Position numbers and translations under genes: made by a program. A stretch of 64,000 nt of DNA from Arcticibacter eurypsychrophilus (GTDB lineage Bacteria > Bacteroidota > Bacteroidia > Sphingobacteriales > Sphingobacteriaceae), in assembly GCF_001730525.1 (NCBI RefSeq), contig NZ_MDFN01000003.1:62001-126000 (forward strand), read 5' to 3'. The notes under the pieces were generated by a model. That model saw nothing but the letters and a program-made list of their open reading frames with translations, made no database searches and was not told the DNA's origin. This document shows, in pieces, positions 1 to 64,000 of this stretch (position 1 is the stretch's first letter; each line of letters starts with the position of its first letter).

Positions 1-194
1 AAAAAATTATAAGACATATCAGTATGCACTTTTTCACTGTAAAGACCAAAGTAATCTTTAAATTGATTATTAGCCAACTTGATGTCACCATTTGGGTTAG
101 CTATCCAGATTAAATTAGGTACGCTATTGTATAATGCCATGAATTTTTTTTCATGTTTTGATACATGTTGATTGTCATCTATTAGACTGCTCAT
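1..194 (-). CDS. PAS-domain signalling protein, N-terminal part only
   Basis: A minus-strand reading frame starts with ATG at 194 and runs off the left edge, giving about 64 residues. After a short polar N-terminus it has a typical PAS opening (LYNSVPNLIWIANPNG, then an N-N-F-x-x-Y-F-G stretch), as seen at the start of many Bacteroidota sensor histidine kinases. What follows the PAS domain lies outside the window, so kinase activity is only a guess. The gene is divergent from the hydrolase gene at 830. The short length is due only to the window edge. Confidence 0.65.
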   Translation of the reverse strand, partial: MSSLIDDNQHVSKHEKKFMALYNSVPNLIWIANPNGDIKLANNQFKDYFGLYSEKVHTDMSYNF

Positions 195-829
195 ATTCTA
201 ATATTTTAATTAAAACAATATTATTTTAGGTGTAAACGACTCTACTGTAGATATATAAAAATCAACTACTTTAAAGTTTAATAAACTTAGGTAAAAGAAT
301 ATGGGTAATAGCACATATATAAGTTTATAGTATGAGAAGGATAACAATCACGTAGTTACATTGAAATTAGCAAGTATTTATTCGTGCATTAATGCATTCA
401 TTACATCATATACTTTCTTTGGGATATTGTTTTATATCATTTTAAGGTTTTATAATTGCAGAATCATCTCAATTTAAGAGTAGAGTGAAACAGCAAATTC
501 CTATTAGAATAATCAATGCTCATAAAAAAAACGCATTCAAAAAAGTTAAATACGTGATTATTATGCTTTTTTCAATACACTCCTTTTCAATCAATATTAA
601 GTAATTTATTGATTTCTTTGGTTTAGAAATCCATTAAAATAACTTATTTAGCTTAAACATACAGGAAAAGTAATTACTTACCTATATTAATGTGGGTAAC
701 GTATTTATACCTGGATTCATATTGTCCCTATAATAAGCTTAAACAATAAAAGCGTTCGGTTGTCAACTTCTTGATCTACCTCTTACATATGAAAAAATTA
801 CAACATTGGTTTAATTTAAAAATCACCTA
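195..829. other. Intergenic region between divergent genes
   Basis: This is 635 bases of very AT-rich sequence between two divergent genes. In all six frames I see no recognisable protein and no RNA gene. A 12-base palindrome (TGCATTAATGCA, 385-396) and an A/T inverted repeat near 273-289 are present but are weak in sequence this AT-rich. A 13-codon frame at 789-830 ends in TAATG, sharing its last A with the start codon of the next gene, so it could be a leader peptide; this is not proven. Confidence 0.5.
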
Positions 830-2017
830 ATGGAATTAAATCGTAAAGGCATAAATCCATTCAAATCTTTTTGGATGGGCGGATTTGAATGCGCTGACCA
901 TCTTAATTCAAGCGGTAACAGAGTTGATTTCTTAAATTTAACTGCCCATTTGGATTTAATCAAAGAAGATTACAGCAAATTAAAAGATTTTAATATTACT
1001 ACTGTTCGGGAGGGAATCAGATGGAGTAAGGTAGAAATTATACCTTACCAGTATGACTTTAGCACCGTCAAGTTAATGCTAGATATTGCAAAAGAGTATA
1101 AAATTCAACAAGTTTGGGACATATGTCATTTTGGATTCCCTAATGATCTCAGTCCTCTTCACCCCCATTTCACAGAACGTTTTGTTAGCATATGCAAGGC
1201 ATTTGCCAACTATTGGCTTTCTGAAATGAGCTATGATGATCAATTAATTATCACGCCTATTAACGAAGTAAGCTTTTTATCCTGGTTAGGTGGTGAAGTT
1301 GGGAGAACCTCCCCTTATTGCGTCAGAAATGGTTGGGAGTTGAAGTATGCATTAATGCGTGCCTATATACAAGGTGTGAAGGCTTTAAAAGAATTAGATC
1401 CACGTATTCGTATATTAACTACTGAGCCGCTTGTAAACATAGTACTTCCTTCTTTTGCTACAGAGGATACCATTCTAGAAGCAGCTAAGAGTCATGAGTT
1501 ACAGTATCAATCTGTAGATATGTTATGTGGACGAATTTGTCCGGAATTAGGTAGCAAACTTGAATACCTTGATATTTTAGGTTTTAATTATTATTATAAT
1601 AACCAATGGGTGTTAGGGTTTAATGAGTTTATACCTTGGGCAAATGAGATTCCTGATCCAAGATGGCGTTCGCTCTCCAGTCTCTTAATTGAAGCTTACA
1701 AACGCTACCATAAACCCATAGTTTTAACTGAAACAAGTCATCCTGGGGAAGATAGACCATTTTGGATTAACTTCATAACGCATGAAGTTTCTAAATTAAT
1801 CATCTCCATTCCGTTTTGGGGTATTTGCTTGTATCCGATCATAGATCGTCCTGATTGGGATAATTTAGATTGCTGGCACCATTCAGGACTCTGGGATAAC
1901 AGTTCAAAAGAAATCCCCACCGAACGAATCTTAAATAAACCATATGCTGATGCACTACTCTTAAATCAAAAAATTTTAGAACATTTAACTAACGACGCTT
2001 TTTTCAAATCTATCTAA
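830..2017 (+). CDS. Clan GH-A glycoside hydrolase-like protein (GH1-related TIM barrel)
   Basis: This 395-residue protein has no signal peptide and looks like a single (beta/alpha)8 barrel. The two expected catalytic glutamates of clan GH-A are visible: Asn145-Glu146 (TPINEVSF) as acid/base and Glu301 (VLTETSH) as nucleophile. The order and spacing fit GH1-like proteins of the beta-glucosidase type, some of which occur fused to or beside sugar-nucleotide enzymes in Bacteroidota. The substrate cannot be told. The next gene, a glycosyltransferase, starts one base after the stop, so the two are almost certainly co-transcribed and may act on the same cytoplasmic glycan. It is shorter than typical GH1 enzymes (about 440-480 residues). 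Confidence 0.7.
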   Translation: MELNRKGINPFKSFWMGGFECADHLNSSGNRVDFLNLTAHLDLIKEDYSKLKDFNITTVREGIRWSKVEIIPYQYDFSTVKLMLDIAKEYKIQQVWDICHFGFPNDLSPLHPHFTERFVSICKAFANYWLSEMSYDDQLIITPINEVSFLSWLGGEVGRTSPYCVRNGWELKYALMRAYIQGVKALKELDPRIRILTTEPLVNIVLPSFATEDTILEAAKSHELQYQSVDMLCGRICPELGSKLEYLDILGFNYYYNNQWVLGFNEFIPWANEIPDPRWRSLSSLLIEAYKRYHKPIVLTETSHPGEDRPFWINFITHEVSKLIISIPFWGICLYPIIDRPDWDNLDCWHHSGLWDNSSKEIPTERILNKPYADALLLNQKILEHLTNDAFFKSI

Positions 2018-2018
2018 T

Positions 2019-3293
2019 ATGAAAACAAGAATAGCTTTTATAAGTGAGCACGCATCCCCCTTGGCTACGCTTGGTGGAGTGGATAGTGGGGGACAGAATG
2101 TTTATGTTGCTGAACTATCAAAACATTTAGTAGAATTAGGTTATGAAATTGACATTTTCACTCGTTGTGATCAAGAAAATTTGCAACATGTCGTGTATTG
2201 GAAAAAAAGCCTACGTGTGGTACATGTGCAAGCTGGCCCGGCGGTATCATTGCCTAAAGAAGAGCTGTGGCAATACATGCCTCAATTTACCGATAGCATA
2301 ATTTCCTTTATGCAACGCGAAGATTTGACTTATAAAATCATTCATGCCAATTTCTGGATGTCTGGTTGGGTAGCCTCTGAGCTTAAAGAAACCCTTGGTA
2401 TTCCTTTCATTATCACTTTTCATGCCTTGGGTTATATTAGAAAATTATATCATCAAGAGGGGGACAAATTTCCTTCGATCCGAATTGAAGTAGAAAAAGG
2501 TATTGTACAGACTGCTGATAAAATAATCGCCGAATGTCCCCAGGACAAAGATGACCTCATGCACTTTTACCAGGCATCTCCTGACAAAACCACAATTATT
2601 CCTTGCGGATTTAGTAAAAAAGAATTTTACCCAGTAAGTAAAAAATATGCAAGGGAAAAGTTGAATCTTGATAAGTCAGAAAAAATCGTGTTACAGTTGG
2701 GAAGAATGGTTCCCCGAAAAGGCATCGACAACGTGATCAGAGCAGTAGCAAAACTCAAACAAACAGGTTATGCCGTTAGATTGCTTATTGTAGGAGGCGA
2801 TACGGAAATACCTGATCCAGCGTTAAGCCCCGAGCTATCACGTCTTCAAAATATAGTCAGACTTGAAAATATCAATGACTCTGTAGATTTTCTAGGCAGA
2901 AAAGACCGCCAGGTGCTTAAATATTATTATTCAGCAGCAGATGTATTTGTTACCACCCCTTGGTATGAGCCCTTTGGTATTACACCATTGGAAGCAATGG
3001 CCTGCGGAACCCCGGTTATTGGTTCTGATGTAGGTGGAATAAAATATAGCGTTGAAGATGGCAAAACCGGTTTCCTGGTACCTCCGGATAGACCTGAAGA
3101 TTTAGCCTCAAAAATTAAATATTTATTATCAGATAGTCATTTATTCGACACAATGAAATTAAATGCTATTGAAAGAGTAAATGCCATGTTTACCTGGAAA
3201 AATGTTTCTAAGCTGGTAGCAGAACAATATCGTTTACTTGCGAAATCTGTAGAAACACCTACTATTATAAACACTAAAATTAAAGCAGCTTAA
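2019..3293 (+). CDS. Glycosyltransferase family 4 (GT-B fold)
   Basis: This 424-residue cytoplasmic protein has two Rossmann-like halves. The N-terminal half has the glycine-rich acceptor loop GGVDSGGQNVYV (residues 19-30), as in MshA and sucrose-phosphate-synthase-like GT4 enzymes. The C-terminal half has the nucleotide-sugar site: Arg229 and Lys234 in GRMVPRKG, and the E-x7-E motif with Glu317 and Glu325 (YEPFGITPLEAM). These enzymes transfer a sugar from an NDP-sugar with retention; donor and acceptor cannot be read from sequence. It begins one base after the hydrolase gene, indicating an operon. A 13-bp hairpin follows the stop closely. Confidence 0.85.
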   Translation: MKTRIAFISEHASPLATLGGVDSGGQNVYVAELSKHLVELGYEIDIFTRCDQENLQHVVYWKKSLRVVHVQAGPAVSLPKEELWQYMPQFTDSIISFMQREDLTYKIIHANFWMSGWVASELKETLGIPFIITFHALGYIRKLYHQEGDKFPSIRIEVEKGIVQTADKIIAECPQDKDDLMHFYQASPDKTTIIPCGFSKKEFYPVSKKYAREKLNLDKSEKIVLQLGRMVPRKGIDNVIRAVAKLKQTGYAVRLLIVGGDTEIPDPALSPELSRLQNIVRLENINDSVDFLGRKDRQVLKYYYSAADVFVTTPWYEPFGITPLEAMACGTPVIGSDVGGIKYSVEDGKTGFLVPPDRPEDLASKIKYLLSDSHLFDTMKLNAIERVNAMFTWKNVSKLVAEQYRLLAKSVETPTIINTKIKAA

Positions 3294-3299
3294 TTTTAG

Positions 3300-3342
3300 T
3301 GCACTAATAGACGTATACCCATGAATTTTGTCTATTAGTGCA
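3300..3342. terminator. Strong inverted repeat, probable bidirectional terminator
   Basis: The arms TGCACTAATAGAC (3300-3312) and GTCTATTAGTGCA (3330-3342) are perfectly complementary over 13 bp with a 17-nt loop, and the stem can extend through a G-T pair into flanking A/T pairs. It lies 6 bases after the glycosyltransferase stop and directly abuts the stop of the opposing receiver relic, so it would end transcripts from both sides. There is no long T-run. Confidence 0.65.
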
Positions 3343-3656
3343 TTAATCAAACGGCTTTGCGATAAATTCGTCACAACTGTATGTGCCAAGTGATTCGACT
3401 ACTTTTAGGTATCCTGACATTAAAATCACAGGAATAAAATAAGCCATTTTTAATTAATGACATACCTCATCCCCATTTTATACCTTTTATAAGAAAATCA
3501 ATGAGAAACAGATCAGGTTTATTTATATCAAGCTCTGTTTAAAAACTGCTAATATCCAAGACCGTTTTAACATCAAAATCAGCAATAACTTAGAGCTTCA
3601 TATAAGACTTCAAGGATGTATTTATGATCATCCCATATTAAAATTCTGTTTTCAAC
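3343..3656 (-). pseudogene. Degraded CheY-like receiver-domain gene
   Basis: The reverse strand still spells a response-regulator receiver in pieces. ENRILIWDDHKYILEVLYE at the start holds the acidic pair after beta-1. After an in-frame TGA and a frameshift comes DFDVKTVLDISSF, then a TAA in place of a residue, then LDINKPDLFLIDFLIKG with the phospho-acceptor region. After another frameshift come FIPVILMSGYLK, with the conserved serine, and DEFIAKPFD with the conserved lysine, then a stop at 3343. Together the pieces cover a complete receiver domain of about 105 residues. At least two stops and two frame changes make it non-functional. It lies just downstream of an intact regulator gene in the same orientation. 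Confidence 0.8.
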
Positions 3657-3710
3657 ACACACAAAACACATGCAAAATTCTGATTATCAATACGTAATAC
3701 ACTTAACAGT

Positions 3711-4367
3711 TTAGTTTATCATATTATTCCTTATTGCAAACCCGATTAAAGTAGCCGTATTTTTTGTACCTGTTTTTTCAAGCAAATTTTGACGGTGACC
3801 TTCTACCGTTCTTCGGCTTGTAAAAAGTTTATCTGCAATATCCTGATTCGTAAATCCCTCGGCTATTAACAATAGGACTTCTTCTTCTCTTTGTGAAAGG
3901 TCAACAGAGGTTTGAACATTAGAAAAAGTATCATTTGCGCTACTAAATTGCCTTTTAAGCATTTCGAATACAATTTCAGAACATATATACTTTCCTCCCC
4001 CCGCTATATGGCGAATGGCAAACAACATTTGATCTATATCAACATTTTTAAGCAAATAACCACTAGCCCCCGCAGAAATAGTCTGTTTTATGTAGTTCTC
4101 ATGGTCTAGCATGGTTAGCATAATGATCTTTATATGGGAAAAATCAGCTTTCATCATATGAATCAGATCAAGGCCAGTGAACTCTGGCATATTAATATCC
4201 GATAAAACAATATCTACCTGAATCCCAGTTTTAAGCTTCTCCAAAGCTGCTAATACTGAAGCTGCTTCATCCACTATTTCAATATCTGGTTGCATGTTTA
4301 AAAGCGTCCTGATACCGTTTCTTACAATATTGTGGTCCTCTACTAAAAATATCTTAATTGGAATCAT
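3711..4367 (-). CDS. NarL/FixJ-type response regulator (receiver plus LuxR HTH)
   Basis: This is a 218-residue two-domain regulator. The receiver (about residues 4-120) has the acidic pair Glu10-Asp11, phospho-acceptor Asp57 (VLSDINMP), Thr85 and Lys107 (YLLKNVD). The C-terminal LuxR-type helix-turn-helix (about 150-215) has the usual SQREEEVLLLIAEG opening and a TSRRTVEGHR recognition helix. It is the last gene of a minus-strand series and is 37 bases from the CheB gene. The HisKA_3-type kinase in the same operon is its likely partner, since that kinase class pairs with NarL regulators. Target genes are unknown. Confidence 0.92.
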   Translation of the reverse strand: MIPIKIFLVEDHNIVRNGIRTLLNMQPDIEIVDEAASVLAALEKLKTGIQVDIVLSDINMPEFTGLDLIHMMKADFSHIKIIMLTMLDHENYIKQTISAGASGYLLKNVDIDQMLFAIRHIAGGGKYICSEIVFEMLKRQFSSANDTFSNVQTSVDLSQREEEVLLLIAEGFTNQDIADKLFTSRRTVEGHRQNLLEKTGTKNTATLIGFAIRNNMIN

Positions 4368-4404
4368 TTATATTCAATATTATAAACCTCTTTCATTTAC
4401 TTAT

Positions 4405-5421
4405 TTAAGCAACATCATCTTGAGCAATTGTACCATCATTATGTAATTCCTCCAACGCTAATTTAAGACGTATAATATGCGTCTCGATCATCTCTGCTCT
4501 TGCAGCATTGATCGCCTTGAGCTCCATATTACCCGATTCACAATCATGCTTAGCTATCGTTTTTAATAACTTTTCACGTTCCTCTAGCAACCGTATAGAA
4601 ACCCAAATAGATTCTTCTACAGATTCAGCCTGACTTTCGAGCAACAATTTTTCATAGAACGTATGGCCTGTATGACAACGATACCGGTGTGTATGGTCAT
4701 TATTAATCTTCCATAAACCACCGCCGCATTGTGGACAAGCATAAGTGGACTGTTGGGCTATTTTTTCTAAAGCGTCAATACTATTTACCGTTCGTTCGGT
4801 AATTTCAGCTTCAATCATTACATCTTCAGGAATTTGTTTAATTTGTATTGATTTAGAAAATATATCTTCCAAAATATAACCAATATCTCCAATATGTACA
4901 CGATAATCAACAAGAACATTATTAATTACACTAGTAGGCATGTCAGGAAATTCTGCCTCAAAAGGTTCTTGTACAATAGTTATTCCGCCACTTCGTTTGA
5001 TTGCAGACATGCCTGATGTGCCATCATATAACATACCGGTTAATACTATTCCCACAACACGGGAGTTATAAGAGGCAGCCGCAGAACGAAACAGCACATC
5101 AATTGAAGGTCTCCATCTATTCTCGTGAGGACCTTTCGTAATCCTGATCAATCCCTTTTTAAGAAGCATATGGCGGTCAGTAGGAGCGATATATACATAC
5201 CCCCTTTTAATCACTTCCATATCCTGAGGTATACGGCATATAAGTGATGTATATTTTCCCATATGATGTTGAAGTACCTCTACCATCGAATCTTTTGATA
5301 AATGTAATACAACAAATACTGCAGTAGGCAAATTGGATGGAATTTTGGAAACCAAATCAATTATAGCCTTAAACCCACCAGCTGAGGCACCAATTACAAT
5401 AATGTATTTTATACTATCCAT
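4405..5421 (-). CDS. cheB: CheB-type methylesterase domain protein with C-terminal zinc-ribbon-like region
   Basis: This 338-residue protein is a CheB catalytic domain without the receiver that normally precedes it. The triad is visible: Ser13 (GASAGG), His40 (VVLHLS) and Asp133 (TGMLYDGTSG). CheB removes methyl groups from, or deamidates, glutamyl residues of chemoreceptors. After residue 225 comes a CPQCGGG...HRYRCHTGH segment with Cys229, Cys232, Cys249 and nearby histidines, a possible metal site, then an alpha-helical tail. It lies 12 bases after the histidine kinase gene. There is no chemoreceptor, CheA or CheW in the window, so its real substrate is open. Confidence 0.85.
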   Translation of the reverse strand: MDSIKYIIVIGASAGGFKAIIDLVSKIPSNLPTAVFVVLHLSKDSMVEVLQHHMGKYTSLICRIPQDMEVIKRGYVYIAPTDRHMLLKKGLIRITKGPHENRWRPSIDVLFRSAAASYNSRVVGIVLTGMLYDGTSGMSAIKRSGGITIVQEPFEAEFPDMPTSVINNVLVDYRVHIGDIGYILEDIFSKSIQIKQIPEDVMIEAEITERTVNSIDALEKIAQQSTYACPQCGGGLWKINNDHTHRYRCHTGHTFYEKLLLESQAESVEESIWVSIRLLEEREKLLKTIAKHDCESGNMELKAINAARAEMIETHIIRLKLALEELHNDGTIAQDDVA

Positions 5422-5433
5422 GAAATTACTCTT

Positions 5434-7041
5434 TCAATCGGTAAGCTTATTAAGCAAAATCTTCACACATGTACCTTTTCCGAGTGATGAATTAATCGCT
5501 ATCAATCCATCATAAATAGCAACTTTTGTTTTCAAATTACTAAGTCCCATACCTTTTATAGCAATTCTTTTTGATGTTTGGTCAAATCCGATCCCATCAT
5601 CTACTACCACTATTTCCAACCCTTTCATTTTTCTAACCTCAACCTTAATTAAAGTAGCCTCAGAATGTTTAATGGCATTATTAATCAGTTCCTGAACCAT
5701 GCGAAAAACACTAATTTCTACAGATAGATCTAAACGTTTATTCAATCCTTTTACAGACGTTTGAATAGCAAGTTTATCTGTGGATAACCTCCTTCCTAAT
5801 TCCTCGATTGTGATAGTTAATCCAAAATCATTTAAAATTGATGGAGCAAGTTCAAAAGAAATATTTCTAGTCTCTTTGATGGAAAGTTCTAGTAGTGATT
5901 TTATATTGTTCAATGGCCCCTCCTTAAAATCAGCGCCATTTAACTGTTGCAAGTTCAATTTAATACCATAGAGCAACTGACATACACCATCGTGAAGCGA
6001 ATCACTAATTCGCTTACGTTCAGTTTCTTCTGTGTTAATAATAGCAGTAGTAATATTTCTTTGCTCCTCAATCTTAAACTTATCAGCTTCATTTTCCAGC
6101 CTTCGCTTTTCAGAAATATTCATAATTGTTCCAACTAAACGCTGGTTTTCATCGGATCCTTTAATGTGATGTCCCCTCATAGATACCACACAGGGCTTAC
6201 CCGATTTATTAATACTAAACTCGATATTTATTTCCTTTTCCTGATTAATACAAGTGCGAAAGTAATTATCAACAGCAAAACGATCAGCAGAATGTACTGC
6301 ATTCAAAAAATGATGGTACTCCCCTTTATATTTATACTTATCAATACCGCAAATGTGGTAATTTGATTCATCTAAAAGAATCTTGCCAGTTTTATAATCA
6401 TATTCCCAGGTTCCCGCTTCAGAGGCTTCAAGCGCAAGCTCCAACCTTTCTTTTGTAACCTCTAGTCGCTGAACAGCCTCCTTCCTTTCTGTAATATCGA
6501 TAAGAGCAATGTAACAGTCCACTCTGTTCGTATGCATGCCATGTATTGCTATTCCTTCTACTTGTGCAAACAAAGTTTTTTTATGTTGTGTAATCAACTC
6601 CAGCTGGCAGCTTTTTCTTTCATTTTGGCTTTTTATCTCTTTAAAAAAACGGCAGAAAGTACCTGTATAATCTTTAGCTATAAAGCTTTGAAAACTTCTT
6701 TTTACAATAATACTTTTATCGAACTCCAAAAGAACCGATCCTGCCGTATTTACTTCTTCAATAATACCCGATTGATTCAAAATAAAATAGCCTACCGGTG
6801 CAAGTTCATAGATTCCGGTAAATTTGATACGTTGAATCTCTAACTCTTCATTAGCATGACGCAACTCATCATTCTGCATCTCCAACTCAATTTGATGAAT
6901 CTGCAATTCTTGCAATAATTTGTTTCTCTCTAGTTTATTGTTGTCCTCTGATTCTTGCTCAGCTCTTGACAATTGGGTTTTGAAAGAATTTTGCAAATTA
7001 TTAAAATCAATTTCCGGATTTGAAGTCTTTCTTTTCTTCAA
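5434..7041 (-). CDS. PAS-PAS sensor histidine kinase (HisKA_3/NarX type)
   Basis: This cytoplasmic kinase has about 535 residues: a coiled coil (about 25-75), two PAS domains (about 75-187 and 200-315), a HisKA_3 dimerisation domain with His350 (SDSLHDGVCQLL), and an HATPase domain with the N box ELINNAIKHS (Asn454, Asn455) and glycine boxes VDDGIGF and GMGLSNL. No membrane segment is seen. The longest frame starts at a TTG (7041) inside the end of the upstream CheB-CheR gene, overlapping it by 35 bases, which suggests translational coupling; the true start may be slightly later. The partner is probably the NarL-type regulator two genes downstream. Confidence 0.88.
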   Translation of the reverse strand: MKKRKTSNPEIDFNNLQNSFKTQLSRAEQESEDNNKLERNKLLQELQIHQIELEMQNDELRHANEELEIQRIKFTGIYELAPVGYFILNQSGIIEEVNTAGSVLLEFDKSIIVKRSFQSFIAKDYTGTFCRFFKEIKSQNERKSCQLELITQHKKTLFAQVEGIAIHGMHTNRVDCYIALIDITERKEAVQRLEVTKERLELALEASEAGTWEYDYKTGKILLDESNYHICGIDKYKYKGEYHHFLNAVHSADRFAVDNYFRTCINQEKEINIEFSINKSGKPCVVSMRGHHIKGSDENQRLVGTIMNISEKRRLENEADKFKIEEQRNITTAIINTEETERKRISDSLHDGVCQLLYGIKLNLQQLNGADFKEGPLNNIKSLLELSIKETRNISFELAPSILNDFGLTITIEELGRRLSTDKLAIQTSVKGLNKRLDLSVEISVFRMVQELINNAIKHSEATLIKVEVRKMKGLEIVVVDDGIGFDQTSKRIAIKGMGLSNLKTKVAIYDGLIAINSSLGKGTCVKILLNKLTD

Positions 7042-10006
7042 CTTTATCTATTTCTACCTCATTAATAATGATTAACACCATTAATGTTTCACTTGTTTCT
7101 GCATCTATAAATGGCTGTGCATTGATTTCTAAAGTTTCAATTATGCCTTCATCGTTTTCAAGTTCAATCGCTATTGTACCTTTTTCTTTCCTCTTACATA
7201 ATTTAAGAACAGCATCTAATTTATCTATATTCCAATTATTTTGCAAAAACTCTATAAAATAATGACCCACTATTTCTTGATCTTCCACATGGAAGCGCTT
7301 AAGAAAAGCATTATTCACAGTAATTACATGGTGATTTTTATCCAACTGAACTGCCGGTTCTATTAAAACATTTACAATTCCTGCTGAATATCTTTTCAAA
7401 GCATTTAACTTAAACTCCATATATTTATATTGTGTAATCCTGCTAAAAGTTAATACAGCGCCACTAATAAAGTTTTCAAGAGTTCGATAAGGCATAATGC
7501 GGACATTATACCATTCATTGTTTTTTGTTTTAACCTCAATCTCTTTTGTAAGCAGATTTTCTATTACCTCTCTAATTTCTTCCTCTAATGGAGTTTCAAA
7601 ATTGGATACAATATGTGTGATTGATCTTCCTACATCTGATGGGATCAGGTTAAATAATTTACGCACCTGAGGAGTAAAACGCAGCACGTCTAAATTATTA
7701 TCCAAAAATATAGTCCCGATTTCTGTGGAATCGAGAAGATTTTTCATGTCATTATTCAACTGAGTAAGTTCTTCCGCTTTAGATTGATACTGCACATTAA
7801 TCGTCATAAGCTCTTCATTCAACGATTGCATTTCTTCCTTAGTCGTCAACGATTCCTCATTCGTACTTTGTAACTCTTCATTCGTACTTTGAAGTTCCTC
7901 ATTCGTTGATTTAAGCTCCTCCAACGAAGTCTCCATCTGCTCTATCGTACTACGCAACTGCTGTTTAGTAATTAAAAGCTCTTTTTCAATATCAATTATA
8001 TGCTTATTATTATTTTGACCTTTAGAGTTTACTGATTCTTTTTTCTTTTTTAGCAGACCTGTATCCTCAAGCATAACTAATATTAACCCTTGTAAAGGCC
8101 GCTCTTCCAACATAACAGCTTTCAACGAAACTAATCTAAAATGATCACCTTCTTTTACATTAATATCAGCTACAGAAACCATTGTTTTTTGCAGTGCTGC
8201 CTGATGAATAAGATTTCCCAAAACATATTTCAGTTCATCCTTAATCATTTTATTCACATTTAAGACCGCTTCACCCTGAGGAAATTCCATAAACCGGCTG
8301 ATCTTGCCATTAATGAATAATATATCTCCCTTTTCATTTACTAAAATCGATGCAGGAGTATAACTTTCAAGTAATATTTTATTAAAAGTCTCGGCTATGG
8401 AAGTGGACTTAATTCCTTTTCTGGAGTTATCCTGAGTTGACAAATTAATTGATTGTTTATTTACGTGAAATGGAAAATCGATAATCTTACCCACACTAAG
8501 ACTTCCTTCTTTACGAGCAAAAAGTTTCCATTTCACATCAACAGGAACGAACATCTCACTAAAACCACCTATACTCTCAGCTGGCCCTAGTAATAACAAT
8601 CCGGTTGATTTAAGCGAATAGTGGAATATTGGAATAATTTTTTTCTGTAATTCTGAAGTAAGATAAATCAATACATTTCTGCAGCTTAGCAGATCCAGCC
8701 TGGTAAAAGGTGCATCCTTAATCATATTGTGCTGAGCAAAAACAATCATTTCCCTAAGCTCTTTTTTTACACAGTAAATATCCTCCCTTTTTGTAAAATA
8801 TTTATCCAGTCGTTCAACGGAAACATCAGCTGAAATACTATCACGGTAACAACCCGTCCGGGCACGCTCAATTGCATCATTATCCAGATCAGTAGCAAAA
8901 ATCTGAATTCTAGATACATGTTTCCCTTTAAGTTCACCTACACATTCCAACAATAATATCGCCATCGAGTAAGCTTCTTCACCTGTTGAGCAACCTGCAA
9001 CCCAAACTCGTACAGGTTCTTCATCTATTTTATTTTTTAAAATAATTGTTAATTTGTTTTTTAGTGTATTATACGCGTTAACATCTCTGAAAAATTTAGT
9101 TACTCCAATCAAAAGCTCATTGAATAAAACATCAATCTCTTGTGGATTTTCCCGTAAATGATTGACATAATATCCGTAATCAGGCAGTTGATGAAAAGCA
9201 ATTCTTCGATCAATTCTCCTAATCACCGTACTTTTTTTATACATCGAAAAGTCATGGCCAGTATGCAAACGCAATAACATTAAAATTTTCTGTATAGCGT
9301 TTGAATTTAAGATTTCCCTTAGCTCGTCATTATTAGACTCCTCTACCAGAATCGGATGATTTACATACTGAATCAATTTAATTGGCATTTCCTCAGGAGA
9401 TAATATGTAATCTACCATATTGGTATTAATTGATGCTAGGGGCATGCTGTCAAAGGTAGCAGTTGCTGGATCCTGAACCATAGCCATTCCCAACTTCTCC
9501 TTAATCATTCTTACTCCAGTTTCCCCATCAGATCCCATTCCTGAAAAAATAATGGCCACAGCTTTACTCAGCTGATCATCCGCTAAACTTTGCAAAAAGT
9601 AATCTATAGGCAAACTGTAGCCTCTTGTTTTTGATTGCTTGAGTAAAAATAATTTGCGCTCATGCATTCCCATATCCTTGTTAGGAGGAATAACATAAAC
9701 ATGATCTTTTTCAACGAGCATTCCATCTTCTGCAACTACTACAGACATAGAAGTGTACGTCTGTATCAATTCAGCAAGATTACCCTGATGTTTAGGATCA
9801 AGATGCATAATAAGAACGAAGGCCATCCCACTATCTGAAGGCATATGCGTAAAAAAGGTCTCATAAGCTTTAAAAGCTCCTGCTGATCCACCCAGACCAG
9901 CTATATAAAAATCAGTTTTTAGTTGCTGATCATTATCAGGTCGTTTGGAAGATGAAGATAGTAGAATTTTGCTTTTTCGTTTAAGAGCTTCCTTTTTAAT
10001 TTCCAT
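7007..10006 (-). CDS. CheB-CheR fusion with coiled coil and PAS domains
   Basis: This 999-residue protein starts with a CheB methylesterase domain (about 33-215; Ser41 in GGSAGA, His68, Asp160 in FSGMGSDGETG). A CheR methyltransferase domain follows (about 232-490), with the SAM-binding motif GCSTGEE at 338-344 and a TRLDLLSCRNVLIYL stretch. A PAS-like region is next (about 545-640), then a coiled coil built on near-repeats of STNEELQ (about 655-765), and two PAS-type domains (about 770-980). It is first in the minus-strand operon, with a TAnnTTTG element 18 bases before its ATG. Such fusions are known from many bacteria and are thought to couple reversible protein methylation to a linked kinase; the target here is unknown. 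Confidence 0.92.
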   Translation of the reverse strand: MEIKKEALKRKSKILLSSSSKRPDNDQQLKTDFYIAGLGGSAGAFKAYETFFTHMPSDSGMAFVLIMHLDPKHQGNLAELIQTYTSMSVVVAEDGMLVEKDHVYVIPPNKDMGMHERKLFLLKQSKTRGYSLPIDYFLQSLADDQLSKAVAIIFSGMGSDGETGVRMIKEKLGMAMVQDPATATFDSMPLASINTNMVDYILSPEEMPIKLIQYVNHPILVEESNNDELREILNSNAIQKILMLLRLHTGHDFSMYKKSTVIRRIDRRIAFHQLPDYGYYVNHLRENPQEIDVLFNELLIGVTKFFRDVNAYNTLKNKLTIILKNKIDEEPVRVWVAGCSTGEEAYSMAILLLECVGELKGKHVSRIQIFATDLDNDAIERARTGCYRDSISADVSVERLDKYFTKREDIYCVKKELREMIVFAQHNMIKDAPFTRLDLLSCRNVLIYLTSELQKKIIPIFHYSLKSTGLLLLGPAESIGGFSEMFVPVDVKWKLFARKEGSLSVGKIIDFPFHVNKQSINLSTQDNSRKGIKSTSIAETFNKILLESYTPASILVNEKGDILFINGKISRFMEFPQGEAVLNVNKMIKDELKYVLGNLIHQAALQKTMVSVADINVKEGDHFRLVSLKAVMLEERPLQGLILVMLEDTGLLKKKKESVNSKGQNNNKHIIDIEKELLITKQQLRSTIEQMETSLEELKSTNEELQSTNEELQSTNEESLTTKEEMQSLNEELMTINVQYQSKAEELTQLNNDMKNLLDSTEIGTIFLDNNLDVLRFTPQVRKLFNLIPSDVGRSITHIVSNFETPLEEEIREVIENLLTKEIEVKTKNNEWYNVRIMPYRTLENFISGAVLTFSRITQYKYMEFKLNALKRYSAGIVNVLIEPAVQLDKNHHVITVNNAFLKRFHVEDQEIVGHYFIEFLQNNWNIDKLDAVLKLCKRKEKGTIAIELENDEGIIETLEINAQPFIDAETSETLMVLIIINEVEIDKVEEKKDFKSGN

Positions 10007-10023
10007 ACCTGATTAACTACACA

Positions 10024-10031
10024 CAAATATA
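10024..10031 (-). promoter_or_regulatory. Bacteroidota -7 promoter element for the CheB-CheR operon
   Basis: Read on the minus strand this is TATATTTG, an exact match to the Bacteroidota -7 consensus TAnnTTTG, 17-18 bases upstream of the CheB-CheR start codon. I see no TTTG at the -33 position, so the assignment rests on one element and position. Confidence 0.35.
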
Positions 10032-10119
10032 AGTAATGTATAGTTAATAAGTCCGTTTTAGAGACACCCAATAAAGCATCAAAATACAGACATTAAAATT
10101 GCTTAATTATCATTCCAAT

Positions 10120-11269
10120 TTAACTTGCAATTGATATTTTATTCTTATTTAGTAATGCATTTTGAATAAGAATATGCATAGAAGAATAGGTATTGTCCCA
10201 AGAGTTTCCAGCTAGGAAATGATCGACTAAAACTAACCATGGTGACTTCTTTCTACTTTGAAGTTCCAGCTCAATTACATGAATAAAATCTGATGCATTT
10301 GAGCCTATATGTACCAATTTATTTATTCTATATGGATGCACAACATCTCTGATCGCTGTTGACACGACAGGTATACCGGCAGCAAGATATTCAGGAGTTT
10401 TGGTAGGACTTATAAAACGCGTTGAATCATTCAATAAAAATGGAATCATGGAAACATCCCAGCCTGAAAGATAAGCAGGAAGTTCATGATAAGTTTTAGA
10501 CCCCAGGTAATGTATATTCGCATGTCTGGGAAGAACTTCAGGATCTATCTTAACAACCGGCCCAATCAGAATGATCTGCCACTCTGGGCCTGGCTTTAGC
10601 AATCTGATCAATCAAATTGATATCAAACCGCTCATCAATTACACCATAAAAACCAATTTTGGGTCCCTTTATGTTAATCTGATCTTCAGGCTCTGCTTTT
10701 TGTGTTCTTGCTGATGCAAAATGTTCTTTTTCAATACTGCTGGGAAAGGGATATATATTGGCATGCTGAGTCTTCTTTGCTTCGTACAAAGACTGGCCTC
10801 CTGTAAATACCAGGTCAGCATTTGCCATCAGTTTCTTTTCCAGATTTTTCAATTCTTTAGGTGCGAATTTAAAGGCAGATAATTCGTCCATACAATCATA
10901 AATCGTTAGGGCCGGAGAATACTTGCTTGTAAATTCCAATGCCATGGGCGTATAATACCAAAAAGCAAAAGTCTCTATCTTTTCATTTGATAATATAGAA
11001 TCTACAAGTTCGGTTAGAGTAGAACTAATAGATGACTTACTTAAGCCCTTTGGCAAATGAGGAACAATCACCCAAACATCTCCTTGTCGCTGCGAAAAAG
11101 ATATAAAAGCTTTTCCCACATTCGCTTCAAATACAGGTTCTTCAAAAAAAAGAACTTTACAATCCTTAGAAAATCGTGTAAGTAGATATTGTGGTCGCTG
11201 GTAAACAAAATCCAAGCGAAGGTGTGAAAAGCAAAGAATATTTGAAGGAAAGGCGAAAATGTTTTCCAT
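10120..11269 (-). pseudogene. Glycosyltransferase (GT-B, GT4-like) split by a one-base frameshift
   Basis: Two overlapping frames encode the two halves of one protein. The first (10550-11269) opens with ILCFSHLRLDFVYQRPQYLL, typical of Bacteroidota glycosyltransferases, and runs to the inter-domain region GFYGVIDERFD. The second (10120-10611) continues with PEWQIILIGP and holds the donor-site segment ISPTKTPEYLAAGIPVVST. Dropping one base from the GGG run at 10586-10588 joins them as ...IAKARPEWQIILIG..., a 382-residue protein, so one extra base is the whole defect. It may be a recent pseudogene, a phase-variable site or a sequencing error in a homopolymer. The start is ATG at 11269. The gene lies upstream of the signalling operon in the same orientation. 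Confidence 0.82.
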
Positions 11270-11407
11270 GGAGTAAATTAGTAAGTGATAGATAGATCAA
11301 TTACTAATAAAACACCTTCTTCGTTTGAGTGATGATACATAATCACTTATTTATTCACGTGATTCCGTATTTATCCGATATGCTCCGATTCAGATACTAA
11401 ATATTCT

Positions 11408-11431
11408 TTAAGGAAATATACTATTCCTTAA
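11408..11431 (-). terminator. Small hairpin after the cold-shock-associated gene
   Basis: The arms TTAAGGAA (11408-11415) and TTCCTTAA (11424-11431) form a perfect 8-bp stem directly after the stop codon of the 11433 gene. A second short inverted repeat (ATTAGTAA/TTACTAAT) lies nearer 11280-11310. The rest of 11270-11432 shows nothing recognisable. Confidence 0.4.
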
Positions 11432-11432
11432 T

Positions 11433-11636
11433 TTAATTGTTTTTTTCAGGAGGAGTTGGAATAGGCGGCTCAGATACAATCTCGCCAAACTCATTCACAT
11501 ATGCCATCATACTTTCAAGACTACCACCTGTAGAATTTTGTTGGCGTTCCTGTTTACGTTGTTCTTTCTCTTCCTTCTTTTTAAGTCTGGTTTTTTCCAG
11601 TTGTTTCTTCATGAAGGTTGCTTGTGACTTAGCCAT
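11433..11636 (-). CDS. Small charged protein resembling the N-terminal segment of Bacteroidota cold-shock proteins
   Basis: This 67-residue protein starts MAKSQATFMKKQ, then has a run of Lys/Glu/Arg/Gln (about 8-30) and ends in SLESMMAYVNEFGEI plus a proline-rich tail. From memory of the family, larger Bacteroidota CspA-type proteins begin with just such a segment and go on into a cold-shock domain. Here the gene stops where that domain would begin, and none is encoded downstream. I chose ATG 11636 rather than the in-frame ATG 37 codons upstream (11747), because similarity begins at MAKSQ and the extension is not conserved-looking. A complete promoter lies about 185 bases upstream, giving a long leader as in cold-shock mRNAs. 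Confidence 0.7.
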   Translation of the reverse strand: MAKSQATFMKKQLEKTRLKKKEEKEQRKQERQQNSTGGSLESMMAYVNEFGEIVSEPPIPTPPEKNN

Positions 11637-11820
11637 AATATTTAAATTTAAGTAAGAAGCATTAAAATGTTCCCTTCGGCAATCAATTTTATGAAAAATG
11701 GAATCGCTTATATTTAATCTCCCCTGTTCTAACGGTATAACAGGCATTTAGGAAATAAAGATGATCTATTGATCAGCTAATCGGGTAACAATGATAATAC
11801 TAGAAATCTACCGTTAAGGA

Positions 11821-11851
11821 CAAAGGTACAGTTTCAGACTGAAAAAACAAA
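11821..11851 (-). promoter_or_regulatory. Complete Bacteroidota promoter (TTTG-N19-TAnnTTTG)
   Basis: On the minus strand TTTG (11848-11851) is followed after exactly 19 bases by TACCTTTG (11821-11828), matching both consensus elements with consensus spacing. It points to the gene at 11433-11636 and would leave an untranslated leader of roughly 175 bases. Confidence 0.65.
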
Positions 11852-11887
11852 GTTTTGATCAGTTATTAACTTACAGATTTAATCCCG

Positions 11888-14800
11888 TTAGATTTGAACA
11901 TGTTGCTCCAGCCAGGCAGTATTTCCTTTTATTAATTTATTCAATGCCTCGTCCTTATACTCAGTCGTTATTTTATCCAGGGCATCCAACACATAAAATC
12001 CAATTCTGATATCCTGCAAACTCGCTTGCTGAAATTTAGGATTCAACGAAGTAATATAGGTCAGCTCCGCATCAAGAAAGTTAAATGTTTGATTTGCAAG
12101 CACATTTGCCTGTCCGACATCCCTACACCTGTATAGATTCCGAATCGTACTAATCTTATTCAACGTATCCACTATAGTGGAATTATCGGAAGGCAATTCC
12201 CGAATGCATTTCTGCATCACATCATGCGCTTTTGCAATTTCTTTTTTATCCATCAGATTTTCAGCCAATGTATTCGCTAATTTCCATGTACCATTCATTA
12301 CCCTCCTGCTTTCCGGATCTAAATAGGCTGCCTTTTTAAAAGAAGAGAAGTCGAACTTATTCATCATATTAGCATACATCACCCCAGTATGCGTACGCTC
12401 CGCCTTTTCCAGTTTAGAATGATCCACTTTCAAAGGCAGTAGACGATACGCATATCCTTCCAGATACAAATATTGATCTAACCCCAGATATGTATCCTGA
12501 GACACAGAAGTAGCAAAATAAACAGGCCTTTTCCAATCATTGTGTGCCAGGATATCAAACATTACTAAATTGGCTTTACTCACAAAAGGCTGATTAAACT
12601 TCCATTCGATAAAATCCGAAACCTCAGCAATTTCATCTGCCGATAAGGTATTTGTTTTCAAAACCTGTTTCTTATTCACAGTAAGCTTAAGTTTCCGTGT
12701 CGGAAGGAAATTCATAAAAGAACCATCCTCCATCTGAACCTGATCTTCTTGTTTATCCGAAGTCATCACAGCCAGCAGGTCCTTCAACTCCGCACTGTCA
12801 ATCAGACCATAATCCACGAAAGGAATATAATCTCTTACCCCTTCTACATATTTTTCATCAGGCATACTTATTGGAAGGGGGGTAGATAAATTAGAAGCCT
12901 TTTTCATTTGATTGACATAGGCATCGTCCCCCAGAAACTGAATACAGATCACGCGGATATCAGTTCGAATCCCTTCTACTTCCTGCGCATACCAAAGTGG
13001 AAAAGTGTCATTGTCCGCATTAGTAAAGAGTATCGCGTTTGGAGCACAGGAATTCAGGTAATTTTTTGCCCAATTCAGAGCAGTAGTTTTGTTCGAACGA
13101 TTATGGTCATCCCAATTGTTCATCCCCATCAGCATTGGTACAGCTATAAAACAAATCACAGCAGCAAGAACAGGATTATATTTCGAGGCATACAACTTGC
13201 TTAATAACTCTTTGACAGCCAGCACCCCCAACCCAATACAAATAGCAAAAGCATAAAAAGAACCCACATAAGCATAGTCTCTTTCCCTGACCTGTAAGGG
13301 ATCCTGATTGAGGTACAATATAATCGCAATTCCGGTAAAGAAAAATAAGGATATCAACACAACCGCATCTCTTTTATTCTTTCGATACAGATAAAAAAAT
13401 CCTGCAAAACCTAATAAAAGCGGCAGACTATAATACACATTATGTCCAGCGTTGGAAGTAATACTAGGAGGTAAATTAGATTGATTTCCTAAACGCAGAG
13501 CATCTAAGGGTTTAATACCTGATAGCCAATTACCGTTATTAATCTCCCCTTGTCCCTGAATATCATTTTGACGACCAGCGAAATTCCACAGAAAATACCG
13601 CCAATACATAAATCCCAATTGCCAGGATGTAAAAAACTGAATATTCTTGGCAAACGATGGAGTCTCCCCTACTGCTAAATTCAGCCATTGCTGGTAAAAA
13701 TCAGGATGATAGGGTTTTGTACTGTATGTTCTTGGAAATAATACGTTTTTATCATATCCTCTTTTATAATCGTAACCCGAAATCTCATAATTTTCATTGC
13801 CTTTCCGATAAGCAGGACCTTTTTGCTCCTGACTGATCAACTTAGCATCAAAAGTATTTCCATATATTAATGGTGTTTCTCCATAGTTGGAACGCCCCAG
13901 GTAATTGTATAACGAAAAAGCATTATCCGGATTACTTAAATTAATATTAGGTTTCGCATTTGCCCGCACATAAATCATCAGGTAAGAACTGAAACCGAAT
14001 AAAATAAATACCAGACAAAGTAAACTCAGGTTAAGTTTATATTTATTTTTAAGAATAGAATAGTAAAGCCCAACCGCAAGCAGGCAACCCAATAAAACCA
14101 CAAAAAAGAGAGCCCCCGAACCAAATCCCAAGCCCAATGTGTTTACAAAAAACAGATCAAAGTGAGCGGCAAAAAGCACAAAATATTGAATGATAACAAA
14201 CTGCACTAAGCCTACTAAAAAACACCCTGCTAAAAAAGCCTTTCCTATACCTAGTACACCCGGACGCTGGTTCTTCTTAAAATAATAAACCAAGGTCACC
14301 GCCGGAATCGCTAACAAACTCAACAAATGCACACCTATGGATAAGCCTACCATAAAAGCAATAAAGATGAGCCAACGATCATTATCTTCCGTTTCCCATT
14401 TTAATATAGCCCAAAACACAATTGCGGTAAACAAAGTAGACAATGAATACACTTCCGACTCCACAGCAGAAAACCAAAAGGTATCAGAAAAAGCATAAGC
14501 CATTGCACCTACAATACCTGCAGATAGCACAGCAAAAAGCTGTATTTTCTTACTATTGCGCTTATATACCTTAACCGACAAAGCCGTAATAGTCCAAAAC
14601 AAAAACATAATGGTTGCCCCGCTTGCCAAAACAGAACTAAAATTAATCCAATAAGCAACTTTACCAGTATCTCCCATGGACAACATAGAAAACAGTTTAC
14701 CGATGAGCAGAAATAGCGGGGCACCCGGCTGATGTCCCACTTGAAGTTTATAAGAAGCAGCAATAAATTCACCACAGTCCCAAAAGCTAGCCGTAGGCTC

Positions 14801-15082
14801 CATGGTTAGCCAATAAATCAGAGTCGCAATGCCAAACAAAACAAAACCACAAATAAGATTAACTTTTTTATAGCGCTCCCATTCCTTTTCAGTATGAACC
14901 AAATCTGCAAAATCAGCTCCCAAAATATCCTGAACCATTTTTAAGGAGAAATCCGTATGTACCGGTTTCTGCTCTATCGATGTCAATACATGATCGTACA
15001 TTTCATCAAACCGCTCAGGAAGGACGTTGATTTCTAAAATCTGACTGCGTACAGCAGCTTGTTGTTGTTTGTTCAGTATCAT
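11888..15082 (-). CDS. DUF2723 family multi-spanning membrane protein with an N-terminal prefix
   Basis: This 1064-residue protein carries the DUF2723 signature just after its first membrane helix: EPTASFWDCGEF, then LQVGHQPGAPLF. About 10-12 membrane segments follow up to roughly residue 640, then a large soluble C-terminal region. The family resembles GT-C protein O-mannosyltransferases, so sugar transfer to exported proteins is possible but not shown here. Unlike the usual DUF2723 proteins, which begin at the first membrane helix, this one has about 72 extra residues (with FDEMYDHVLTSIEQK) resembling the helical prefix of PadR-linked membrane proteins. Its start overlaps the PadR stop by four bases (ATGA), indicating coupled translation. 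Confidence 0.87.
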   Translation of the reverse strand: MILNKQQQAAVRSQILEINVLPERFDEMYDHVLTSIEQKPVHTDFSLKMVQDILGADFADLVHTEKEWERYKKVNLICGFVLFGIATLIYWLTMEPTASFWDCGEFIAASYKLQVGHQPGAPLFLLIGKLFSMLSMGDTGKVAYWINFSSVLASGATIMFLFWTITALSVKVYKRNSKKIQLFAVLSAGIVGAMAYAFSDTFWFSAVESEVYSLSTLFTAIVFWAILKWETEDNDRWLIFIAFMVGLSIGVHLLSLLAIPAVTLVYYFKKNQRPGVLGIGKAFLAGCFLVGLVQFVIIQYFVLFAAHFDLFFVNTLGLGFGSGALFFVVLLGCLLAVGLYYSILKNKYKLNLSLLCLVFILFGFSSYLMIYVRANAKPNINLSNPDNAFSLYNYLGRSNYGETPLIYGNTFDAKLISQEQKGPAYRKGNENYEISGYDYKRGYDKNVLFPRTYSTKPYHPDFYQQWLNLAVGETPSFAKNIQFFTSWQLGFMYWRYFLWNFAGRQNDIQGQGEINNGNWLSGIKPLDALRLGNQSNLPPSITSNAGHNVYYSLPLLLGFAGFFYLYRKNKRDAVVLISLFFFTGIAIILYLNQDPLQVRERDYAYVGSFYAFAICIGLGVLAVKELLSKLYASKYNPVLAAVICFIAVPMLMGMNNWDDHNRSNKTTALNWAKNYLNSCAPNAILFTNADNDTFPLWYAQEVEGIRTDIRVICIQFLGDDAYVNQMKKASNLSTPLPISMPDEKYVEGVRDYIPFVDYGLIDSAELKDLLAVMTSDKQEDQVQMEDGSFMNFLPTRKLKLTVNKKQVLKTNTLSADEIAEVSDFIEWKFNQPFVSKANLVMFDILAHNDWKRPVYFATSVSQDTYLGLDQYLYLEGYAYRLLPLKVDHSKLEKAERTHTGVMYANMMNKFDFSSFKKAAYLDPESRRVMNGTWKLANTLAENLMDKKEIAKAHDVMQKCIRELPSDNSTIVDTLNKISTIRNLYRCRDVGQANVLANQTFNFLDAELTYITSLNPKFQQASLQDIRIGFYVLDALDKITTEYKDEALNKLIKGNTAWLEQHVQI

Positions 15083-15420
15083 GAGACAGCAGGTTTCATG
15101 TTTAATAAAAGTTGAAGATTGCCAATAAAACTTTCCGCTTCTTTTAATTTATTCCTTACTTCTACCTTGCCTTCTTCTGTAAGCAAATAATATTTGCGCA
15201 CCCGGTTTTCCACCATTTCTGTATGGGTAATCAATAACCCTTCAGCCTCCATCTTATGTAAAGAAGGATAAATAGCCCCCTCGGTAAGTTTTATATCACC
15301 CTTTGTAATCTCTTTTACCTTTTGAGTGATTTCATAACCATACATCCGTCCATTTTCCTGCAGTAGCTTTAACATAATTGTTTGCAAACTGCCCTTTAAC
15401 ATACCATTTGATGAACCCAT
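15079..15420 (-). CDS. PadR family transcriptional regulator
   Basis: This 113-residue winged-helix repressor of the short PadR type contains MYGYEITQKV, LTEGAIYPSLHKMEAEGLL and a beta-wing with RKYYLLTEEG, all PadR hallmarks, followed by a short C-terminal dimerisation helix. I start it at ATG 15420; the longer frame would need TTG two codons earlier. It overlaps the following DUF2723 gene by ATGA, so the two form one unit. A 13-bp perfect inverted repeat lies directly upstream and covers the presumed -7 element, which fits autorepression. The inducer is unknown. Confidence 0.92.
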   Translation of the reverse strand: MGSSNGMLKGSLQTIMLKLLQENGRMYGYEITQKVKEITKGDIKLTEGAIYPSLHKMEAEGLLITHTEMVENRVRKYYLLTEEGKVEVRNKLKEAESFIGNLQLLLNMKPAVS

Positions 15421-15423
15421 GTA

Positions 15424-15464
15424 CAAATATATAATTTTCCTACATACATAAGAAAATTATATAT
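15424..15464 (-). promoter_or_regulatory. Putative PadR operator overlapping the promoter
   Basis: The arms ATATATAATTTTC (15427-15439) and GAAAATTATATAT (15452-15464) form a perfect 13-bp inverted repeat with a 12-nt centre that itself contains TACATACAT. A TATATTTG sequence (minus strand, 15424-15431) matching the -7 consensus overlaps one arm. It sits only 6 bases upstream of the padR start codon. Position and symmetry fit an autoregulatory operator; binding is inferred. Confidence 0.5.
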
Positions 15465-15494
15465 ACTCATTTTTAAAGGTTTGGAACTTTATTA

Positions 15495-17882
15495 TCATTC
15501 AAACTTCAGAATTTTCTTTTTACCCGAGTAACTTAAAACTTGTGTTGGCTTCATAGGCTCAGCCATTCCTACACCCTGTTTTCCATTAACCAAGGTGACA
15601 TTAAACAGTCGATTTTGTATCATACCCGAAAATGTACCTATCCGATCCTCAACAGTCAAATTTCTGGTTTTATCATTCCATTTGAAGGTTATAGTACTAA
15701 ACATCCCTTTCTCATAATTATAGTTGTCATTTTCATCTTCATAAAGAGTAAAAGATCCATCAGCTCCTGGATAAAGCCTTATCTCTAGATTTTTAAGGTC
15801 TTTCTCATTAGAATACTGTTGAAAAGGCCCCATCGGAATAATTGATCCTGCTTTAACATACAATGGAATTAAGTCGATTGGAACCGCCCTTTCAATTTCC
15901 TGTCCGCCCGATATTTTATTTCCGGTCCAGAAGTCATACCAATCATGACCTGCAGGAAGATATACTTTATGCAATTTAATCGTCTTAATATCCGTTTCCG
16001 TTACACCTCCTACCCTTTTAGTGTACATCGAATCAGTTACAGGAGCTACTAAAAGAGATTTTCCAAACATATACTGATTATCTATATTCACTACTTTCTT
16101 ATCCTCAGGAAAATCCATGAATAAAGCACGCATCATGGATGAAGAGCCAGACGTAACAGCCCATGCATTAGAATATATATATGGGAGGAATCGGTATCTT
16201 AAATTAATAATCTTCTCCTGAGCATCAAAAGCCCAATCGCCTTTTTTCCCAAATTGATAGATCTCACGGGGAGTAAATTCACCATGAGAGCGGAACATCG
16301 ATGTAAATGCTGCAAATTCCATCCATCTCACATAAAGCTCATGAAAAGCAGGGTCTTTCACTCCTTTGGGGTACTTTCCTCTGGGAAAGAACCCGCCGAT
16401 ATCACTATTCCAATAAGGGATCCCACTTAAAGATAAGTTTAAACCAGCAGAAATTTGATTGCGCAGCACATCCCATGTGGATTGCACATCACCCGACCAC
16501 GTCATTGTAGCATTACGCTGCTGTCCAACAAATGCCGAACGCGTTAAAATGAACACACGCTTATCCGAAGTAACGCTTCTTTGATTTTGATAAACACCAC
16601 CAGTAGATTGCAAAGGAAAAGCATTACGCACCTTTCTAAAACTTCCTAGCCAAGTCTTATTCTCGTCATCCGTAGACTTAGGTTTAAGTTGATCAGGTTC
16701 GGTCGCATCAAGCCACCAACCATCCATGCCAATAGACTGAATATTTTTATTCAAATACTTCCAGTAAATCTTACGTGCTTTTGGATTAAAAGCATCATAA
16801 ACTTGTACGTTTGGATTAATGGGCCAGGTGACGAAGTCAAACAACATATTGCCCTCTTTCATTTCATGGAAAATTTTTGTTTTATTTCCAAAAGATGGCC
16901 AGACAGAGATGATAATATGTGCATTCATTCCATGGATACTATCTACCATTGCCTTAGGATCAGGAAATGCAGGATTACCAAATTCGGTGGAATTCCATAA
17001 ACTTTCATCTATGCCCCAATATTGCCAGTCCTGCACCACCCCATCAAGAGGGATACCGAGTTCCCTATACTTTTTTACCACCTCTACCGTCTGATACTGG
17101 CTCTTATAGCGCTCTCTACTCTGCCAAAAACCAAATGCCCACCTTGGAAACATAGGCGCTTTGCCTGTCAAATGATGCAGTCCGGCAATTACCTGATCTG
17201 CATTTGCGCCAGCTATAAAGTAATAATCTGCACAATCACCAATTTCCGATTCAAAAGAAGCACCCTCTTTATTATCATCAAAATTCGTTGTAGAGTAATT
17301 ATCCCAAAACAATCCATACCCCTTTATAGAGTGAAGAAAAGGAATAGCAATTTCCATATTACTCTGCTTCAGTTTAACCGACTTGTTCCGATAATTCATC
17401 ACCCCCTTCTGATGCTGTCCCATGCCATAAATAGCTTCATCCTGATCGAGTTCAAAAGATTGACGTACCTTATAAGTTTGAACTTCTGAATCACGTACTG
17501 GCGTAAATTGTGTTCCTGATTCCTTTTCCCTCACCAGCTCCTTCCCGTTCTTACTAAAAAACACGACCTGTCCTGTTTTCAAATTAAGTTCTGACCTGAC
17601 GGACGAGCTAGTTAAAGATAAAATAGAACCACTTTGATGTACTTTTAATAGAACGTTTTGGGGTGTTTCAATTACTGAAAGACTCTTTTTCGTATAAGTA
17701 CTCCCTGTTGGATACTTTAACACGCGTATGATAGCAGGACTAAAAAACTGCAATTCAACCTTAAATGAATCAATGTTTGCTATTATTCCTGCTGCTGTTC
17801 TTTTGTAATCTTGACCAATAGCGCCCTTAAACAATAATGCAAATGATGCTATTAGCACCACACTTCTTCTCTTAATTTTCAT
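15495..17882 (-). CDS. Glycoside hydrolase family 31 (alpha-glucosidase/alpha-xylosidase type)
   Basis: This 795-residue secreted enzyme has a signal peptide (residues 1-23, cleavage near AIGQ). An N-terminal beta-sandwich (about 25-240) precedes the GH31 (beta/alpha)8 barrel, with nucleophile Asp392 (DGWWLDATEPD) and acid/base Asp465 (TWSGDVQSTWD), and then C-terminal beta domains. GH31 enzymes release alpha-linked glucose or xylose from non-reducing ends. The sequence looks closer to alpha-xylosidase/oligosaccharide enzymes than to sucrase types, but the substrate is inferred only. It is the last gene of the PUL, 84 bases after SusD, from which it is separated by a hairpin. It is the only hydrolase in this locus. 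Confidence 0.9.
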   Translation of the reverse strand: MKIKRRSVVLIASFALLFKGAIGQDYKRTAAGIIANIDSFKVELQFFSPAIIRVLKYPTGSTYTKKSLSVIETPQNVLLKVHQSGSILSLTSSSVRSELNLKTGQVVFFSKNGKELVREKESGTQFTPVRDSEVQTYKVRQSFELDQDEAIYGMGQHQKGVMNYRNKSVKLKQSNMEIAIPFLHSIKGYGLFWDNYSTTNFDDNKEGASFESEIGDCADYYFIAGANADQVIAGLHHLTGKAPMFPRWAFGFWQSRERYKSQYQTVEVVKKYRELGIPLDGVVQDWQYWGIDESLWNSTEFGNPAFPDPKAMVDSIHGMNAHIIISVWPSFGNKTKIFHEMKEGNMLFDFVTWPINPNVQVYDAFNPKARKIYWKYLNKNIQSIGMDGWWLDATEPDQLKPKSTDDENKTWLGSFRKVRNAFPLQSTGGVYQNQRSVTSDKRVFILTRSAFVGQQRNATMTWSGDVQSTWDVLRNQISAGLNLSLSGIPYWNSDIGGFFPRGKYPKGVKDPAFHELYVRWMEFAAFTSMFRSHGEFTPREIYQFGKKGDWAFDAQEKIINLRYRFLPYIYSNAWAVTSGSSSMMRALFMDFPEDKKVVNIDNQYMFGKSLLVAPVTDSMYTKRVGGVTETDIKTIKLHKVYLPAGHDWYDFWTGNKISGGQEIERAVPIDLIPLYVKAGSIIPMGPFQQYSNEKDLKNLEIRLYPGADGSFTLYEDENDNYNYEKGMFSTITFKWNDKTRNLTVEDRIGTFSGMIQNRLFNVTLVNGKQGVGMAEPMKPTQVLSYSGKKKILKFE

Positions 17883-17909
17883 TTAATAATTACGTTAGCA
17901 ATAATATTA

Positions 17910-17948
17910 AAACATCAGGACCGAAGCATTAAATCAATCCTGATGTTT
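17910..17948 (-). terminator. Hairpin between susD and the GH31 gene
   Basis: AAACATCAGGA (17910-17920) and TCCTGATGTTT (17938-17948) are perfectly complementary (11 bp, 17-nt loop) in the 84-base gap. It could be a partial terminator or an RNA-stabilising hairpin that sets GH31 expression below that of SusC/SusD. The T-run on the minus strand is short (TTTT). Confidence 0.5.
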
Positions 17949-17966
17949 ATAAATCATCTGACAATA

Positions 17967-19610
17967 TTAATAACCGGGATTCTGCACCAGATTATTGTTT
18001 TTTTCTATTTCTGTTCTTGGTATCGGGAATAATATTTTATTTACATTGTTAGTAGCCGTATGGGAAAGCCACGATTTCTTTGTAAAAGCACCAAAACGAA
18101 TCATATCAGTACGCCTATGTCCCTCTTGATCGAATTCCCATCCCAATTCATCCAGAAATCTGCCATATTGAATATCTGCTCCACCCTCGGTTGTAAACTG
18201 ATTATTCACTTGATCCTGAAGCCCATACAGATAAGAGCTACCTTGTTGCAATTGCGTTCCAGTAACAACTGCCTTTGCAGGGTTAGAATTAAAGTCCCGT
18301 TGTCTCACCTGAGTAACGATAGTTGCAGCTGCATCCGGCTGACCATCCCGAAGAAGACATTCAGCCTTCATCATCAGTACACCAGCGTACCGATAGATAG
18401 GATAGTCATTACTCAACCTATTCGTTGCTCCCATTGCTATTTCAAACTTATTTAAGCGCAAGCCATGTACAGACTCTCCTTTCTCTAGTCCGGGTAATTC
18501 ATTAACAAAGATCAATGGCTTACCTGTAAAGTCGCCCTGAGCTACATATAGCTTCGTACCTGTTGATGTATACTGCTGCCCTTTAATCCAGTTATTCTGG
18601 TACCTCGCATCGGTTTGATCGAATGTGTTGATAAATTGAGGTATTGCGCACATACCACCCCATGGTGTATTCAGAAGATTATAAGTAGCCTGATTCTCTT
18701 GCTGTAAGGTTTGCATGTGGAGGTCAAATGCATTCCAGTTATCGGTATAATCCTCATCCATTGGTAAAGCAAAGATGATTTCCTTTGAGTTCTGGTTTTC
18801 AGTAATAAATACACTCTTCTGATTTGTTTCCAGAATATATCCTGCACCTGAATTAATTACAGCATTACAAGCATCTATACATTCGGTCCATTTAGGAGTT
18901 CCGGTATACACACCTGCGTTAAGGTACATTTTTGCCAGCAGCGTATACGCTGCCCACTTATTAAATTTTCCATAAGTAGCCAGGTTATTTTCAGAACTTA
19001 ACAGCGGAATATTATCTATAATTTCCTTAACAATAAAATTATATACTTCCAGACGGGAATTCTGTTCAGGCAAGAAGCCCTGTGGCAGGTCAAACTGCGT
19101 AACAATCGGAACATTGCCGAAAAAGTCACATAAAACAGCATAGTAGGATGCACGAAGTACCTTTAACTCAGCAAGGGTAGCTTCCTTTCCCTCTGTAACC
19201 GGAATAAGATTTGACTCTATCTGATAAATAATCCGATTGCAATTTGTGATACCTGCATAGGTCCTGCTCCAGGTATTTCTAACGATTTCATCATCTGTTG
19301 TCCAGGTATGCTTGTGAAGCCTTTGATATACGCCGTCATCAAACCAGCCCCATGGCCTTTTAGGTATAACAAGCTGATCTCCTGTTATTTCCTGAGCCCG
19401 CCATAACCCGTTCCAGTCCAGCAAGATAAAACGCCACTGTGAATATCCTGCACCTACTAATGCCGACAGATCATCAGAAGTAGGATTGAACTTAGTGGAT
19501 ATAATAGTTGTATATGGATCATCTTTTAATTTCGTACAGGAGGCTATGGTTAGTATCGAAACAAAAATTGAGATAACCAGATATTTGTTTTTTAAGTTTT
19601 TCATAATCAT
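17967..19610 (-). CDS. SusD/RagB family outer-membrane glycan-binding lipoprotein
   Basis: This 547-residue protein has a lipoprotein signal with lipobox TIASC (Cys25), then the alpha-helical TPR-type SusD fold. Family marks include the N-terminal DDPYTT stretch, WSRTYAGITNCNRII, LRASYYAVLCDFFGNVP and the end PIPRTEIEKNNNLVQNPGY. SusD-like proteins form the lid of the SusC pore and bind the glycan at the cell surface. The stop of SusC is 11 bases upstream, as usual for the pair. GH31 follows. The ligand cannot be read from the sequence. Confidence 0.95.
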   Translation of the reverse strand: MIMKNLKNKYLVISIFVSILTIASCTKLKDDPYTTIISTKFNPTSDDLSALVGAGYSQWRFILLDWNGLWRAQEITGDQLVIPKRPWGWFDDGVYQRLHKHTWTTDDEIVRNTWSRTYAGITNCNRIIYQIESNLIPVTEGKEATLAELKVLRASYYAVLCDFFGNVPIVTQFDLPQGFLPEQNSRLEVYNFIVKEIIDNIPLLSSENNLATYGKFNKWAAYTLLAKMYLNAGVYTGTPKWTECIDACNAVINSGAGYILETNQKSVFITENQNSKEIIFALPMDEDYTDNWNAFDLHMQTLQQENQATYNLLNTPWGGMCAIPQFINTFDQTDARYQNNWIKGQQYTSTGTKLYVAQGDFTGKPLIFVNELPGLEKGESVHGLRLNKFEIAMGATNRLSNDYPIYRYAGVLMMKAECLLRDGQPDAAATIVTQVRQRDFNSNPAKAVVTGTQLQQGSSYLYGLQDQVNNQFTTEGGADIQYGRFLDELGWEFDQEGHRRTDMIRFGAFTKKSWLSHTATNNVNKILFPIPRTEIEKNNNLVQNPGY

Positions 19611-19621
19611 GCTTTCAATTA

Positions 19622-22600
19622 TTAAAAATTCAGATTAACGCCCAACGTAAAGGTGCGGGTAGTAGGGTATTTATCCCGATCATCTAATCCTGGATTCAGT
19701 CCTATTCTGTTTACTTCAGGATCCAAACCGCTATACTTCGTGATGGTAAGTGTATTTAAAGAAGACACATAGATCCGGGCTCCTTTTATATAATTGGATT
19801 TGATGTTATTAAAGTTGTATCCCAAAGTAATGTTATCCACCTTCCAAAAATCTCCATTCTCAACATAGTAACTGTTGAATTCAAGTGCCGGAACATCCAG
19901 GACTGTTTTTCCGAATACAGGTTCATAAGCTGATTTAAGTATATTATAGTTCTCTACAGCTGGATTTTCCATGTACATTCTTTGTGAATTGATAATCTGA
20001 TAATCGAACGCTCCTCTCATCGTTATGCTCAAATCAAATGCCTTGTATGAAAAGTTATTATTCCAACCGGCATAATACTTTGGAAGTCCATTGCCAATTA
20101 CCTTCTTATCTTCAAAGCTGTGAGCAAGCTGATCATAGGCAACAGGTTCCCCATCTCTACCTTCATAGATCCATTTTCCATTGTCATCAATATCGATCAC
20201 TTTATAGCCATAAAAATCACCAATACTCTTACCAATAAACACTATATTGGTAAAGGTTTGTATGGGTATCCCCGCAAACCCTGTTGTGAAATAGTTAGTT
20301 GTAGTTTGATAAAGATCATTTGACAGACTAACTAGTTTGTTCGTATTTGTGGAAAAATTAAAACTTGTATTCCAGATAAAATCCTTCTTTTTTACCGGAA
20401 CAAAGTTGAGCATAACTTCCAGGCCTTTATTCTCCATCTTGCCTACGTTAGCCTGAGTTTCGTTATATAAGTTGGGTGGACTTGGAACCTGATAATTGTA
20501 AAGCAAGTCTTTGATCTGCCGATTGTATACATCTATATTACCGCTGATTCTTCCCCTTAGTATACTAAAATCAAGTCCAATATTTGCCTCATGTTTTTCC
20601 TCCCACCTGATAAAAGGATTCGCATTTGTGGCCGGCCCTAATATTCTTATCCACTTGCCATTTGAATACACGTAGTTGCCGTAACCTAATAGTGGCTGAC
20701 TAAGAAAACCTGCCAATGGAGGATTACCTGTTATTCCATAACCAGCACGAAGTTTTATATCATCAAATAAGGTCTGATTTTTCATAAAGTTTTCATTGGT
20801 TACTCTCCAGCCACCAGAAACGGCCCAAAAACTACCCCAAGGACTATTTGAACCATATAGTTGACTGGCGCCCTCATGTCTTAAACTCGCCAGCAACAAG
20901 TATTTATCTTTATAACTATAGTTCACTCTACCAAAAAAGCTAATCAGGTTAGTTTCCGATTTATTACTACTTATTACAGCTTTACTATCCTTGATCCCCT
21001 CACCCAAGCCTATATTGTTATATCCGAATAGATCAGATGGAAAATCCTGATTTTGGGAATACATACTGGTTGAAAGATTTTCCTGATAACCGTAACCGCC
21101 TAAAAGCACAAAACGATGATCTTTAATAGATTTGGAATACTCAGCCGTTAGTTCCGCTAAACGATCAATACTTAAGTCTGAGCCTACTGAAGCGAAGCCA
21201 TTCAAACTACTTTTAATGGTAGAGATATGCTTTTTAGTTTCGGAGTACCCATTGTTTGAATTGTATCTCGAATAGGAAAAAAGGGCTGACACCTTTAAAT
21301 CACTAATAGGCCTGTAGGTAATTGTTCCATTCATCCTGGAGTTTACGTTTTTTGATTCCCCATCACTTTCATATAGAAGAGCCATTGGGTTTTCATAATC
21401 AAAATTCCCTACATTTTCATAGAAGTCACCGTCCTCCTTGTACACGGCCTCTGTAGGATTCCTGATGACTGTCTGCCTGTAGATCCAGCCATTGAAACTG
21501 TCGCCCCTAAAGCTGTTTCCATTATAGTTCCGTAGATAATTGTTTGTTTGATTCAGAATTCCAATGTTAAATTTTAACTTATCATTCCAAATACTATGGT
21601 TTACATCAATCCTTCCGGTGAAGGTAGTATTATCACTTTTCCTGAAAATACCCTGCAATGCACGATAGTTTCCGGAAGCTAAATAATTTGTGGTACTATT
21701 CCCTCCCCTGATGGTTAAATTATGAACCTGTGAAAGCGGCTGACGAGTCACCTCCTTTAACCAATCGGTATTATTACCTGAATCCCATTCAGCTCCTCTT
21801 GTACCCGCAGCAATCTGGTCGCGATAATCTTGTGCAGTAAGTAAATCCAGTTTATTAGCTATGACCTGTGTGCTGGTATAACCACTATAATCTACATTAT
21901 TCGTAAAGATTCCTTTAGCTCTTTTCGTTGTAATAATGATCACACCATTGGATCCCCTTACTCCATAAATGGCGGCAGCAGAACCATCCTTCAGTACATC
22001 TATTGATTCAATGTCTTCAGGAGCAACCGTTTTCAGATCTCCAGGGATACCGTCAATCAGAACCAAAGGATTTGAGTTTGCACCAAACAAAGTCGTGTTT
22101 CCTCGTAGTAAGATCTGTGTACTCCCTGTTGGGTTACCACTTGGAGAGCCAACAGACAAGCCTGCTACCTTACCTTGTAACAGTTGACCGGCATCCTGTA
22201 CCGGACCTTTTACAAAATTCTCGGCTTTAACTGTAGTAACGGCACTGGTTACATCGGCTCGTCTTTGTGTTCCATACCCAATAACAACAACCTCTTCCAA
22301 ATTCTTAATATTTTCAATCATCGTGACATCAACAGTTGTTCTATTCCGCACAAGCACTTCCTGCGTTTCAAAGCCCAGATAAGAAAACAGTAGCGTCTGT
22401 GATCCATCATTCAAGGATATCGAATACTGTCCCTGCGAATTAGTAGATCCCCCCGTTGAACCATTCTTTACCTTTATACTTACGCCTGCCAATGGTTCAC
22501 CTGCTCTGGAGACAACTTTCCCCCGTACTACCATATCCTGTATTACATTGCCAATAGATGTCTCCTTTAAAATTTCAGTTTGTTCATCTTTTTCGAACAC

Positions 22601-22951
22601 AATTATTTTATTGTTTTGCTCCAGATAGCTAAGCTTAGTATTGCTGAAAATTTCATTCAATACTGTCACCAATGGTTTATCGGATGCCGTAAAAGAAATA
22701 TTTGTGTATGAAGCTATTGACTGTGTATTATACACAAACCGATAACCACTTTTCTTTTCCAAATAACTTAATACGTCTTTAAGAGATTTATTCTTGACTT
22801 TTAGATCAATCCGTACTTCATTTAGAGTTTGACCAGATGAATTGTCTGCCATCAGCACCTGGGTACTGATGAGGAGTAAAAATATAAATTGAAAGCTTAT
22901 TCTCAATACTTTAAGAATGATAGGAAAATAGTATCGGGTATATTTTTTCAT
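19622..22951 (-). CDS. SusC/RagA family TonB-dependent outer-membrane transporter
   Basis: This 1109-residue protein has, in order: a signal peptide (to about 40), an STN/secretin-like domain (about 45-105), a CarboxypepD-regulatory-like beta domain (about 140-225), a segment with VVIGYGTQ, the plug (to about 345, with GVRGSNGVIIITTKR) and a 22-strand-type barrel ending in an aromatic residue (GVNLNF). The STN domain marks transducing SusC proteins that signal to an anti-sigma factor, and a FecR gene and an ECF sigma gene lie directly upstream. Its role is import of oligosaccharides across the outer membrane with SusD. Confidence 0.96.
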   Translation of the reverse strand: MKKYTRYYFPIILKVLRISFQFIFLLLISTQVLMADNSSGQTLNEVRIDLKVKNKSLKDVLSYLEKKSGYRFVYNTQSIASYTNISFTASDKPLVTVLNEIFSNTKLSYLEQNNKIIVFEKDEQTEILKETSIGNVIQDMVVRGKVVSRAGEPLAGVSIKVKNGSTGGSTNSQGQYSISLNDGSQTLLFSYLGFETQEVLVRNRTTVDVTMIENIKNLEEVVVIGYGTQRRADVTSAVTTVKAENFVKGPVQDAGQLLQGKVAGLSVGSPSGNPTGSTQILLRGNTTLFGANSNPLVLIDGIPGDLKTVAPEDIESIDVLKDGSAAAIYGVRGSNGVIIITTKRAKGIFTNNVDYSGYTSTQVIANKLDLLTAQDYRDQIAAGTRGAEWDSGNNTDWLKEVTRQPLSQVHNLTIRGGNSTTNYLASGNYRALQGIFRKSDNTTFTGRIDVNHSIWNDKLKFNIGILNQTNNYLRNYNGNSFRGDSFNGWIYRQTVIRNPTEAVYKEDGDFYENVGNFDYENPMALLYESDGESKNVNSRMNGTITYRPISDLKVSALFSYSRYNSNNGYSETKKHISTIKSSLNGFASVGSDLSIDRLAELTAEYSKSIKDHRFVLLGGYGYQENLSTSMYSQNQDFPSDLFGYNNIGLGEGIKDSKAVISSNKSETNLISFFGRVNYSYKDKYLLLASLRHEGASQLYGSNSPWGSFWAVSGGWRVTNENFMKNQTLFDDIKLRAGYGITGNPPLAGFLSQPLLGYGNYVYSNGKWIRILGPATNANPFIRWEEKHEANIGLDFSILRGRISGNIDVYNRQIKDLLYNYQVPSPPNLYNETQANVGKMENKGLEVMLNFVPVKKKDFIWNTSFNFSTNTNKLVSLSNDLYQTTTNYFTTGFAGIPIQTFTNIVFIGKSIGDFYGYKVIDIDDNGKWIYEGRDGEPVAYDQLAHSFEDKKVIGNGLPKYYAGWNNNFSYKAFDLSITMRGAFDYQIINSQRMYMENPAVENYNILKSAYEPVFGKTVLDVPALEFNSYYVENGDFWKVDNITLGYNFNNIKSNYIKGARIYVSSLNTLTITKYSGLDPEVNRIGLNPGLDDRDKYPTTRTFTLGVNLNF

Positions 22952-22978
22952 ACCTTTGAATGTTTTTTGGTTAATAAT

Positions 22979-23077
22979 TTAGTTAGTTAGTCCAGAAAAT
23001 AGGGTCAGCAATAAATCACTGATTTTTAACATTTTCACCGGCATGATTTGCAGATCCTGCCGGTTTTTTTTGTTCAT
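22979..23077 (-). other. Possible 32-codon leader ORF between fecR and susC
   Basis: An ATG at 23077 opens a frame of 32 codons that begins MNKKNRQDL, ends in a hydrophobic stretch (DLLLTLFSG) and stops 27 bases before the susC start. I recognise no family. It overlaps the 7-bp hairpin described separately. It may be a leader peptide or chance. Confidence 0.2.
23037..23071. terminator. GC-rich hairpin in the fecR-susC gap
   Basis: ACCGGCA (23037-23043) and TGCCGGT (23058-23064) form a GC-rich 7-bp stem with a 14-nt loop. The T-run (23064-23071) follows on the plus strand, where no gene ends nearby; on the transcribed minus strand the hairpin is preceded by an A-run instead. It could reduce readthrough from the sigma/anti-sigma genes into susC. 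Confidence 0.4.
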
Positions 23078-23106
23078 ACATATGTTTGGGTTTTAGTTTA
23101 TACCAG

Positions 23107-24075
23107 TTATTTCCTGTTTCTGAAACAGATCTCCTTTCCTTTCATTGAGTAAGTTAGTTTGTTAACTTTTGCGATTGCAAACAGAATTTCCTTTAAAGAA
23201 TCATTAGCAGTAAAACTTGCTTTAAGGCGAAGTTTTTTTATTCCTATATCGGCGAATAAGATATGTACATCATACTTGTTCTGTAACATAAAAGCCACAT
23301 CATCAAGGCAGTCATCATCAAAATAAAGTTTCCCTTCCATCCATGAAACTCCATCCAACGTGTTCAATGACAGTTTTTTAATTTCTCCGCTTTTCCGATT
23401 GTAAACAGCTTGTTGTCCCGGAGTAAGCATAGCTAATTCATTTGTAACTTTCGATCCCTTCACAGAAACCTTTCCCCTTTGCACGGTCACTTCAATAGAC
23501 GCAAGTTTTTTATAAGATTTAACATTGAACATCGTTCCCAAAACTTGTGTGCATGTTTCTCCCGCATGGACAAGAAATGGTTTGTCCTTATTATGAGCCA
23601 CATCAAAAAGTGCTTCACCTTCCATTAGAATGACCTCTCTTTTATTTCTGTTGAAAACTGTAGGGTATTTGAACCGGGTACCTGAATTAAGAAAAACCTT
23701 TGTTCCGTCACTTAAAATTACTTTCGCTTTTCTTCCCAGGGGAACATTAACCTCAGCATACCGTACAGGATCTAATAAATCTATAATATTGTCCCTCTTG
23801 AAATAGATTAAAAAAGAAGCACTTAAAGCAATAATAAAAATTGCAGCTATCTTAAGAAATCGCCAAGCCTGTAGATTACTTTCCGCTTTGTTAATTCCAT
23901 TATTTATTCCAACACTTAATTTATTTTCTAACCGACGAATTTCATGATCAGAACCTTTCCAGTCACCATTCTCTGACAGACTTTTAAACCATATCTCCAA
24001 AGACTTCTTTTCCTCCGGAGTACATTGATTTTTTTCATGTTTATTCAAAAGAAGAGACAGTTCTTTTTCGTTCAT
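23107..24075 (-). CDS. FecR-type anti-sigma factor
   Basis: This 322-residue inner-membrane protein has a cytoplasmic N-terminal sigma-binding region (about 1-70), one membrane segment (about 72-92) and a periplasmic FecR domain, with LGRKAKVILSDGTKVFLNSGT and the DVAHNKDKPFLVHAGE stretch, followed by the C-terminal STN-like domain that contacts the N-terminus of SusC. Ligand binding by the SusC STN domain is relayed through it to free the ECF sigma factor. It lies 109 bases after the sigma gene and 155 before susC, the usual order. Confidence 0.94.
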   Translation of the reverse strand: MNEKELSLLLNKHEKNQCTPEEKKSLEIWFKSLSENGDWKGSDHEIRRLENKLSVGINNGINKAESNLQAWRFLKIAAIFIIALSASFLIYFKRDNIIDLLDPVRYAEVNVPLGRKAKVILSDGTKVFLNSGTRFKYPTVFNRNKREVILMEGEALFDVAHNKDKPFLVHAGETCTQVLGTMFNVKSYKKLASIEVTVQRGKVSVKGSKVTNELAMLTPGQQAVYNRKSGEIKKLSLNTLDGVSWMEGKLYFDDDCLDDVAFMLQNKYDVHILFADIGIKKLRLKASFTANDSLKEILFAIAKVNKLTYSMKGKEICFRNRK

Positions 24076-24184
24076 CTTAATCTATATCCAGGCTTAGATG
24101 GACTGGTAGTATCCGAAAAAGTAAAAAATTTTTAACTACTTGATTATCAAATAAATAATTTTACATCCAAATCAAAAGAAAAGA

Positions 24185-24793
24185 TCAATCTAAAAACCCG
24201 CTCCCGCAGAACAATAGGAATAGTAGCAGAAAATGAGTAAATATATGTTCTTCTTTAATTCTAAGGCGCAACTGTTTTAAAGCTTTATAAATCTGTTTTT
24301 TAACTGTTTTATCAGATATATGCAGCCGCTCGGAGATTTCTTTATGAGAAAGGTTCTCATCCCGGCTTAAAACAAATACTTGCTTCATCTTTTTGGGCAA
24401 ATCATTAATTTCTTTTTGAAGGAAACAATTAAGCTCTTTTGCGTCGTGGTCTTCTTCAACTGTTGCATAGCCGACCTGAGCAAACTTCACAAAGTCACAT
24501 TGAAACCTGTTCTTTTTTGTTCGGTTATTTATATAGGTATAGCCCTTAAAATGAACCGCAGCAAATAAATAGGGAGCCAATGATTCCATTTCAGGTATTT
24601 GCCTCCTGCGAATCCAGATAGATATAAAAATATCCTGTAAGATATCCAATGCATCATCCTCATTCTGTATGGCTTTAACAAGATATATAAAAAGCCGCTC
24701 CCAATACCTTTTAAACAACAGATCAAAAGCTGATCTTTCATCCTGTTTAATATATAGTAACAATTCAGCATCAGAGGAGAATTCAGTATACAT
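24185..24793 (-). CDS. ECF RNA polymerase sigma factor, SusC/FecR-linked type
   Basis: This 202-residue sigma-70 family protein has region 2 near residues 22-95 (AFDLLFKRYWERLF and DALDILQDIFISIW) and region 4 near 125-180 (LPKKMKQVFVLSRDENLSHKEISERL). It ends in a hydrophobic tail (HFLLLFLLFCGSGFLD), often seen in PUL-linked ECF factors of Bacteroidota. It would direct transcription of the downstream susC, susD and GH31 genes when released by FecR. It is the first gene of the locus. Confidence 0.94.
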   Translation of the reverse strand: MYTEFSSDAELLLYIKQDERSAFDLLFKRYWERLFIYLVKAIQNEDDALDILQDIFISIWIRRRQIPEMESLAPYLFAAVHFKGYTYINNRTKKNRFQCDFVKFAQVGYATVEEDHDAKELNCFLQKEINDLPKKMKQVFVLSRDENLSHKEISERLHISDKTVKKQIYKALKQLRLRIKEEHIFTHFLLLFLLFCGSGFLD

Positions 24794-24928
24794 TTTACGG
24801 CCTATTAGGTTAGATTAGACAAACTTTAAAAAAATTCAGGTGTAATTGGTTATTACAAAAGCAAACATAAATGCTCTCTTAAATGTCTAATTTACAATTA
24901 ATTTTTATAATATCTAATTTTAGGCAAT

Positions 24929-24966
24929 AATAAAAAGCATCTGTGGTTAGACAAATGCTTTTTATT
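24929..24966. terminator. Bidirectional terminator hairpin
   Basis: AATAAAAAGCAT (24929-24940) and ATGCTTTTTATT (24955-24966) form a perfect 12-bp stem with a 14-nt loop and T-runs on either strand. It lies between the end of the oxidoreductase gene (25008) and the start of the sigma gene (24793), so it would end the oxidoreductase transcript and isolate the PUL. No other feature is visible in 24794-25007. Confidence 0.75.
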
Positions 24967-25007
24967 GAATTTCCATTAAAGTTTTCAGAATGAGTTCTAA
25001 AAAGATC

Positions 25008-26123
25008 TCACACAATCTTTTCCCTATTCCCGGAAGCGATACTCCTATAAATTGCATCTATAATTTGCATATCCCTTAACCCCTCTTCTCCCGGCACCCT
25101 GGTCTTCTTTTTATTACTCACACACAGTGCAAAATCGTCCATTTGAAAAGCCTGCTGATTGATTTGCGGAAAATCCATAGCCCCTTCAGGCGTCTCTCCC
25201 TGAATCCCTCCATAACCAAATGCCGGCTCCAATCCGTAATCCCCCTTTTCTGCATGAATTTTCAAAAAACCAACATTTTCATTATAGCTCGACTTACCAT
25301 TCGCGACAATACCGCCAGGATATTCCAATTTATAATTTATTGTTTCATCCACTTCCTTAAAAAGCTCAGGATTTGTCTTCTCTTCAGTTGCCGTTACAAA
25401 CAATGGCTCCAAACCCGTTGCATACCTGGATCCCTGAATCGAATAAATACCCATATCCATTAATGCCCCACCACCGGAAAGTGCCTTTTTTAAACGCCAA
25501 GAATTTGGATCTCCCCGATAAGTAAATCCGTTTGCGGTATCAATAGAAGTGATCTTTCCATAAGGCTTCTCCTTCCCAAGACGCATAACTTCTAAAGTAT
25601 GCGGTTCAAAGTGCAGCCGATATCCAATAGAAAGCATTCGGTTCGCCTGATTACACGCCGCAATCATTTCCTTGCATTCGCCCGCATTCAAAGCCATTGG
25701 CTTTTCACATATCACATGTTTCCCTGCCTTAGCCGCCCTGATCGTAAATTCCTTATGCATAGAAACCGGAAGCACCACATATACAATGTCAATATCTGGA
25801 TTTTGGGCAATTGTATCAAAGTTCGAATAGTTGTAAATGTTCTTCTCTGGAATATTATACTTCTTCGACCAGCTTTCCGCCTTCGAAGGGGTGCCTGTTA
25901 CAATCCCTGCCAGGTAACAGTTTTTTGTTTCCAGAAGTGCCGGAGCCAATTGTCCCGAGCTATATCCACCCAAACCTACCAATGCAACCCCTAATTTTTT
26001 GTTTGGCGTACGGGGAAAACAGGAAGCGAGCGAAGCCAGTTGAGGAGATAAAGCCAAAACTCCAGTTCCATAAGTTAAGGTTCTTATAAACCTCCGTCTT
26101 GAATACTTGTTATTTATTTCCAT
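25008..26123 (-). CDS. Gfo/Idh/MocA family oxidoreductase with Tat-type signal
   Basis: This 371-residue NAD(P)-dependent oxidoreductase has an N-terminal twin-arginine motif (SRRRFIRTL, residues 8-16) with a hydrophobic stretch ending in LASLASC, so it is probably exported folded with its cofactor and may be lipid-anchored. The Rossmann domain starts with VALVGLGGYSSGQ and holds the family motif CEKPMA (near 138-143). The C-terminal domain carries the GFTYRGDPNSWRL region typical of glucose-fructose oxidoreductase-like members. The sugar substrate is unknown. It is a single gene with its own terminator; its place next to the PUL may be coincidental. Confidence 0.88.
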   Translation of the reverse strand: MEINNKYSRRRFIRTLTYGTGVLALSPQLASLASCFPRTPNKKLGVALVGLGGYSSGQLAPALLETKNCYLAGIVTGTPSKAESWSKKYNIPEKNIYNYSNFDTIAQNPDIDIVYVVLPVSMHKEFTIRAAKAGKHVICEKPMALNAGECKEMIAACNQANRMLSIGYRLHFEPHTLEVMRLGKEKPYGKITSIDTANGFTYRGDPNSWRLKKALSGGGALMDMGIYSIQGSRYATGLEPLFVTATEEKTNPELFKEVDETINYKLEYPGGIVANGKSSYNENVGFLKIHAEKGDYGLEPAFGYGGIQGETPEGAMDFPQINQQAFQMDDFALCVSNKKKTRVPGEEGLRDMQIIDAIYRSIASGNREKIV

Positions 26124-26270
26124 GACATTAGATAATTGATTAAACGAATATAAGGATACAATTTCAGTAATTATCTGTTTGCCGAATCATGAAGAATCAG
26201 CAATAAAATCAGACAGTTAGCCGCGTACTTAATGGATAAACCCTCGCCATTGAAATAACTCCACAAAAAC

Positions 26271-27182
26271 TCAAAAATAACAAGCATAATGATCTCTTCC
26301 CTTAACAACGAACTTAAATTTGAGCATAATCTCATGAGATCCTGAATGAGCCTTTGCCATTTCAGTATTCGCAAAATCGTAGGAGTACCCTAGTTGAATA
26401 TCCGGTGTAATGAATACAGAAACAATGCCGTTAAATGAATCGGCTGAACGATAAGAAGCCCCTAGCCATAATGTTTCTTTTATTAATAAATTGGCATTCA
26501 AATCAATCTGAATGGGAGAACCATTCACATATTTAATTAAAACATTTGGTTTTAGCTTGAAATCATATCCCAAAGGAAGTAGTACGCCAGCCTGCGCTAA
26601 ATAATGCGATTTACTAGTTGTTTCTTTATTGTAAGATGTGAAATCCCGTTGGTAAAATTGTGGGGAAGATAACCCCACATAATAGGTCTTAGAAAAAAGC
26701 ATCACCCCTATCCCGAAATTACCTCTTATGCTATTGGCATCGGCAAAAACCGGATCATTTACAGACTCCGGACTATAGGGATAAACCTCGGAATATCCGG
26801 ATCTGAAGCTGCTTGCTCCTCCACTAAAACCCACTGAAAGGTATGATGTTTCTCCAACAGCCACTCTTTGTGCTATTGTCAAATAGCCACCAGTCTCTTT
26901 TAAAACTTCTCCTATTTGATCATTAATCAGAAGAGCACCTACAAATGTATTTGACTCCTTAATTGGTGTATGAATAGATATAGTTTGCGTTTTTGGAGCC
27001 CCTTTGAAACCAACCCATTGATGGCGTGAAAGTGCAGTAATGGTTAATGATTCATCAACACACGGATAAGCCGGATTTATTGCCAACGTATTAAACATAT
27101 ACTGCGAAAACAATGCCTTTTGCTGGCTATATCCAGAAAATGAGCACCATAAACAAACAGAAAATAAGACAATCCTCCTCAT
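26271..27182 (-). CDS. PorP/SprF family type IX secretion-associated membrane protein
   Basis: This 303-residue outer-membrane beta-barrel-type protein has a signal peptide (cleavage after SGYSQ) and the family opening QKALFSQYMFNTLAINPAYP, then RHQWVGFKGAPKTQTISIHTP. PorP/SprF proteins accompany large type IX cargo with type B C-terminal domains and help retain them at the surface. It begins 34 bases after the adhesin gene, in the same direction, which is the standard pairing. The C-terminus (IMLKFKF...) is complete in length. Confidence 0.94.
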   Translation of the reverse strand: MRRIVLFSVCLWCSFSGYSQQKALFSQYMFNTLAINPAYPCVDESLTITALSRHQWVGFKGAPKTQTISIHTPIKESNTFVGALLINDQIGEVLKETGGYLTIAQRVAVGETSYLSVGFSGGASSFRSGYSEVYPYSPESVNDPVFADANSIRGNFGIGVMLFSKTYYVGLSSPQFYQRDFTSYNKETTSKSHYLAQAGVLLPLGYDFKLKPNVLIKYVNGSPIQIDLNANLLIKETLWLGASYRSADSFNGIVSVFITPDIQLGYSYDFANTEMAKAHSGSHEIMLKFKFVVKGRDHYACYF

Positions 27183-27216
27183 ACCTAATTATTTACAATT
27201 CCGAAAACCACCATTT

Positions 27217-30200
27217 TTAACGCTTAATAATGACATAGCCTTTGTTCACTTTTAAAATCCCCATACTATCTTTTGTATGAATAATGTAGAAGTAGACCCC
27301 ATCCACAAGATTCGTATTACTGTTCACTAAAAGCCCTGTATTTGCCACACCAGCAAAAGCTCTATCCCTGTTGTTATATCCTTTCATACGATAAACTGCA
27401 TTTCCCCATCGATTGAAGATTATCACTTCATTTTCCGGGTACCGATCTATATTATGTATAACAAAATTCTCATTTCCTATTCCATCTCCATTAGGTGATG
27501 CCAATGGATCTGGATTGATATCGCCATTAGCATTACTATTAATTTCCTGATCTTCAGGATAAAAGTCCTTAATAAGTATATCAGAACCTGTACCTATCAT
27601 GACAAATTGAGAGGGATTAGCATCCTGTGCTCGTACTTGTACAACTTCATCACCTTCCTTTAGAAAATCCTTCGCGCTTTTGATAACAAGTTGTTTTGTC
27701 GTGCTGGTCTTACCTGCCGGAATAACCATCCTTAAAAAGTCTCCTTCCAGTACATAATCCTGATCTTGTTCAGCAGACCCGCTATAAGAAAGGATAATTT
27801 CAATGTCCTGAAATAAAGGCTCTGTAATTTCAGCAGTAACACGAGTAATCTCACCTTCATTTATCGTATCCGCACTGGGTGTCAGGTTAACAGTAACTTT
27901 CGGCTGAACATAAATCGTAACTTCAGCAGTAGCACATAAACCAGGTGCATCACAAGCCTTATAACTGAAATGATCTATACCTGCAAAGTCATTATCTGGT
28001 ATATAAGTAAATGAACCATCCACAAGATTAAAAGAAGAAAGTTTTCCCTTTTCCGGAGACGTCATTACATTGAAATTCAACTGATCTCCATCAGGATCAG
28101 AATCATTACGTTTTACAGTTGCCTTAAGACTGCCATTTTTCAATACATAAAAAAGATCATCCTGCGCTACAGGAGCATCGTTAACCGATGTAATTATAAG
28201 GATTACTTTTGCCTCATTGGACTCCATACCGTTATTATCCCTTATCTTATAAGTAAAGCTGTCCTTTCCATTATAATCGGCTTTAGGTGTATAAGTAAAT
28301 GTCCCATCCGGGTTTAAAAGCAGTGTTCCTTGAACAGGGCCGGTAATGACAACTAAACTTTGCGGATCTAATGTTCCATCCACATCAGCATCATTGGATG
28401 TCACACTAAAAGTTATGGGCACATCCTCTTCTGTAGTTTTTAAATCATCCACAGCTACTGGCGGAATATCATCATTTAAGATCAATCCTACACCAGGCCA
28501 TTCACTAATCTTTAATGCAGCTCCGGGTATTTCAGACAAACCACTCAATACTAAGCGGAAGGTTTCATTATCCTCTAAAGAGAGATCCCCACTAACCCAT
28601 ACCGAAATAGTCTTAGTTTCGCCCGCAGTTCCATTGAAAACTAAAGTTCCGTTAACAAAGTTATAATCTCTATTATCCAGAGTAGCGGTCCCATCTTCCG
28701 TTGTATAATCTACTGTAAAACCGGTTCCTGTAGCGGTACTTAATTTTACCTCAAATATCATTAAGGTACCACCATTATCTCCCTCTTTTACTGCAGGACT
28801 GCTAACCGTCAGTACCCCATAGTCGTTGTCAAAAATGTGCATTACAGGCTCGGGTGTTTGAACTGTAATGCCCGTATATCGTTCATTATTTACTACTCCT
28901 GATATTATCTGCAGTGTTTCTGTACCTTCGATTATGGCATCATCCATAACAGGTATTTGCACAGAAGTGCTGGTTATTCCCGCAGGTATAATTGCGGGAC
29001 TCAAATACAGCACAATATAATCCTGATTTCCAAGTGCTGTACCTCCTGATATAAATTGTATTGTAGTAGGCGAATCAGTAGTTACGCCTGAAGGAAAACT
29101 CAAAGTAATACTGCCATCATAAGCCCCTTCCGCCCCATCTGTCGTTGTGAACGTGATTATTTTGTTCGCGGGAATATCATCGTCATCCAGGATCGTCCCT
29201 ATAGCAGGCGATTCACTGACTGTTAAACGACCGTCAAAAGTATCCGATAATTCTAAGAGCATGTTAAATGTTTCATTCCGCTCAATCATTTGGTCTCCTT
29301 TTACGAAAACATTAATGGACTGCGTTTCCCCCGCCATTCCCTTAAAATTCAATGTTCCGCTGACAGGGCTATAATCATTACCCGCAACAGTAGCTGTTCC
29401 ATCTGTCGTATTATACTTAACCTGAAAACCGCCCGGAGTATCTGTGCTTAAGATTACATTAAATGCGACAATAGTTGTTCCGCTGTTTCCTTCCTTTATT
29501 GTAGGGTTACTAACTGTTAATACCACCCGGTCATTATCACTAATTGTCGCAGTTACCGGTAAAGCCTGAACAGGCAAGGTAAAATTGACACTGCTTGCAC
29601 CCGTTAAAGTTAAGGTTACAGTTTCTATTGGCTCCACCAGCATATCATCAGTCACCTCTACGTCAATAAAAGCCTCACTTGCTCCTGCAGGAATAATTGC
29701 ATTTCCGCTTAATGCAGTATAATCAACACCATTGCCTGCAGTTCCTTTAATAGTATATAAAACATCTATGGGTTCAGTACTGGTAACACCGGAATTAATG
29801 TAGCTTACTTTAAAACGGGCATTTGTTAGCGGTTCATCACCATCCAAAACCTTACTTAACATAATAGTAGTATTGTCGTTGTCTATGATCGTGCCTACTG
29901 CTGCGGAAGATGAAATACGTAACAAGCCATTGAAGTTTTCAGAAAGTGTTCCGGGAGTCACCGTAAAAGTCTCATCCTTTTCTATTTTCTGATCCCCTTT
30001 CACCTGGATGCTGATCGTTTGGGTTTCATTAGCTGTACCTTTAAAACTCAACGTATCTGTTCTTCCCACATAATCATCATCTTCAATCGCAGTTCCCTCA
30101 AATGTCGCATAGCTTAATGTAAACGGCTTTGCGGTTGCCTTGTCTAGCTTTACTGTAAAGATCATAGTTTGCATTCCGCTATCTCCCTCTATTACTTGTC

Positions 30201-33200
30201 CATTGCTTACGGTCAACATTGCTTCATCGTTATCTGCAATATTGGCAGTTTTCGCTGAGGGGTCTACTGTAATTCCATACGGAAGTCCGGCAGGATTCAT
30301 GGCCAGAATAACTGTTTCTGTACCTTCTAAAACCTGGTCGTCAAGAACAGCCAGATCTAGCTTTACACTTTTAGTATTGGCTGGAAGTGTAATGATGCCA
30401 GCAGCAGGACTGGCTGTATAATCATAATCAGATCCGGTACTTAATGCTGTGCCAATAAGTCCGTAACTAATTGTAACCGGTACATCAGCGGTTTTTTCAG
30501 GATCGCTGAATCCAAATGTGAAACTTGCATCAGATCCTCCTTCAGATCCATCTTTAGAAATCACTACAATTGTTCCTGAATCATCGTTATCAATTTTAAC
30601 CGTTCTTCCTGTTTCCGAAATGGTTAAGCGGTTATTGAAATTCGCACTCAATCCGCTAAGTAATACATTGAATGCCTCGTCCCTTTCAATCTTTTTATCC
30701 CCATTGATTAATAGATGGATCGGCCAACTTTCCCCTGCTTTACCGGTAAAGGGAAGGATTCCCGAATTGGAAACATAATCATTATCACCCGCCTGTGCGG
30801 TACCATCCGCAGTAGCATATTGAATATTAAAACTACTTTTCGTGCCTTTATCCAGCACGACTTCAAAATCAGCACTCACAGTTCCATTGTCACCCTCCCT
30901 TAATGTAACAGGACCACTTAGGGTCAAATTTGCTTCATCATTATCGGCAATCGTTATCACAGGTATTGAAGGATTCAGGGTAATAAAACTGCTTCCTGTT
31001 ACTATGTTAGTGATTGTTATCGTTTCGTTATCTTCTACTAACTCATCATCATACACATCCAGGACCAGCGCAGCACTTTCTGTATTGGCAGGAATAGTAA
31101 TCAAGCCTCCGGAAAAAGAGGGTACATAGTCATGATCCGGACCTGTTTCTGTTGCCGTGCCACCTAATGTATAAGTAATATTAGTCGTTTTGTCCGATGT
31201 TACTCCTGATGGAAAACTAAATACAAAACTTCCATCAGGACCACCTTCCACACCATTGGTTTTAATGATCGTAATTTCGCCTGAATCGTCATCCGTAATA
31301 TTAGAACTTATTGCCGCTAATCCTACCGCCATTAGCGGAGATATGCCGTTTGCTGCTTCAGTTAAAGTAAGTTTCACCGTTTCCATACTTTCAATGATCC
31401 GGTCATCAAGCACCACTACAGGAATCTCAGCTGATCCGCTGTTGGCAGGAATAATCGCCTCTCCGCTTAAAGTAGTATAATCTACTCCTTGTAATGCCGT
31501 TCCCCCGCTAACCTTATAGCGTACCGTAGTAGCTACTGCACTGGTATAATCTTCCGGAAAACTGACCTTATATACAACCGGAGTATCAGGTTCTGAGCCA
31601 TCAGCTACTTTGCTTAATGTAATAACTGTATTGGCGGCAAGGTTATCGTCATCACTGATTTCTGCACTAACAGCTTCAGGCTGTGTGATTAAATCGGGAG
31701 CTATGCTATTATTCGCATCGAATAAAACTATTTCTATCGTTTCTGTCGGTTCAATGATCCTATCATTAAGTAACGAAATATCAATCAGAGCCGAGTTTGC
31801 GTTAGCCTCAATCAGCACTACACCTGTCGGTACTGTGTAATCAATTTCAGGAGTAGCACTAACCGCAGTGCTCAGCACTTTATATTTTACAGTAGTAGGT
31901 TTAGAACTGCTGTAGCCAGGCGGAAAGCTCAGTTCAAACTGTGGATTTATTCCTCCTTCTACACCGTTTTTTATACATTTTAAAAAGATGTATTTGTTAG
32001 CAGTGACATTATCATCGTCAATAATATCCGCAATTACAGCAGCTGTTTTAGGCTCTATTGCAAATGTGGAAATAGAATTGCTTGCACTTGTTAACCTAAG
32101 CTCCACGGTTTCAGTAGGCTCAATGATCTGATCATTTACCACTTTTACATTAATAATAGCCCCATTACTATTAGCAGGAATACTAATTAAACCGTTTAAA
32201 GCCGTATAATCAATTCCTGCTACAGCTGTTCCACCAATCACATAGTTTACTGTGGTTGCTACAGAACTGGTATAACCATCCGGAAAACTGATCTGAAACT
32301 GTGCATCCACGCCCGTCTCGGATCCATTAGCTATTTTCCTTAAGGTAATCGTATTATTGATTAAGTTATTATCATCATCTGCAATGTCCGCGCTCAACCC
32401 TGCGGAGGGTGACCATGTTAGTACAGAAACACCATTGTTAGCTGCGGTTAAAGTCAACTTAACGTTTTCTGTAGGCTCAATAATCCGGTCATCAATTACC
32501 CCTATCTCAATATCGGCCGAAGTGGTATTTGCCGGAATGATCACCGTGCCGCTTAATGCAGTGTAGTCTGTTCCTGCTAATGCTGTTCCTCTTGTTGTAT
32601 AATTTATTGTCGTCTCTTTTGAACTGCTGAAACCAATTGGGTACTTTACTGTAAAACGGGCATTTGTTCCCGGTTCCCCACCATCTGTTTTACTTAGCGT
32701 GATGCTGTTATTTGCCGGAATATCGTCATCTTCATCTTCAATATAAGCACTTACAGCTGTAACAGGAAACATGGAAAGTTTCGATATAATACTATTATCG
32801 GCCGTCTTTAATGTTAAAGCTATAGTCTCTCTACCTTCAATAATTCGGTCATCAAGCACATTTACATCAATCGGTACGAAATTGGTGTATGCTGGAATGA
32901 TGACAATACCGCTCAAAGCAGTATAGTCCAGAAATGGAGTAGCAGTCCCACCTATTGTATAATTTATCGTAGTAGCTTTTGAACAAGTATATCCATCAGG
33001 AAACCCAACCGTAAACCCAGCTGGAGTACCTGGTTCTGAGCCGTCTTTCGTCCACTTAAGTATAATCCTGTTATTGGCTTCGGCATTATCATCATCACTG
33101 AGGTTAACCCGCTGCATCGTAGGATCCACTACAGGGTTAAAACTCATATTGTCTGCGGCTGTTAAAGCCAGATTAACCGTTTCAGTAGCTTCAATGATCT

Positions 33201-36200
33201 TATCATCAATTACAGCAATATCAACTAATCTGGAGTTCGTGTTTGCAGAAATCGTTGCTATACCTGTTAATGCCTCGTAATCAGATCCAGCAGCCGCAGT
33301 ACCTCCAATGGTATACGTTACCTTAGTGTCTTCCGAACTACTGATACCGACAGGGTAACTCAAAAGAAGCTGTCCATTTTCACCTGGTTCCTTTCCATCG
33401 GCAATCCAGCTTACAGTGATTTTATTGTTGCCTGCTGTATTGTCATCATCCGTAATAGTAGCGCTCACCTCAATACTGGGCGACACTGTCAATATAGGAG
33501 CGGAAACAGTATTGGTTGCTGAACTGAGTTTCAGTTTTACACTTTCAAGATTTTCAATGATCTTGTCGTCAATGACCTGAATGTCGATATACGCATAATT
33601 TGCTCCCGCTGGAATGGTCAACTCTCCACTTAATGTTTTATAGTCCGCCCCCTCTAATGCCGTTCCCCCTGTGTTATTATACAACACCTTTGTATCTACT
33701 GATGTGGTAACTCCAGAAGGAAAGCTTACTTTAAACTGAGCATTGCTTCCAGGTTCTGATCCGTCATTTTCATTAACTAGTGTGACGATCGTGTTAATGG
33801 CGATATTGTCATCATCATCAATAGTGGCACTTACCAGTCCGGGGCCTACTGTCAGCGTAGATATTGTATTTGTCGCGCTAGTTAATGTCATACCCGCAAC
33901 CTCTTGAGGTTCAATCACCTTATCATTAATTACATTTAAAGTAATAAATGCGGAATTCTGATTCTCAGGGATGACCACTGTACCTGTTAAAGGAATGTAA
34001 TCCAGTCCGTTTGCCGCAGTACCACTCATCGTATAATGAATTTCGGTAGGTACTGAAGCAGTTTTTGAAGAGGGAAAGCTGACTTTAAACTGTGGGTCAT
34101 TCCCACCCTCTCCACCATCTCTTACATTGCTTAATGTAATCAGGTTATTGGCCGCGGTATTATCATTATCCAAAATAGCAAGAGAATGCGGAGAATTACC
34201 TGCTGCCATGGCTGCATAACTTAAGCTTTTCACCGAAGTGATGGTCATGGTCACCGTTTCGGGACCTTCTATAATGAAGTCATCTACAATATTTAGCTTA
34301 ACCTGAACATAATTGGAATCGGCAGGAATAATGATCGTTCCTTGTTGCGGATCTGTATAATCCCTTCCCCCTCCAATGGCGGTTCCAGTAAATGTATATG
34401 ATATAGTCGTGGGCTGATCTGAAGTCACTTCCGGAGGGAAACTTAAAGTGAAAATCCCTGGTGTTCCGTCTTCACTACCATCAGTTTTCGAGATGCTGAT
34501 CAATTTTTTATCCGGAACATTGTCATCATCTATAATGGTCATTGTAACCGGCGGACTAACATGCAGATTACCTCCGAAGTCATTGTCAAGTTCATATAAG
34601 GTTGCAATAAATGTTTCATTAGCTTCAATCTTCAAGTCGCCAATAATGGGTATAGAAATGTACTTTACCTCTCCTTTATTTCCTGAAAAACTCAGAGTAT
34701 CTATTTTTGCTTCGTAATCTTCATCTTTTGTTGCTGTACCATCATTTGTCTTAAACTTTATTGAAAAAAGCCCGCTGGTTTGTATGTCCAGCGTTACACT
34801 AAACGTGACATAAGTGATTCCGCTGTCACCCTCAGTAATTGTCGGCGGACTACTAAGTAATATGGTATTGTCGTTATCTATAATATTAAGTGTGTATTCT
34901 GAAGTACTACTTTGCGTAAAGTTAGTGTAAACCGGATTTGTACTCGTTATAGTATTAACGGTTATAACCACTGTTTCATTCCCCTCCAGGATGAAATCAT
35001 CAACTAAAGGGAGTTCAAGAGTAGCATTATTATCTCCTGCCCGTATAACAATCGTCCCAGAAATTGGTCCTGTGTAATCAACACCCTCCCCTGTAGCTGT
35101 GCCTGCCAGTGTATAAGAGATCTCAGTATCCGAATCAGCAGTTATCCCCGTAGGAAAACTGAATATAAAGGTGGCATTAGGACCTTCCTTTTCATAGCCA
35201 TTGGTCTTACTGATCGTAATTGTTTTATTAGCCGCTGTATTATCGTCATCTTCAATAATTCCTGTTGCAGGAGAATTATTTACTGTTAAGTGCCCGTCGA
35301 ATGTTTTAGAAGGAGTCATCATGTTTAAAGTCAAGGTTTCATTGGCTTCAATTTTTTGATCTCCTTTTACTTTTATTCTAACCTGCTGAGTTTCTGCCAC
35401 ACCTCTAAAAGTCAGGGTATTGCTTTGTGCGATATAATCTTCACCTGCCAGGGCAGTACTATCTGCTGTGTTAAATCCTATGGTAAAACTACTGCCAGTA
35501 GGTTTGTCAAGCTTTACATCAAAGATAAGATCCACCGTCCCGTTATTACCTTCAACGGCTCTGGCATTACTCATGATGATGTTGGCAAAATCATTGTCTA
35601 TGATATTCAGTGCCTGTGGCGAATTAGCTACCTGGATCGTTTGAAAACCGCTGTTAGTCACCGATCCTGCATTTACGATCACCAATTCAGCCTCTTCTAA
35701 AATTGTATCATCCAACACATCAAGGCTTACCGTTCCGCTATTCTCGCCTGCCATTATAGTAACAGATGTACGAGTTGCCCCGGTATAGTCAGCTGCACTG
35801 GCATCTCCGCCCAACCCAAAGTTAATCGTAGTTGGCTGGTCGGCACTTACCCCTACAGGGAAACTAAAAGTAAAAACACCTGGTACCTGGCCCTGTTCCG
35901 CACCATCGGTTGTTGTGATGGTTATCTTTTTGTTGTTTGGTGTATTATCGTTATCCTGAATGGTTCCTGTTCCGCTGGGAGAATATGTTAAATGCCCGTC
36001 AAAAGTATCGGTCAAACCACTTAATAAAACAGAAAACGCTTCATTTTTTTCTATTTTCTGATCACCGTTCACCAGAATTACAATCTTCTGAACCTCCCCA
36101 GCTGTACCCGCAAAGGGGATCGCACCTGATTGTGCAACATAATCCTCTCCTGCTAAAGCTGTTGTACCATCGCTGGTAATAAAATTCAGATTAAAACCAC

Positions 36201-39075
36201 TGCCTGTAGGTTTATCAAGGCTAACATTAAAGGTAAGCTCTTGAGTTCCGCTATCTCCTTCTAAAATTATTGGACTGCTGATTGTTAGAGTAGATTTATC
36301 ATCATCTGTAATAGTTACTTCAGGTATGGGGGTATCCGGTACAATTATTCCATAGCCATAGTTATTCACTATCTGACCAATAGTAATTGTTACAGTTTCA
36401 GTTCCTTCAGTCAGGCCATCATTAATTATGGCAAGATCTAGCGTAATACTATTCTGTCCCGCCAGAATGGTAATGCTGCTGTTTTGCGATGGTGTATAAT
36501 CAATTCCATTGCCAATGGCAGTACCGCTCCCGGTTCCAAGCGTAAACGGAATAACCAGATCTTCGTCAAAAGTCATTCCTTCAGGCAAGCTAAATGTAAA
36601 ACTTCCATCCCGAACTCCTTCCGATCCATCTATCCCCGAGATCGCAATTGTGGTAATGAAATCATCGTTCCGAATAGTTCCTGTAGCTGTAGCTTTATCA
36701 ACAGGTATTTGCCCGCCAATTGGTTTTGAAAGTACAACATTGAATACTTCATTGCCCTCAACCATTTTATCCTGTATAACCGGGACCGTAATAGTTCTAC
36801 TTATCTCTCCTGGCGCAAATATTAATGTACCGGTTTTAACAAGTGTTGATGCAAAGTCTTTGTCTAAAACAGGATCATTTACAATCGTATAATCAACTGA
36901 AACAGAACAATTTGAATTAGCTTCTGACAAGGATACTTTAAAGATCATGTCCTGATTACTTCCAACAGCACTTCCTTCATCTACAGAAGCATTAGCAATA
37001 GAAATATTGCTGGAAACTATAGTGGCAGAATGCGGTTTAATGTTATTACATACGGAAGTACCTGAATTACATTCTTCTTCCGGATTGGTAGGCGGCAACT
37101 TATCACTATTAGTAGCATCCGGATCATTGACATCTGCAGGACGTAATATACTTGCGATTACATTTAAATTGCCTACAGCTGGCTTTTTATTCACAACAGC
37201 CGTTATTTTAACAGTAAGGATCGACTGATTGACCATATTGACCAGAGCTGTAGCACTAGAGGCAGTTTGGGACTCTGCCGACACAGAAACTCCGGGAGAG
37301 GGTGGATAATTTACTGATTGTACAGTTAATTCAGGCGGGAAGTTGAACGCTACTTTAGCCCCGGTTACATCTGCCGGTCCGCCATTTTTATATTCAATGG
37401 TGTAAGTAATGGTTTCCCCTAAGCAATAGGTAGGCGTTAGTTTATCTGATTTCAAACTAAGCACCTGCAGATCTGCTTCCTGAAGCTTTATAGAATTACC
37501 AGAAGATATCGTATTACTTAAAAGGTATGCCCATGTGTCAAGTCCTGCATTATTTCCGAAATTATTATAATTATAGCTAGTTGAACCCCATTTGTGTCCA
37601 TTATTTAAACTGTACCGCCCTTCTAGCTGAACGATGGGAGACGATTCATTACCATTTCTACTAATGTTTGTATCGTTCCAATAAACTATAGAACTGGTAT
37701 CTTGAGTTCGCGTAATAGAAATGCCACCTGGATTATTCTCCACGTCTATAAGAGGAAAGTGCACTTCCCCTGCTTTTAAAGATACTTTTATTGACGATGC
37801 ATTAATTGTTCCATTGGGCACTTTATTACCGGAACCATCCTTCCCATTCCAGAAAACCAAATTAGTGTCCCCTTTTGCATATCCCGTTAAAGTAACATCT
37901 CCTGCATCTGTCCCGTTATTATCAATATCAATATTAACAGTATAAGTTCCTCCCTGGTTCGACTTAAAACCTATAAACCCACCTAAAGGAAGTGTTCCAG
38001 CTACATTGGCTGTTCCTTCTAGACCTATGAATTTAAAATCCCTTATTTCGGGTAACATAGGTACCGTCTTTAGCCAGGTTGTACCGCTTGTTCCCGGATC
38101 TGTGGGATTCCCATTATTGGACCTTATCGGAGCATCAGAAGGAAGATCTGATGCAGGAATATTAAAGAATAGCTTATGGGTAATATCTACTGTAGAAAAA
38201 TCATCCATCATGCGCGGGTCATGTAGATTTCCAATTTCGGTAGAATTTTCACTTTGATAACGGGCAGTACCATCCGTATTTCTATATCCTTTATTGTTTG
38301 AAAAAAAAGTGAAACCATGTCCCGCCATGCCATTTGCTTGCACTTTATAAGTATACCCATCATTGGTTAATACCTGAAATATTCCATTGAATGTACCATA
38401 GAATTCCCAAAGTTTTCCTGAAAACACATTCATATAGGCTCTTCCTTTAATAAAATTGCTGCTTACTGAAGCATTGGCTAGAGCAGAGACAGAAACATCA
38501 AAAGCGGCAACACCCCCGGAATTATCGCCTTGATTGCCTGCACCAGGATTCTTAGTAACCGGCCAGTTGCTACTTGAAGCAACCGGAATATTAGGGTTAG
38601 CTATACTACTTGTTGAACCAATAAAAAAAACCGACCACACTCCTCCTTCTTCAGCTTTATGTGTAAATGGGATATAGCCACCTGAACCAGGTAGAGGACC
38701 ATTTATTTCCTGATTGCGATTTGCTATAAAACCAGTATTATCAGGGGAATCTGTTGTAATAGAATAAACACCACTGGGGGAAATAAGAACAATCTTTCCC
38801 CCATATACACCCTTAGCACTTGACCCAAGATATATAGTTTCATCTTTATTTACATATACCCGTACTAAACCCTGAGTCCAAAAGAAAGAACCATTCAAAT
38901 CTGATAGATAAGCCCTGTCTCCTCCATTTGCATTCAATTCCTTACTCCCTTCCGCGAAAACAGCATTTGAAGACAGGATAAAAATAAAAAAAAACAAGAT
39001 ATAGCTATATAAAAGCCTGGAAGCGAATGATCTTTTAAAGAATATAATGTCAGATTTAAAAGGAGTCGTGGACAT
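27217..39075 (-). CDS. Giant Calx-beta repeat adhesin with type IX (type B) sorting domain
   Basis: This 3952-residue surface protein has a signal peptide near residues 1-42. Next come a region without a recognised domain (about 45-540), a DUF11-type repeat (about 545-640, with CLGETITYTIEYKNGGPADV), and 24 tandem Calx-beta-like domains (about 690-3534). Two cadherin/VCBS-like domains follow (about 3535-3735, with NDADVDGT and NDSDPDGDQ), one more Calx-beta-like domain, and the gliding-motility/type B C-terminal domain (about 3855-3952: SPNGDGIGN, then IIFNRWGNAVY, ending GYVIIKR). Calx-beta domains bind Ca2+ through acidic loops, here the recurring DDD/DND at each domain border. Export by type IX secretion and surface adhesion are inferred from the C-terminus and the linked PorP/SprF gene. 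The frame is intact over nearly 12 kb. Confidence 0.93.
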   Translation of the reverse strand: MSTTPFKSDIIFFKRSFASRLLYSYILFFFIFILSSNAVFAEGSKELNANGGDRAYLSDLNGSFFWTQGLVRVYVNKDETIYLGSSAKGVYGGKIVLISPSGVYSITTDSPDNTGFIANRNQEINGPLPGSGGYIPFTHKAEEGGVWSVFFIGSTSSIANPNIPVASSSNWPVTKNPGAGNQGDNSGGVAAFDVSVSALANASVSSNFIKGRAYMNVFSGKLWEFYGTFNGIFQVLTNDGYTYKVQANGMAGHGFTFFSNNKGYRNTDGTARYQSENSTEIGNLHDPRMMDDFSTVDITHKLFFNIPASDLPSDAPIRSNNGNPTDPGTSGTTWLKTVPMLPEIRDFKFIGLEGTANVAGTLPLGGFIGFKSNQGGTYTVNIDIDNNGTDAGDVTLTGYAKGDTNLVFWNGKDGSGNKVPNGTINASSIKVSLKAGEVHFPLIDVENNPGGISITRTQDTSSIVYWNDTNISRNGNESSPIVQLEGRYSLNNGHKWGSTSYNYNNFGNNAGLDTWAYLLSNTISSGNSIKLQEADLQVLSLKSDKLTPTYCLGETITYTIEYKNGGPADVTGAKVAFNFPPELTVQSVNYPPSPGVSVSAESQTASSATALVNMVNQSILTVKITAVVNKKPAVGNLNVIASILRPADVNDPDATNSDKLPPTNPEEECNSGTSVCNNIKPHSATIVSSNISIANASVDEGSAVGSNQDMIFKVSLSEANSNCSVSVDYTIVNDPVLDKDFASTLVKTGTLIFAPGEISRTITVPVIQDKMVEGNEVFNVVLSKPIGGQIPVDKATATGTIRNDDFITTIAISGIDGSEGVRDGSFTFSLPEGMTFDEDLVIPFTLGTGSGTAIGNGIDYTPSQNSSITILAGQNSITLDLAIINDGLTEGTETVTITIGQIVNNYGYGIIVPDTPIPEVTITDDDKSTLTISSPIILEGDSGTQELTFNVSLDKPTGSGFNLNFITSDGTTALAGEDYVAQSGAIPFAGTAGEVQKIVILVNGDQKIEKNEAFSVLLSGLTDTFDGHLTYSPSGTGTIQDNDNTPNNKKITITTTDGAEQGQVPGVFTFSFPVGVSADQPTTINFGLGGDASAADYTGATRTSVTIMAGENSGTVSLDVLDDTILEEAELVIVNAGSVTNSGFQTIQVANSPQALNIIDNDFANIIMSNARAVEGNNGTVDLIFDVKLDKPTGSSFTIGFNTADSTALAGEDYIAQSNTLTFRGVAETQQVRIKVKGDQKIEANETLTLNMMTPSKTFDGHLTVNNSPATGIIEDDDNTAANKTITISKTNGYEKEGPNATFIFSFPTGITADSDTEISYTLAGTATGEGVDYTGPISGTIVIRAGDNNATLELPLVDDFILEGNETVVITVNTITSTNPVYTNFTQSSTSEYTLNIIDNDNTILLSSPPTITEGDSGITYVTFSVTLDIQTSGLFSIKFKTNDGTATKDEDYEAKIDTLSFSGNKGEVKYISIPIIGDLKIEANETFIATLYELDNDFGGNLHVSPPVTMTIIDDDNVPDKKLISISKTDGSEDGTPGIFTLSFPPEVTSDQPTTISYTFTGTAIGGGRDYTDPQQGTIIIPADSNYVQVKLNIVDDFIIEGPETVTMTITSVKSLSYAAMAAGNSPHSLAILDNDNTAANNLITLSNVRDGGEGGNDPQFKVSFPSSKTASVPTEIHYTMSGTAANGLDYIPLTGTVVIPENQNSAFITLNVINDKVIEPQEVAGMTLTSATNTISTLTVGPGLVSATIDDDDNIAINTIVTLVNENDGSEPGSNAQFKVSFPSGVTTSVDTKVLYNNTGGTALEGADYKTLSGELTIPAGANYAYIDIQVIDDKIIENLESVKLKLSSATNTVSAPILTVSPSIEVSATITDDDNTAGNNKITVSWIADGKEPGENGQLLLSYPVGISSSEDTKVTYTIGGTAAAGSDYEALTGIATISANTNSRLVDIAVIDDKIIEATETVNLALTAADNMSFNPVVDPTMQRVNLSDDDNAEANNRIILKWTKDGSEPGTPAGFTVGFPDGYTCSKATTINYTIGGTATPFLDYTALSGIVIIPAYTNFVPIDVNVLDDRIIEGRETIALTLKTADNSIISKLSMFPVTAVSAYIEDEDDDIPANNSITLSKTDGGEPGTNARFTVKYPIGFSSSKETTINYTTRGTALAGTDYTALSGTVIIPANTTSADIEIGVIDDRIIEPTENVKLTLTAANNGVSVLTWSPSAGLSADIADDDNNLINNTITLRKIANGSETGVDAQFQISFPDGYTSSVATTVNYVIGGTAVAGIDYTALNGLISIPANSNGAIINVKVVNDQIIEPTETVELRLTSASNSISTFAIEPKTAAVIADIIDDDNVTANKYIFLKCIKNGVEGGINPQFELSFPPGYSSSKPTTVKYKVLSTAVSATPEIDYTVPTGVVLIEANANSALIDISLLNDRIIEPTETIEIVLFDANNSIAPDLITQPEAVSAEISDDDNLAANTVITLSKVADGSEPDTPVVYKVSFPEDYTSAVATTVRYKVSGGTALQGVDYTTLSGEAIIPANSGSAEIPVVVLDDRIIESMETVKLTLTEAANGISPLMAVGLAAISSNITDDDSGEITIIKTNGVEGGPDGSFVFSFPSGVTSDKTTNITYTLGGTATETGPDHDYVPSFSGGLITIPANTESAALVLDVYDDELVEDNETITITNIVTGSSFITLNPSIPVITIADNDEANLTLSGPVTLREGDNGTVSADFEVVLDKGTKSSFNIQYATADGTAQAGDNDYVSNSGILPFTGKAGESWPIHLLINGDKKIERDEAFNVLLSGLSANFNNRLTISETGRTVKIDNDDSGTIVVISKDGSEGGSDASFTFGFSDPEKTADVPVTISYGLIGTALSTGSDYDYTASPAAGIITLPANTKSVKLDLAVLDDQVLEGTETVILAMNPAGLPYGITVDPSAKTANIADNDEAMLTVSNGQVIEGDSGMQTMIFTVKLDKATAKPFTLSYATFEGTAIEDDDYVGRTDTLSFKGTANETQTISIQVKGDQKIEKDETFTVTPGTLSENFNGLLRISSSAAVGTIIDNDNTTIMLSKVLDGDEPLTNARFKVSYINSGVTSTEPIDVLYTIKGTAGNGVDYTALSGNAIIPAGASEAFIDVEVTDDMLVEPIETVTLTLTGASSVNFTLPVQALPVTATISDNDRVVLTVSNPTIKEGNSGTTIVAFNVILSTDTPGGFQVKYNTTDGTATVAGNDYSPVSGTLNFKGMAGETQSINVFVKGDQMIERNETFNMLLELSDTFDGRLTVSESPAIGTILDDDDIPANKIITFTTTDGAEGAYDGSITLSFPSGVTTDSPTTIQFISGGTALGNQDYIVLYLSPAIIPAGITSTSVQIPVMDDAIIEGTETLQIISGVVNNERYTGITVQTPEPVMHIFDNDYGVLTVSSPAVKEGDNGGTLMIFEVKLSTATGTGFTVDYTTEDGTATLDNRDYNFVNGTLVFNGTAGETKTISVWVSGDLSLEDNETFRLVLSGLSEIPGAALKISEWPGVGLILNDDIPPVAVDDLKTTEEDVPITFSVTSNDADVDGTLDPQSLVVITGPVQGTLLLNPDGTFTYTPKADYNGKDSFTYKIRDNNGMESNEAKVILIITSVNDAPVAQDDLFYVLKNGSLKATVKRNDSDPDGDQLNFNVMTSPEKGKLSSFNLVDGSFTYIPDNDFAGIDHFSYKACDAPGLCATAEVTIYVQPKVTVNLTPSADTINEGEITRVTAEITEPLFQDIEIILSYSGSAEQDQDYVLEGDFLRMVIPAGKTSTTKQLVIKSAKDFLKEGDEVVQVRAQDANPSQFVMIGTGSDILIKDFYPEDQEINSNANGDINPDPLASPNGDGIGNENFVIHNIDRYPENEVIIFNRWGNAVYRMKGYNNRDRAFAGVANTGLLVNSNTNLVDGVYFYIIHTKDSMGILKVNKGYVIIKR
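28475..37010 (-). repeat. 24 tandem Calx-beta coding repeats, about 356 bp each
   Basis: About 118-120 codons repeat 24 times. Two kinds of unit can be told apart. Type A has an EGDSGT-like opening, LDKPTG, DGTA..EDY and GDQKIE.NE. Type B has a DGSEPG-like opening, a TTI.YT..GTA motif, a DYT.LSG..IPA motif and a DD.IIE..ETV motif. A and B alternate at both ends, while units 8-17 are all B, suggesting amplification in the middle. The units are diverged, not recent copies. Confidence 0.85.
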
Positions 39076-39270
39076 TTAATACAACTGGGTCTATATACTT
39101 TTCATGTTGTTTTTTATTACGTAAACCAGTCTTTTTAGTTACACTTATCCTGATTGATATTGATGATAGGAACCTTAATCCCGTTCTACACCAAAATAGG
39201 ATTCCCTTGAAACGTATTCCTTTGTATCATCTACCAGCAAGCCCAATTTCTACACGGATCCATTAAATGA

Positions 39271-39297
39271 GGAAAATTTTCGCTTATTTACTTTTCC
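39271..39297 (-). terminator. Weak hairpin after the 39307 gene
   Basis: GGAAAA (39271-39276) and TTTTCC (39292-39297) form a short stem just beyond the stop of the unknown protein gene. It is a weak candidate; the remainder of 39076-39306 shows nothing recognisable. Confidence 0.25.
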
Positions 39298-39306
39298 AAA
39301 TTAGAT

Positions 39307-40299
39307 TCAAAACATGACTCTTTTCCCTGCTACAATTCCAACGTCATCCTTTTCGTTGCGAATTAATGCATGGGTTATAGACTTATCCGATGTTTGCTTA
39401 AATAGGACTTGTCTGGGGTATGTTGCGCTTCTTGCCTGTTGAACAATCTTGTTAGGAAGATCGGCTAGAAGCCGGTTGCCGGTATAATTCATGCTAGTTC
39501 GAAGTGCTGTGTCTGCTGGTCCCTCAGACGTCTCTTGTCCCAATGGAATGACTCTTGTATCCTTCCAACTGCCAATTATGGCGCAGGGGCTGCATTCCAC
39601 ACTATTTAACAGCACCAGCTCCTGATCCATATCACTGAAACTGTAAAAACTTAGGGACATACTCAGAACTAATATACAGCCCGAAGGAACTGTTCCTCTC
39701 ATTTCAATAGTCTGTGCTTCGGTCTTTTCATCTCTTTGATAAGAAATCTCTTGGTTATCAATATACTCATAATAATTCTCCCTGAAATTGAAACCTGTCA
39801 GCAGGAAGCGTACTTTGACGCGGTAGGTTTTACCTTTGATGGATTGAGGGATTTTCAGGTCTTTTGACAAGTTCATTGCTGGCATCAGAACGCGCACCAC
39901 ACCTTCTATATCCCGCTCTACCTGCGGTTTAACCAGCAGTACAGCAGATAAGGGATTGTTTAAGTTAAACTCCAGTCCGTTCAGGTGGCTCAGTTCTCCG
40001 TCATGCAAATCGCGTTCCCCTGCTACTGTTCCGGCAGCTCCACGGACACATTTTGATACTGCAGAAGTCACACGACCTACAGCCGGCCCATCGTAATAGC
40101 GGTATGCTGGAAGAAAAGCCTTGCGGATAGCAGAAGCAGCCGAACTGATCAGTCCAAACTCAGAAGAACTGGTAATACTAGCGGCAGTTAATGGATATGC
40201 TTTGGGCTTTCCCTGCACGATTTGTTTTTTGCGGTAGCCTCGAAAAATGACGGAGCCTGCAATGCCCCTAATTTTGCCTTTGTGGTCTATAATAGCCAT
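39307..40299 (-). CDS. Unrecognised Bacteroidota protein of 330 residues
   Basis: I do not recognise a characterised family. There is no signal peptide or membrane segment. The N-terminus (MAIIDHKGKIRGIAGSVIFR, then KKQIVQGKP) resembles short proteins seen repeatedly in Sphingobacteriaceae that start with a 'GxIxGxxG..VFR...QIVQ.KP' pattern, followed here by SSSEFGLISSAASAIRKAF. The middle and C-terminal part alternate short hydrophobic and polar segments, suggesting beta structure. It sits alone between the adhesin promoter region and a long intergenic region. Function unknown. Confidence 0.6.
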   Translation of the reverse strand: MAIIDHKGKIRGIAGSVIFRGYRKKQIVQGKPKAYPLTAASITSSSEFGLISSAASAIRKAFLPAYRYYDGPAVGRVTSAVSKCVRGAAGTVAGERDLHDGELSHLNGLEFNLNNPLSAVLLVKPQVERDIEGVVRVLMPAMNLSKDLKIPQSIKGKTYRVKVRFLLTGFNFRENYYEYIDNQEISYQRDEKTEAQTIEMRGTVPSGCILVLSMSLSFYSFSDMDQELVLLNSVECSPCAIIGSWKDTRVIPLGQETSEGPADTALRTSMNYTGNRLLADLPNKIVQQARSATYPRQVLFKQTSDKSITHALIRNEKDDVGIVAGKRVMF

Positions 40300-40932
40300 A
40301 ATGATTAAAGATTTAAATGTTAGAACTTCAATTAGTTACAGTTAAATCTAGGGATATCTATTATAAAAAATGTTTATTTTGAATAATTTCTAGATAAGCG
40401 GTAATAGAGGGAGAAATACAACATATTTGAGAAGTTTAAACACATTTAAAACTACTCGTGGCTATATCAATTCGTGAGTAAGAATAAGGATATAGCAAAC
40501 AATCCCCTATTTTTAACAAAGCTCTCAAAAGTGTAAAGGCTATAACCTTGTTATTAATACCCCTTAGTTCATTTAATGATAATGCTGTATAAAGTCCATG
40601 TATTTATACCCATACATGGACTTACCATAGACTGAACATAGTACAATTATAGCTTAATCCTTAATTTTATATCTAGCGATATAATTAAACCCCCAAATTA
40701 AAGATCAATTAATTGAGGTAAACATCAAAGTAAATCCAATTGGTAAGCCCATCTAATAAGCAGCCTTATCAAATAAAACTGCAACAAAAAGCAGCAAATG
40801 ATGTTAAATCAAAAGCCTAAACGTGTTATTACTGCATTTAATCATCAAAGACAGATTATTTGACTAATTAGTACTATTTAATATTTTTTTACCATCCATT
40901 AAATGACCACTTTTAACGAAAATTACTAGAAA
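40300..40932. other. Intergenic region with a perfect hairpin
   Basis: This is 633 bases between divergent genes. The only clear structure is a 12-bp perfect inverted repeat, AAGTCCATGTAT (40592-40603) and ATACATGGACTT (40612-40623), with an 8-nt loop and no T-run. It lacks a gene end close by, so it may be an operator or small RNA element. No protein remnant is recognisable in any frame. Confidence 0.5.
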
Positions 40933-42570
40933 ATGAAATTCATTAGTTTATTTATATCCACTGTGTTGCTTATTCCGGTTGTCGGTTTCGCACAAGCAAA
41001 CCTACCAAATGAAAAAGCTGTTCAGGTAAAGATATTAAATGGAATTTTAGAAGGCACTAGAGAGAGTTCGACAATAAATAGTTTCAAAGGTATTCCATTT
41101 GCAAAATCGCCTATTGGAGATTTGAGGTGGAAAGAGCCCCAAGATCCAGAAAACTGGACTGGCATTCGGAAAGCGGATAAATTTGGTGCAAATGCCATGC
41201 AGAAAAAGATTTATGGTGACATGATTTTTCGGTCAAATGGAATGAGCGAAGACTGCCTGTATCTGAATGTCTGGACACCATCGGTCAATCCGAAAAAGGC
41301 ATTACCTGTATTGGTATATTTCTATGGAGGCGGATTTATTGCTGGCGACGGCTCGGAATCACGTTATGACGGAGAGAGTATGGCCAAGAAAGGCATTGTC
41401 GTTCTTACCATAAACTATCGTTTAGGCGTATTTGGCTTTTTAGCTCATCCTGAACTAACAAAAGAGTCAGCTCATCATGCCTCCGGTAATTATGGATTGT
41501 TAGATCAAAATGCTGCATTACGCTGGGTACAGCAAAATATAACGGCTTTTGGCGGTGATCCTAAACGAGTAACCATTGCGGGTGAATCTGCAGGTTCAAT
41601 ATCTGTATTCGCCCAAATGGCCTCTCCTTTATCGAAAAAACTGATTGCCGGAGCTATTGGGGAAAGCGGCGCAATGATTAATCCGACTTTTGCAGCTGTT
41701 TCTCTTGAGCAGGCCGAAAAGAACGGTGTGGCTTTTGCAGAAAAGGCGAGTGCAACCTCCCTGGCTGCTTTACGTGCTATCCCTGCAGGAGAATTGCTTG
41801 ATGCTGCTTCTGTTCCTGATGCGTTTAAGACTGTAGCTGCGATTGATGGTTATTTTTTACCTAAGGAGCCTGCTGCCATTTTTGCGGCAGGAGAACAGGC
41901 ATTAGTTCCATTACTTGCTGGATGGAATTCTACGGAAATCCCCTACCAGGCATTTATGGGTGATAAGGCAGCAACAGCGGGAAACTATGCCGACAAAATT
42001 AAGCAGCTTTATCCCGACCATGCGGATGAGGTACTGAAACTATATCCGGGAAATAATCAAAAGGAAGTGATCCGATCTGCTACTGCTTTAGCAAGCGACC
42101 GTTTTATTGTTTACAGCACCTGGAAATGGATTGATCTGCAAAGCAAAACGAGTGGTAAACCTGTTTATAGGTACTTATTTTCGAAGGTTAAACCAGAAAT
42201 GACCGCTGAGTTTACAAATGCAGTTGCCGGACTAGCCGGAGGAATTACAAAAAACGCAAATGCTCCTTTACATAAAGCGCCTACTTTAGCTGGTGCTCCC
42301 CATGCTTTTGAAATTGAATATGCAATGGGTAATCTAACTACAAACCGCGTGTATGACTGGAAACCGGAAGATCATAAAATTTCTTCACTGATGTTAAACT
42401 ATTTTGCGAATTTCATTAAAACAAGTGATCCTAATGGTCCTGGCTTACCAAAATGGGCACCTTTGAGCATTGGCGAGTTTCCTTATATGAATATTGATGT
42501 AAGGACGAAACAGGAGAAAGAACAGGATAGGAAACGGTATTTATTTCTGGATCAGCAGTATCAGAAATAA
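40933..42570 (+). CDS. Secreted type B carboxylesterase
   Basis: This 545-residue alpha/beta hydrolase has a signal peptide (residues 1-20, cleavage after GFA). Carboxylesterase type B marks are the EDCLYLNVWTP motif (106-116), the oxyanion loop YGGGF (131-135) and the nucleophile elbow GESAG with Ser219. The acid and histidine lie in the C-terminal half; the HAFEIEY segment probably holds the histidine. Such enzymes hydrolyse carboxylic esters, possibly acyl groups on plant polymers, but the substrate is not shown. It is convergent with the MFS gene, with 9 bases between the stops. Confidence 0.92.
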   Translation: MKFISLFISTVLLIPVVGFAQANLPNEKAVQVKILNGILEGTRESSTINSFKGIPFAKSPIGDLRWKEPQDPENWTGIRKADKFGANAMQKKIYGDMIFRSNGMSEDCLYLNVWTPSVNPKKALPVLVYFYGGGFIAGDGSESRYDGESMAKKGIVVLTINYRLGVFGFLAHPELTKESAHHASGNYGLLDQNAALRWVQQNITAFGGDPKRVTIAGESAGSISVFAQMASPLSKKLIAGAIGESGAMINPTFAAVSLEQAEKNGVAFAEKASATSLAALRAIPAGELLDAASVPDAFKTVAAIDGYFLPKEPAAIFAAGEQALVPLLAGWNSTEIPYQAFMGDKAATAGNYADKIKQLYPDHADEVLKLYPGNNQKEVIRSATALASDRFIVYSTWKWIDLQSKTSGKPVYRYLFSKVKPEMTAEFTNAVAGLAGGITKNANAPLHKAPTLAGAPHAFEIEYAMGNLTTNRVYDWKPEDHKISSLMLNYFANFIKTSDPNGPGLPKWAPLSIGEFPYMNIDVRTKQEKEQDRKRYLFLDQQYQK

Positions 42571-42579
42571 GGTTTTAAT

Positions 42580-43809
42580 CTACTCCTCCAGATAATCAAG
42601 ATCTTTATTAAAACTTTCTTTCAGCTGGGTAAGAGCAAATATAGCAATGGCAGTCAAGAGGAAGATCATGATGTAACCGGCTGTGATAATATTGTATCGG
42701 TGTACGAAGAATTCGAAGATGAAGGTACTGGGAATCAATGCACCTCTGACAAAGTTAGGCGCTGTAGTGGTTACTGTGGCGCGTAAGTTGGTGCCAAACT
42801 GTTCGGAAGAAATGGTAACGAAGGTTGCCCAATAACCAACAGATAGGCCCATAAAAAAGGCAAGCCAGTGAAACTGCTGTTCTGTAATTCCTTTACTGCT
42901 TAAATAACAAACTGAACTGGTGACAATTAAGATTTGAAATATAAAGACTGCTAGTTTCCTCGATTTGGTTAACTGTGCGATAAGTCCGGCTAATATATCA
43001 CCCAGTGAAATGCCGATATAGGTAAACAAAATACCTTTTCCGGCACTCAAAGCATCTGTAGCACCTAGAGCTTTCCCAAATTCAGGAGCTTGTGTGACGA
43101 AAATACCTACCACAAACCAGATGGGTAAACCAATAAGCAGGCAATATAAATAACGCATGAAACGCTCGCGGGAGGCAAAAAGCATACTAAAGTTACCCTT
43201 TATAATTTGCTGGGTAGCGGTCGTTTTAAACAAACCAGACTCAAAAGTTCCCACCCTTAGGATGAGTAAGAGAAGCCCTATTGCTCCACCCACAAAATAA
43301 GCATTGCGCCAGTTAAAATGTTCGGCAACATAAAACGCAGCGATAGCTCCCAAAACCCCTACTCCTGCCACCATCATAGTACCATATCCGCGTTTATCTT
43401 TATGCATGCTTTCGCTGACCAGCGTTATGCCTGCTCCTAGCTCGCCAGCCAAACCAATACCTGCAATAAAGCGAATAATAGCATAGCTGTTGATATCTTG
43501 CACTAAACCGTTAGCCATATTAGCTAAGGAATACAGAAATATAGAGCCAAAAAGAACTTTAACACGGCCATATTTGTCGCCTATGATTCCCCAGATCAAA
43601 CCTCCCAGTAACAGTCCTCCCATTTGCATGTTTAACACGTACTCGCCATCCAAACGCATGTCTGCTTCGGGAATTCCAATATCACGAAAACTTTGAACCC
43701 GTACAATGGAAAAAATCACCAGGTCGTAGATATCAACAAAGTAACCTAGTGCGGCAACAATTACAAGAAATAAAATGTTATTTTTAGGTATGGTTAGGTT
43801 TGGCTTCAT
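42580..43809 (-). CDS. MFS transporter, metabolite/H+ symporter-like
   Basis: About 12 membrane helices are predicted over 409 residues. The loop motif between helices 2 and 3 is present (GLIWGIIGDKYGRVKVL), as is a GIGLAGELGAGITLVSE segment typical of sugar/organic-acid symporters. I start at ATG 43809; the longer frame would use TTG. The short, conserved early segment DIYDLVIFSIVR resembles the metabolite:H+ symporter group. Substrate unknown. It is divergent from yjbQ. Confidence 0.85.
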   Translation of the reverse strand: MKPNLTIPKNNILFLVIVAALGYFVDIYDLVIFSIVRVQSFRDIGIPEADMRLDGEYVLNMQMGGLLLGGLIWGIIGDKYGRVKVLFGSIFLYSLANMANGLVQDINSYAIIRFIAGIGLAGELGAGITLVSESMHKDKRGYGTMMVAGVGVLGAIAAFYVAEHFNWRNAYFVGGAIGLLLLILRVGTFESGLFKTTATQQIIKGNFSMLFASRERFMRYLYCLLIGLPIWFVVGIFVTQAPEFGKALGATDALSAGKGILFTYIGISLGDILAGLIAQLTKSRKLAVFIFQILIVTSSVCYLSSKGITEQQFHWLAFFMGLSVGYWATFVTISSEQFGTNLRATVTTTAPNFVRGALIPSTFIFEFFVHRYNIITAGYIMIFLLTAIAIFALTQLKESFNKDLDYLEE

Positions 43810-43886
43810 TAATTGATTCAATAATACTTAAATCTATAATTTTATGTATTATAATTCTGGGTTAATTGAAAAATAAAATTTAAAAC

Positions 43887-44312
43887 ATGATGAAAATATT
43901 TCAGCAGTCGCTTATACTCAGACAACGTTCAAGAGGATTTCACTTGATCACATCGGAAATTATTCAGGCTATGCCACAGTTATCTAAGATTGAAACAGGA
44001 ATTTGTCAGGTTTTTATTCAGCATACTTCTGCTTCATTAACGGTCAATGAAAATGCGGATCCTACTGTACGAAAGGACTTCGAGATGTTTTTTAGTAAAA
44101 TTGCACCTGAGAATGACCCAAAGTACCTACACGATGAAGAAGGTCCTGATGATATGCCATCGCACTTGAAAGCGGCTATGCTGGGCTGTTCTGTTATGAT
44201 CCCGGTTAGTGACGGACGTTTGGCATTGGGACTTTGGCAGGGAATTTATCTATGTGAACACCGTAATTATGGCGGGGATCGAAGTGTGATGATTACGGCA
44301 TGGGGCGAATAA
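43887..44312 (+). CDS. yjbQ: YjbQ/UPF0047 family protein (secondary thiamine-phosphate synthase type)
   Basis: This 141-residue protein has the family pattern: FIQHTSASLTVNENADP, DDMPSHLKAAMLG, and the end LGLWQGIYLCEHR. Members form trimers; some show weak thiamine-phosphate synthase activity, though the physiological role is uncertain. Two ATG codons occur in tandem (43887 and 43890). It is followed after 45 bases by rluF in the same direction. Confidence 0.93.
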   Translation: MMKIFQQSLILRQRSRGFHLITSEIIQAMPQLSKIETGICQVFIQHTSASLTVNENADPTVRKDFEMFFSKIAPENDPKYLHDEEGPDDMPSHLKAAMLGCSVMIPVSDGRLALGLWQGIYLCEHRNYGGDRSVMITAWGE

Positions 44313-44357
44313 TTCTCCAAAAAAAATTAACTTCGTAAAAATACAAGAAACATTACT

Positions 44358-45431
44358 ATGCCTGATTCTAGTACCCGGTTAAATAAATACATTAGTGAGA
44401 GCGGATTATGCTCCAGAAGAGCTGCAGATAAGCACATTGAGAATGGAACTGTATTTATCAACGGGAAGAAAGCGAAGGTAGGTGATCAGGTTCGCATTGG
44501 CGATCGGGTGAATGTGAATGGCCAGCTTATTGAACCAAGGGAAGAGGAAAGTTCAATTTTATTGGCTTTTAATAAACCGGTGGGTATTACGAGCACCACG
44601 GAAACGACTGATAAAACGAATATTGTTGACTATGTAAACCACAGTGACCGGATCTTTCCTATTGGCCGACTGGACAAGGATTCGCAAGGGTTGATCCTGC
44701 TGACCAATAACGGGGACTTGGTGAATAAGATTCTACGTGCGGGGAATAATCATGAAAAGGAGTACCTGGTGACGGTAAATAAACCGATTACCGATGCTTT
44801 TATCACGGGTATGGCAAGTGGTGTTCCTGTAATGGATGTGATGACCAAAAAGTGCAAGGTTAGTAAAGAGAGTCCTTTCATTTTTAAGATTACGTTGATA
44901 CAGGGCTTGAATCGGCAGATCAGAAGAATGTGTGAGCATTTTGGTTTTGAGGTGACTAAGCTGGAACGTACACGGATAATGAATATTACGCTGAAGGGAT
45001 TACCTCGTGGGGATTGGCGGGAGTTGACTGAGCTAGAACAAAAGGAAATTGCGAAGCTGATTGGGAAGTCGAGTTCGGAAAGGGTTGGTAGCGGTGGTTC
45101 TTCCGGGTCTTCCAAACGTTCTTCTAAAAATTCGGCTAAAGGGATTGCTGAAAGATTCGCGGAATATGATAATCTGGGAGAGTTAAAAAAGGAAAAAGCA
45201 GCTGAAAAAAAAGCTGCAGGATTAAACCGACCTAACTCAAGTGTTCGATCTGGAAAGCCTTCCATATCCGGATCATCAGGTAAGGCAGTAGGTTTTAAGT
45301 CTGCGGCTTCGGGTAGAGATGGTTATAAAGGCAAAAATTCTTCAGCAAGTACATCAAAAGGAAAATCTGGAGGTGGAAGGGGTGCAAAGTCTAGTTCTGG
45401 AAAGGTAAAAAGCAACAGAAGTTCGAGGTAA
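44358..45431 (+). CDS. rluF: RluF-type 23S rRNA pseudouridine synthase with a basic low-complexity tail
   Basis: Residues 1-60 form an S4 RNA-binding domain ([20 protein letters not shown]) and residues 65-240 the RsuA/RluB/E/F catalytic domain, with catalytic Asp106 in [10 protein letters not shown] and the late motif [13 protein letters not shown]. RluF isomerises a uridine of 23S rRNA (U2604 in E. coli numbering). From about residue 239 to 357 the protein is a Ser/Gly/Lys/Arg-rich unstructured tail, likely to bind RNA non-specifically; E. coli RluF has no such long tail. Confidence 0.9.
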
Positions 45432-45451
45432 AAAACTAATATTTTTTTCCA

Positions 45452-45639
45452 ATGGAAATTAACATCACCCATATAGACACGGCATGCGTTCTTTTAAAGA
45501 TTGGTGCATTCGCATGCTCAAAGATCCTACATTAGATCATGCAGGCAAACTTTATTACCATGGATTTGGTTATTTTTCGTGTAAAACGGTCGGTCCTGCT
45601 TTAACAATATATGTGTTAAATCGAAAAGATATCTCCTGA
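45452..45639 (+). pseudogene. Remnant of an MBL-fold metallo-hydrolase gene
   Basis: The first frame reads MEINITHIDTACVLLKIG and then a stop. A shifted frame continues with KDPTLDHAGKLYYHGFGYF and KTVGPALT, the usual N-terminus of a Bacteroidota MBL-fold hydrolase ('T..D..GKL..HG...S.KT..PAL'). The metal-binding HxHxD region that should follow is gone. The similarity ends at a TGA (45639), where AraC-like coding begins. Confidence 0.72.
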
Positions 45640-45718
45640 TTTTTTAACTAACCACTTCTTTAAACGTGAATCCAGTGTAAGCCCTATCGAATATCTTACT
45701 AACATCCTTGCACAATAA
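45626..45718 (+). pseudogene. Remnant of the C-terminal end of an AraC-family regulator
   Basis: In the third frame the bases read ISPDFLTNHFFKRE, SSVSPIEYL and a stop at 45718. This is the last helix-turn-helix of an AraC regulator ('FSSPSYFTRxFKREFGVSPxEY'). Nothing upstream encodes the rest of the protein, so it is the tail left by a deletion that joined it to the MBL remnant. Confidence 0.7.
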
Positions 45719-45734
45719 AGCCTCATGCATATTT

Positions 45735-45742
45735 TAGATTTG
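45735..45742 (+). promoter_or_regulatory. -7 promoter element for the SDR gene
   Basis: TAGATTTG matches the TAnnTTTG consensus and lies 19 bases before the SDR start codon. A TTG at 45708-45710 is 24 bases upstream, wider than the usual spacing. Confidence 0.35.
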
Positions 45743-45761
45743 TACTATTAAACAATTAAAT

Positions 45762-46499
45762 ATGAAAACAGTACTTATAACAGGAGCAAACAAAAGCATT
45801 GGCTTTGAAACAGCCAGGCAATTAATACAGCAGGGGTATTATGTATACTTAGGCTGTCGGGATATTCAAAAAGGGGAACAGGCGGTCAGCCAGCTTCACT
45901 CAGAAGGCTTAATCCAGGTAGAACCTTTAAAGATTGATGTGGATAACATTGAATCTATAAAGGCCGCACGCGAAGTGCTTGGCCTTAAAACTAAAGTACT
46001 GGACGTGCTGATCAATAATGCGGGTATCTCTGGTAGTTTTCCGCAGACGTCACTGGACACGGATATCAGTGTATTTAAGCAGGTATTCGAGACTAACTTT
46101 TTTGGCGTAATAGAAGTAACACAGGCGTTTATAGACTTGCTGAAGGAGTCACCGGAACCAAGAATTGTTAACGTTACTTCCGGTCTGGGTTCTCTCACTT
46201 TGCATAGTGATCCTTCTTGGAAATATTATGTTGTTAAGCCAGCTTGTTATGTTGCCTCGAAAGCAGCCCTCAATGCTTATACCATTATGCTGGCTTATGA
46301 TTTACTTGATACCTCATTTAAAGTAAATGCCGTAGATCCAGGCTATACTGACACAGATTTCAATAATCACTCTGGACCTGGAACCGTGCAAGATGCTGCT
46401 GCAAGAGTTGTAAAAGCAGCCCTATTAAGTTCAGATGGTCCTACTGGCCAGTTCTTCAGTGATGACAATGTGCCAGAAACTGGTATTAGTCCTTGGTAG
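45762..46499 (+). CDS. Short-chain dehydrogenase/reductase (SDR)
   Basis: This 245-residue classical SDR has the cofactor loop TGANKSIG (residues 7-14), the NNAG motif at 85-88, catalytic Ser140 and the YxxxK pair Tyr163/Lys167. It would use NAD(P)H to reduce a carbonyl or oxidise an alcohol; the substrate is unknown. An AraC relic directly upstream suggests that an adjacent regulator was lost. Confidence 0.92.
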   Translation: MKTVLITGANKSIGFETARQLIQQGYYVYLGCRDIQKGEQAVSQLHSEGLIQVEPLKIDVDNIESIKAAREVLGLKTKVLDVLINNAGISGSFPQTSLDTDISVFKQVFETNFFGVIEVTQAFIDLLKESPEPRIVNVTSGLGSLTLHSDPSWKYYVVKPACYVASKAALNAYTIMLAYDLLDTSFKVNAVDPGYTDTDFNNHSGPGTVQDAAARVVKAALLSSDGPTGQFFSDDNVPETGISPW

Positions 46500-46655
46500 A
46501 ATGTATTTTTTAATGAAGAGTTTTGGGCAGTAAAATAGCATTTTGAGCCCTAGGCTTCCTGGGGACAAATGATTACCTATTTACTTGTATTCTTTAAATT
46601 TCTGAAGAACTCTTTTGCCAATTAGCTGTTATTATTAGAATTAAACATTAATAAA

Positions 46656-47264
46656 ATGAGCAAGAAGATTTTAATGTTAGCCGGCGATTTTGTAGAAGAT
46701 TACGAAGTCATGGTTCCTTATCAGGCACTACTTTCTGTGGGTCTGGAAGTTGATGTCGTTTGTCCGGATAAAAAATCTGGTGATACAATTGCTACTGCTA
46801 TTCATGACTTTGTTGGTTTCCAAACTTATGCGGAATTACGTGGGCATAATTTTATACTAAACAAGACATTCAATGAAGTGAATGTTGAAGATTATGCTGG
46901 TTTATATGTATGTGGTGGACGTGCACCTGAATATATCCGATTGAACGAAAAGGTTTTGCAATATACCAGGCATTTCTTTGATACAAATAAACCGGTTGCT
47001 GCAATATGTCATGGTATTCAGATCCTGACTGTTGCCGGGGTATTAGAAGGAAGAACTTTGACGGCTTATCCAGCTGTTGGACCTGATATCGCATTAGCTG
47101 GCGGCACGTACAAGGACATTAAGGTTACTGAAGCGATTACTGACGGAAACTTAACTACATCACCTGCATGGCCAGGACATCCTGCAATTTTAAAAGAATT
47201 TTATAAGCTGTTGGGATTAAGTATCAATTTTCAAGAGACTAATGTTTTATCAGAGGCACATTAA
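46656..47264 (+). CDS. DJ-1/PfpI family protein
   Basis: This 202-residue cytoplasmic protein has the DJ-1/PfpI fold. The nucleophile elbow is AAICHG with Cys118 and His119, and Glu14 early in the chain is placed to contact the cysteine, as in family members. Known members include glyoxalase-like, deglycase and protease-like proteins; which applies here is not clear. It ends at a region with two strong hairpins facing a convergent gene. Confidence 0.9.
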
Positions 47265-47348
47265 TCTTTTGTTGAAATCACTGAAGTGGATATAACCAAG
47301 GTATTTCTGGCATTAAGCCGCCAAATTAATTTTAAAGGCTTTACCATT

Positions 47349-47393
47349 TAAATAAAAAGGCAATTTTCTAGTTGAAAATTGCCTTTTTATTTA
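47349..47393. terminator. Strong bidirectional terminator
   Basis: AATAAAAAGGCAATTTTC (47351-47368) and its exact complement (47374-47391) form an 18-bp stem, 20 bp with flanking pairs, with a 5-nt loop and T-runs on both strands. It ends the DJ-1 transcript and that of the opposing island. Confidence 0.85.
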
Positions 47394-47408
47394 TCTTTAA
47401 AGAAGTTG

Positions 47409-47446
47409 TCATAAATCAAATTTTGTTTGTGAATTTTGATTTATGA
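47409..47446. terminator. Second inverted repeat between convergent genes
   Basis: TCATAAATCAAA (47409-47420) and TTTGATTTATGA (47435-47446) form a perfect 12-bp stem ten bases beyond the stop of the OST-HTH frame (47456). It is a likely first terminator for the minus-strand island. Confidence 0.6.
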
Positions 47447-47455
47447 TGAATCCTT

Positions 47456-47785
47456 TTATCTTTTCTTAATGTAGATATGCTTGATGTTGTTCTTACCTGT
47501 GTCGCGCTCATCGATCTCAAACTTGTTCATACTTTTAATCAATGGTAACATCTTTGTATAACCATAATTCCTAGGATCAAAATCAGGCTTTTTCTTTAAT
47601 AGCAAATTGCCCAGTTCACCGAGGAATGTCCAGCCATTTTCATCTGCAAGGTCTGTAATGCTATCCCCAAATAACTTAATAATCTTAGGATCTATCTTAC
47701 TTAGTGGATTATTTGAAGAGGCTGTGGTTTTTTTAGAAAGTTTCTTAGTATCATCCTCATCATGACTTGTGCTGTCTGATTTCAA
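47456..47785 (-). CDS. OST-HTH/LOTUS domain portion of a frame-broken NYN protein
   Basis: This 109-residue frame encodes a polar linker and then an OST-HTH (LOTUS) domain: KIIKLFGDSITDLADENGW, LGELGNLLLKKKPDFDPRNYGY and a basic end. Such domains normally follow a NYN RNase domain in one polypeptide and bind RNA. The only start codon in reach is TTG (47785), overlapping the TGA of the upstream frame (TTGA). Either it is made by coupled re-initiation or frameshifting, or the gene is broken. Removing two bases from the AT tract at 47793-47803 restores one 253-residue protein. Confidence 0.65.
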   Translation of the reverse strand: MKSDSTSHDEDDTKKLSKKTTASSNNPLSKIDPKIIKLFGDSITDLADENGWTFLGELGNLLLKKKPDFDPRNYGYTKMLPLIKSMNKFEIDERDTGKNNIKHIYIKKR

Positions 47786-48219
47786 TATTTCAATATATAT
47801 ATAAATTTATCACAAGCCGATATAAAAGGGATTAGCGTTTTCTTCTCTCCTATTCCGATGACTTTCATTCCTGCTTCGCGAAGTCGTGTAGCTAATCTGG
47901 TAAAATCACTATCACTGGATACGATACAGAATCCGTCGACTTTTCCAGTGTATAATATGTCCATGGCATCTATAATCAGTGCACTATCTGTTGCATTCTT
48001 TCCTACGGAATAGCTATACTGCTGAATGGGTGTGATGGCATTTTCCAAAAGGACATTTTTCCAACCGGAAACAGTAGGTTTTGTCCAATCGGCATATATT
48101 CTCTTGAAAGTTGGGGTTCCGTATTTAGCAATTTCTTCAAACATCTCCTTCACATTTGCGTAAGGCACATTATCGGCATCAATTAATACAGCAAGCTTGA
48201 GGTCTTTCTTCGTTTCCAT
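47782..48219 (-). CDS. NYN domain (LabA/PIN-like RNase) protein
   Basis: This 145-residue NYN (PIN-like) domain has the acidic residues expected for a metal-dependent RNase: Asp14, Asp16 and Asn17 (LIDADN), Asp78 (NATDSALIIDAMD), and Asp103/Asp105 (VSSDSDFTRL). NYN proteins of the LabA/Limkain type cleave or bind RNA. The end ACDKFIYILKY departs from the family pattern just at an AT repeat, after which the OST-HTH part runs in another frame. It lies 36 bases after the RhuM gene in the same direction. Confidence 0.85.
   Translation of the reverse strand: METKKDLKLAVLIDADNVPYANVKEMFEEIAKYGTPTFKRIYADWTKPTVSGWKNVLLENAITPIQQYSYSVGKNATDSALIIDAMDILYTGKVDGFCIVSSDSDFTRLATRLREAGMKVIGIGEKKTLIPFISACDKFIYILKY
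47793..47803. repeat. Short (AT)n tract at the NYN/OST-HTH frame break
   Basis: Eleven alternating A/T bases (ATATATATATA) occur exactly where the reading frame of the NYN gene diverges from its OST-HTH half. One dinucleotide fewer gives a continuous frame reading FIYIEILKSD. Confidence 0.7.
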
Positions 48220-48255
48220 ATTTGTAAATGTCTAATTTATATGCGCATTTGCACC

Positions 48256-49272
48256 CTAATTTAATGCTTGGATCGCCTTATCAAAATCACTAATAAAAAG
48301 CCTGTCCTGTTTAATTCTGAATATTTCATATTCACTTTCAGCTTTGGCTTTAGCTGTGGCTGCTTCTACTGCATCGAAGCTTAATATGTCTGAATTAACT
48401 AAAATTTCATAATCATTGATTTGCAAAAACACTTCCAGTTTTTTAACCCAATCTGTCATCTTCATCGGTATTTGCTGTATAGCCTGATTTTCTGCGTAAT
48501 CCAGATATAAATTTACTGCACTTTCAAAATCTTTCATCTCTTTTTCATCAAGATAATTATCGGCTACGTTAACATCAGATTTTAACACTTTACCTTCAGG
48601 AGAGTTTTTCCAGGATTGCAAACCCATATTAGGATCCTCTGCCTTTGCTCTTTCCTTAATTAACTCCGGAGCAGTTTTACCTGTAATTACACTATGTAAC
48701 GTATTCTGAACGGTATTAAAAAAGTTTTTTGTCACCACAGAACTGGAATCATAATCGATACTGCACTGCTCATAAAGGTCGGTTAGTTTCAAATAAAATC
48801 TTCTTTCACTAGCCCTTATTTCCTGAATCCGCTCTTGTAATTCTTTAAAATAATCGTGACCAAAAGGTTCACCTTGTTTTAGACGGTCCGCATTTAGTAC
48901 AAAGCCTTTTGCTATATATTGTCTAAGAGTTTGTGTCGCCCAGATCCGAAACTGTGTGGCATGATAGCTGGTTACACGATAGCCTACAGCGATTACAGCA
49001 TCAAGGTTATAGAAACTTGTGTTATATGATTTTCCGTCATTATCGATATGCGATACATTCAAACATGCTGAAGCTAAAATAAGCTCCTTCTCTTTAAAAA
49101 TGCTTTCGAGGTGTTTGGAAATAACGGACCTGTGTACTCTAAATAAATCGGCCAGTTTCTTCTGACTCATCCAAAAGGATCCATCCTGAAACATGACTTC
49201 AACTTTTACATGACCATCACTAGAGGTATAGATTATAATATCGGAATTTTGAGGTGCTGTATTTTCAGTCAT
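48256..49272 (-). CDS. RhuM family (virulence/Fic-associated) DNA-binding-like protein
   Basis: This 338-residue protein has the RhuM family pattern: an N-terminal HTH-like part with VMFQDGSFWMSQKKLADLF and HRSVISKHLESIF, then YNLDAVIAVGYRVTS, FRIWATQTLRQYI and QERIQEIRASERRFYLKLTDLY. The C-terminal half is helical with EYEIFRIKQDRL. The biochemical role of RhuM is not known. The family is common in genomic islands and often neighbours defence or toxin genes. It follows the Toprim subunit gene after 79 bases and has its own -7 element. The N-terminal half resembles the Bro-N/KilA-like type of DNA-binding protein. Confidence 0.88.
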   Translation of the reverse strand: MTENTAPQNSDIIIYTSSDGHVKVEVMFQDGSFWMSQKKLADLFRVHRSVISKHLESIFKEKELILASACLNVSHIDNDGKSYNTSFYNLDAVIAVGYRVTSYHATQFRIWATQTLRQYIAKGFVLNADRLKQGEPFGHDYFKELQERIQEIRASERRFYLKLTDLYEQCSIDYDSSSVVTKNFFNTVQNTLHSVITGKTAPELIKERAKAEDPNMGLQSWKNSPEGKVLKSDVNVADNYLDEKEMKDFESAVNLYLDYAENQAIQQIPMKMTDWVKKLEVFLQINDYEILVNSDILSFDAVEAATAKAKAESEYEIFRIKQDRLFISDFDKAIQALN

Positions 49273-49309
49273 ATTATTTTGAGGATTTAATTAAGCGCAA
49301 TAATGAGGA

Positions 49310-49317
49310 CAAATATA
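49310..49317 (-). promoter_or_regulatory. -7 promoter element for the RhuM gene
   Basis: Minus-strand TATATTTG matches TAnnTTTG and lies 37 bases before the RhuM start codon, in the 79-base gap after the SMC operon. No -33 TTTG is seen. Confidence 0.35.
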
Positions 49318-49351
49318 CGCTTATCTTGATTGTGGATAGGGTATCTGCATT

Positions 49352-50209
49352 TTACCGCTCTATGAAGGCTTCCTGCTCCAAGCCTTTCTTGTATTGGTGC
49401 ATCCATTTTAATAGTTTCAGAATACCCTCTTCTTGCACTTCTTTTGCTTCAAAGTTCATCTTTTGATTATCGTATAACCCTCTTTTCCCATACTTAGAAA
49501 GCATGGTTTCAATAGTATCAGGGACAAGAAAGCGTGCTTTCGATCCCAGATATCGTTTATATTCATTTAAGTATATTCCTATCCCAGCAAAATCAAAATC
49601 ACCAAAGTGCAGGTAATTATTAGGAATAGTTTGAAGCCATTTGATTAAATCTTTACTTTGGTTCTGTGGGTAACGGCTAACAAAAAGGGGATGTACGCCT
49701 TTAAAAAGATGTCGCTGTCTATCAATCTGACTAAAGCTTTCTGAGTTCTCTATCCCCACAATAGTTACATCAGGATGAGGTATAAACTGTTCAAATTCAT
49801 GAATAAATTGAAAAGTTCCTGATGGCGGCTGTACAAGGAAGGATATACCATTCAATGTCGTTGATACAGGTTCATAGCTATTTACTAAAAAACCTTTAAA
49901 CGTTCTGACATTACTAATTTTAGAATTTGATGCGACCTGAACCAAGAGAGAGCGGGAAAGGTTTTCTGTATTTAATGTTTCTACATATCGATTCAGATCG
50001 GCAATGGAAAACCGGTTAAGTAAAAACGCCTGCAGAGATTTTGAGCTCTGAAGAGACATTACACTTTTGGTTCTCCCTGATCTGATATCTACAAGAATAC
50101 CATCCTCCAAAAGCTCAGAAATGAGTGGATATTTCAATTGACTTGCAGGCACCCTTTCGCCACTGCTTAATTGCAATAATTTAATGGCTAAAGACTTACT
50201 CAGCTTCAT
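49352..50209 (-). CDS. jetD: JetD/MksG-like Toprim nuclease subunit of an SMC defence system
   Basis: This 285-residue protein has an N-terminal winged-helix-like part (LSSGERVPASQLKYPLISELL) and a C-terminal Toprim-type domain, with the acidic residues Glu154 (IVGIENSESF) and Asp204/Asp206 (HFGDFDFAGIGIY), ending KKGLEQEAFIE as in JetD proteins. In Wadjet systems this subunit cleaves plasmid DNA loaded by the SMC complex. The gene overlaps the SMC gene by 14 bases. It is rather short for JetD; the N-terminal domain of longer members seems reduced. Confidence 0.83.
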   Translation of the reverse strand: MKLSKSLAIKLLQLSSGERVPASQLKYPLISELLEDGILVDIRSGRTKSVMSLQSSKSLQAFLLNRFSIADLNRYVETLNTENLSRSLLVQVASNSKISNVRTFKGFLVNSYEPVSTTLNGISFLVQPPSGTFQFIHEFEQFIPHPDVTIVGIENSESFSQIDRQRHLFKGVHPLFVSRYPQNQSKDLIKWLQTIPNNYLHFGDFDFAGIGIYLNEYKRYLGSKARFLVPDTIETMLSKYGKRGLYDNQKMNFEAKEVQEEGILKLLKWMHQYKKGLEQEAFIER

Positions 50210-53200
50210 TACCTGGATTATTTTGAATCAGCTTTTTCACAGTGGTTACATTCTTATTATCTTTTAACAGCAGGTAGGTATAACGGTAATCTATTGCATT
50301 ATAAGAGATTGGCGAGCTATTTATCAGTAAGATATTTCTATCATTCGCAAATTTCAAGATCCCCTTTACGTTAGTAGGATGCAATTTTCCAATTTCATCC
50401 ATCATACAATGCAGACGAAAATCTTTAAATCGTTTTGAAGCACTTTCTTTAAATACATTCAAAAGCATGATATTGATCATTGCTTTAACCAATATATCGG
50501 TGCCTTCAGACCCTACATTAGCCAGCTTTTCAACCCAGCCACTATCATTCTCATTCTCGACTATACGAAACTGCAACTCGAAGGTATCTGAAAGGTTTAT
50601 TTCATGTTGCTTGGAGCTGGTAATCTCTTCGGCAAAGCTTTCAAGAAGTCCTACTGCTTTTTTATTAGTCACTTCTGAATCATCGGTGCTGAATAAGTCA
50701 GCAATACCAAGACTTAAATCATGAACAGCATTGAAGGTGCGTATTTCTTGTAAAAGCATGACCGTTTTATTGGCACTGGGAGAAAGGCGTAGATTGATAC
50801 TTTTAATAACACCTGCAAAATTACGCTTCTCAAAATCTGTGTTAATATCAGTGATTACTTTTTGTATAATCGCCTCTTTGGATATCAGCTCTGTGGTTTC
50901 TTTGCCTACCTGACGAATCAAACTGGCAAAATGTTCATTAGTCCGTTTCTCAAATTCTTTTATTTTATTCTCCTCCAAAAACTCTTTCAGGTTTTCTGCA
51001 AAATTCAGATAATCTTCATTTTCTACCAGGTTTGTTTTAAAACCAAAGACGTTTGTAGTGGAAAAATTACTTAAAAACTTACTGACCTCCGAATGAATTT
51101 CTGTCATTCGATTAATGAGCGTATAACTTTTGTCTCTAAACTCCTCCATGATTAGGGTGAGTCTTTTTGGCGACTTAATCGTTTCTTTCCCTACTAACTG
51201 GTCTGTATGTTGGTTTAAAAACAGGTCTGTTTGGATAAAACGACTAAATTCATTAAGATCCTCTTCCATCTCCCGATGAGTAAGCATCAAATCTTGTATT
51301 AAAGAAATCTGCTTATCAACGGTTTCCTGAAGTTTCGTTTTTGTTAGTTCATGTTTTTGCAATTCGGCTACAAATCGTGTTTCATTGAGCTTTTTGTCCG
51401 CTTTGAAGGTATCAACCAAATCAAAAAACTCTCTCTTATCTTTATTATAATCGGATACATGGTCTCGGTTATCATCAATGAAGATCAGCTCTGCCTGTAT
51501 GTTCTGAAGATCTTTTTCAATAGAAGAAAGTCGAATAATATCGGCTCCCTCATCTTTTAACTCTTTATTATTTTGAGTTTTAATATCCTGGATACGTAAA
51601 TTGATTTCTTCTGTTTTGGCGCTAATATCCTGATCCAGTTTACTAAAACTAATTTGCAGTTTATCTTGCTCCGTAATAACCTTATTTTTCTTTTCTTTCC
51701 TTTTGGTATCGATCTGTGTTCTAATGCTTTTCTCCAGATGTTCTAGATTTTCTTTAGCAGATAGTCTTTCCTCTTCCATCTGATCAATATCTTTTTTGAT
51801 CAGCAATAAAGCTGTATCCTTTGCTTTCTGTCCATTTGTCCGCAAGTCTTCCAATTTTACCGAAGCTTGATCTTTTTCGCCTAGCGCCTTTTCTGCTTCA
51901 TATTCTTTAACTAAAATGCCTTCTTTATATTCACGTATTAAGGATTGATATTTCTTTCTTGTTTTCTCCAGATCTTGTACATTCTTTGCACTTAACTGTT
52001 CGGTTTCATCTTCTGACTTTTTAATTTTATCATGTAGTTGTTCCCTTTCTGCGGTGTAATCAGCTATCGTTTTTACTGTCCTTGATATTTCCCGCAGATC
52101 GAGATCAACCCCAAATAACAAGTCATTGCCCTCACCTACAAGTTTAGGAGTTAAACCAGTGTGGAACAACACCTGCTCCTGATCAATAACTTTACCAATA
52201 TTGCTTTCCCAACCCGGCTTATTCTGATGGAGCCATGAATACAAAGAGTTCGTACTGTTGGCCAATATTTTATCAATATCCTGAATTTTTATTTTCGAAA
52301 AATTAATCAGCTCATGAAGCTTTGTAAGTTGATTGTTATGATTGGCCTCCAATTTGGAATTTTCGAGATCCCATTGTTTCTGTACGGTTTCGATATTCTT
52401 TTTACTCCCTGCTATTTCAACTCCTGCTTGATGGATGATTCCTTTACTCTCATTTATTTTAGTTTGAGCTTCGGCTATTTCTTCTTCAAAGTAGCGCTTC
52501 AATTCTATTTCCTTTTTCCGTACTAACAAGGAATGGATGTACTCTACTTTCTGAGCAATATCTTCCAGTGCACTTTTAGCGACTTCCTTGTTCTCCCGCT
52601 CAATATCCCCATTGATCTGTTCATACTGGGCGTTTAGATTTTCATTGAATTTATAAAATGATCCCTGAAGCAGATTGCGCTCTTTATTTTTTGAATTAAT
52701 AAAGTCATGCAGTTGATTATTGAACTGATTAATTAATGCTTCGTATTTTGTTGTAATCTCTTTAAAACGAGCAGAAAGGAGTTCTTGTTCGTCTTGTAAA
52801 TTAGTCCTTCTCTGATTCCAATAAGCTTTTTTACTTACTCTTTCTATGATGCCTGCAATATTTAAGCCTTCATAATACTCAGATTTTACTTTGGCATCTT
52901 TTAGCCTGGCATCTAACAAGGTGATTGCTGAAGAGATCTTGTCCTTTCTTCCTTGAAATTTCTCATCAGCTTCTGCTACTCTTTTGTTTGCTGCGATTAG
53001 TTTATCACGTTCCGTATGGAGATGCCTGACTACTGTAGGGAACATTTTTTTTACTTGCTGATGTGCAGCAACCAATGTCATTGCTAAATGCGCCTTTTCT
53101 TTTTCAAGATAACAGATATCGGTGTAAAGTTTAGCGATGTTATCTGCTAACAGACGTACAATTACTACACCTCCGCGATTCCTGGTACTCCATTTACTGA

Positions 53201-53873
53201 TATCAGCAAGCTGTACCTCAAAATCACGAAGATGAAAGGTATACTGATCCAGATTAATCTTCACATCCTCCTCATTGAGGGACATGATGATCGTTTGCTT
53301 AATAAATTCAGCTTCCAGTTTAGAATTGAGGAATACGTTTTGAATGGTACGCGGAAGATTCTGATACTGGCGACTTTCTATCAAAGCAAACTTCCTGAAT
53401 TCAGCCGGTAAACCTTTATTATTTCCATATAAAATATCACGGTATTCTTCGTAATATTCAATTTTCCTTGAATAATGACCATGACCAGGAAATGTATTCC
53501 TGACCTGTTCCCATGACATCGACTTATTCTCCGGACTAATGAAGTTAGAGCGATCATAGGCTCCGTCTATAAATCGAAATGCAGTCCTTCCTTGAGATTT
53601 AAAGGCAAGCACACAGAAAGAACCGGTTTCCCTAACCACTTCATAAATGATATACGAATTGGGAAAAGGAAAATAATATTCATCAAAAGAACGCTTTCCT
53701 TTCTCTATTCCAAGTTTCAGTTTATCAGCGTTATAAAAGAATAGAATTGCCCGAAGCATGGTACTTTTACCTACTCCCTGTGTACCGATGAAATGTACAT
53801 TACCGTCGATAGTGATGTCGGCATAACTAATATTCGCACTATTTATGAAAATTATCTTATTCAGGTATCTCAT
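50196..53873 (-). CDS. jetC: MukB/MksB/JetC-like SMC ATPase
   Basis: This 1225-residue SMC-type ATPase has the Walker A motif GTQGVGKST at residues 30-38, a very long coiled coil (about 240-1000) broken in the middle by a hinge-like segment, and the second half-site near the C-terminus. The signature position reads VGSEGTDIL (near 1120-1128) in place of the usual LSGGE/Q, and Walker B is CMMDEIG with Asp1159 and Glu1160. Together these define a complete SMC head. With the kleisin and small winged-helix subunit upstream it would form a condensin-like, DNA-extruding complex. It overlaps both neighbours by 17 and 14 bases. Confidence 0.88.
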   Translation of the reverse strand: MRYLNKIIFINSANISYADITIDGNVHFIGTQGVGKSTMLRAILFFYNADKLKLGIEKGKRSFDEYYFPFPNSYIIYEVVRETGSFCVLAFKSQGRTAFRFIDGAYDRSNFISPENKSMSWEQVRNTFPGHGHYSRKIEYYEEYRDILYGNNKGLPAEFRKFALIESRQYQNLPRTIQNVFLNSKLEAEFIKQTIIMSLNEEDVKINLDQYTFHLRDFEVQLADISKWSTRNRGGVVIVRLLADNIAKLYTDICYLEKEKAHLAMTLVAAHQQVKKMFPTVVRHLHTERDKLIAANKRVAEADEKFQGRKDKISSAITLLDARLKDAKVKSEYYEGLNIAGIIERVSKKAYWNQRRTNLQDEQELLSARFKEITTKYEALINQFNNQLHDFINSKNKERNLLQGSFYKFNENLNAQYEQINGDIERENKEVAKSALEDIAQKVEYIHSLLVRKKEIELKRYFEEEIAEAQTKINESKGIIHQAGVEIAGSKKNIETVQKQWDLENSKLEANHNNQLTKLHELINFSKIKIQDIDKILANSTNSLYSWLHQNKPGWESNIGKVIDQEQVLFHTGLTPKLVGEGNDLLFGVDLDLREISRTVKTIADYTAEREQLHDKIKKSEDETEQLSAKNVQDLEKTRKKYQSLIREYKEGILVKEYEAEKALGEKDQASVKLEDLRTNGQKAKDTALLLIKKDIDQMEEERLSAKENLEHLEKSIRTQIDTKRKEKKNKVITEQDKLQISFSKLDQDISAKTEEINLRIQDIKTQNNKELKDEGADIIRLSSIEKDLQNIQAELIFIDDNRDHVSDYNKDKREFFDLVDTFKADKKLNETRFVAELQKHELTKTKLQETVDKQISLIQDLMLTHREMEEDLNEFSRFIQTDLFLNQHTDQLVGKETIKSPKRLTLIMEEFRDKSYTLINRMTEIHSEVSKFLSNFSTTNVFGFKTNLVENEDYLNFAENLKEFLEENKIKEFEKRTNEHFASLIRQVGKETTELISKEAIIQKVITDINTDFEKRNFAGVIKSINLRLSPSANKTVMLLQEIRTFNAVHDLSLGIADLFSTDDSEVTNKKAVGLLESFAEEITSSKQHEINLSDTFELQFRIVENENDSGWVEKLANVGSEGTDILVKAMINIMLLNVFKESASKRFKDFRLHCMMDEIGKLHPTNVKGILKFANDRNILLINSSPISYNAIDYRYTYLLLKDNKNVTTVKKLIQNNPGNEAE

Positions 53874-54426
53874 TCTTAATATCTTCAGGAATATTTATAG
53901 TTAATATCAGCTGCTCCAGATAAGAAAATGATGCCAGGGTTTTGTATTCTTGCACAATCTCATTTTCTATTTCTATAAAATTATCTTTTTCAAGGTAATC
54001 TAGTATCTTTTCAAGAATCTCTGCATGCTTTTCCTTACCACCTGCATACTTTTTTAAGTCTTCGAGCTTATTCTTCAAATCGGCATCAACTGACAGCCTA
54101 ACCAGAATATCTGATGGTTTAAAACGGAATCCAGAACTAAAACCGACTTCAAATGTTTTCAAAAAGTCGATGATGTCTATCCACTTCAATGCGGAATCAA
54201 GTTTACGCTCAATGTCTGCTTTGGTGTCCTTCCGCGTAAAATAATAGTACTCATCTCCTTCTTCCATAATGAGATTGATACCCGAAAAATAGGTATAGAA
54301 AGCATCGAAATCCTGATTAATAACACTATATAATTTACGAATATTATCCTTACTACTATTGGAACATATAAATTGCCCCTTATTCAGAATTTCAAATACA
54401 TCAGATGACTGTTTAGGTATTTCCAT
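53857..54426 (-). CDS. jetB: MukE/MksE/JetB-like winged-helix subunit (DUF4194-like)
   Basis: This 189-residue acidic protein fits the small tandem winged-helix subunit: DEYYYFTRKDTKADIERKLD follows the pattern of DUF4194-type proteins, then helical segments WIDIIDFLKTF and a C-terminal winged helix. Its place between the kleisin gene and the SMC gene, with one base to the former and a 17-base overlap with the latter, is the standard order. Sequence similarity alone is modest; the call leans on context. Confidence 0.75.
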   Translation of the reverse strand: MEIPKQSSDVFEILNKGQFICSNSSKDNIRKLYSVINQDFDAFYTYFSGINLIMEEGDEYYYFTRKDTKADIERKLDSALKWIDIIDFLKTFEVGFSSGFRFKPSDILVRLSVDADLKNKLEDLKKYAGGKEKHAEILEKILDYLEKDNFIEIENEIVQEYKTLASFSYLEQLILTINIPEDIKNEIPE

Positions 54427-54427
54427 A

Positions 54428-55630
54428 TTAATACAGCGGATAAATTAACATATATTCAGTATCCTGCTTTAATGAATACTGATCTGTCAGATTAAAAAGC
54501 ACATCATATTGTGAAATCAGCTGGCAGTAAACAGTGATACATTCTTCAAATGGAACCTCTCTTCCGAAATCATACGTTTGAAGGAAATCAAACAAATTAT
54601 TACTTCCTGCCAGAAAGCTACTTTTCACTTCTTCCAAATTGACTTGTACAACCACAAGGGTATCCGATTTCAAATACTCTTCCAAGCTGTTCTCTGCCAG
54701 GTTTTGAACGATACGATTACCTGTTTGATTGCGACTGACAACCTTCCTGATAATATCGAGCACTTTGCTGTCATTTTGCAATTGCTCTATAGAAAGTTTT
54801 ATTGTATAAGATGGATTAGGTTCATATACCAATGCATTATCGGCTTGTAAAACCTGAACAATATTGGTTTTACTTTTAATTTCAAATTGGTCCTTCAGGT
54901 ATTTCAATTGCCTGATTTTCTCCATTAACCCACTTTGATATTTAAGGCGGTTAATAAACTCGATAATCTGCTTTTGGATATCAATCAGATTATGTCTACA
55001 TTCATTAAGCTGAAGTTTTAACCTGATGATTATTTTATGTAACTCCTCATCAGAGGCTGTTTTAAAAAAAGTCTGTTCTTCCTCTCCTGAAATCAGGTTA
55101 TCTGTTAAAGTAATCAGAACCGAAATATCATTACGTTTAACATCAAGATGTTCAAGTTTAGCTTTTTTGATTTTATAGTTAGGTTCGTTTTTAAATGTAT
55201 TATCGATATTCCTTTTTAAATCAACTACATTACGTAAAGCAATCAGTCCTATTTTACGTAATGCACTTTTGATCAGCCGTAAATAACTATATTTCCTAAT
55301 TTCGCTATTTTCTTTCAGGTAATAATTTATGTTTTGCTGAATACTTTGGAGATTTTCATTGATGTAGGAAACATTGATTTCCTCATTGACTTCCAGAATT
55401 TGTTCAAAGAATTGAAGATACTGATCGTCAAGCTCCAGAAAGCCACCGTTTTCTCTCAATACACCATAGTCAATAAGAGCCAGGATCTTATCTTCGTTAT
55501 AATCCACCACTTCCAAAGCATACTCATATTTGTAGGAAAGCATTTTCCGCTTTTCAAAGATTTCGGTAAGCAGTTTTTGCTCGCGACTAAGTATAACTAG
55601 TAATTCTTTGATTGAAAAGAATGTTCTCAT
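54428..55630 (-). CDS. jetA: MukF/MksF/JetA-like kleisin subunit
   Basis: This 400-residue, mostly helical protein is the first gene of the SMC operon. The N-terminal part (about 25-75) looks like a winged helix (EVVDYNEDKILALIDYGVL), the middle is a long helical/coiled region (about 85-260) and the C-terminus ends in a compact domain. MukF/JetA kleisins bridge the SMC heads and bind the small subunit. The identification rests on size, helix pattern and operon position. A -7 element lies about 50 bases upstream. Confidence 0.72.
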   Translation of the reverse strand: MRTFFSIKELLVILSREQKLLTEIFEKRKMLSYKYEYALEVVDYNEDKILALIDYGVLRENGGFLELDDQYLQFFEQILEVNEEINVSYINENLQSIQQNINYYLKENSEIRKYSYLRLIKSALRKIGLIALRNVVDLKRNIDNTFKNEPNYKIKKAKLEHLDVKRNDISVLITLTDNLISGEEEQTFFKTASDEELHKIIIRLKLQLNECRHNLIDIQKQIIEFINRLKYQSGLMEKIRQLKYLKDQFEIKSKTNIVQVLQADNALVYEPNPSYTIKLSIEQLQNDSKVLDIIRKVVSRNQTGNRIVQNLAENSLEEYLKSDTLVVVQVNLEEVKSSFLAGSNNLFDFLQTYDFGREVPFEECITVYCQLISQYDVLFNLTDQYSLKQDTEYMLIYPLY

Positions 55631-55668
55631 GATGCCTTTAACGCTTTAATTCGCTTATTTAATTACTG

Positions 55669-55693
55669 GATGTTATACTTCAAAGATAACATC
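55669..55693 (-). promoter_or_regulatory. Promoter element with inverted repeat for the SMC operon
   Basis: Minus-strand TATCTTTG (55681-55688) matches TAnnTTTG about 50 bases before the kleisin start. It is flanked by the perfect inverted repeat GATGTTAT (55669-55676) and ATAACATC (55686-55693), which could be an operator. No regulator gene is adjacent. Confidence 0.4.
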
Positions 55694-56198
55694 ATCTGAT
55701 AAAGCACGGAAGAAATTGAATTATATTTTTTTATCATCGTAGCGTGCATCGGTTGTATATTGGTAGAAATTGAAAACTATTTATATAACTTGAACACAAA
55801 TAGTATGCAATAATGTAACTGAATTTTAGTCTTCCTTATGAAAACAGATAATTTTAATAAAAGGTGAAGTTATAACTGATCAAAACCTTCATTTTTAAAC
55901 CCTAATGTACTGTTGTCTTACGTAATGCCCACATGACTATCTTAAGTAATGAAATCACTAAGAAGCATTTTAATTATTTCATTTAATCAGCATTATTAAT
56001 GCATAAAAAGCTGTTTTATGACTTATTTTTTAAAATATTTATCATTAAAAGTAGACTTTTTGTCAAAATTACCAAATTACAATTATTTAGTTTAACTCAT
56101 AAAGTATATTTGCAATTCGAAATTTTGACCTTTGAACTAGTTAATAATTACGTTTAAGTACTTCTTTGAGTCATTTTTTTTGTTATGTTCACTACTCT
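55694..56198. other. AT-rich divergent intergenic region
   Basis: About 500 very AT-rich bases separate the SMC operon from the divergent MFS gene. Apart from the promoter elements given separately I see no gene, relic or strong hairpin. Confidence 0.5.
56105..56112 (+). promoter_or_regulatory. -7 promoter element for the MFS exporter gene
   Basis: TATATTTG matches TAnnTTTG and lies 86 bases before the ATG at 56199. A clear -33 TTTG is missing. Confidence 0.35.
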
Positions 56199-57392
56199 AT
56201 GAAAAAAAGTTTAATACCACTTACCTTGGGTGGCCTTGGGATAGGGACTACTGAATTTGTGATGATGGGTTTGCTGCCTGATATTGCTAAAGATTTCCAA
56301 ATCAGTATACCAGTTGCGGGACATTTAATTTCTGCTTATGCGCTTGGAGTAGTTATAGGCGCGCCATTACTGGTCGCTTTGAGCAGCAATATAGCCCCCA
56401 AAAAGATTCTGCTTGCTCTAATGGCCATGTTTACTATTTTCAATGCACTATCTGCATTTGCACCAAACAACACTTTCTTATTAATCTCCCGTTTATTGTC
56501 TGGTTTACCTCATGGCGCATTTTTCGGAGTGGGCTCTGTTGTTGCCAGTAGATTAGCTGACGAGGGGAAAAAAGCACAGGCAATCTCAGTTATGTTTGCC
56601 GGGCTAACAATAGCTAATTTACTCACAGTTCCATTGGGTACTTTTATCGGTCATACCTATTCCTGGCGATTTACATTTGGCATTGTCGCTATCATTGGCT
56701 TAACTACATTAGTCTTCATTCAGCTGTGGCTACCCAAAATGCCTGTTAACCGTGCAGGAAACATAAAGACAGAACTTCAATTCTTTAAAAAGACAGAAGC
56801 CTGGCTAATTATTTTAATCACGGCCATAGGTACAGGAGGTCTATTTGCCTGGATTAGTTATATCGCACCACTAATGACTGAAGTCTCCCTTTTCAATGCA
56901 AATCAAGTACCTTATATTTTAACATTAGCAGGTGCAGGAATGGTAGTTGGAAACATTATTGGAGGTATGCTTGCTGATAAAATCAATCCTGTTAAAGCTT
57001 GCGTTGCTTTGTTAACGGCAATGACTATTTCGTTGATTATTACTTTCTTCATATCAGAAAACCAGATCCTTTCATTGGTATTAACCTTTATTATTGGGGC
57101 CCTTTCTATGGCTATAGCGGCTCCGATTCAAATATTAATGATTAGCACAGCTAAAGACGCAGAAATGCTTGGTGCTTCGGTCACACAGGCCGCATTTAAT
57201 ATTGGCAATGCCTTAGGTGCTTTTTTCGGTGGATTACCAATAGCTGCTGGTCTTGGTTATACCTCTCCGGCAATTGTAGGTGCGATTATGGCTTTCCTTG
57301 GTGTTTTGTTCGCCTGGTTATTAATCAAAAAACAACAAGGTGCTGTTTCTGAACAATCCATTCCAATAGAAGGAGCTTTATTACCAAACTAA
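56199..57392 (+). CDS. MFS exporter of the AraJ/drug-efflux type
   Basis: This 397-residue protein has about 12 membrane helices. The opening GLGIGTTEFVMMGLLPDIA is the hallmark of the AraJ/CmlR-like DHA1 efflux group, followed by a helix-2/3 region and the helix-4/5 motif LLSGLPHGAFFGVGSV. Members export sugars or drugs such as chloramphenicol; the substrate is unknown. I chose ATG 56199 because the family pattern starts there; the longer frame needs a TTG. A decayed MATE gene follows in the same direction. Confidence 0.88.
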   Translation: MKKSLIPLTLGGLGIGTTEFVMMGLLPDIAKDFQISIPVAGHLISAYALGVVIGAPLLVALSSNIAPKKILLALMAMFTIFNALSAFAPNNTFLLISRLLSGLPHGAFFGVGSVVASRLADEGKKAQAISVMFAGLTIANLLTVPLGTFIGHTYSWRFTFGIVAIIGLTTLVFIQLWLPKMPVNRAGNIKTELQFFKKTEAWLIILITAIGTGGLFAWISYIAPLMTEVSLFNANQVPYILTLAGAGMVVGNIIGGMLADKINPVKACVALLTAMTISLIITFFISENQILSLVLTFIIGALSMAIAAPIQILMISTAKDAEMLGASVTQAAFNIGNALGAFFGGLPIAAGLGYTSPAIVGAIMAFLGVLFAWLLIKKQQGAVSEQSIPIEGALLPN

Positions 57393-57434
57393 ATTTTTCT
57401 GCTTAAAATAAATTAAGTTGACATCTACAGATGA

Positions 57435-58109
57435 AGACTGATTCGGTCTACGGCGGTGCGTTTCACGGTCAGATTTTTATAGCAGGTTCTAAAAAACACA
57501 ATTATGCAATAGGTAATTGCTTCCTGTGGCTGGATCTTCCTTGCTCAACTGGTAGCAACAACCGGTGGCGATCACGGCTCTGCGGGTTATCAAACTGCCC
57601 TGCGTTTAATGATGTTTTTTATGCTTCCTGCATGGGGATTAAGCAGTGCTGCCGCTACTTTGGTTGGCCAAAACTTAGGGGCTGGTAAGCTGGACAGAGC
57701 GGAACAAGCTGTGATTTAGACTGCAAAATATAATTTTATGTATATGCTTTCCATAACCCTGATTTCCTTTGCAGGAGTTGAGGTACTTGTTTCCTTCTTT
57801 ACGAATGATGAATAGGTAAAGATTGTCGATAAACAAGCTATTTATATCCTGAGTTCGGGTTATGTAGTATACGGAATTGGGATGGTATTGGTGAATACTT
57901 TCAATGGTGCAGGTGACACCTGGACGCCAACCTGGATCAACTTATTCTGCTTTTGGTTATTTCAGATTCCACTGGCTTATTTTTTATCCAAACATCTAGG
58001 ATTAGGACCCAAAGGGGTATTCATGGCTATTCCAATTTCTGAAATTGCAATTTCAACCACAGGATATATTTTATTTAAAAAAGGTAAATGGGAAAAGGTA
58101 AAAGTATAA
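57435..58109 (+). pseudogene. Decayed MATE-family efflux gene (C-terminal part)
   Basis: One frame (57516 onward) reads as a MATE transporter: WIFLAQLVATTGG, LRLMMFFMLPAWGLSS, TLVGQNLGAGKLDRA, then a TAG at 57717-57719 where a residue is expected, YNFMYMLSITLISF, a second TAG at 57813-57815, and the intact end NTFNGAGDTWTPTWINLF through KKGKWEKVKV. Further stops occur before 57516. The N-terminal half of about 200 residues is missing. It cannot make a working transporter. Confidence 0.85.
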
Positions 58110-58129
58110 GAGCATATAATTGCATAACT

Positions 58130-58170
58130 TGTATATTTTATTCAAAAGCGAAAGTGGGAAAAAGCACCTA
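58130..58170 (+). repeat. Imperfect copy of the MATE gene tail
   Basis: The sequence around TATATTTTATTCAAAAG and GTGGGAAAAAG repeats, with a few differences, the end of the MATE relic at 58063-58102 (encoding ILFKKGKWEK), 67 bases downstream. It may be the tail of a second lost MATE gene or a short duplication. Confidence 0.35.
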
Positions 58171-58228
58171 ATTATACTACGGATGGTTTAATGCCAGGTC
58201 AGAAGTTGAATAAAATCCTAACAAGCAC

Positions 58229-60595
58229 CTATTCAATACTAAGCTTTCCTTTGAGACGAATATCGCTTGATGAAGCTCCAACCTCAACAGCAAATTCCCC
58301 TGGTTCCACTACCCATTGCATATTTACATTTAAAATTGCCAGGTCTTTCTTATCCAGATTCAGTTCGATCGTTTTTTGCTCACCGGCATTAAAACTAACT
58401 CGTTTAAATTTCTTAAGCTGTTTAACGGGACTCACCATTGAACTTACTTTGTCCGTCACATAAAGTTGTATCACTTCATCCCCTTTACGTTCACTCTGAT
58501 TTTTTACGTCAAATCGAACAGACACCAGAAAGTTGTCGTTTGCCGAACCTTTCATGATAACCAGATTGCTGTATTCGAACTTAGAATAACTTAAACCATA
58601 TCCAAATTTATACAAGGGATCAGCACCTATTTCCACATAATCATGCGATAATGGTTTTTTTACATTATAATAAACAGGTAATTGCCCTACCGATCGAGGA
58701 ACAGATATAGGTAAACGTCCTGCTGGGTTATAATCGCCAAAAAGAACATCTGCAATAGCATCACCACCCTCCTGTCCAGGATACCAGGCATTTAGAATGG
58801 CAGAAACATTTCCTGAAGGCCAGTTTAAGTTCAGTGGACGTCCTTCAATTAAAACCAAGACTACCGGTGTTCCTGTTTTAACAATTGCCTGGAGCATCTC
58901 CAGCTGTTTTCCCATCAGGTCTAATGTGGAACGATCATAGCCTTCCCCACTTTCCATATCACTTAAAGCACTTGCACCCGCTGACACATTTGCAGCGCCC
59001 GTAATTAAATATTCAGTTTTGAAATCTCTGGCACTAGATCCACCTAACACCACAACTGCAACTTCAGCATGACGAGCCGCATCTACAGCTTCTGCTATTT
59101 CATTAAATCCGGTATCCCGAATAGCGCATCCTTTGACATAAGTAACTGTCGAAGCAGCACCTAGTTTCGCTTTAATCCCTTTCAATACCGTTACCACTTC
59201 CTCCTGATCTTGTGGAGCAGTATAATCCCCTAGCTGGTTATATATATTATCAGCGTTGGGACCAATAACAGCAATCCTTTTAATGCTTTTATTTAATGGC
59301 AGCAGGTTATTTTCATTTTTCAATAGAATGATAGATTGCTGAGCCAATCTTCTAGCTAATAGTTTGTTCTTTGCACTTCCTACTTCCAGTCTAGCTCTAG
59401 CAGGATCAACGTAGGGATGCTCGAACAAGTTCATTTTAAATTTAAGTCTCAAAACATATGCAACAGCAGAATCCAATGCACCTGCATTGACAATTCCTTT
59501 ATTTACAGCATCTATTAATGCTTTCCCGTATCCATATCCACTCAGATCAACATCTAAACCAGCATTTATAGAAAGAGCAGCAGCCTCATCCGCAGTGGCA
59601 ACTACCTGATGGTTATTCAGCAATCCAGATATACTTCCAAGATCTGATACCACGAAACCCTTAAAGCCCCATTTATCCCTTAAAACATCCTTCAAAAGAA
59701 CAGGATTAGCAGAACAGGGAATCCCATCAATCGAATTATAAGCAGTCATCACAGACCAGGCACCCGCCCTTACAGCAGCTTCAAAGGGAGGAAGATACGT
59801 TTGTTCCAATTCCCGGGGACCAATACTCACGCTACCTCCGTTATGCCCCCCTTCCGGAACACCATACGCCGCAAAATGCTTCAAAGTAGAAAGCACATGA
59901 ACATCACTCTTCAGGTCATTTCCCTGGAAGCCTTTTACCATTGCTATTCCCATTTCAGAGTTCAAAACCGGATCTTCTCCATAGGTTTCTTCAACACGCG
60001 ACCACCGAGGCTCTCTGGCTAAATCAAGTACAGGCCCATAGCCAATATGGGCTCCCTGCAAGCGAGCCTCAGATGCAATTACTGAAGCCATTTCTTGAAT
60101 CAACAAGGGATTCCATGTACTACTCTGCCCTATTGAGGTTGGAAAAACAGTTGTACCAATGGCCATATGCCCGTGAGGACATTCTTCTGCCAAAAACAGA
60201 GGTATTCCAAGTCTGGTATTTTCGATTGCATATTTTTGAAGTGCATTTGTCACCTTAGCAGCCAACTCAGGATTAAGACCAGTTAGTAATGTCTTTTTTG
60301 TCCAGGGATCAGCTCTTAACGTAGCCCAAAGCATTCCTGTATGTTGTTCTGCTAAAGCTTGTTTAAATTTTGAGCTGACGGCTACTTTATTTCCGATCTT
60401 ATCATACATCTCCCAACCCAGTAAAATAGAAAGCTGACCTACTTTTTCTTGCAAAGTCATTCTACCTATTAAATCACTTAACCTGCTTTCTATAGGAGCT
60501 GATGAATTTTTGTATAAAGGCTTTTTTTGTGCTATAGCGGGTACGATATAGCTTGTCAGAAGAAGCCCTAACAAACCTATTTTTTCTAAAATCAT
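58229..60595 (-). CDS. Glycoside hydrolase family 3 beta-glucosidase-type enzyme
   Basis: This 788-residue secreted enzyme has a signal peptide (cleavage near PAIAQ). GH3 N-terminal domain: GYGPVLDLAREPRW, KHFAAYG with Lys239/His240, and nucleophile Asp318 in GFVVSDLGSISGL. The C-terminal alpha/beta sandwich follows, then a fibronectin III-like domain ending in AVEVGASSSDIRLKG. GH3 enzymes of this BglX-like layout remove beta-linked glucose or xylose from oligosaccharides; the sugar is uncertain. It is third in a minus-strand GH92-GH2-GH3 row, 258 bases after the GH2 gene, with three imperfect repeats in that gap. Confidence 0.92.
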   Translation of the reverse strand: MILEKIGLLGLLLTSYIVPAIAQKKPLYKNSSAPIESRLSDLIGRMTLQEKVGQLSILLGWEMYDKIGNKVAVSSKFKQALAEQHTGMLWATLRADPWTKKTLLTGLNPELAAKVTNALQKYAIENTRLGIPLFLAEECPHGHMAIGTTVFPTSIGQSSTWNPLLIQEMASVIASEARLQGAHIGYGPVLDLAREPRWSRVEETYGEDPVLNSEMGIAMVKGFQGNDLKSDVHVLSTLKHFAAYGVPEGGHNGGSVSIGPRELEQTYLPPFEAAVRAGAWSVMTAYNSIDGIPCSANPVLLKDVLRDKWGFKGFVVSDLGSISGLLNNHQVVATADEAAALSINAGLDVDLSGYGYGKALIDAVNKGIVNAGALDSAVAYVLRLKFKMNLFEHPYVDPARARLEVGSAKNKLLARRLAQQSIILLKNENNLLPLNKSIKRIAVIGPNADNIYNQLGDYTAPQDQEEVVTVLKGIKAKLGAASTVTYVKGCAIRDTGFNEIAEAVDAARHAEVAVVVLGGSSARDFKTEYLITGAANVSAGASALSDMESGEGYDRSTLDLMGKQLEMLQAIVKTGTPVVLVLIEGRPLNLNWPSGNVSAILNAWYPGQEGGDAIADVLFGDYNPAGRLPISVPRSVGQLPVYYNVKKPLSHDYVEIGADPLYKFGYGLSYSKFEYSNLVIMKGSANDNFLVSVRFDVKNQSERKGDEVIQLYVTDKVSSMVSPVKQLKKFKRVSFNAGEQKTIELNLDKKDLAILNVNMQWVVEPGEFAVEVGASSSDIRLKGKLSIE

Positions 60596-60660
60596 ATTAT
60601 ACAGAAGCCATTTTAATAAGCGTTATCAAATGCGAGTATATCGTTACTTATTGATCCTTA

Positions 60661-60835
60661 CCCAACCTAAATATTGACTGATTAATAAGCATTTCATTCG
60701 TTATTTAGAGGTCATGCACATTCACCCAACACTAAATTTAACTGATTTATAAGCAATTTAAACCCTTATTGTAAATCAAGCACATTCAATCCTAAAGTTG
60801 ACTAATTAACAAACACTTAACTCCGCACATCAATG
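60661..60835. repeat. Imperfect tandem repeats, period about 64 bp
   Basis: Two 64-base units (60661-60724 and 60725-60788) begin CCCAAC, share a core like ACTGATTnATAAGCA and end GCACATTCA, with 44 of 64 positions identical without gaps by hand alignment. A shorter third copy (from about 60789) carries CCTAAAGTTGACTAATTA and ends near GCACATCA. They fill most of the gap between the GH2 stop and the GH3 start. Function unknown. Confidence 0.6.
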
Positions 60836-60853
60836 CCCGTTTACCAGTACTTA

Positions 60854-63526
60854 TTATTTAATCGTTATTTTTTGCTCCTTCACATTCCACCCTTTTACCG
60901 TTACATAAGGCATTTCTAACCCTGCTGAAGGGGTGTATTCAATAATCACCGTTTTCTCTGCTCCGGGAACAACGGACACATAGTTATCATCATAAAACAC
61001 AGGAAGCAGTCGTTTGTCCGTTTTAGGATCAACAAGTGAAAGCCGGCTAAAAAATGCAACCGGATTTCCTGCAGGATTACTCAGTTTAACTTCTATCTTT
61101 CCCTTTGATACCTGCCTGGCAGTAACGGCTAATTCAGCCTGCTTTATTTTATTAAGCCCTGTATACACCCCCTTTTCATTCGGATACCAATACAAATTAT
61201 CGGCCAATACCTTCTTGTTTTCATCCAGGATCTGCAACGATAAAAATGCACCGTCTTCCTTAGACACCTCATCCATGGCCTGTTTCACTGATAAGATCTT
61301 TTTTACCGTTGTAGGCTCAATGAAAGCCAATACTTGTGTAAGAATTTTCTCTTCCCCTGAAATGCTATGCGACTTCATCACCAGCATTAAATTGCGCAGC
61401 GATTTAAAACTATTATTAACAAGCATCACAGTGCCATCTGCAGGATTACACATGATGTTCAAGGGCTTGCTTCCTGTACGCAAACCATACAGGCAAGCGT
61501 TTGGATCAAGATAATAATCGTACATCTGTCCCCGCATAGCTGTCCATGGATTCTGTGTTTTCCAAATGATCACCCCAGTATACCATTCCCACATATGCGA
61601 ACTGAAACCCTCCATTAAAGCACGGTACTGATCATAATTGACTAGTTGCGCCTTATCTGTAAAGTCATGAATATCTTTAGGTTTCCCATAAGGCTCAAGC
61701 GATTGCTCATATCCCACCCCGGTATAGGTATGGTAAGTCCACACCGAATCCGCTTCTTCAGAAGGCTGCTGACCAGGCCTTGGGACCGGTAAATTGTTCC
61801 TGTTGGCTTCAGGCATAAACCGCTCCAACGATTCATAATCACCGACCCCAACAGATCCTATTTCAGAATTAAAAGGAAAAGTCCTTTTTTCCCAAAAGGA
61901 ACTCACAGGCTGAATCGTATAAGGTCCATCACCGTTACCACCAATTGAATTAAACGACATCTCATCCGAATTCGAATAATCAATAAACCAGCGCGTACCG
62001 TCAAGCTTAGGCAAAATGGAATCCCTTAATGGAAGCAGGATATCATCCGGAGGAGTAATTTCATTTCCACCACACCACATCGCCAGAGAAGCATAATTCC
62101 GAACCATCTTAATCATATCAACCGCAGACTCCAAAAACAAATGATGGTCATCCGGATACTTCCGACGTGCCCACTGATCTTCCTTCTTCATTGGATCCAG
62201 CCAGCGCCCGTTACAATCTCCCGACATCCAGAAATCCTGTAACACCAGCATGCCATAGCGGTCACAAGCTTCATAAAATTCAGGGCGCTCTATCAAGGCG
62301 CCACCCCAGATACGGATCAGGTTGAGGTTCATATCCCTATGAAACCTGATCTCCGCATCATACCGTTCCTTGGAGAACCGTAACATGGCATCCGAAATAA
62401 TCCAATTTCCTCCTTTAATAAATATCTTCTGTCCGTTTACCAAAACCTGCTTGCTTCTGGTCACAGCATTCCATTCCGTTTGAATCTCTCTTATTCCAAA
62501 GCTCACCCTTTCCTGATCAGACACCCCTTTGCCGGTTTCGACAAACTGTAGGTTCACATCATATAAATCCTGCTTACCATACCCTGAAGGCCACCAAAGC
62601 TTTGGATTTTTTAACGATAAATCAGGCAGATCAACGTTAAGCGTACTTTTAGGATTGATCCTGACACTCCTGGTTATTTTATTGCCATCTAAAACATACT
62701 GAAGCAGCCCCGTAATTACTTTCTCTGATGTGTTCTCCAGTTCTGCGGATGTTTTAATGACAACAGGCTGCTGAGTTCCCTCAGGGACTCTTTTTCCAGG
62801 AACCAATGTAACGATATGTGGATTTTTCAGATTAACACTTCCGGTCTTTTCAATATACACCTTATCCCAGATCCCGGTATTGCGGTCCCTGATCGGCCTG
62901 ATCCAATCCCAACCGGCCACATATTGATGGGATACACTTTTTGCAACAATACCGTCACCTCCCTGACCACCATTAGGATTTCCTACCGGATCCGGAGGAT
63001 ACACAATTACAGCCAGTCTGTTCGTGCCAGAAACCGAAAGCAGTTTAGTGATATTAAAAGATTTACGCAGAAACATGCCCTGATAAGGAGTGGCATTCAC
63101 TTTCCTGCCATTCAGAAAAATGTCACAACTGTAATTGATCCCCCGGAATGTAAGCCAGACCTGATTTCCCGAAGAAGGGTGCTTTTCCACAAATTCCTTG
63201 GCGAACCAGTACGTATAATAATCTCTTCCGATAGTGTAAATATCCGGAATCTTCTCATTGTTCATCCCCCAGAAAGGATCAGGAATTTCTTTTGCAGCAA
63301 GCTGAGAGGTAAGAACAGTTCCCGGCACGACAGCCGCTTTCCAGGACGACAGCGAATAAGCCTGAGCAGAGATCAGCTCACCTGTCTCACTTACCTTACT
63401 TATAGGCGCATACTTCCAGCCTTCATTCAACTCATAACGGTTTTGCGCAAAAGAAAAACAAGTAAAAAACACACTTGCCAGGCAAATACCAATACGACTC
63501 TTACCATGTTTAGTTAACATCTTCAT
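60854..63526 (-). CDS. Glycoside hydrolase family 2, beta-mannosidase/endo-beta-mannosidase-like
   Basis: This secreted enzyme of about 890 residues has a signal peptide ending FSFAQ. It carries the GH2 sugar-binding domain (FRGINYSCDIFLNGRKV), an immunoglobulin-like domain, the TIM barrel (KGGNWIISDAMLRF, IRIWGGALIERPEFYEACD) with acid/base Glu489 (MWCGGNEITPP) and nucleophile Glu555 (FNSEIGSVG), and C-terminal beta domains. The barrel motifs recall mannosylglycoprotein endo-beta-mannosidases more than beta-galactosidases, though exo-glucosaminidase types are related. I start at ATG 63526; the longer frame uses TTG. It begins 4 bases after the GH92 stop, so the two are one operon. Confidence 0.87.
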   Translation of the reverse strand: MKMLTKHGKSRIGICLASVFFTCFSFAQNRYELNEGWKYAPISKVSETGELISAQAYSLSSWKAAVVPGTVLTSQLAAKEIPDPFWGMNNEKIPDIYTIGRDYYTYWFAKEFVEKHPSSGNQVWLTFRGINYSCDIFLNGRKVNATPYQGMFLRKSFNITKLLSVSGTNRLAVIVYPPDPVGNPNGGQGGDGIVAKSVSHQYVAGWDWIRPIRDRNTGIWDKVYIEKTGSVNLKNPHIVTLVPGKRVPEGTQQPVVIKTSAELENTSEKVITGLLQYVLDGNKITRSVRINPKSTLNVDLPDLSLKNPKLWWPSGYGKQDLYDVNLQFVETGKGVSDQERVSFGIREIQTEWNAVTRSKQVLVNGQKIFIKGGNWIISDAMLRFSKERYDAEIRFHRDMNLNLIRIWGGALIERPEFYEACDRYGMLVLQDFWMSGDCNGRWLDPMKKEDQWARRKYPDDHHLFLESAVDMIKMVRNYASLAMWCGGNEITPPDDILLPLRDSILPKLDGTRWFIDYSNSDEMSFNSIGGNGDGPYTIQPVSSFWEKRTFPFNSEIGSVGVGDYESLERFMPEANRNNLPVPRPGQQPSEEADSVWTYHTYTGVGYEQSLEPYGKPKDIHDFTDKAQLVNYDQYRALMEGFSSHMWEWYTGVIIWKTQNPWTAMRGQMYDYYLDPNACLYGLRTGSKPLNIMCNPADGTVMLVNNSFKSLRNLMLVMKSHSISGEEKILTQVLAFIEPTTVKKILSVKQAMDEVSKEDGAFLSLQILDENKKVLADNLYWYPNEKGVYTGLNKIKQAELAVTARQVSKGKIEVKLSNPAGNPVAFFSRLSLVDPKTDKRLLPVFYDDNYVSVVPGAEKTVIIEYTPSAGLEMPYVTVKGWNVKEQKITIK

Positions 63527-63530
63527 ATCA

Positions 63531-64000
63531 TTAATCTTCAGAAAAAGGTCGGTCAACAGGCTTCACACCCCAACTCAGGGAAGGTTTACTACCCATTTCC
63601 ATGGTCATGACCCCTCCTGAAATAATATCACGGTGGCGAATGTAGGATTTTGTATAGTCCTTACCATTCAGCACTATTTTTTGAATATACTTGTTCACAG
63701 CAGAATTGTTCTTTACTATAATCTGAAACGTTTTTCCCACGCCTACCTGAAGTGTTGCCTCATTAACAACCGGACTTCCAATTACATACATCCCATTAGC
63801 CGGATTAACCGGATAAAAACCCATTGCAGAAAACACATACCAGGCAGACATCTGTCCAACATCTTCATTTCCCGAAAGACCATCTGATTTATCAGTATAA
63901 AGATGATCCAAAATAAATCTTACTTTATCAGCAGTTTTCCAGGGCTGACCAACATAGTTAAACAAATAAGTAATATGATGGCTAGGCTCATTTCCATGAG
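63531..64000 (-). CDS. Glycoside hydrolase family 92 alpha-mannosidase, C-terminal part
   Basis: The frame enters from the right window edge and gives about 156 residues of the C-terminus. GH92 marks are GNEPSHHITYLFNY, GQPWKTADKVR, SGLSGNEDVGQMSAWYV and SAMGFYPVNPANG; the glutamates in HGNEP and GNED belong to the family's Ca2+/catalytic set. GH92 enzymes are Ca2+-dependent exo-alpha-mannosidases acting on N-glycans or yeast mannan. The GH2 gene starts 4 bases after its stop. Only the end is in the window. Confidence 0.92.
   Translation of the reverse strand, partial: HGNEPSHHITYLFNYVGQPWKTADKVRFILDHLYTDKSDGLSGNEDVGQMSAWYVFSAMGFYPVNPANGMYVIGSPVVNEATLQVGVGKTFQIIVKNNSAVNKYIQKIVLNGKDYTKSYIRHRDIISGGVMTMEMGSKPSLSWGVKPVDRPFSED

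Follow-up and report, generated by a model that had tools for sequence, protein, structure and literature searches.

Does the four-gene SMC operon found in Arcticibacter eurypsychrophilus code for an anti-plasmid complex, for another defence nuclease or for a condensin? The operon lies in a stretch of 64,000 nucleotides of the bacterial genome, the whole of which is called here the window.

Organization and conservation of the operon

An earlier note on this DNA had described four consecutive genes coding a kleisin, a small winged-helix subunit, an SMC protein and a Toprim subunit. Recomputation of the ORF coordinates returned the same four minus-strand ORFs in the order A-B-C-D:

Gene A, 54428-55630, minus strand: 400 aa, predicted MukF/JetA-like kleisin (MksF)
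Gene B, 53857-54426, minus strand: 189 aa, MksE / KITE winged-helix subunit
Gene C, 50196-53873, minus strand: 1225 aa, SMC ATPase of the DUF3584/MukB type (MksB)
Gene D, 49352-50209, minus strand: 285 aa, compact JetD/MksG-like putative nuclease

The junctions are as compact as reported, with a gap of 1 base between A and B and overlaps of 17 bases between B and C and of 14 bases between C and D. The complete set is found on one strand and in the same order at 81 of 92 loci of the operon family, a collection that contains repeats of closely related species and in which 9 of the 81 complete loci have a gene that is split or that runs off the end of its contig. A Bacteroides finegoldii plasmid record (L167) was left out because the record start cuts the operon. 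Most measurable junctions span at most 60 bases (A-B 77/87, B-C 83/88, C-D 76/79) and, together with the conserved gene order, show that the arrangement is not due to chance. Comparison with Arcticibacter svalbardensis gave dN/dS values of 0.055 for A, 0.089 for B, 0.082 for C and 0.120 for D, which indicate purifying selection on all four genes.

The SMC and MksE subunits

Pfam PF12128 (DUF3584) covers residues 19-1189 of C (E 6.2e-61). The full head motifs attributed to this protein are intact, with the Walker A sequence GTQGVGKST and the Walker B sequence CMMDEIGK. The carboxyl terminal head has a weak profile match to the JetC1 type (E 1.4e-3), and a search of the PDB with C alone gave no match. 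In a tree of SMC heads, in which one Smc and one RecN, and no SbcC, stand for the other side, the heads group with the MukB/JetC side and not with Smc or RecN (branch 95/94, long branches); L027 is the sole JetC1 entry whose type comes from PADLOC, gene layout having guided the choice of the others. Judged from its sequence, C is a MukB/JetC-type SMC with intact ATPase motifs.

Residues 5-174 of B match the Pfam family MksE (PF21980, E 3.3e-41). Its profile also aligns with the JetB1 type (E 1.3e-4, probability 53%), while DUF4194 gives an E of 0.062 that fails the model's cut-off. Profile searches of the PDB with B, C and D yielded only chance or coiled-coil matches. B carries an IF[ED]-like motif in its amino terminus, which may correspond to the IFDR motif of JetB. 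The motif is similar in the printed alignment rows with and without D and thus does not discriminate between them. Of the two subunits that the earlier note described as strongly diverged, B is less so than supposed, being a clear MksE; the description does hold for A, to which sequence searches are blind.

The kleisin

No Pfam, NCBIfam or PADLOC family matched A, and a profile search of the PDB did not find a kleisin identity. Alignment by hhalign revealed no detectable sequence homology to the JetA1 type (E 0.11) or to MukF. The kleisin identity came through the fold search alone, every approach based only on sequence having failed. The AlphaFold model of A (pTM 0.44), built from 72 sequences of a length-limited list that excludes L069, L102 and L122, displays an amino terminal winged helix (residues 1-80), a helical bundle (87-254), a linker and a carboxyl terminal winged helix (332-398). 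Its top Foldseek match is E. coli JetABCD (8q72_E, E 5e-4, with a poor TM-score), followed by MukF. VIA-align superimposes the model on MukF 1t98_A over 217 residues at 3.6 A with a Z of 12.3, a value that CorA and other unrelated helical bundles equal over the bundle alone. By its predicted fold A is a kleisin of the MukF/JetA type, in agreement with the initial assignment.

The Toprim subunit

D is composed of a winged helix (residues 1-87) and a Toprim domain (103-285), and is indeed short, with 285 aa compared to about 380-410 aa in JetD. Residues E154, D204, D206 and Q279-E280 are invariant in all 72 aligned D proteins (length-limited list, L102 and L122 excluded). Pfam DUF7281 matches D (E 4.1e-11), and hhalign aligns it with a type I-like JetD (E 9.6e-5), bringing the ENxxxF, GDxDxxG and LEQE motifs into register. 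Foldseek searches with the predicted model (pLDDT 90.5) gave as top matches Topo VI-A (E 6.8e-5) and Spo11 (E 2.1e-4), MksG and JetD being absent among the 50 matches listed. VIA-align ranks MksG 8b7f first (Z 12.7), then Topo VI-A 1d3y (11.7), Spo11 8urq (10.6) and JetD 7til (10.4). Fold and motifs identify D as a JetD/MksG/Topo VI-A-type Toprim protein and putative nuclease, with the winged-helix CAP and conserved acidic residues of JetD proteins. D lacks most of the elongated amino terminal part of JetD, so that the control of cleavage may differ. One short winged helix makes up the whole of its CAP.

Relationship to known systems

The identities of A to D bear out the proposal of a Wadjet/MksBEFG architecture. 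The four Wadjet components (kleisin, by predicted fold only, KITE, SMC and Toprim nuclease) are present, as is the MksBEF(G) combination of MksE (PF21980), a DUF3584-type SMC and a kleisin. The operon shares with Wadjet type I and Corynebacterium glutamicum MksBEFG the kleisin-KITE-SMC-Toprim order, the MukB-like SMC and the Toprim acidic motifs with a LEQE end. It differs from them in a kleisin without detectable sequence relation, in B and C that are related at profile level only, and in a D protein about 100 aa shorter.

PADLOC v2 found no JetA and no JetB in the window operon and only marginal JetC1 and JetD1, which fits the idea of an unclassified subtype. The same tool recognizes a true type I operon from the host family (JetA E 7.5e-212), and the Jet models match the positive control L027 strongly. 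Across the operon family these models hit none of 12 A proteins (E<=0.1) and none of 13 B proteins (E<=0.01). The operon thus falls outside Wadjet type I as the sequence models define it, JetA1 (DUF3375) and JetB1 (DUF4194) both failing to match. Types II and III, judged by models alone, also appear not to fit: JetC2 and JetC3 match none of 11 C proteins at E<=1e-3, JetD3 matches 6/12 D proteins (best 1.4e-4) and JetD2 2/12 (best 5.2e-5, in the Pseudomonas cousin L014). Searches of 395 Bacteroidota genomes each with the JetC2 and JetD3 models gave weak matches only.

The three-subunit core, with the MksE match of B (E 3e-41), resembles the MksBEF condensin, from which the operon differs by the Toprim protein D in most loci and by its patchy accessory distribution. 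MukBEF is not known to have a nuclease subunit. A has the kleisin fold of its MukF (winged helix and helical bundle), while C is shorter than the MukBEF SMC (1225 aa versus 1486 aa in L139). PMC10586767 presents MukBEF as the condensin of enterobacteria. The plasmid operon L014 of Pseudomonas sp. Leaf58 has the same DUF3584, MksE and DUF7281 families and groups with the operon family in the head tree. Its gene order is different (SMC-MksE-third gene-Toprim), the third gene has no profile similarity to A, and its proteins are 18-20% identical to those of the window.

Proposed function

By analogy with the biochemistry of type I Wadjet and MksBEFG, the A-B-C-D proteins probably form a four-subunit SMC nuclease that acts as an anti-plasmid complex. 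Two SMC dimers of C, closed by the kleisin A with the KITE protein B, would be joined via the kleisin amino termini into a dimer of dimers. The assembled complex would load onto DNA and use ATP to extrude loops, sensing size and topology. On a small closed circle extrusion would be completed and the stalled motors would present a bent DNA segment, in which a dimer of D, with its winged helix as a short CAP and E154, D204 and D206 in its Toprim domain, would make a double-strand cut. The large chromosome and linear DNA would escape, leading to plasmid restriction. PADLOC v2, the defence catalogue tested, misses this plasmid-defence-like system, which occurs across Bacteroidota and could affect how readily these bacteria take up plasmids and lend themselves to genetic work. 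D would be a small JetD for mechanistic studies.

It is unlikely that the operon is primarily an anti-phage SMC nuclease of the Lamassu/OLD kind, in which C would recognize structures or ends of phage DNA, D would cleave either the phage DNA or all DNA present, and plasmids would be lost only as a secondary effect. The neighbours, counted without a control, are of defence type, which speaks for this reading as well as for the anti-plasmid one: RhuM/PDC-S05 adjoins the window operon, restriction-type genes lie within the operon at L094, and proteins flanking other loci match Cas, RT, MkoA and AbiEi models. Toprim nucleases also serve Gabija and OLD, according to PMC13040014, and other SMCs with MksE partners (L021, L014, L033) match LmuB weakly. 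Against this, a kleisin, a KITE protein, a DUF3584 SMC and a JetD-like Toprim make up the JetABCD set, and the Lmu models match none of the four window proteins at E<=1, the operon having neither the LmuB SMC nor its partners.

Distribution and horizontal spread

The operon lineage is spread over Bacteroidota, but patchily: it is present in 6 of 151 genomes of the host family and in three of six of the host genus, the host's own included. A phylum search with the SMC protein returned only its own genome (1/296), a search in which few candidates were scored and which says little. A collection of phages gave one distant match and viral contigs one locus (L129). The window SMC is 91% identical to that of A. 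svalbardensis, 60% to that of Pontibacter (order Cytophagales) and 55% to that of the congener G001; in addition, 97% of the SMC is shared between L019, a locus of the host family, and L079, from Shiella (Cytophagales). Both observations point to horizontal spread. Genes adjacent to the window operon recur only at the A. svalbardensis locus among ten loci mapped, showing that the operon is transferred as one block of four genes. A D-bearing operon lies, with a relaxase nearby, on the 157-kb Persicobacter record pPP6, which looks like a genuine plasmid; this counts against the anti-plasmid reading. A generally plasmid-borne nature was mostly set aside: L010, among the OY72xxxx 'plasmid' records, has the chromosomal genes rpmA and gcvT.

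Loci without gene D and host condensins

A tree of 89 SMC proteins longer than 1150 aa (L014, L016 and L049 excluded), quickly built and with several long branches meeting, contains 78 genes with D, 10 without and one unscored (L069, whose contig ends within C). The ten of 88 scorable SMC genes with no D nearby are scattered over this tree. Six keep A-B-C:

L010, beside NAD synthase
L013, beside an isopropylmalate synthase-type gene
L119, beside dihydroxy-acid dehydratase and a TPP enzyme
L063, L092 and L104

In the others A is missing (L073), A and B are missing (L111), A is inverted (L077) or the locus starts at a contig edge (L129). Searches by tblastn with 84 D proteins found no match in the ten loci or in L069, while three D-bearing control loci were found. 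Loci without and with D can be close relatives, with 96% SMC identity for L063/L065 and 89% for L104/L101. In some genomes, then, A-B-C may serve a purpose that does not involve D.

These six sets, three of them beside metabolic genes, favour a chromosome-organizing MksBEF-like condensin whose Toprim partner would be a topoisomerase or decatenase and not a restriction nuclease, as does the finding of ScpA in just 11 of 36 searched carriers (out of 38 picked by hand among 80 loci), compared to 248 of 296 genomes of the phylum sample. This reading is nevertheless improbable. The host encodes canonical Smc and ScpA, beside which the operon is accessory. ScpA absence falls by family and looks lineage-wide, unlinked to the operon: family f20 has no genome among the 248 ScpA-positive ones, and the f20 genomes listed also lack MksE. 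Distribution is patchy and horizontal, the SMC being found in only 14 of 80 genomes even in the genus to which the B. fragilis locus belongs. Type I JetD is without the catalytic tyrosine of Topo VI according to PMC10586767. Replacement of Smc-ScpAB by the operon was dropped because ScpA loss follows lineages and the host of the window has ScpA; a role of the D-less copies as the fixed housekeeping condensin of Bacteroides was dropped on the 14/80 count.

Returning to the plasmid-restricting complex, a more tentative extension is that the Bacteroidota lineage forms a Wadjet class separate from types I-III, distinguished by a kleisin family of its own and by a minimal nuclease. Its recurrent D-less copies could then be independent turns to a nuclease-free condensin or a nuclease-swapped system. 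If true, the proposed defence-to-condensin route would be testable among close relatives.

A decayed or inactive locus, in line with the broken SMC of the relative G007 and the split NYN gene that neighbours the operon in the window, is very improbable given four open genes with dN/dS of 0.055-0.120 and intact Walker and Toprim motifs.

Operon organization and protein families

The operon is formed by four genes read from the minus strand in the order A-B-C-D.

54428-55630, minus strand: gene A, kleisin by predicted fold, 400 amino acids
53857-54426, minus strand: gene B, MksE, 189 amino acids
50196-53873, minus strand: gene C, SMC protein, 1225 amino acids
49352-50209, minus strand: gene D, Toprim protein, 285 amino acids

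Re-derivation of the ORFs reproduced the positions, the A/B gap and the B/C and C/D overlaps that the earlier note had read, and its assignment to the Wadjet/MksBEFG class was right in substance. Pfam identifies B as MksE (E 3.3e-41), C as DUF3584 (E 6.2e-61) and D as DUF7281 (E 4.1e-11), all above the curated cut-offs; A gave no convincing Pfam match. The ATPase motifs of C and the Toprim motifs of D are intact, and the operon genes are under selection.

Predicted structures of the probable kleisin and nuclease

The AlphaFold model of A, built from 72 homologues (pLDDT 78.9, pTM 0.44), begins at the amino terminus with a winged helix and a long helical bundle and ends, after a linker that is modelled poorly, in a second winged helix. 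At the head of the Foldseek list stands JetABCD of E. coli (8q72_E, with E 5e-4 but a TM-score of only 0.15); MukF entries come next. In VIA-align MukF 1t98_A spans the winged helix and bundle (Z 12.3, 217 residues, 3.6 A), while unrelated matches, among them CorA with a Z equal to that of MukF, mostly cover the bundle alone. A Z of about 12 is within the noise range of helical bundles, and the kleisin assignment of A therefore rests on the two-domain coverage and the operon context.

The model of D (pLDDT 90.5) is a short winged helix joined to a Toprim domain. Foldseek retrieves Topo VI-A (E 6.8e-5) and Spo11 (E 2.1e-4). VIA-align places first the C. glutamicum MksG nuclease 8b7f (Z 12.7), then Topo VI-A (11.7), Spo11 (10.6) and JetD 7til (10.4), far above the next matches at Z of about 6. 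Residues E154, D204, D206, Q279 and E280 are invariant in all 72 aligned D proteins and match the acidic motifs of type I-like JetD in profile comparison. A study of C. glutamicum MksG reports that cleavage requires two acidic residues, E236 and D279 (PMC10123090).

Relation to Wadjet systems

None of 12 A and none of 13 B proteins match any Jet model of PADLOC v2. JetC1 is matched by 9 of 11 C proteins (best E 6.5e-7; window 4.8e-6) and JetD1 by up to 10 of 12 D proteins (best E 6.7e-10; window 2.1e-8). The same library strongly calls a true type I operon of the host's family, L027 (A 7.5e-212, B 8.9e-63, C 0, D 5.7e-151), showing that PADLOC works on this bacterial lineage. Profile-profile comparison with JetABCD alignments, made of L027, their only PADLOC-typed member, plus seven similarly arranged operons (in the case of D, six), gave similarity that is weak but in register (E values 9.6e-5 for D, 1.3e-4 for B and 1.4e-3 for the carboxyl-terminal head of C), and none for A against JetA (E 0.11).

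In the SMC head tree the operon family joins the SMCs of a Pseudomonas sp. Leaf58 plasmid operon (L014) and of a compact system (L033) with support 99/96, apart from MukB, the L021 operon type and the JetC1-type branch, inside which two genomes of family f32 sit. All these groups split from Smc and RecN (95/94, with the program's long-branch warning), so that the SMC head does not group with Smc or RecN; the earlier note had named a grouping with RecN/SbcC as counting against its proposal. From the PADLOC, profile-profile and head-tree results, the operon is judged to be Wadjet/MksBEFG-like in architecture but distinct from type I; for types II and III the comparison was through models only. 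It represents a variant of these known systems, missed by the tested catalogue (PADLOC v2). Among the papers listed on Wadjet, JetABCD, MksBEF(G) and DUF7281, no title or abstract opening names the lineage, and an earlier mention is possible.

It is likely that A-B-C-D acts as an anti-plasmid SMC nuclease. By analogy with type I work (PMC10586767, PMC12287153), the SMC complex would act as a dimer of dimers, loop extrusion would reach completion on small circles and the bent DNA would then be cut by the JetD-like subunit. Given the short CAP in the model of D, autoinhibition may work differently than in type I.

Distribution across genomes

From 317 confirmed relatives the genome scan kept 80 named loci. 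Judged by their titles, almost all come from Bacteroidota; the exceptions are Desulfuromusa and Fibrobacter bins. When loci of every source are pooled, 81 of the 92 that belong to the family carry the complete operon in order on one strand. In the host's family 16 of 151 genomes have MksE, six with this operon and ten with other MksE operons. The closest operon-bearing relative is Arcticibacter svalbardensis (SMC 91% identity, NZ_AQPN01000019.1), the only one of ten mapped loci where the genes adjacent to the operon recur; for another of the ten (L018) just one flank is visible.

Branching in the SMC tree departs from taxonomy. A. svalbardensis aside, the window SMC is closest to that of Pontibacter, of the Cytophagales (60%), and the SMC of a congener (G001, 55% to the window) is placed with Pedobacter and Sphingobacterium. 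Locus L019, from the host's own family, and Shiella (Cytophagales) have SMCs 97% identical.

The host genome also carries a canonical Smc (1183-aa frame) and ScpA, and the A-B-C-D complex is thus an addition, not the sole condensin. Among 296 sampled Bacteroidota genomes 48 have no ScpA, an absence that seems to follow lineages; of 36 operon carriers searched, 25 have none. Absence in several lineages agrees with two gut Bacteroidetes lacking a known condensin, as described in PMC10197239.

Loss of gene D

Gene D is absent in 10 of the 88 scorable rows of the SMC tree (89 rows). Parsimony requires 10 changes, making every absence a separate event. A tblastn search that found the D-bearing control loci detected no D remnant at these loci, six of which keep A-B-C. 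Part of the losses may be decay. At one of them (L104) an OLD-type AAA-Toprim gene lies ~280 bases downstream of C, as either a neighbouring system or a replacement of D.

Neighbouring genes and related operons

Other genes of the window include the following.

48256-49272: RhuM-family gene adjoining the operon, PADLOC PDC-S05 candidate (E 5e-129)
47456-48219: NYN-domain and OST-HTH/LOTUS halves in two overlapping ORFs
27217-39075: single 3952-aa ORF

In A. svalbardensis the NYN/OST-HTH gene is one uninterrupted frame of 253 aa. Close to where the halves meet, the two sequences have a short TA repeat of different length, and the gene is thus possibly slippage-prone or phase-variable.

In two closely related loci, L094 (2009-10001) and L081 (1644-10001), MksE and the SMC are separated by ~8 kb of other genes; those of L094 code for RhuM, REase-ARP nucleases, a weak AbiEii match, a TPR protein and a metallophosphatase. 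A separate operon type (L021, L022, L023, L024 and L032) combines MksE with an SMC of 1053-1080 aa and ends with a gene for a 305-317-aa protein; on the L021 copy PADLOC is silent except for a weak LmuB match. The compact system of L033 (10779-15954) has the order 887-aa SMC, 263-aa DUF7281-like Toprim, a 398-aa protein that matches no family, and MksE. A cousin SMC-MksE operon lies near Tn7-like transposition genes in an Enterobacter IncC plasmid record (L015), and its SMC gene is broken up by an IS256-family element. Dolichospermum phage Dfl-JY45 codes for a distant SMC relative (PP438435.1, 86940-89339; 21% identity).
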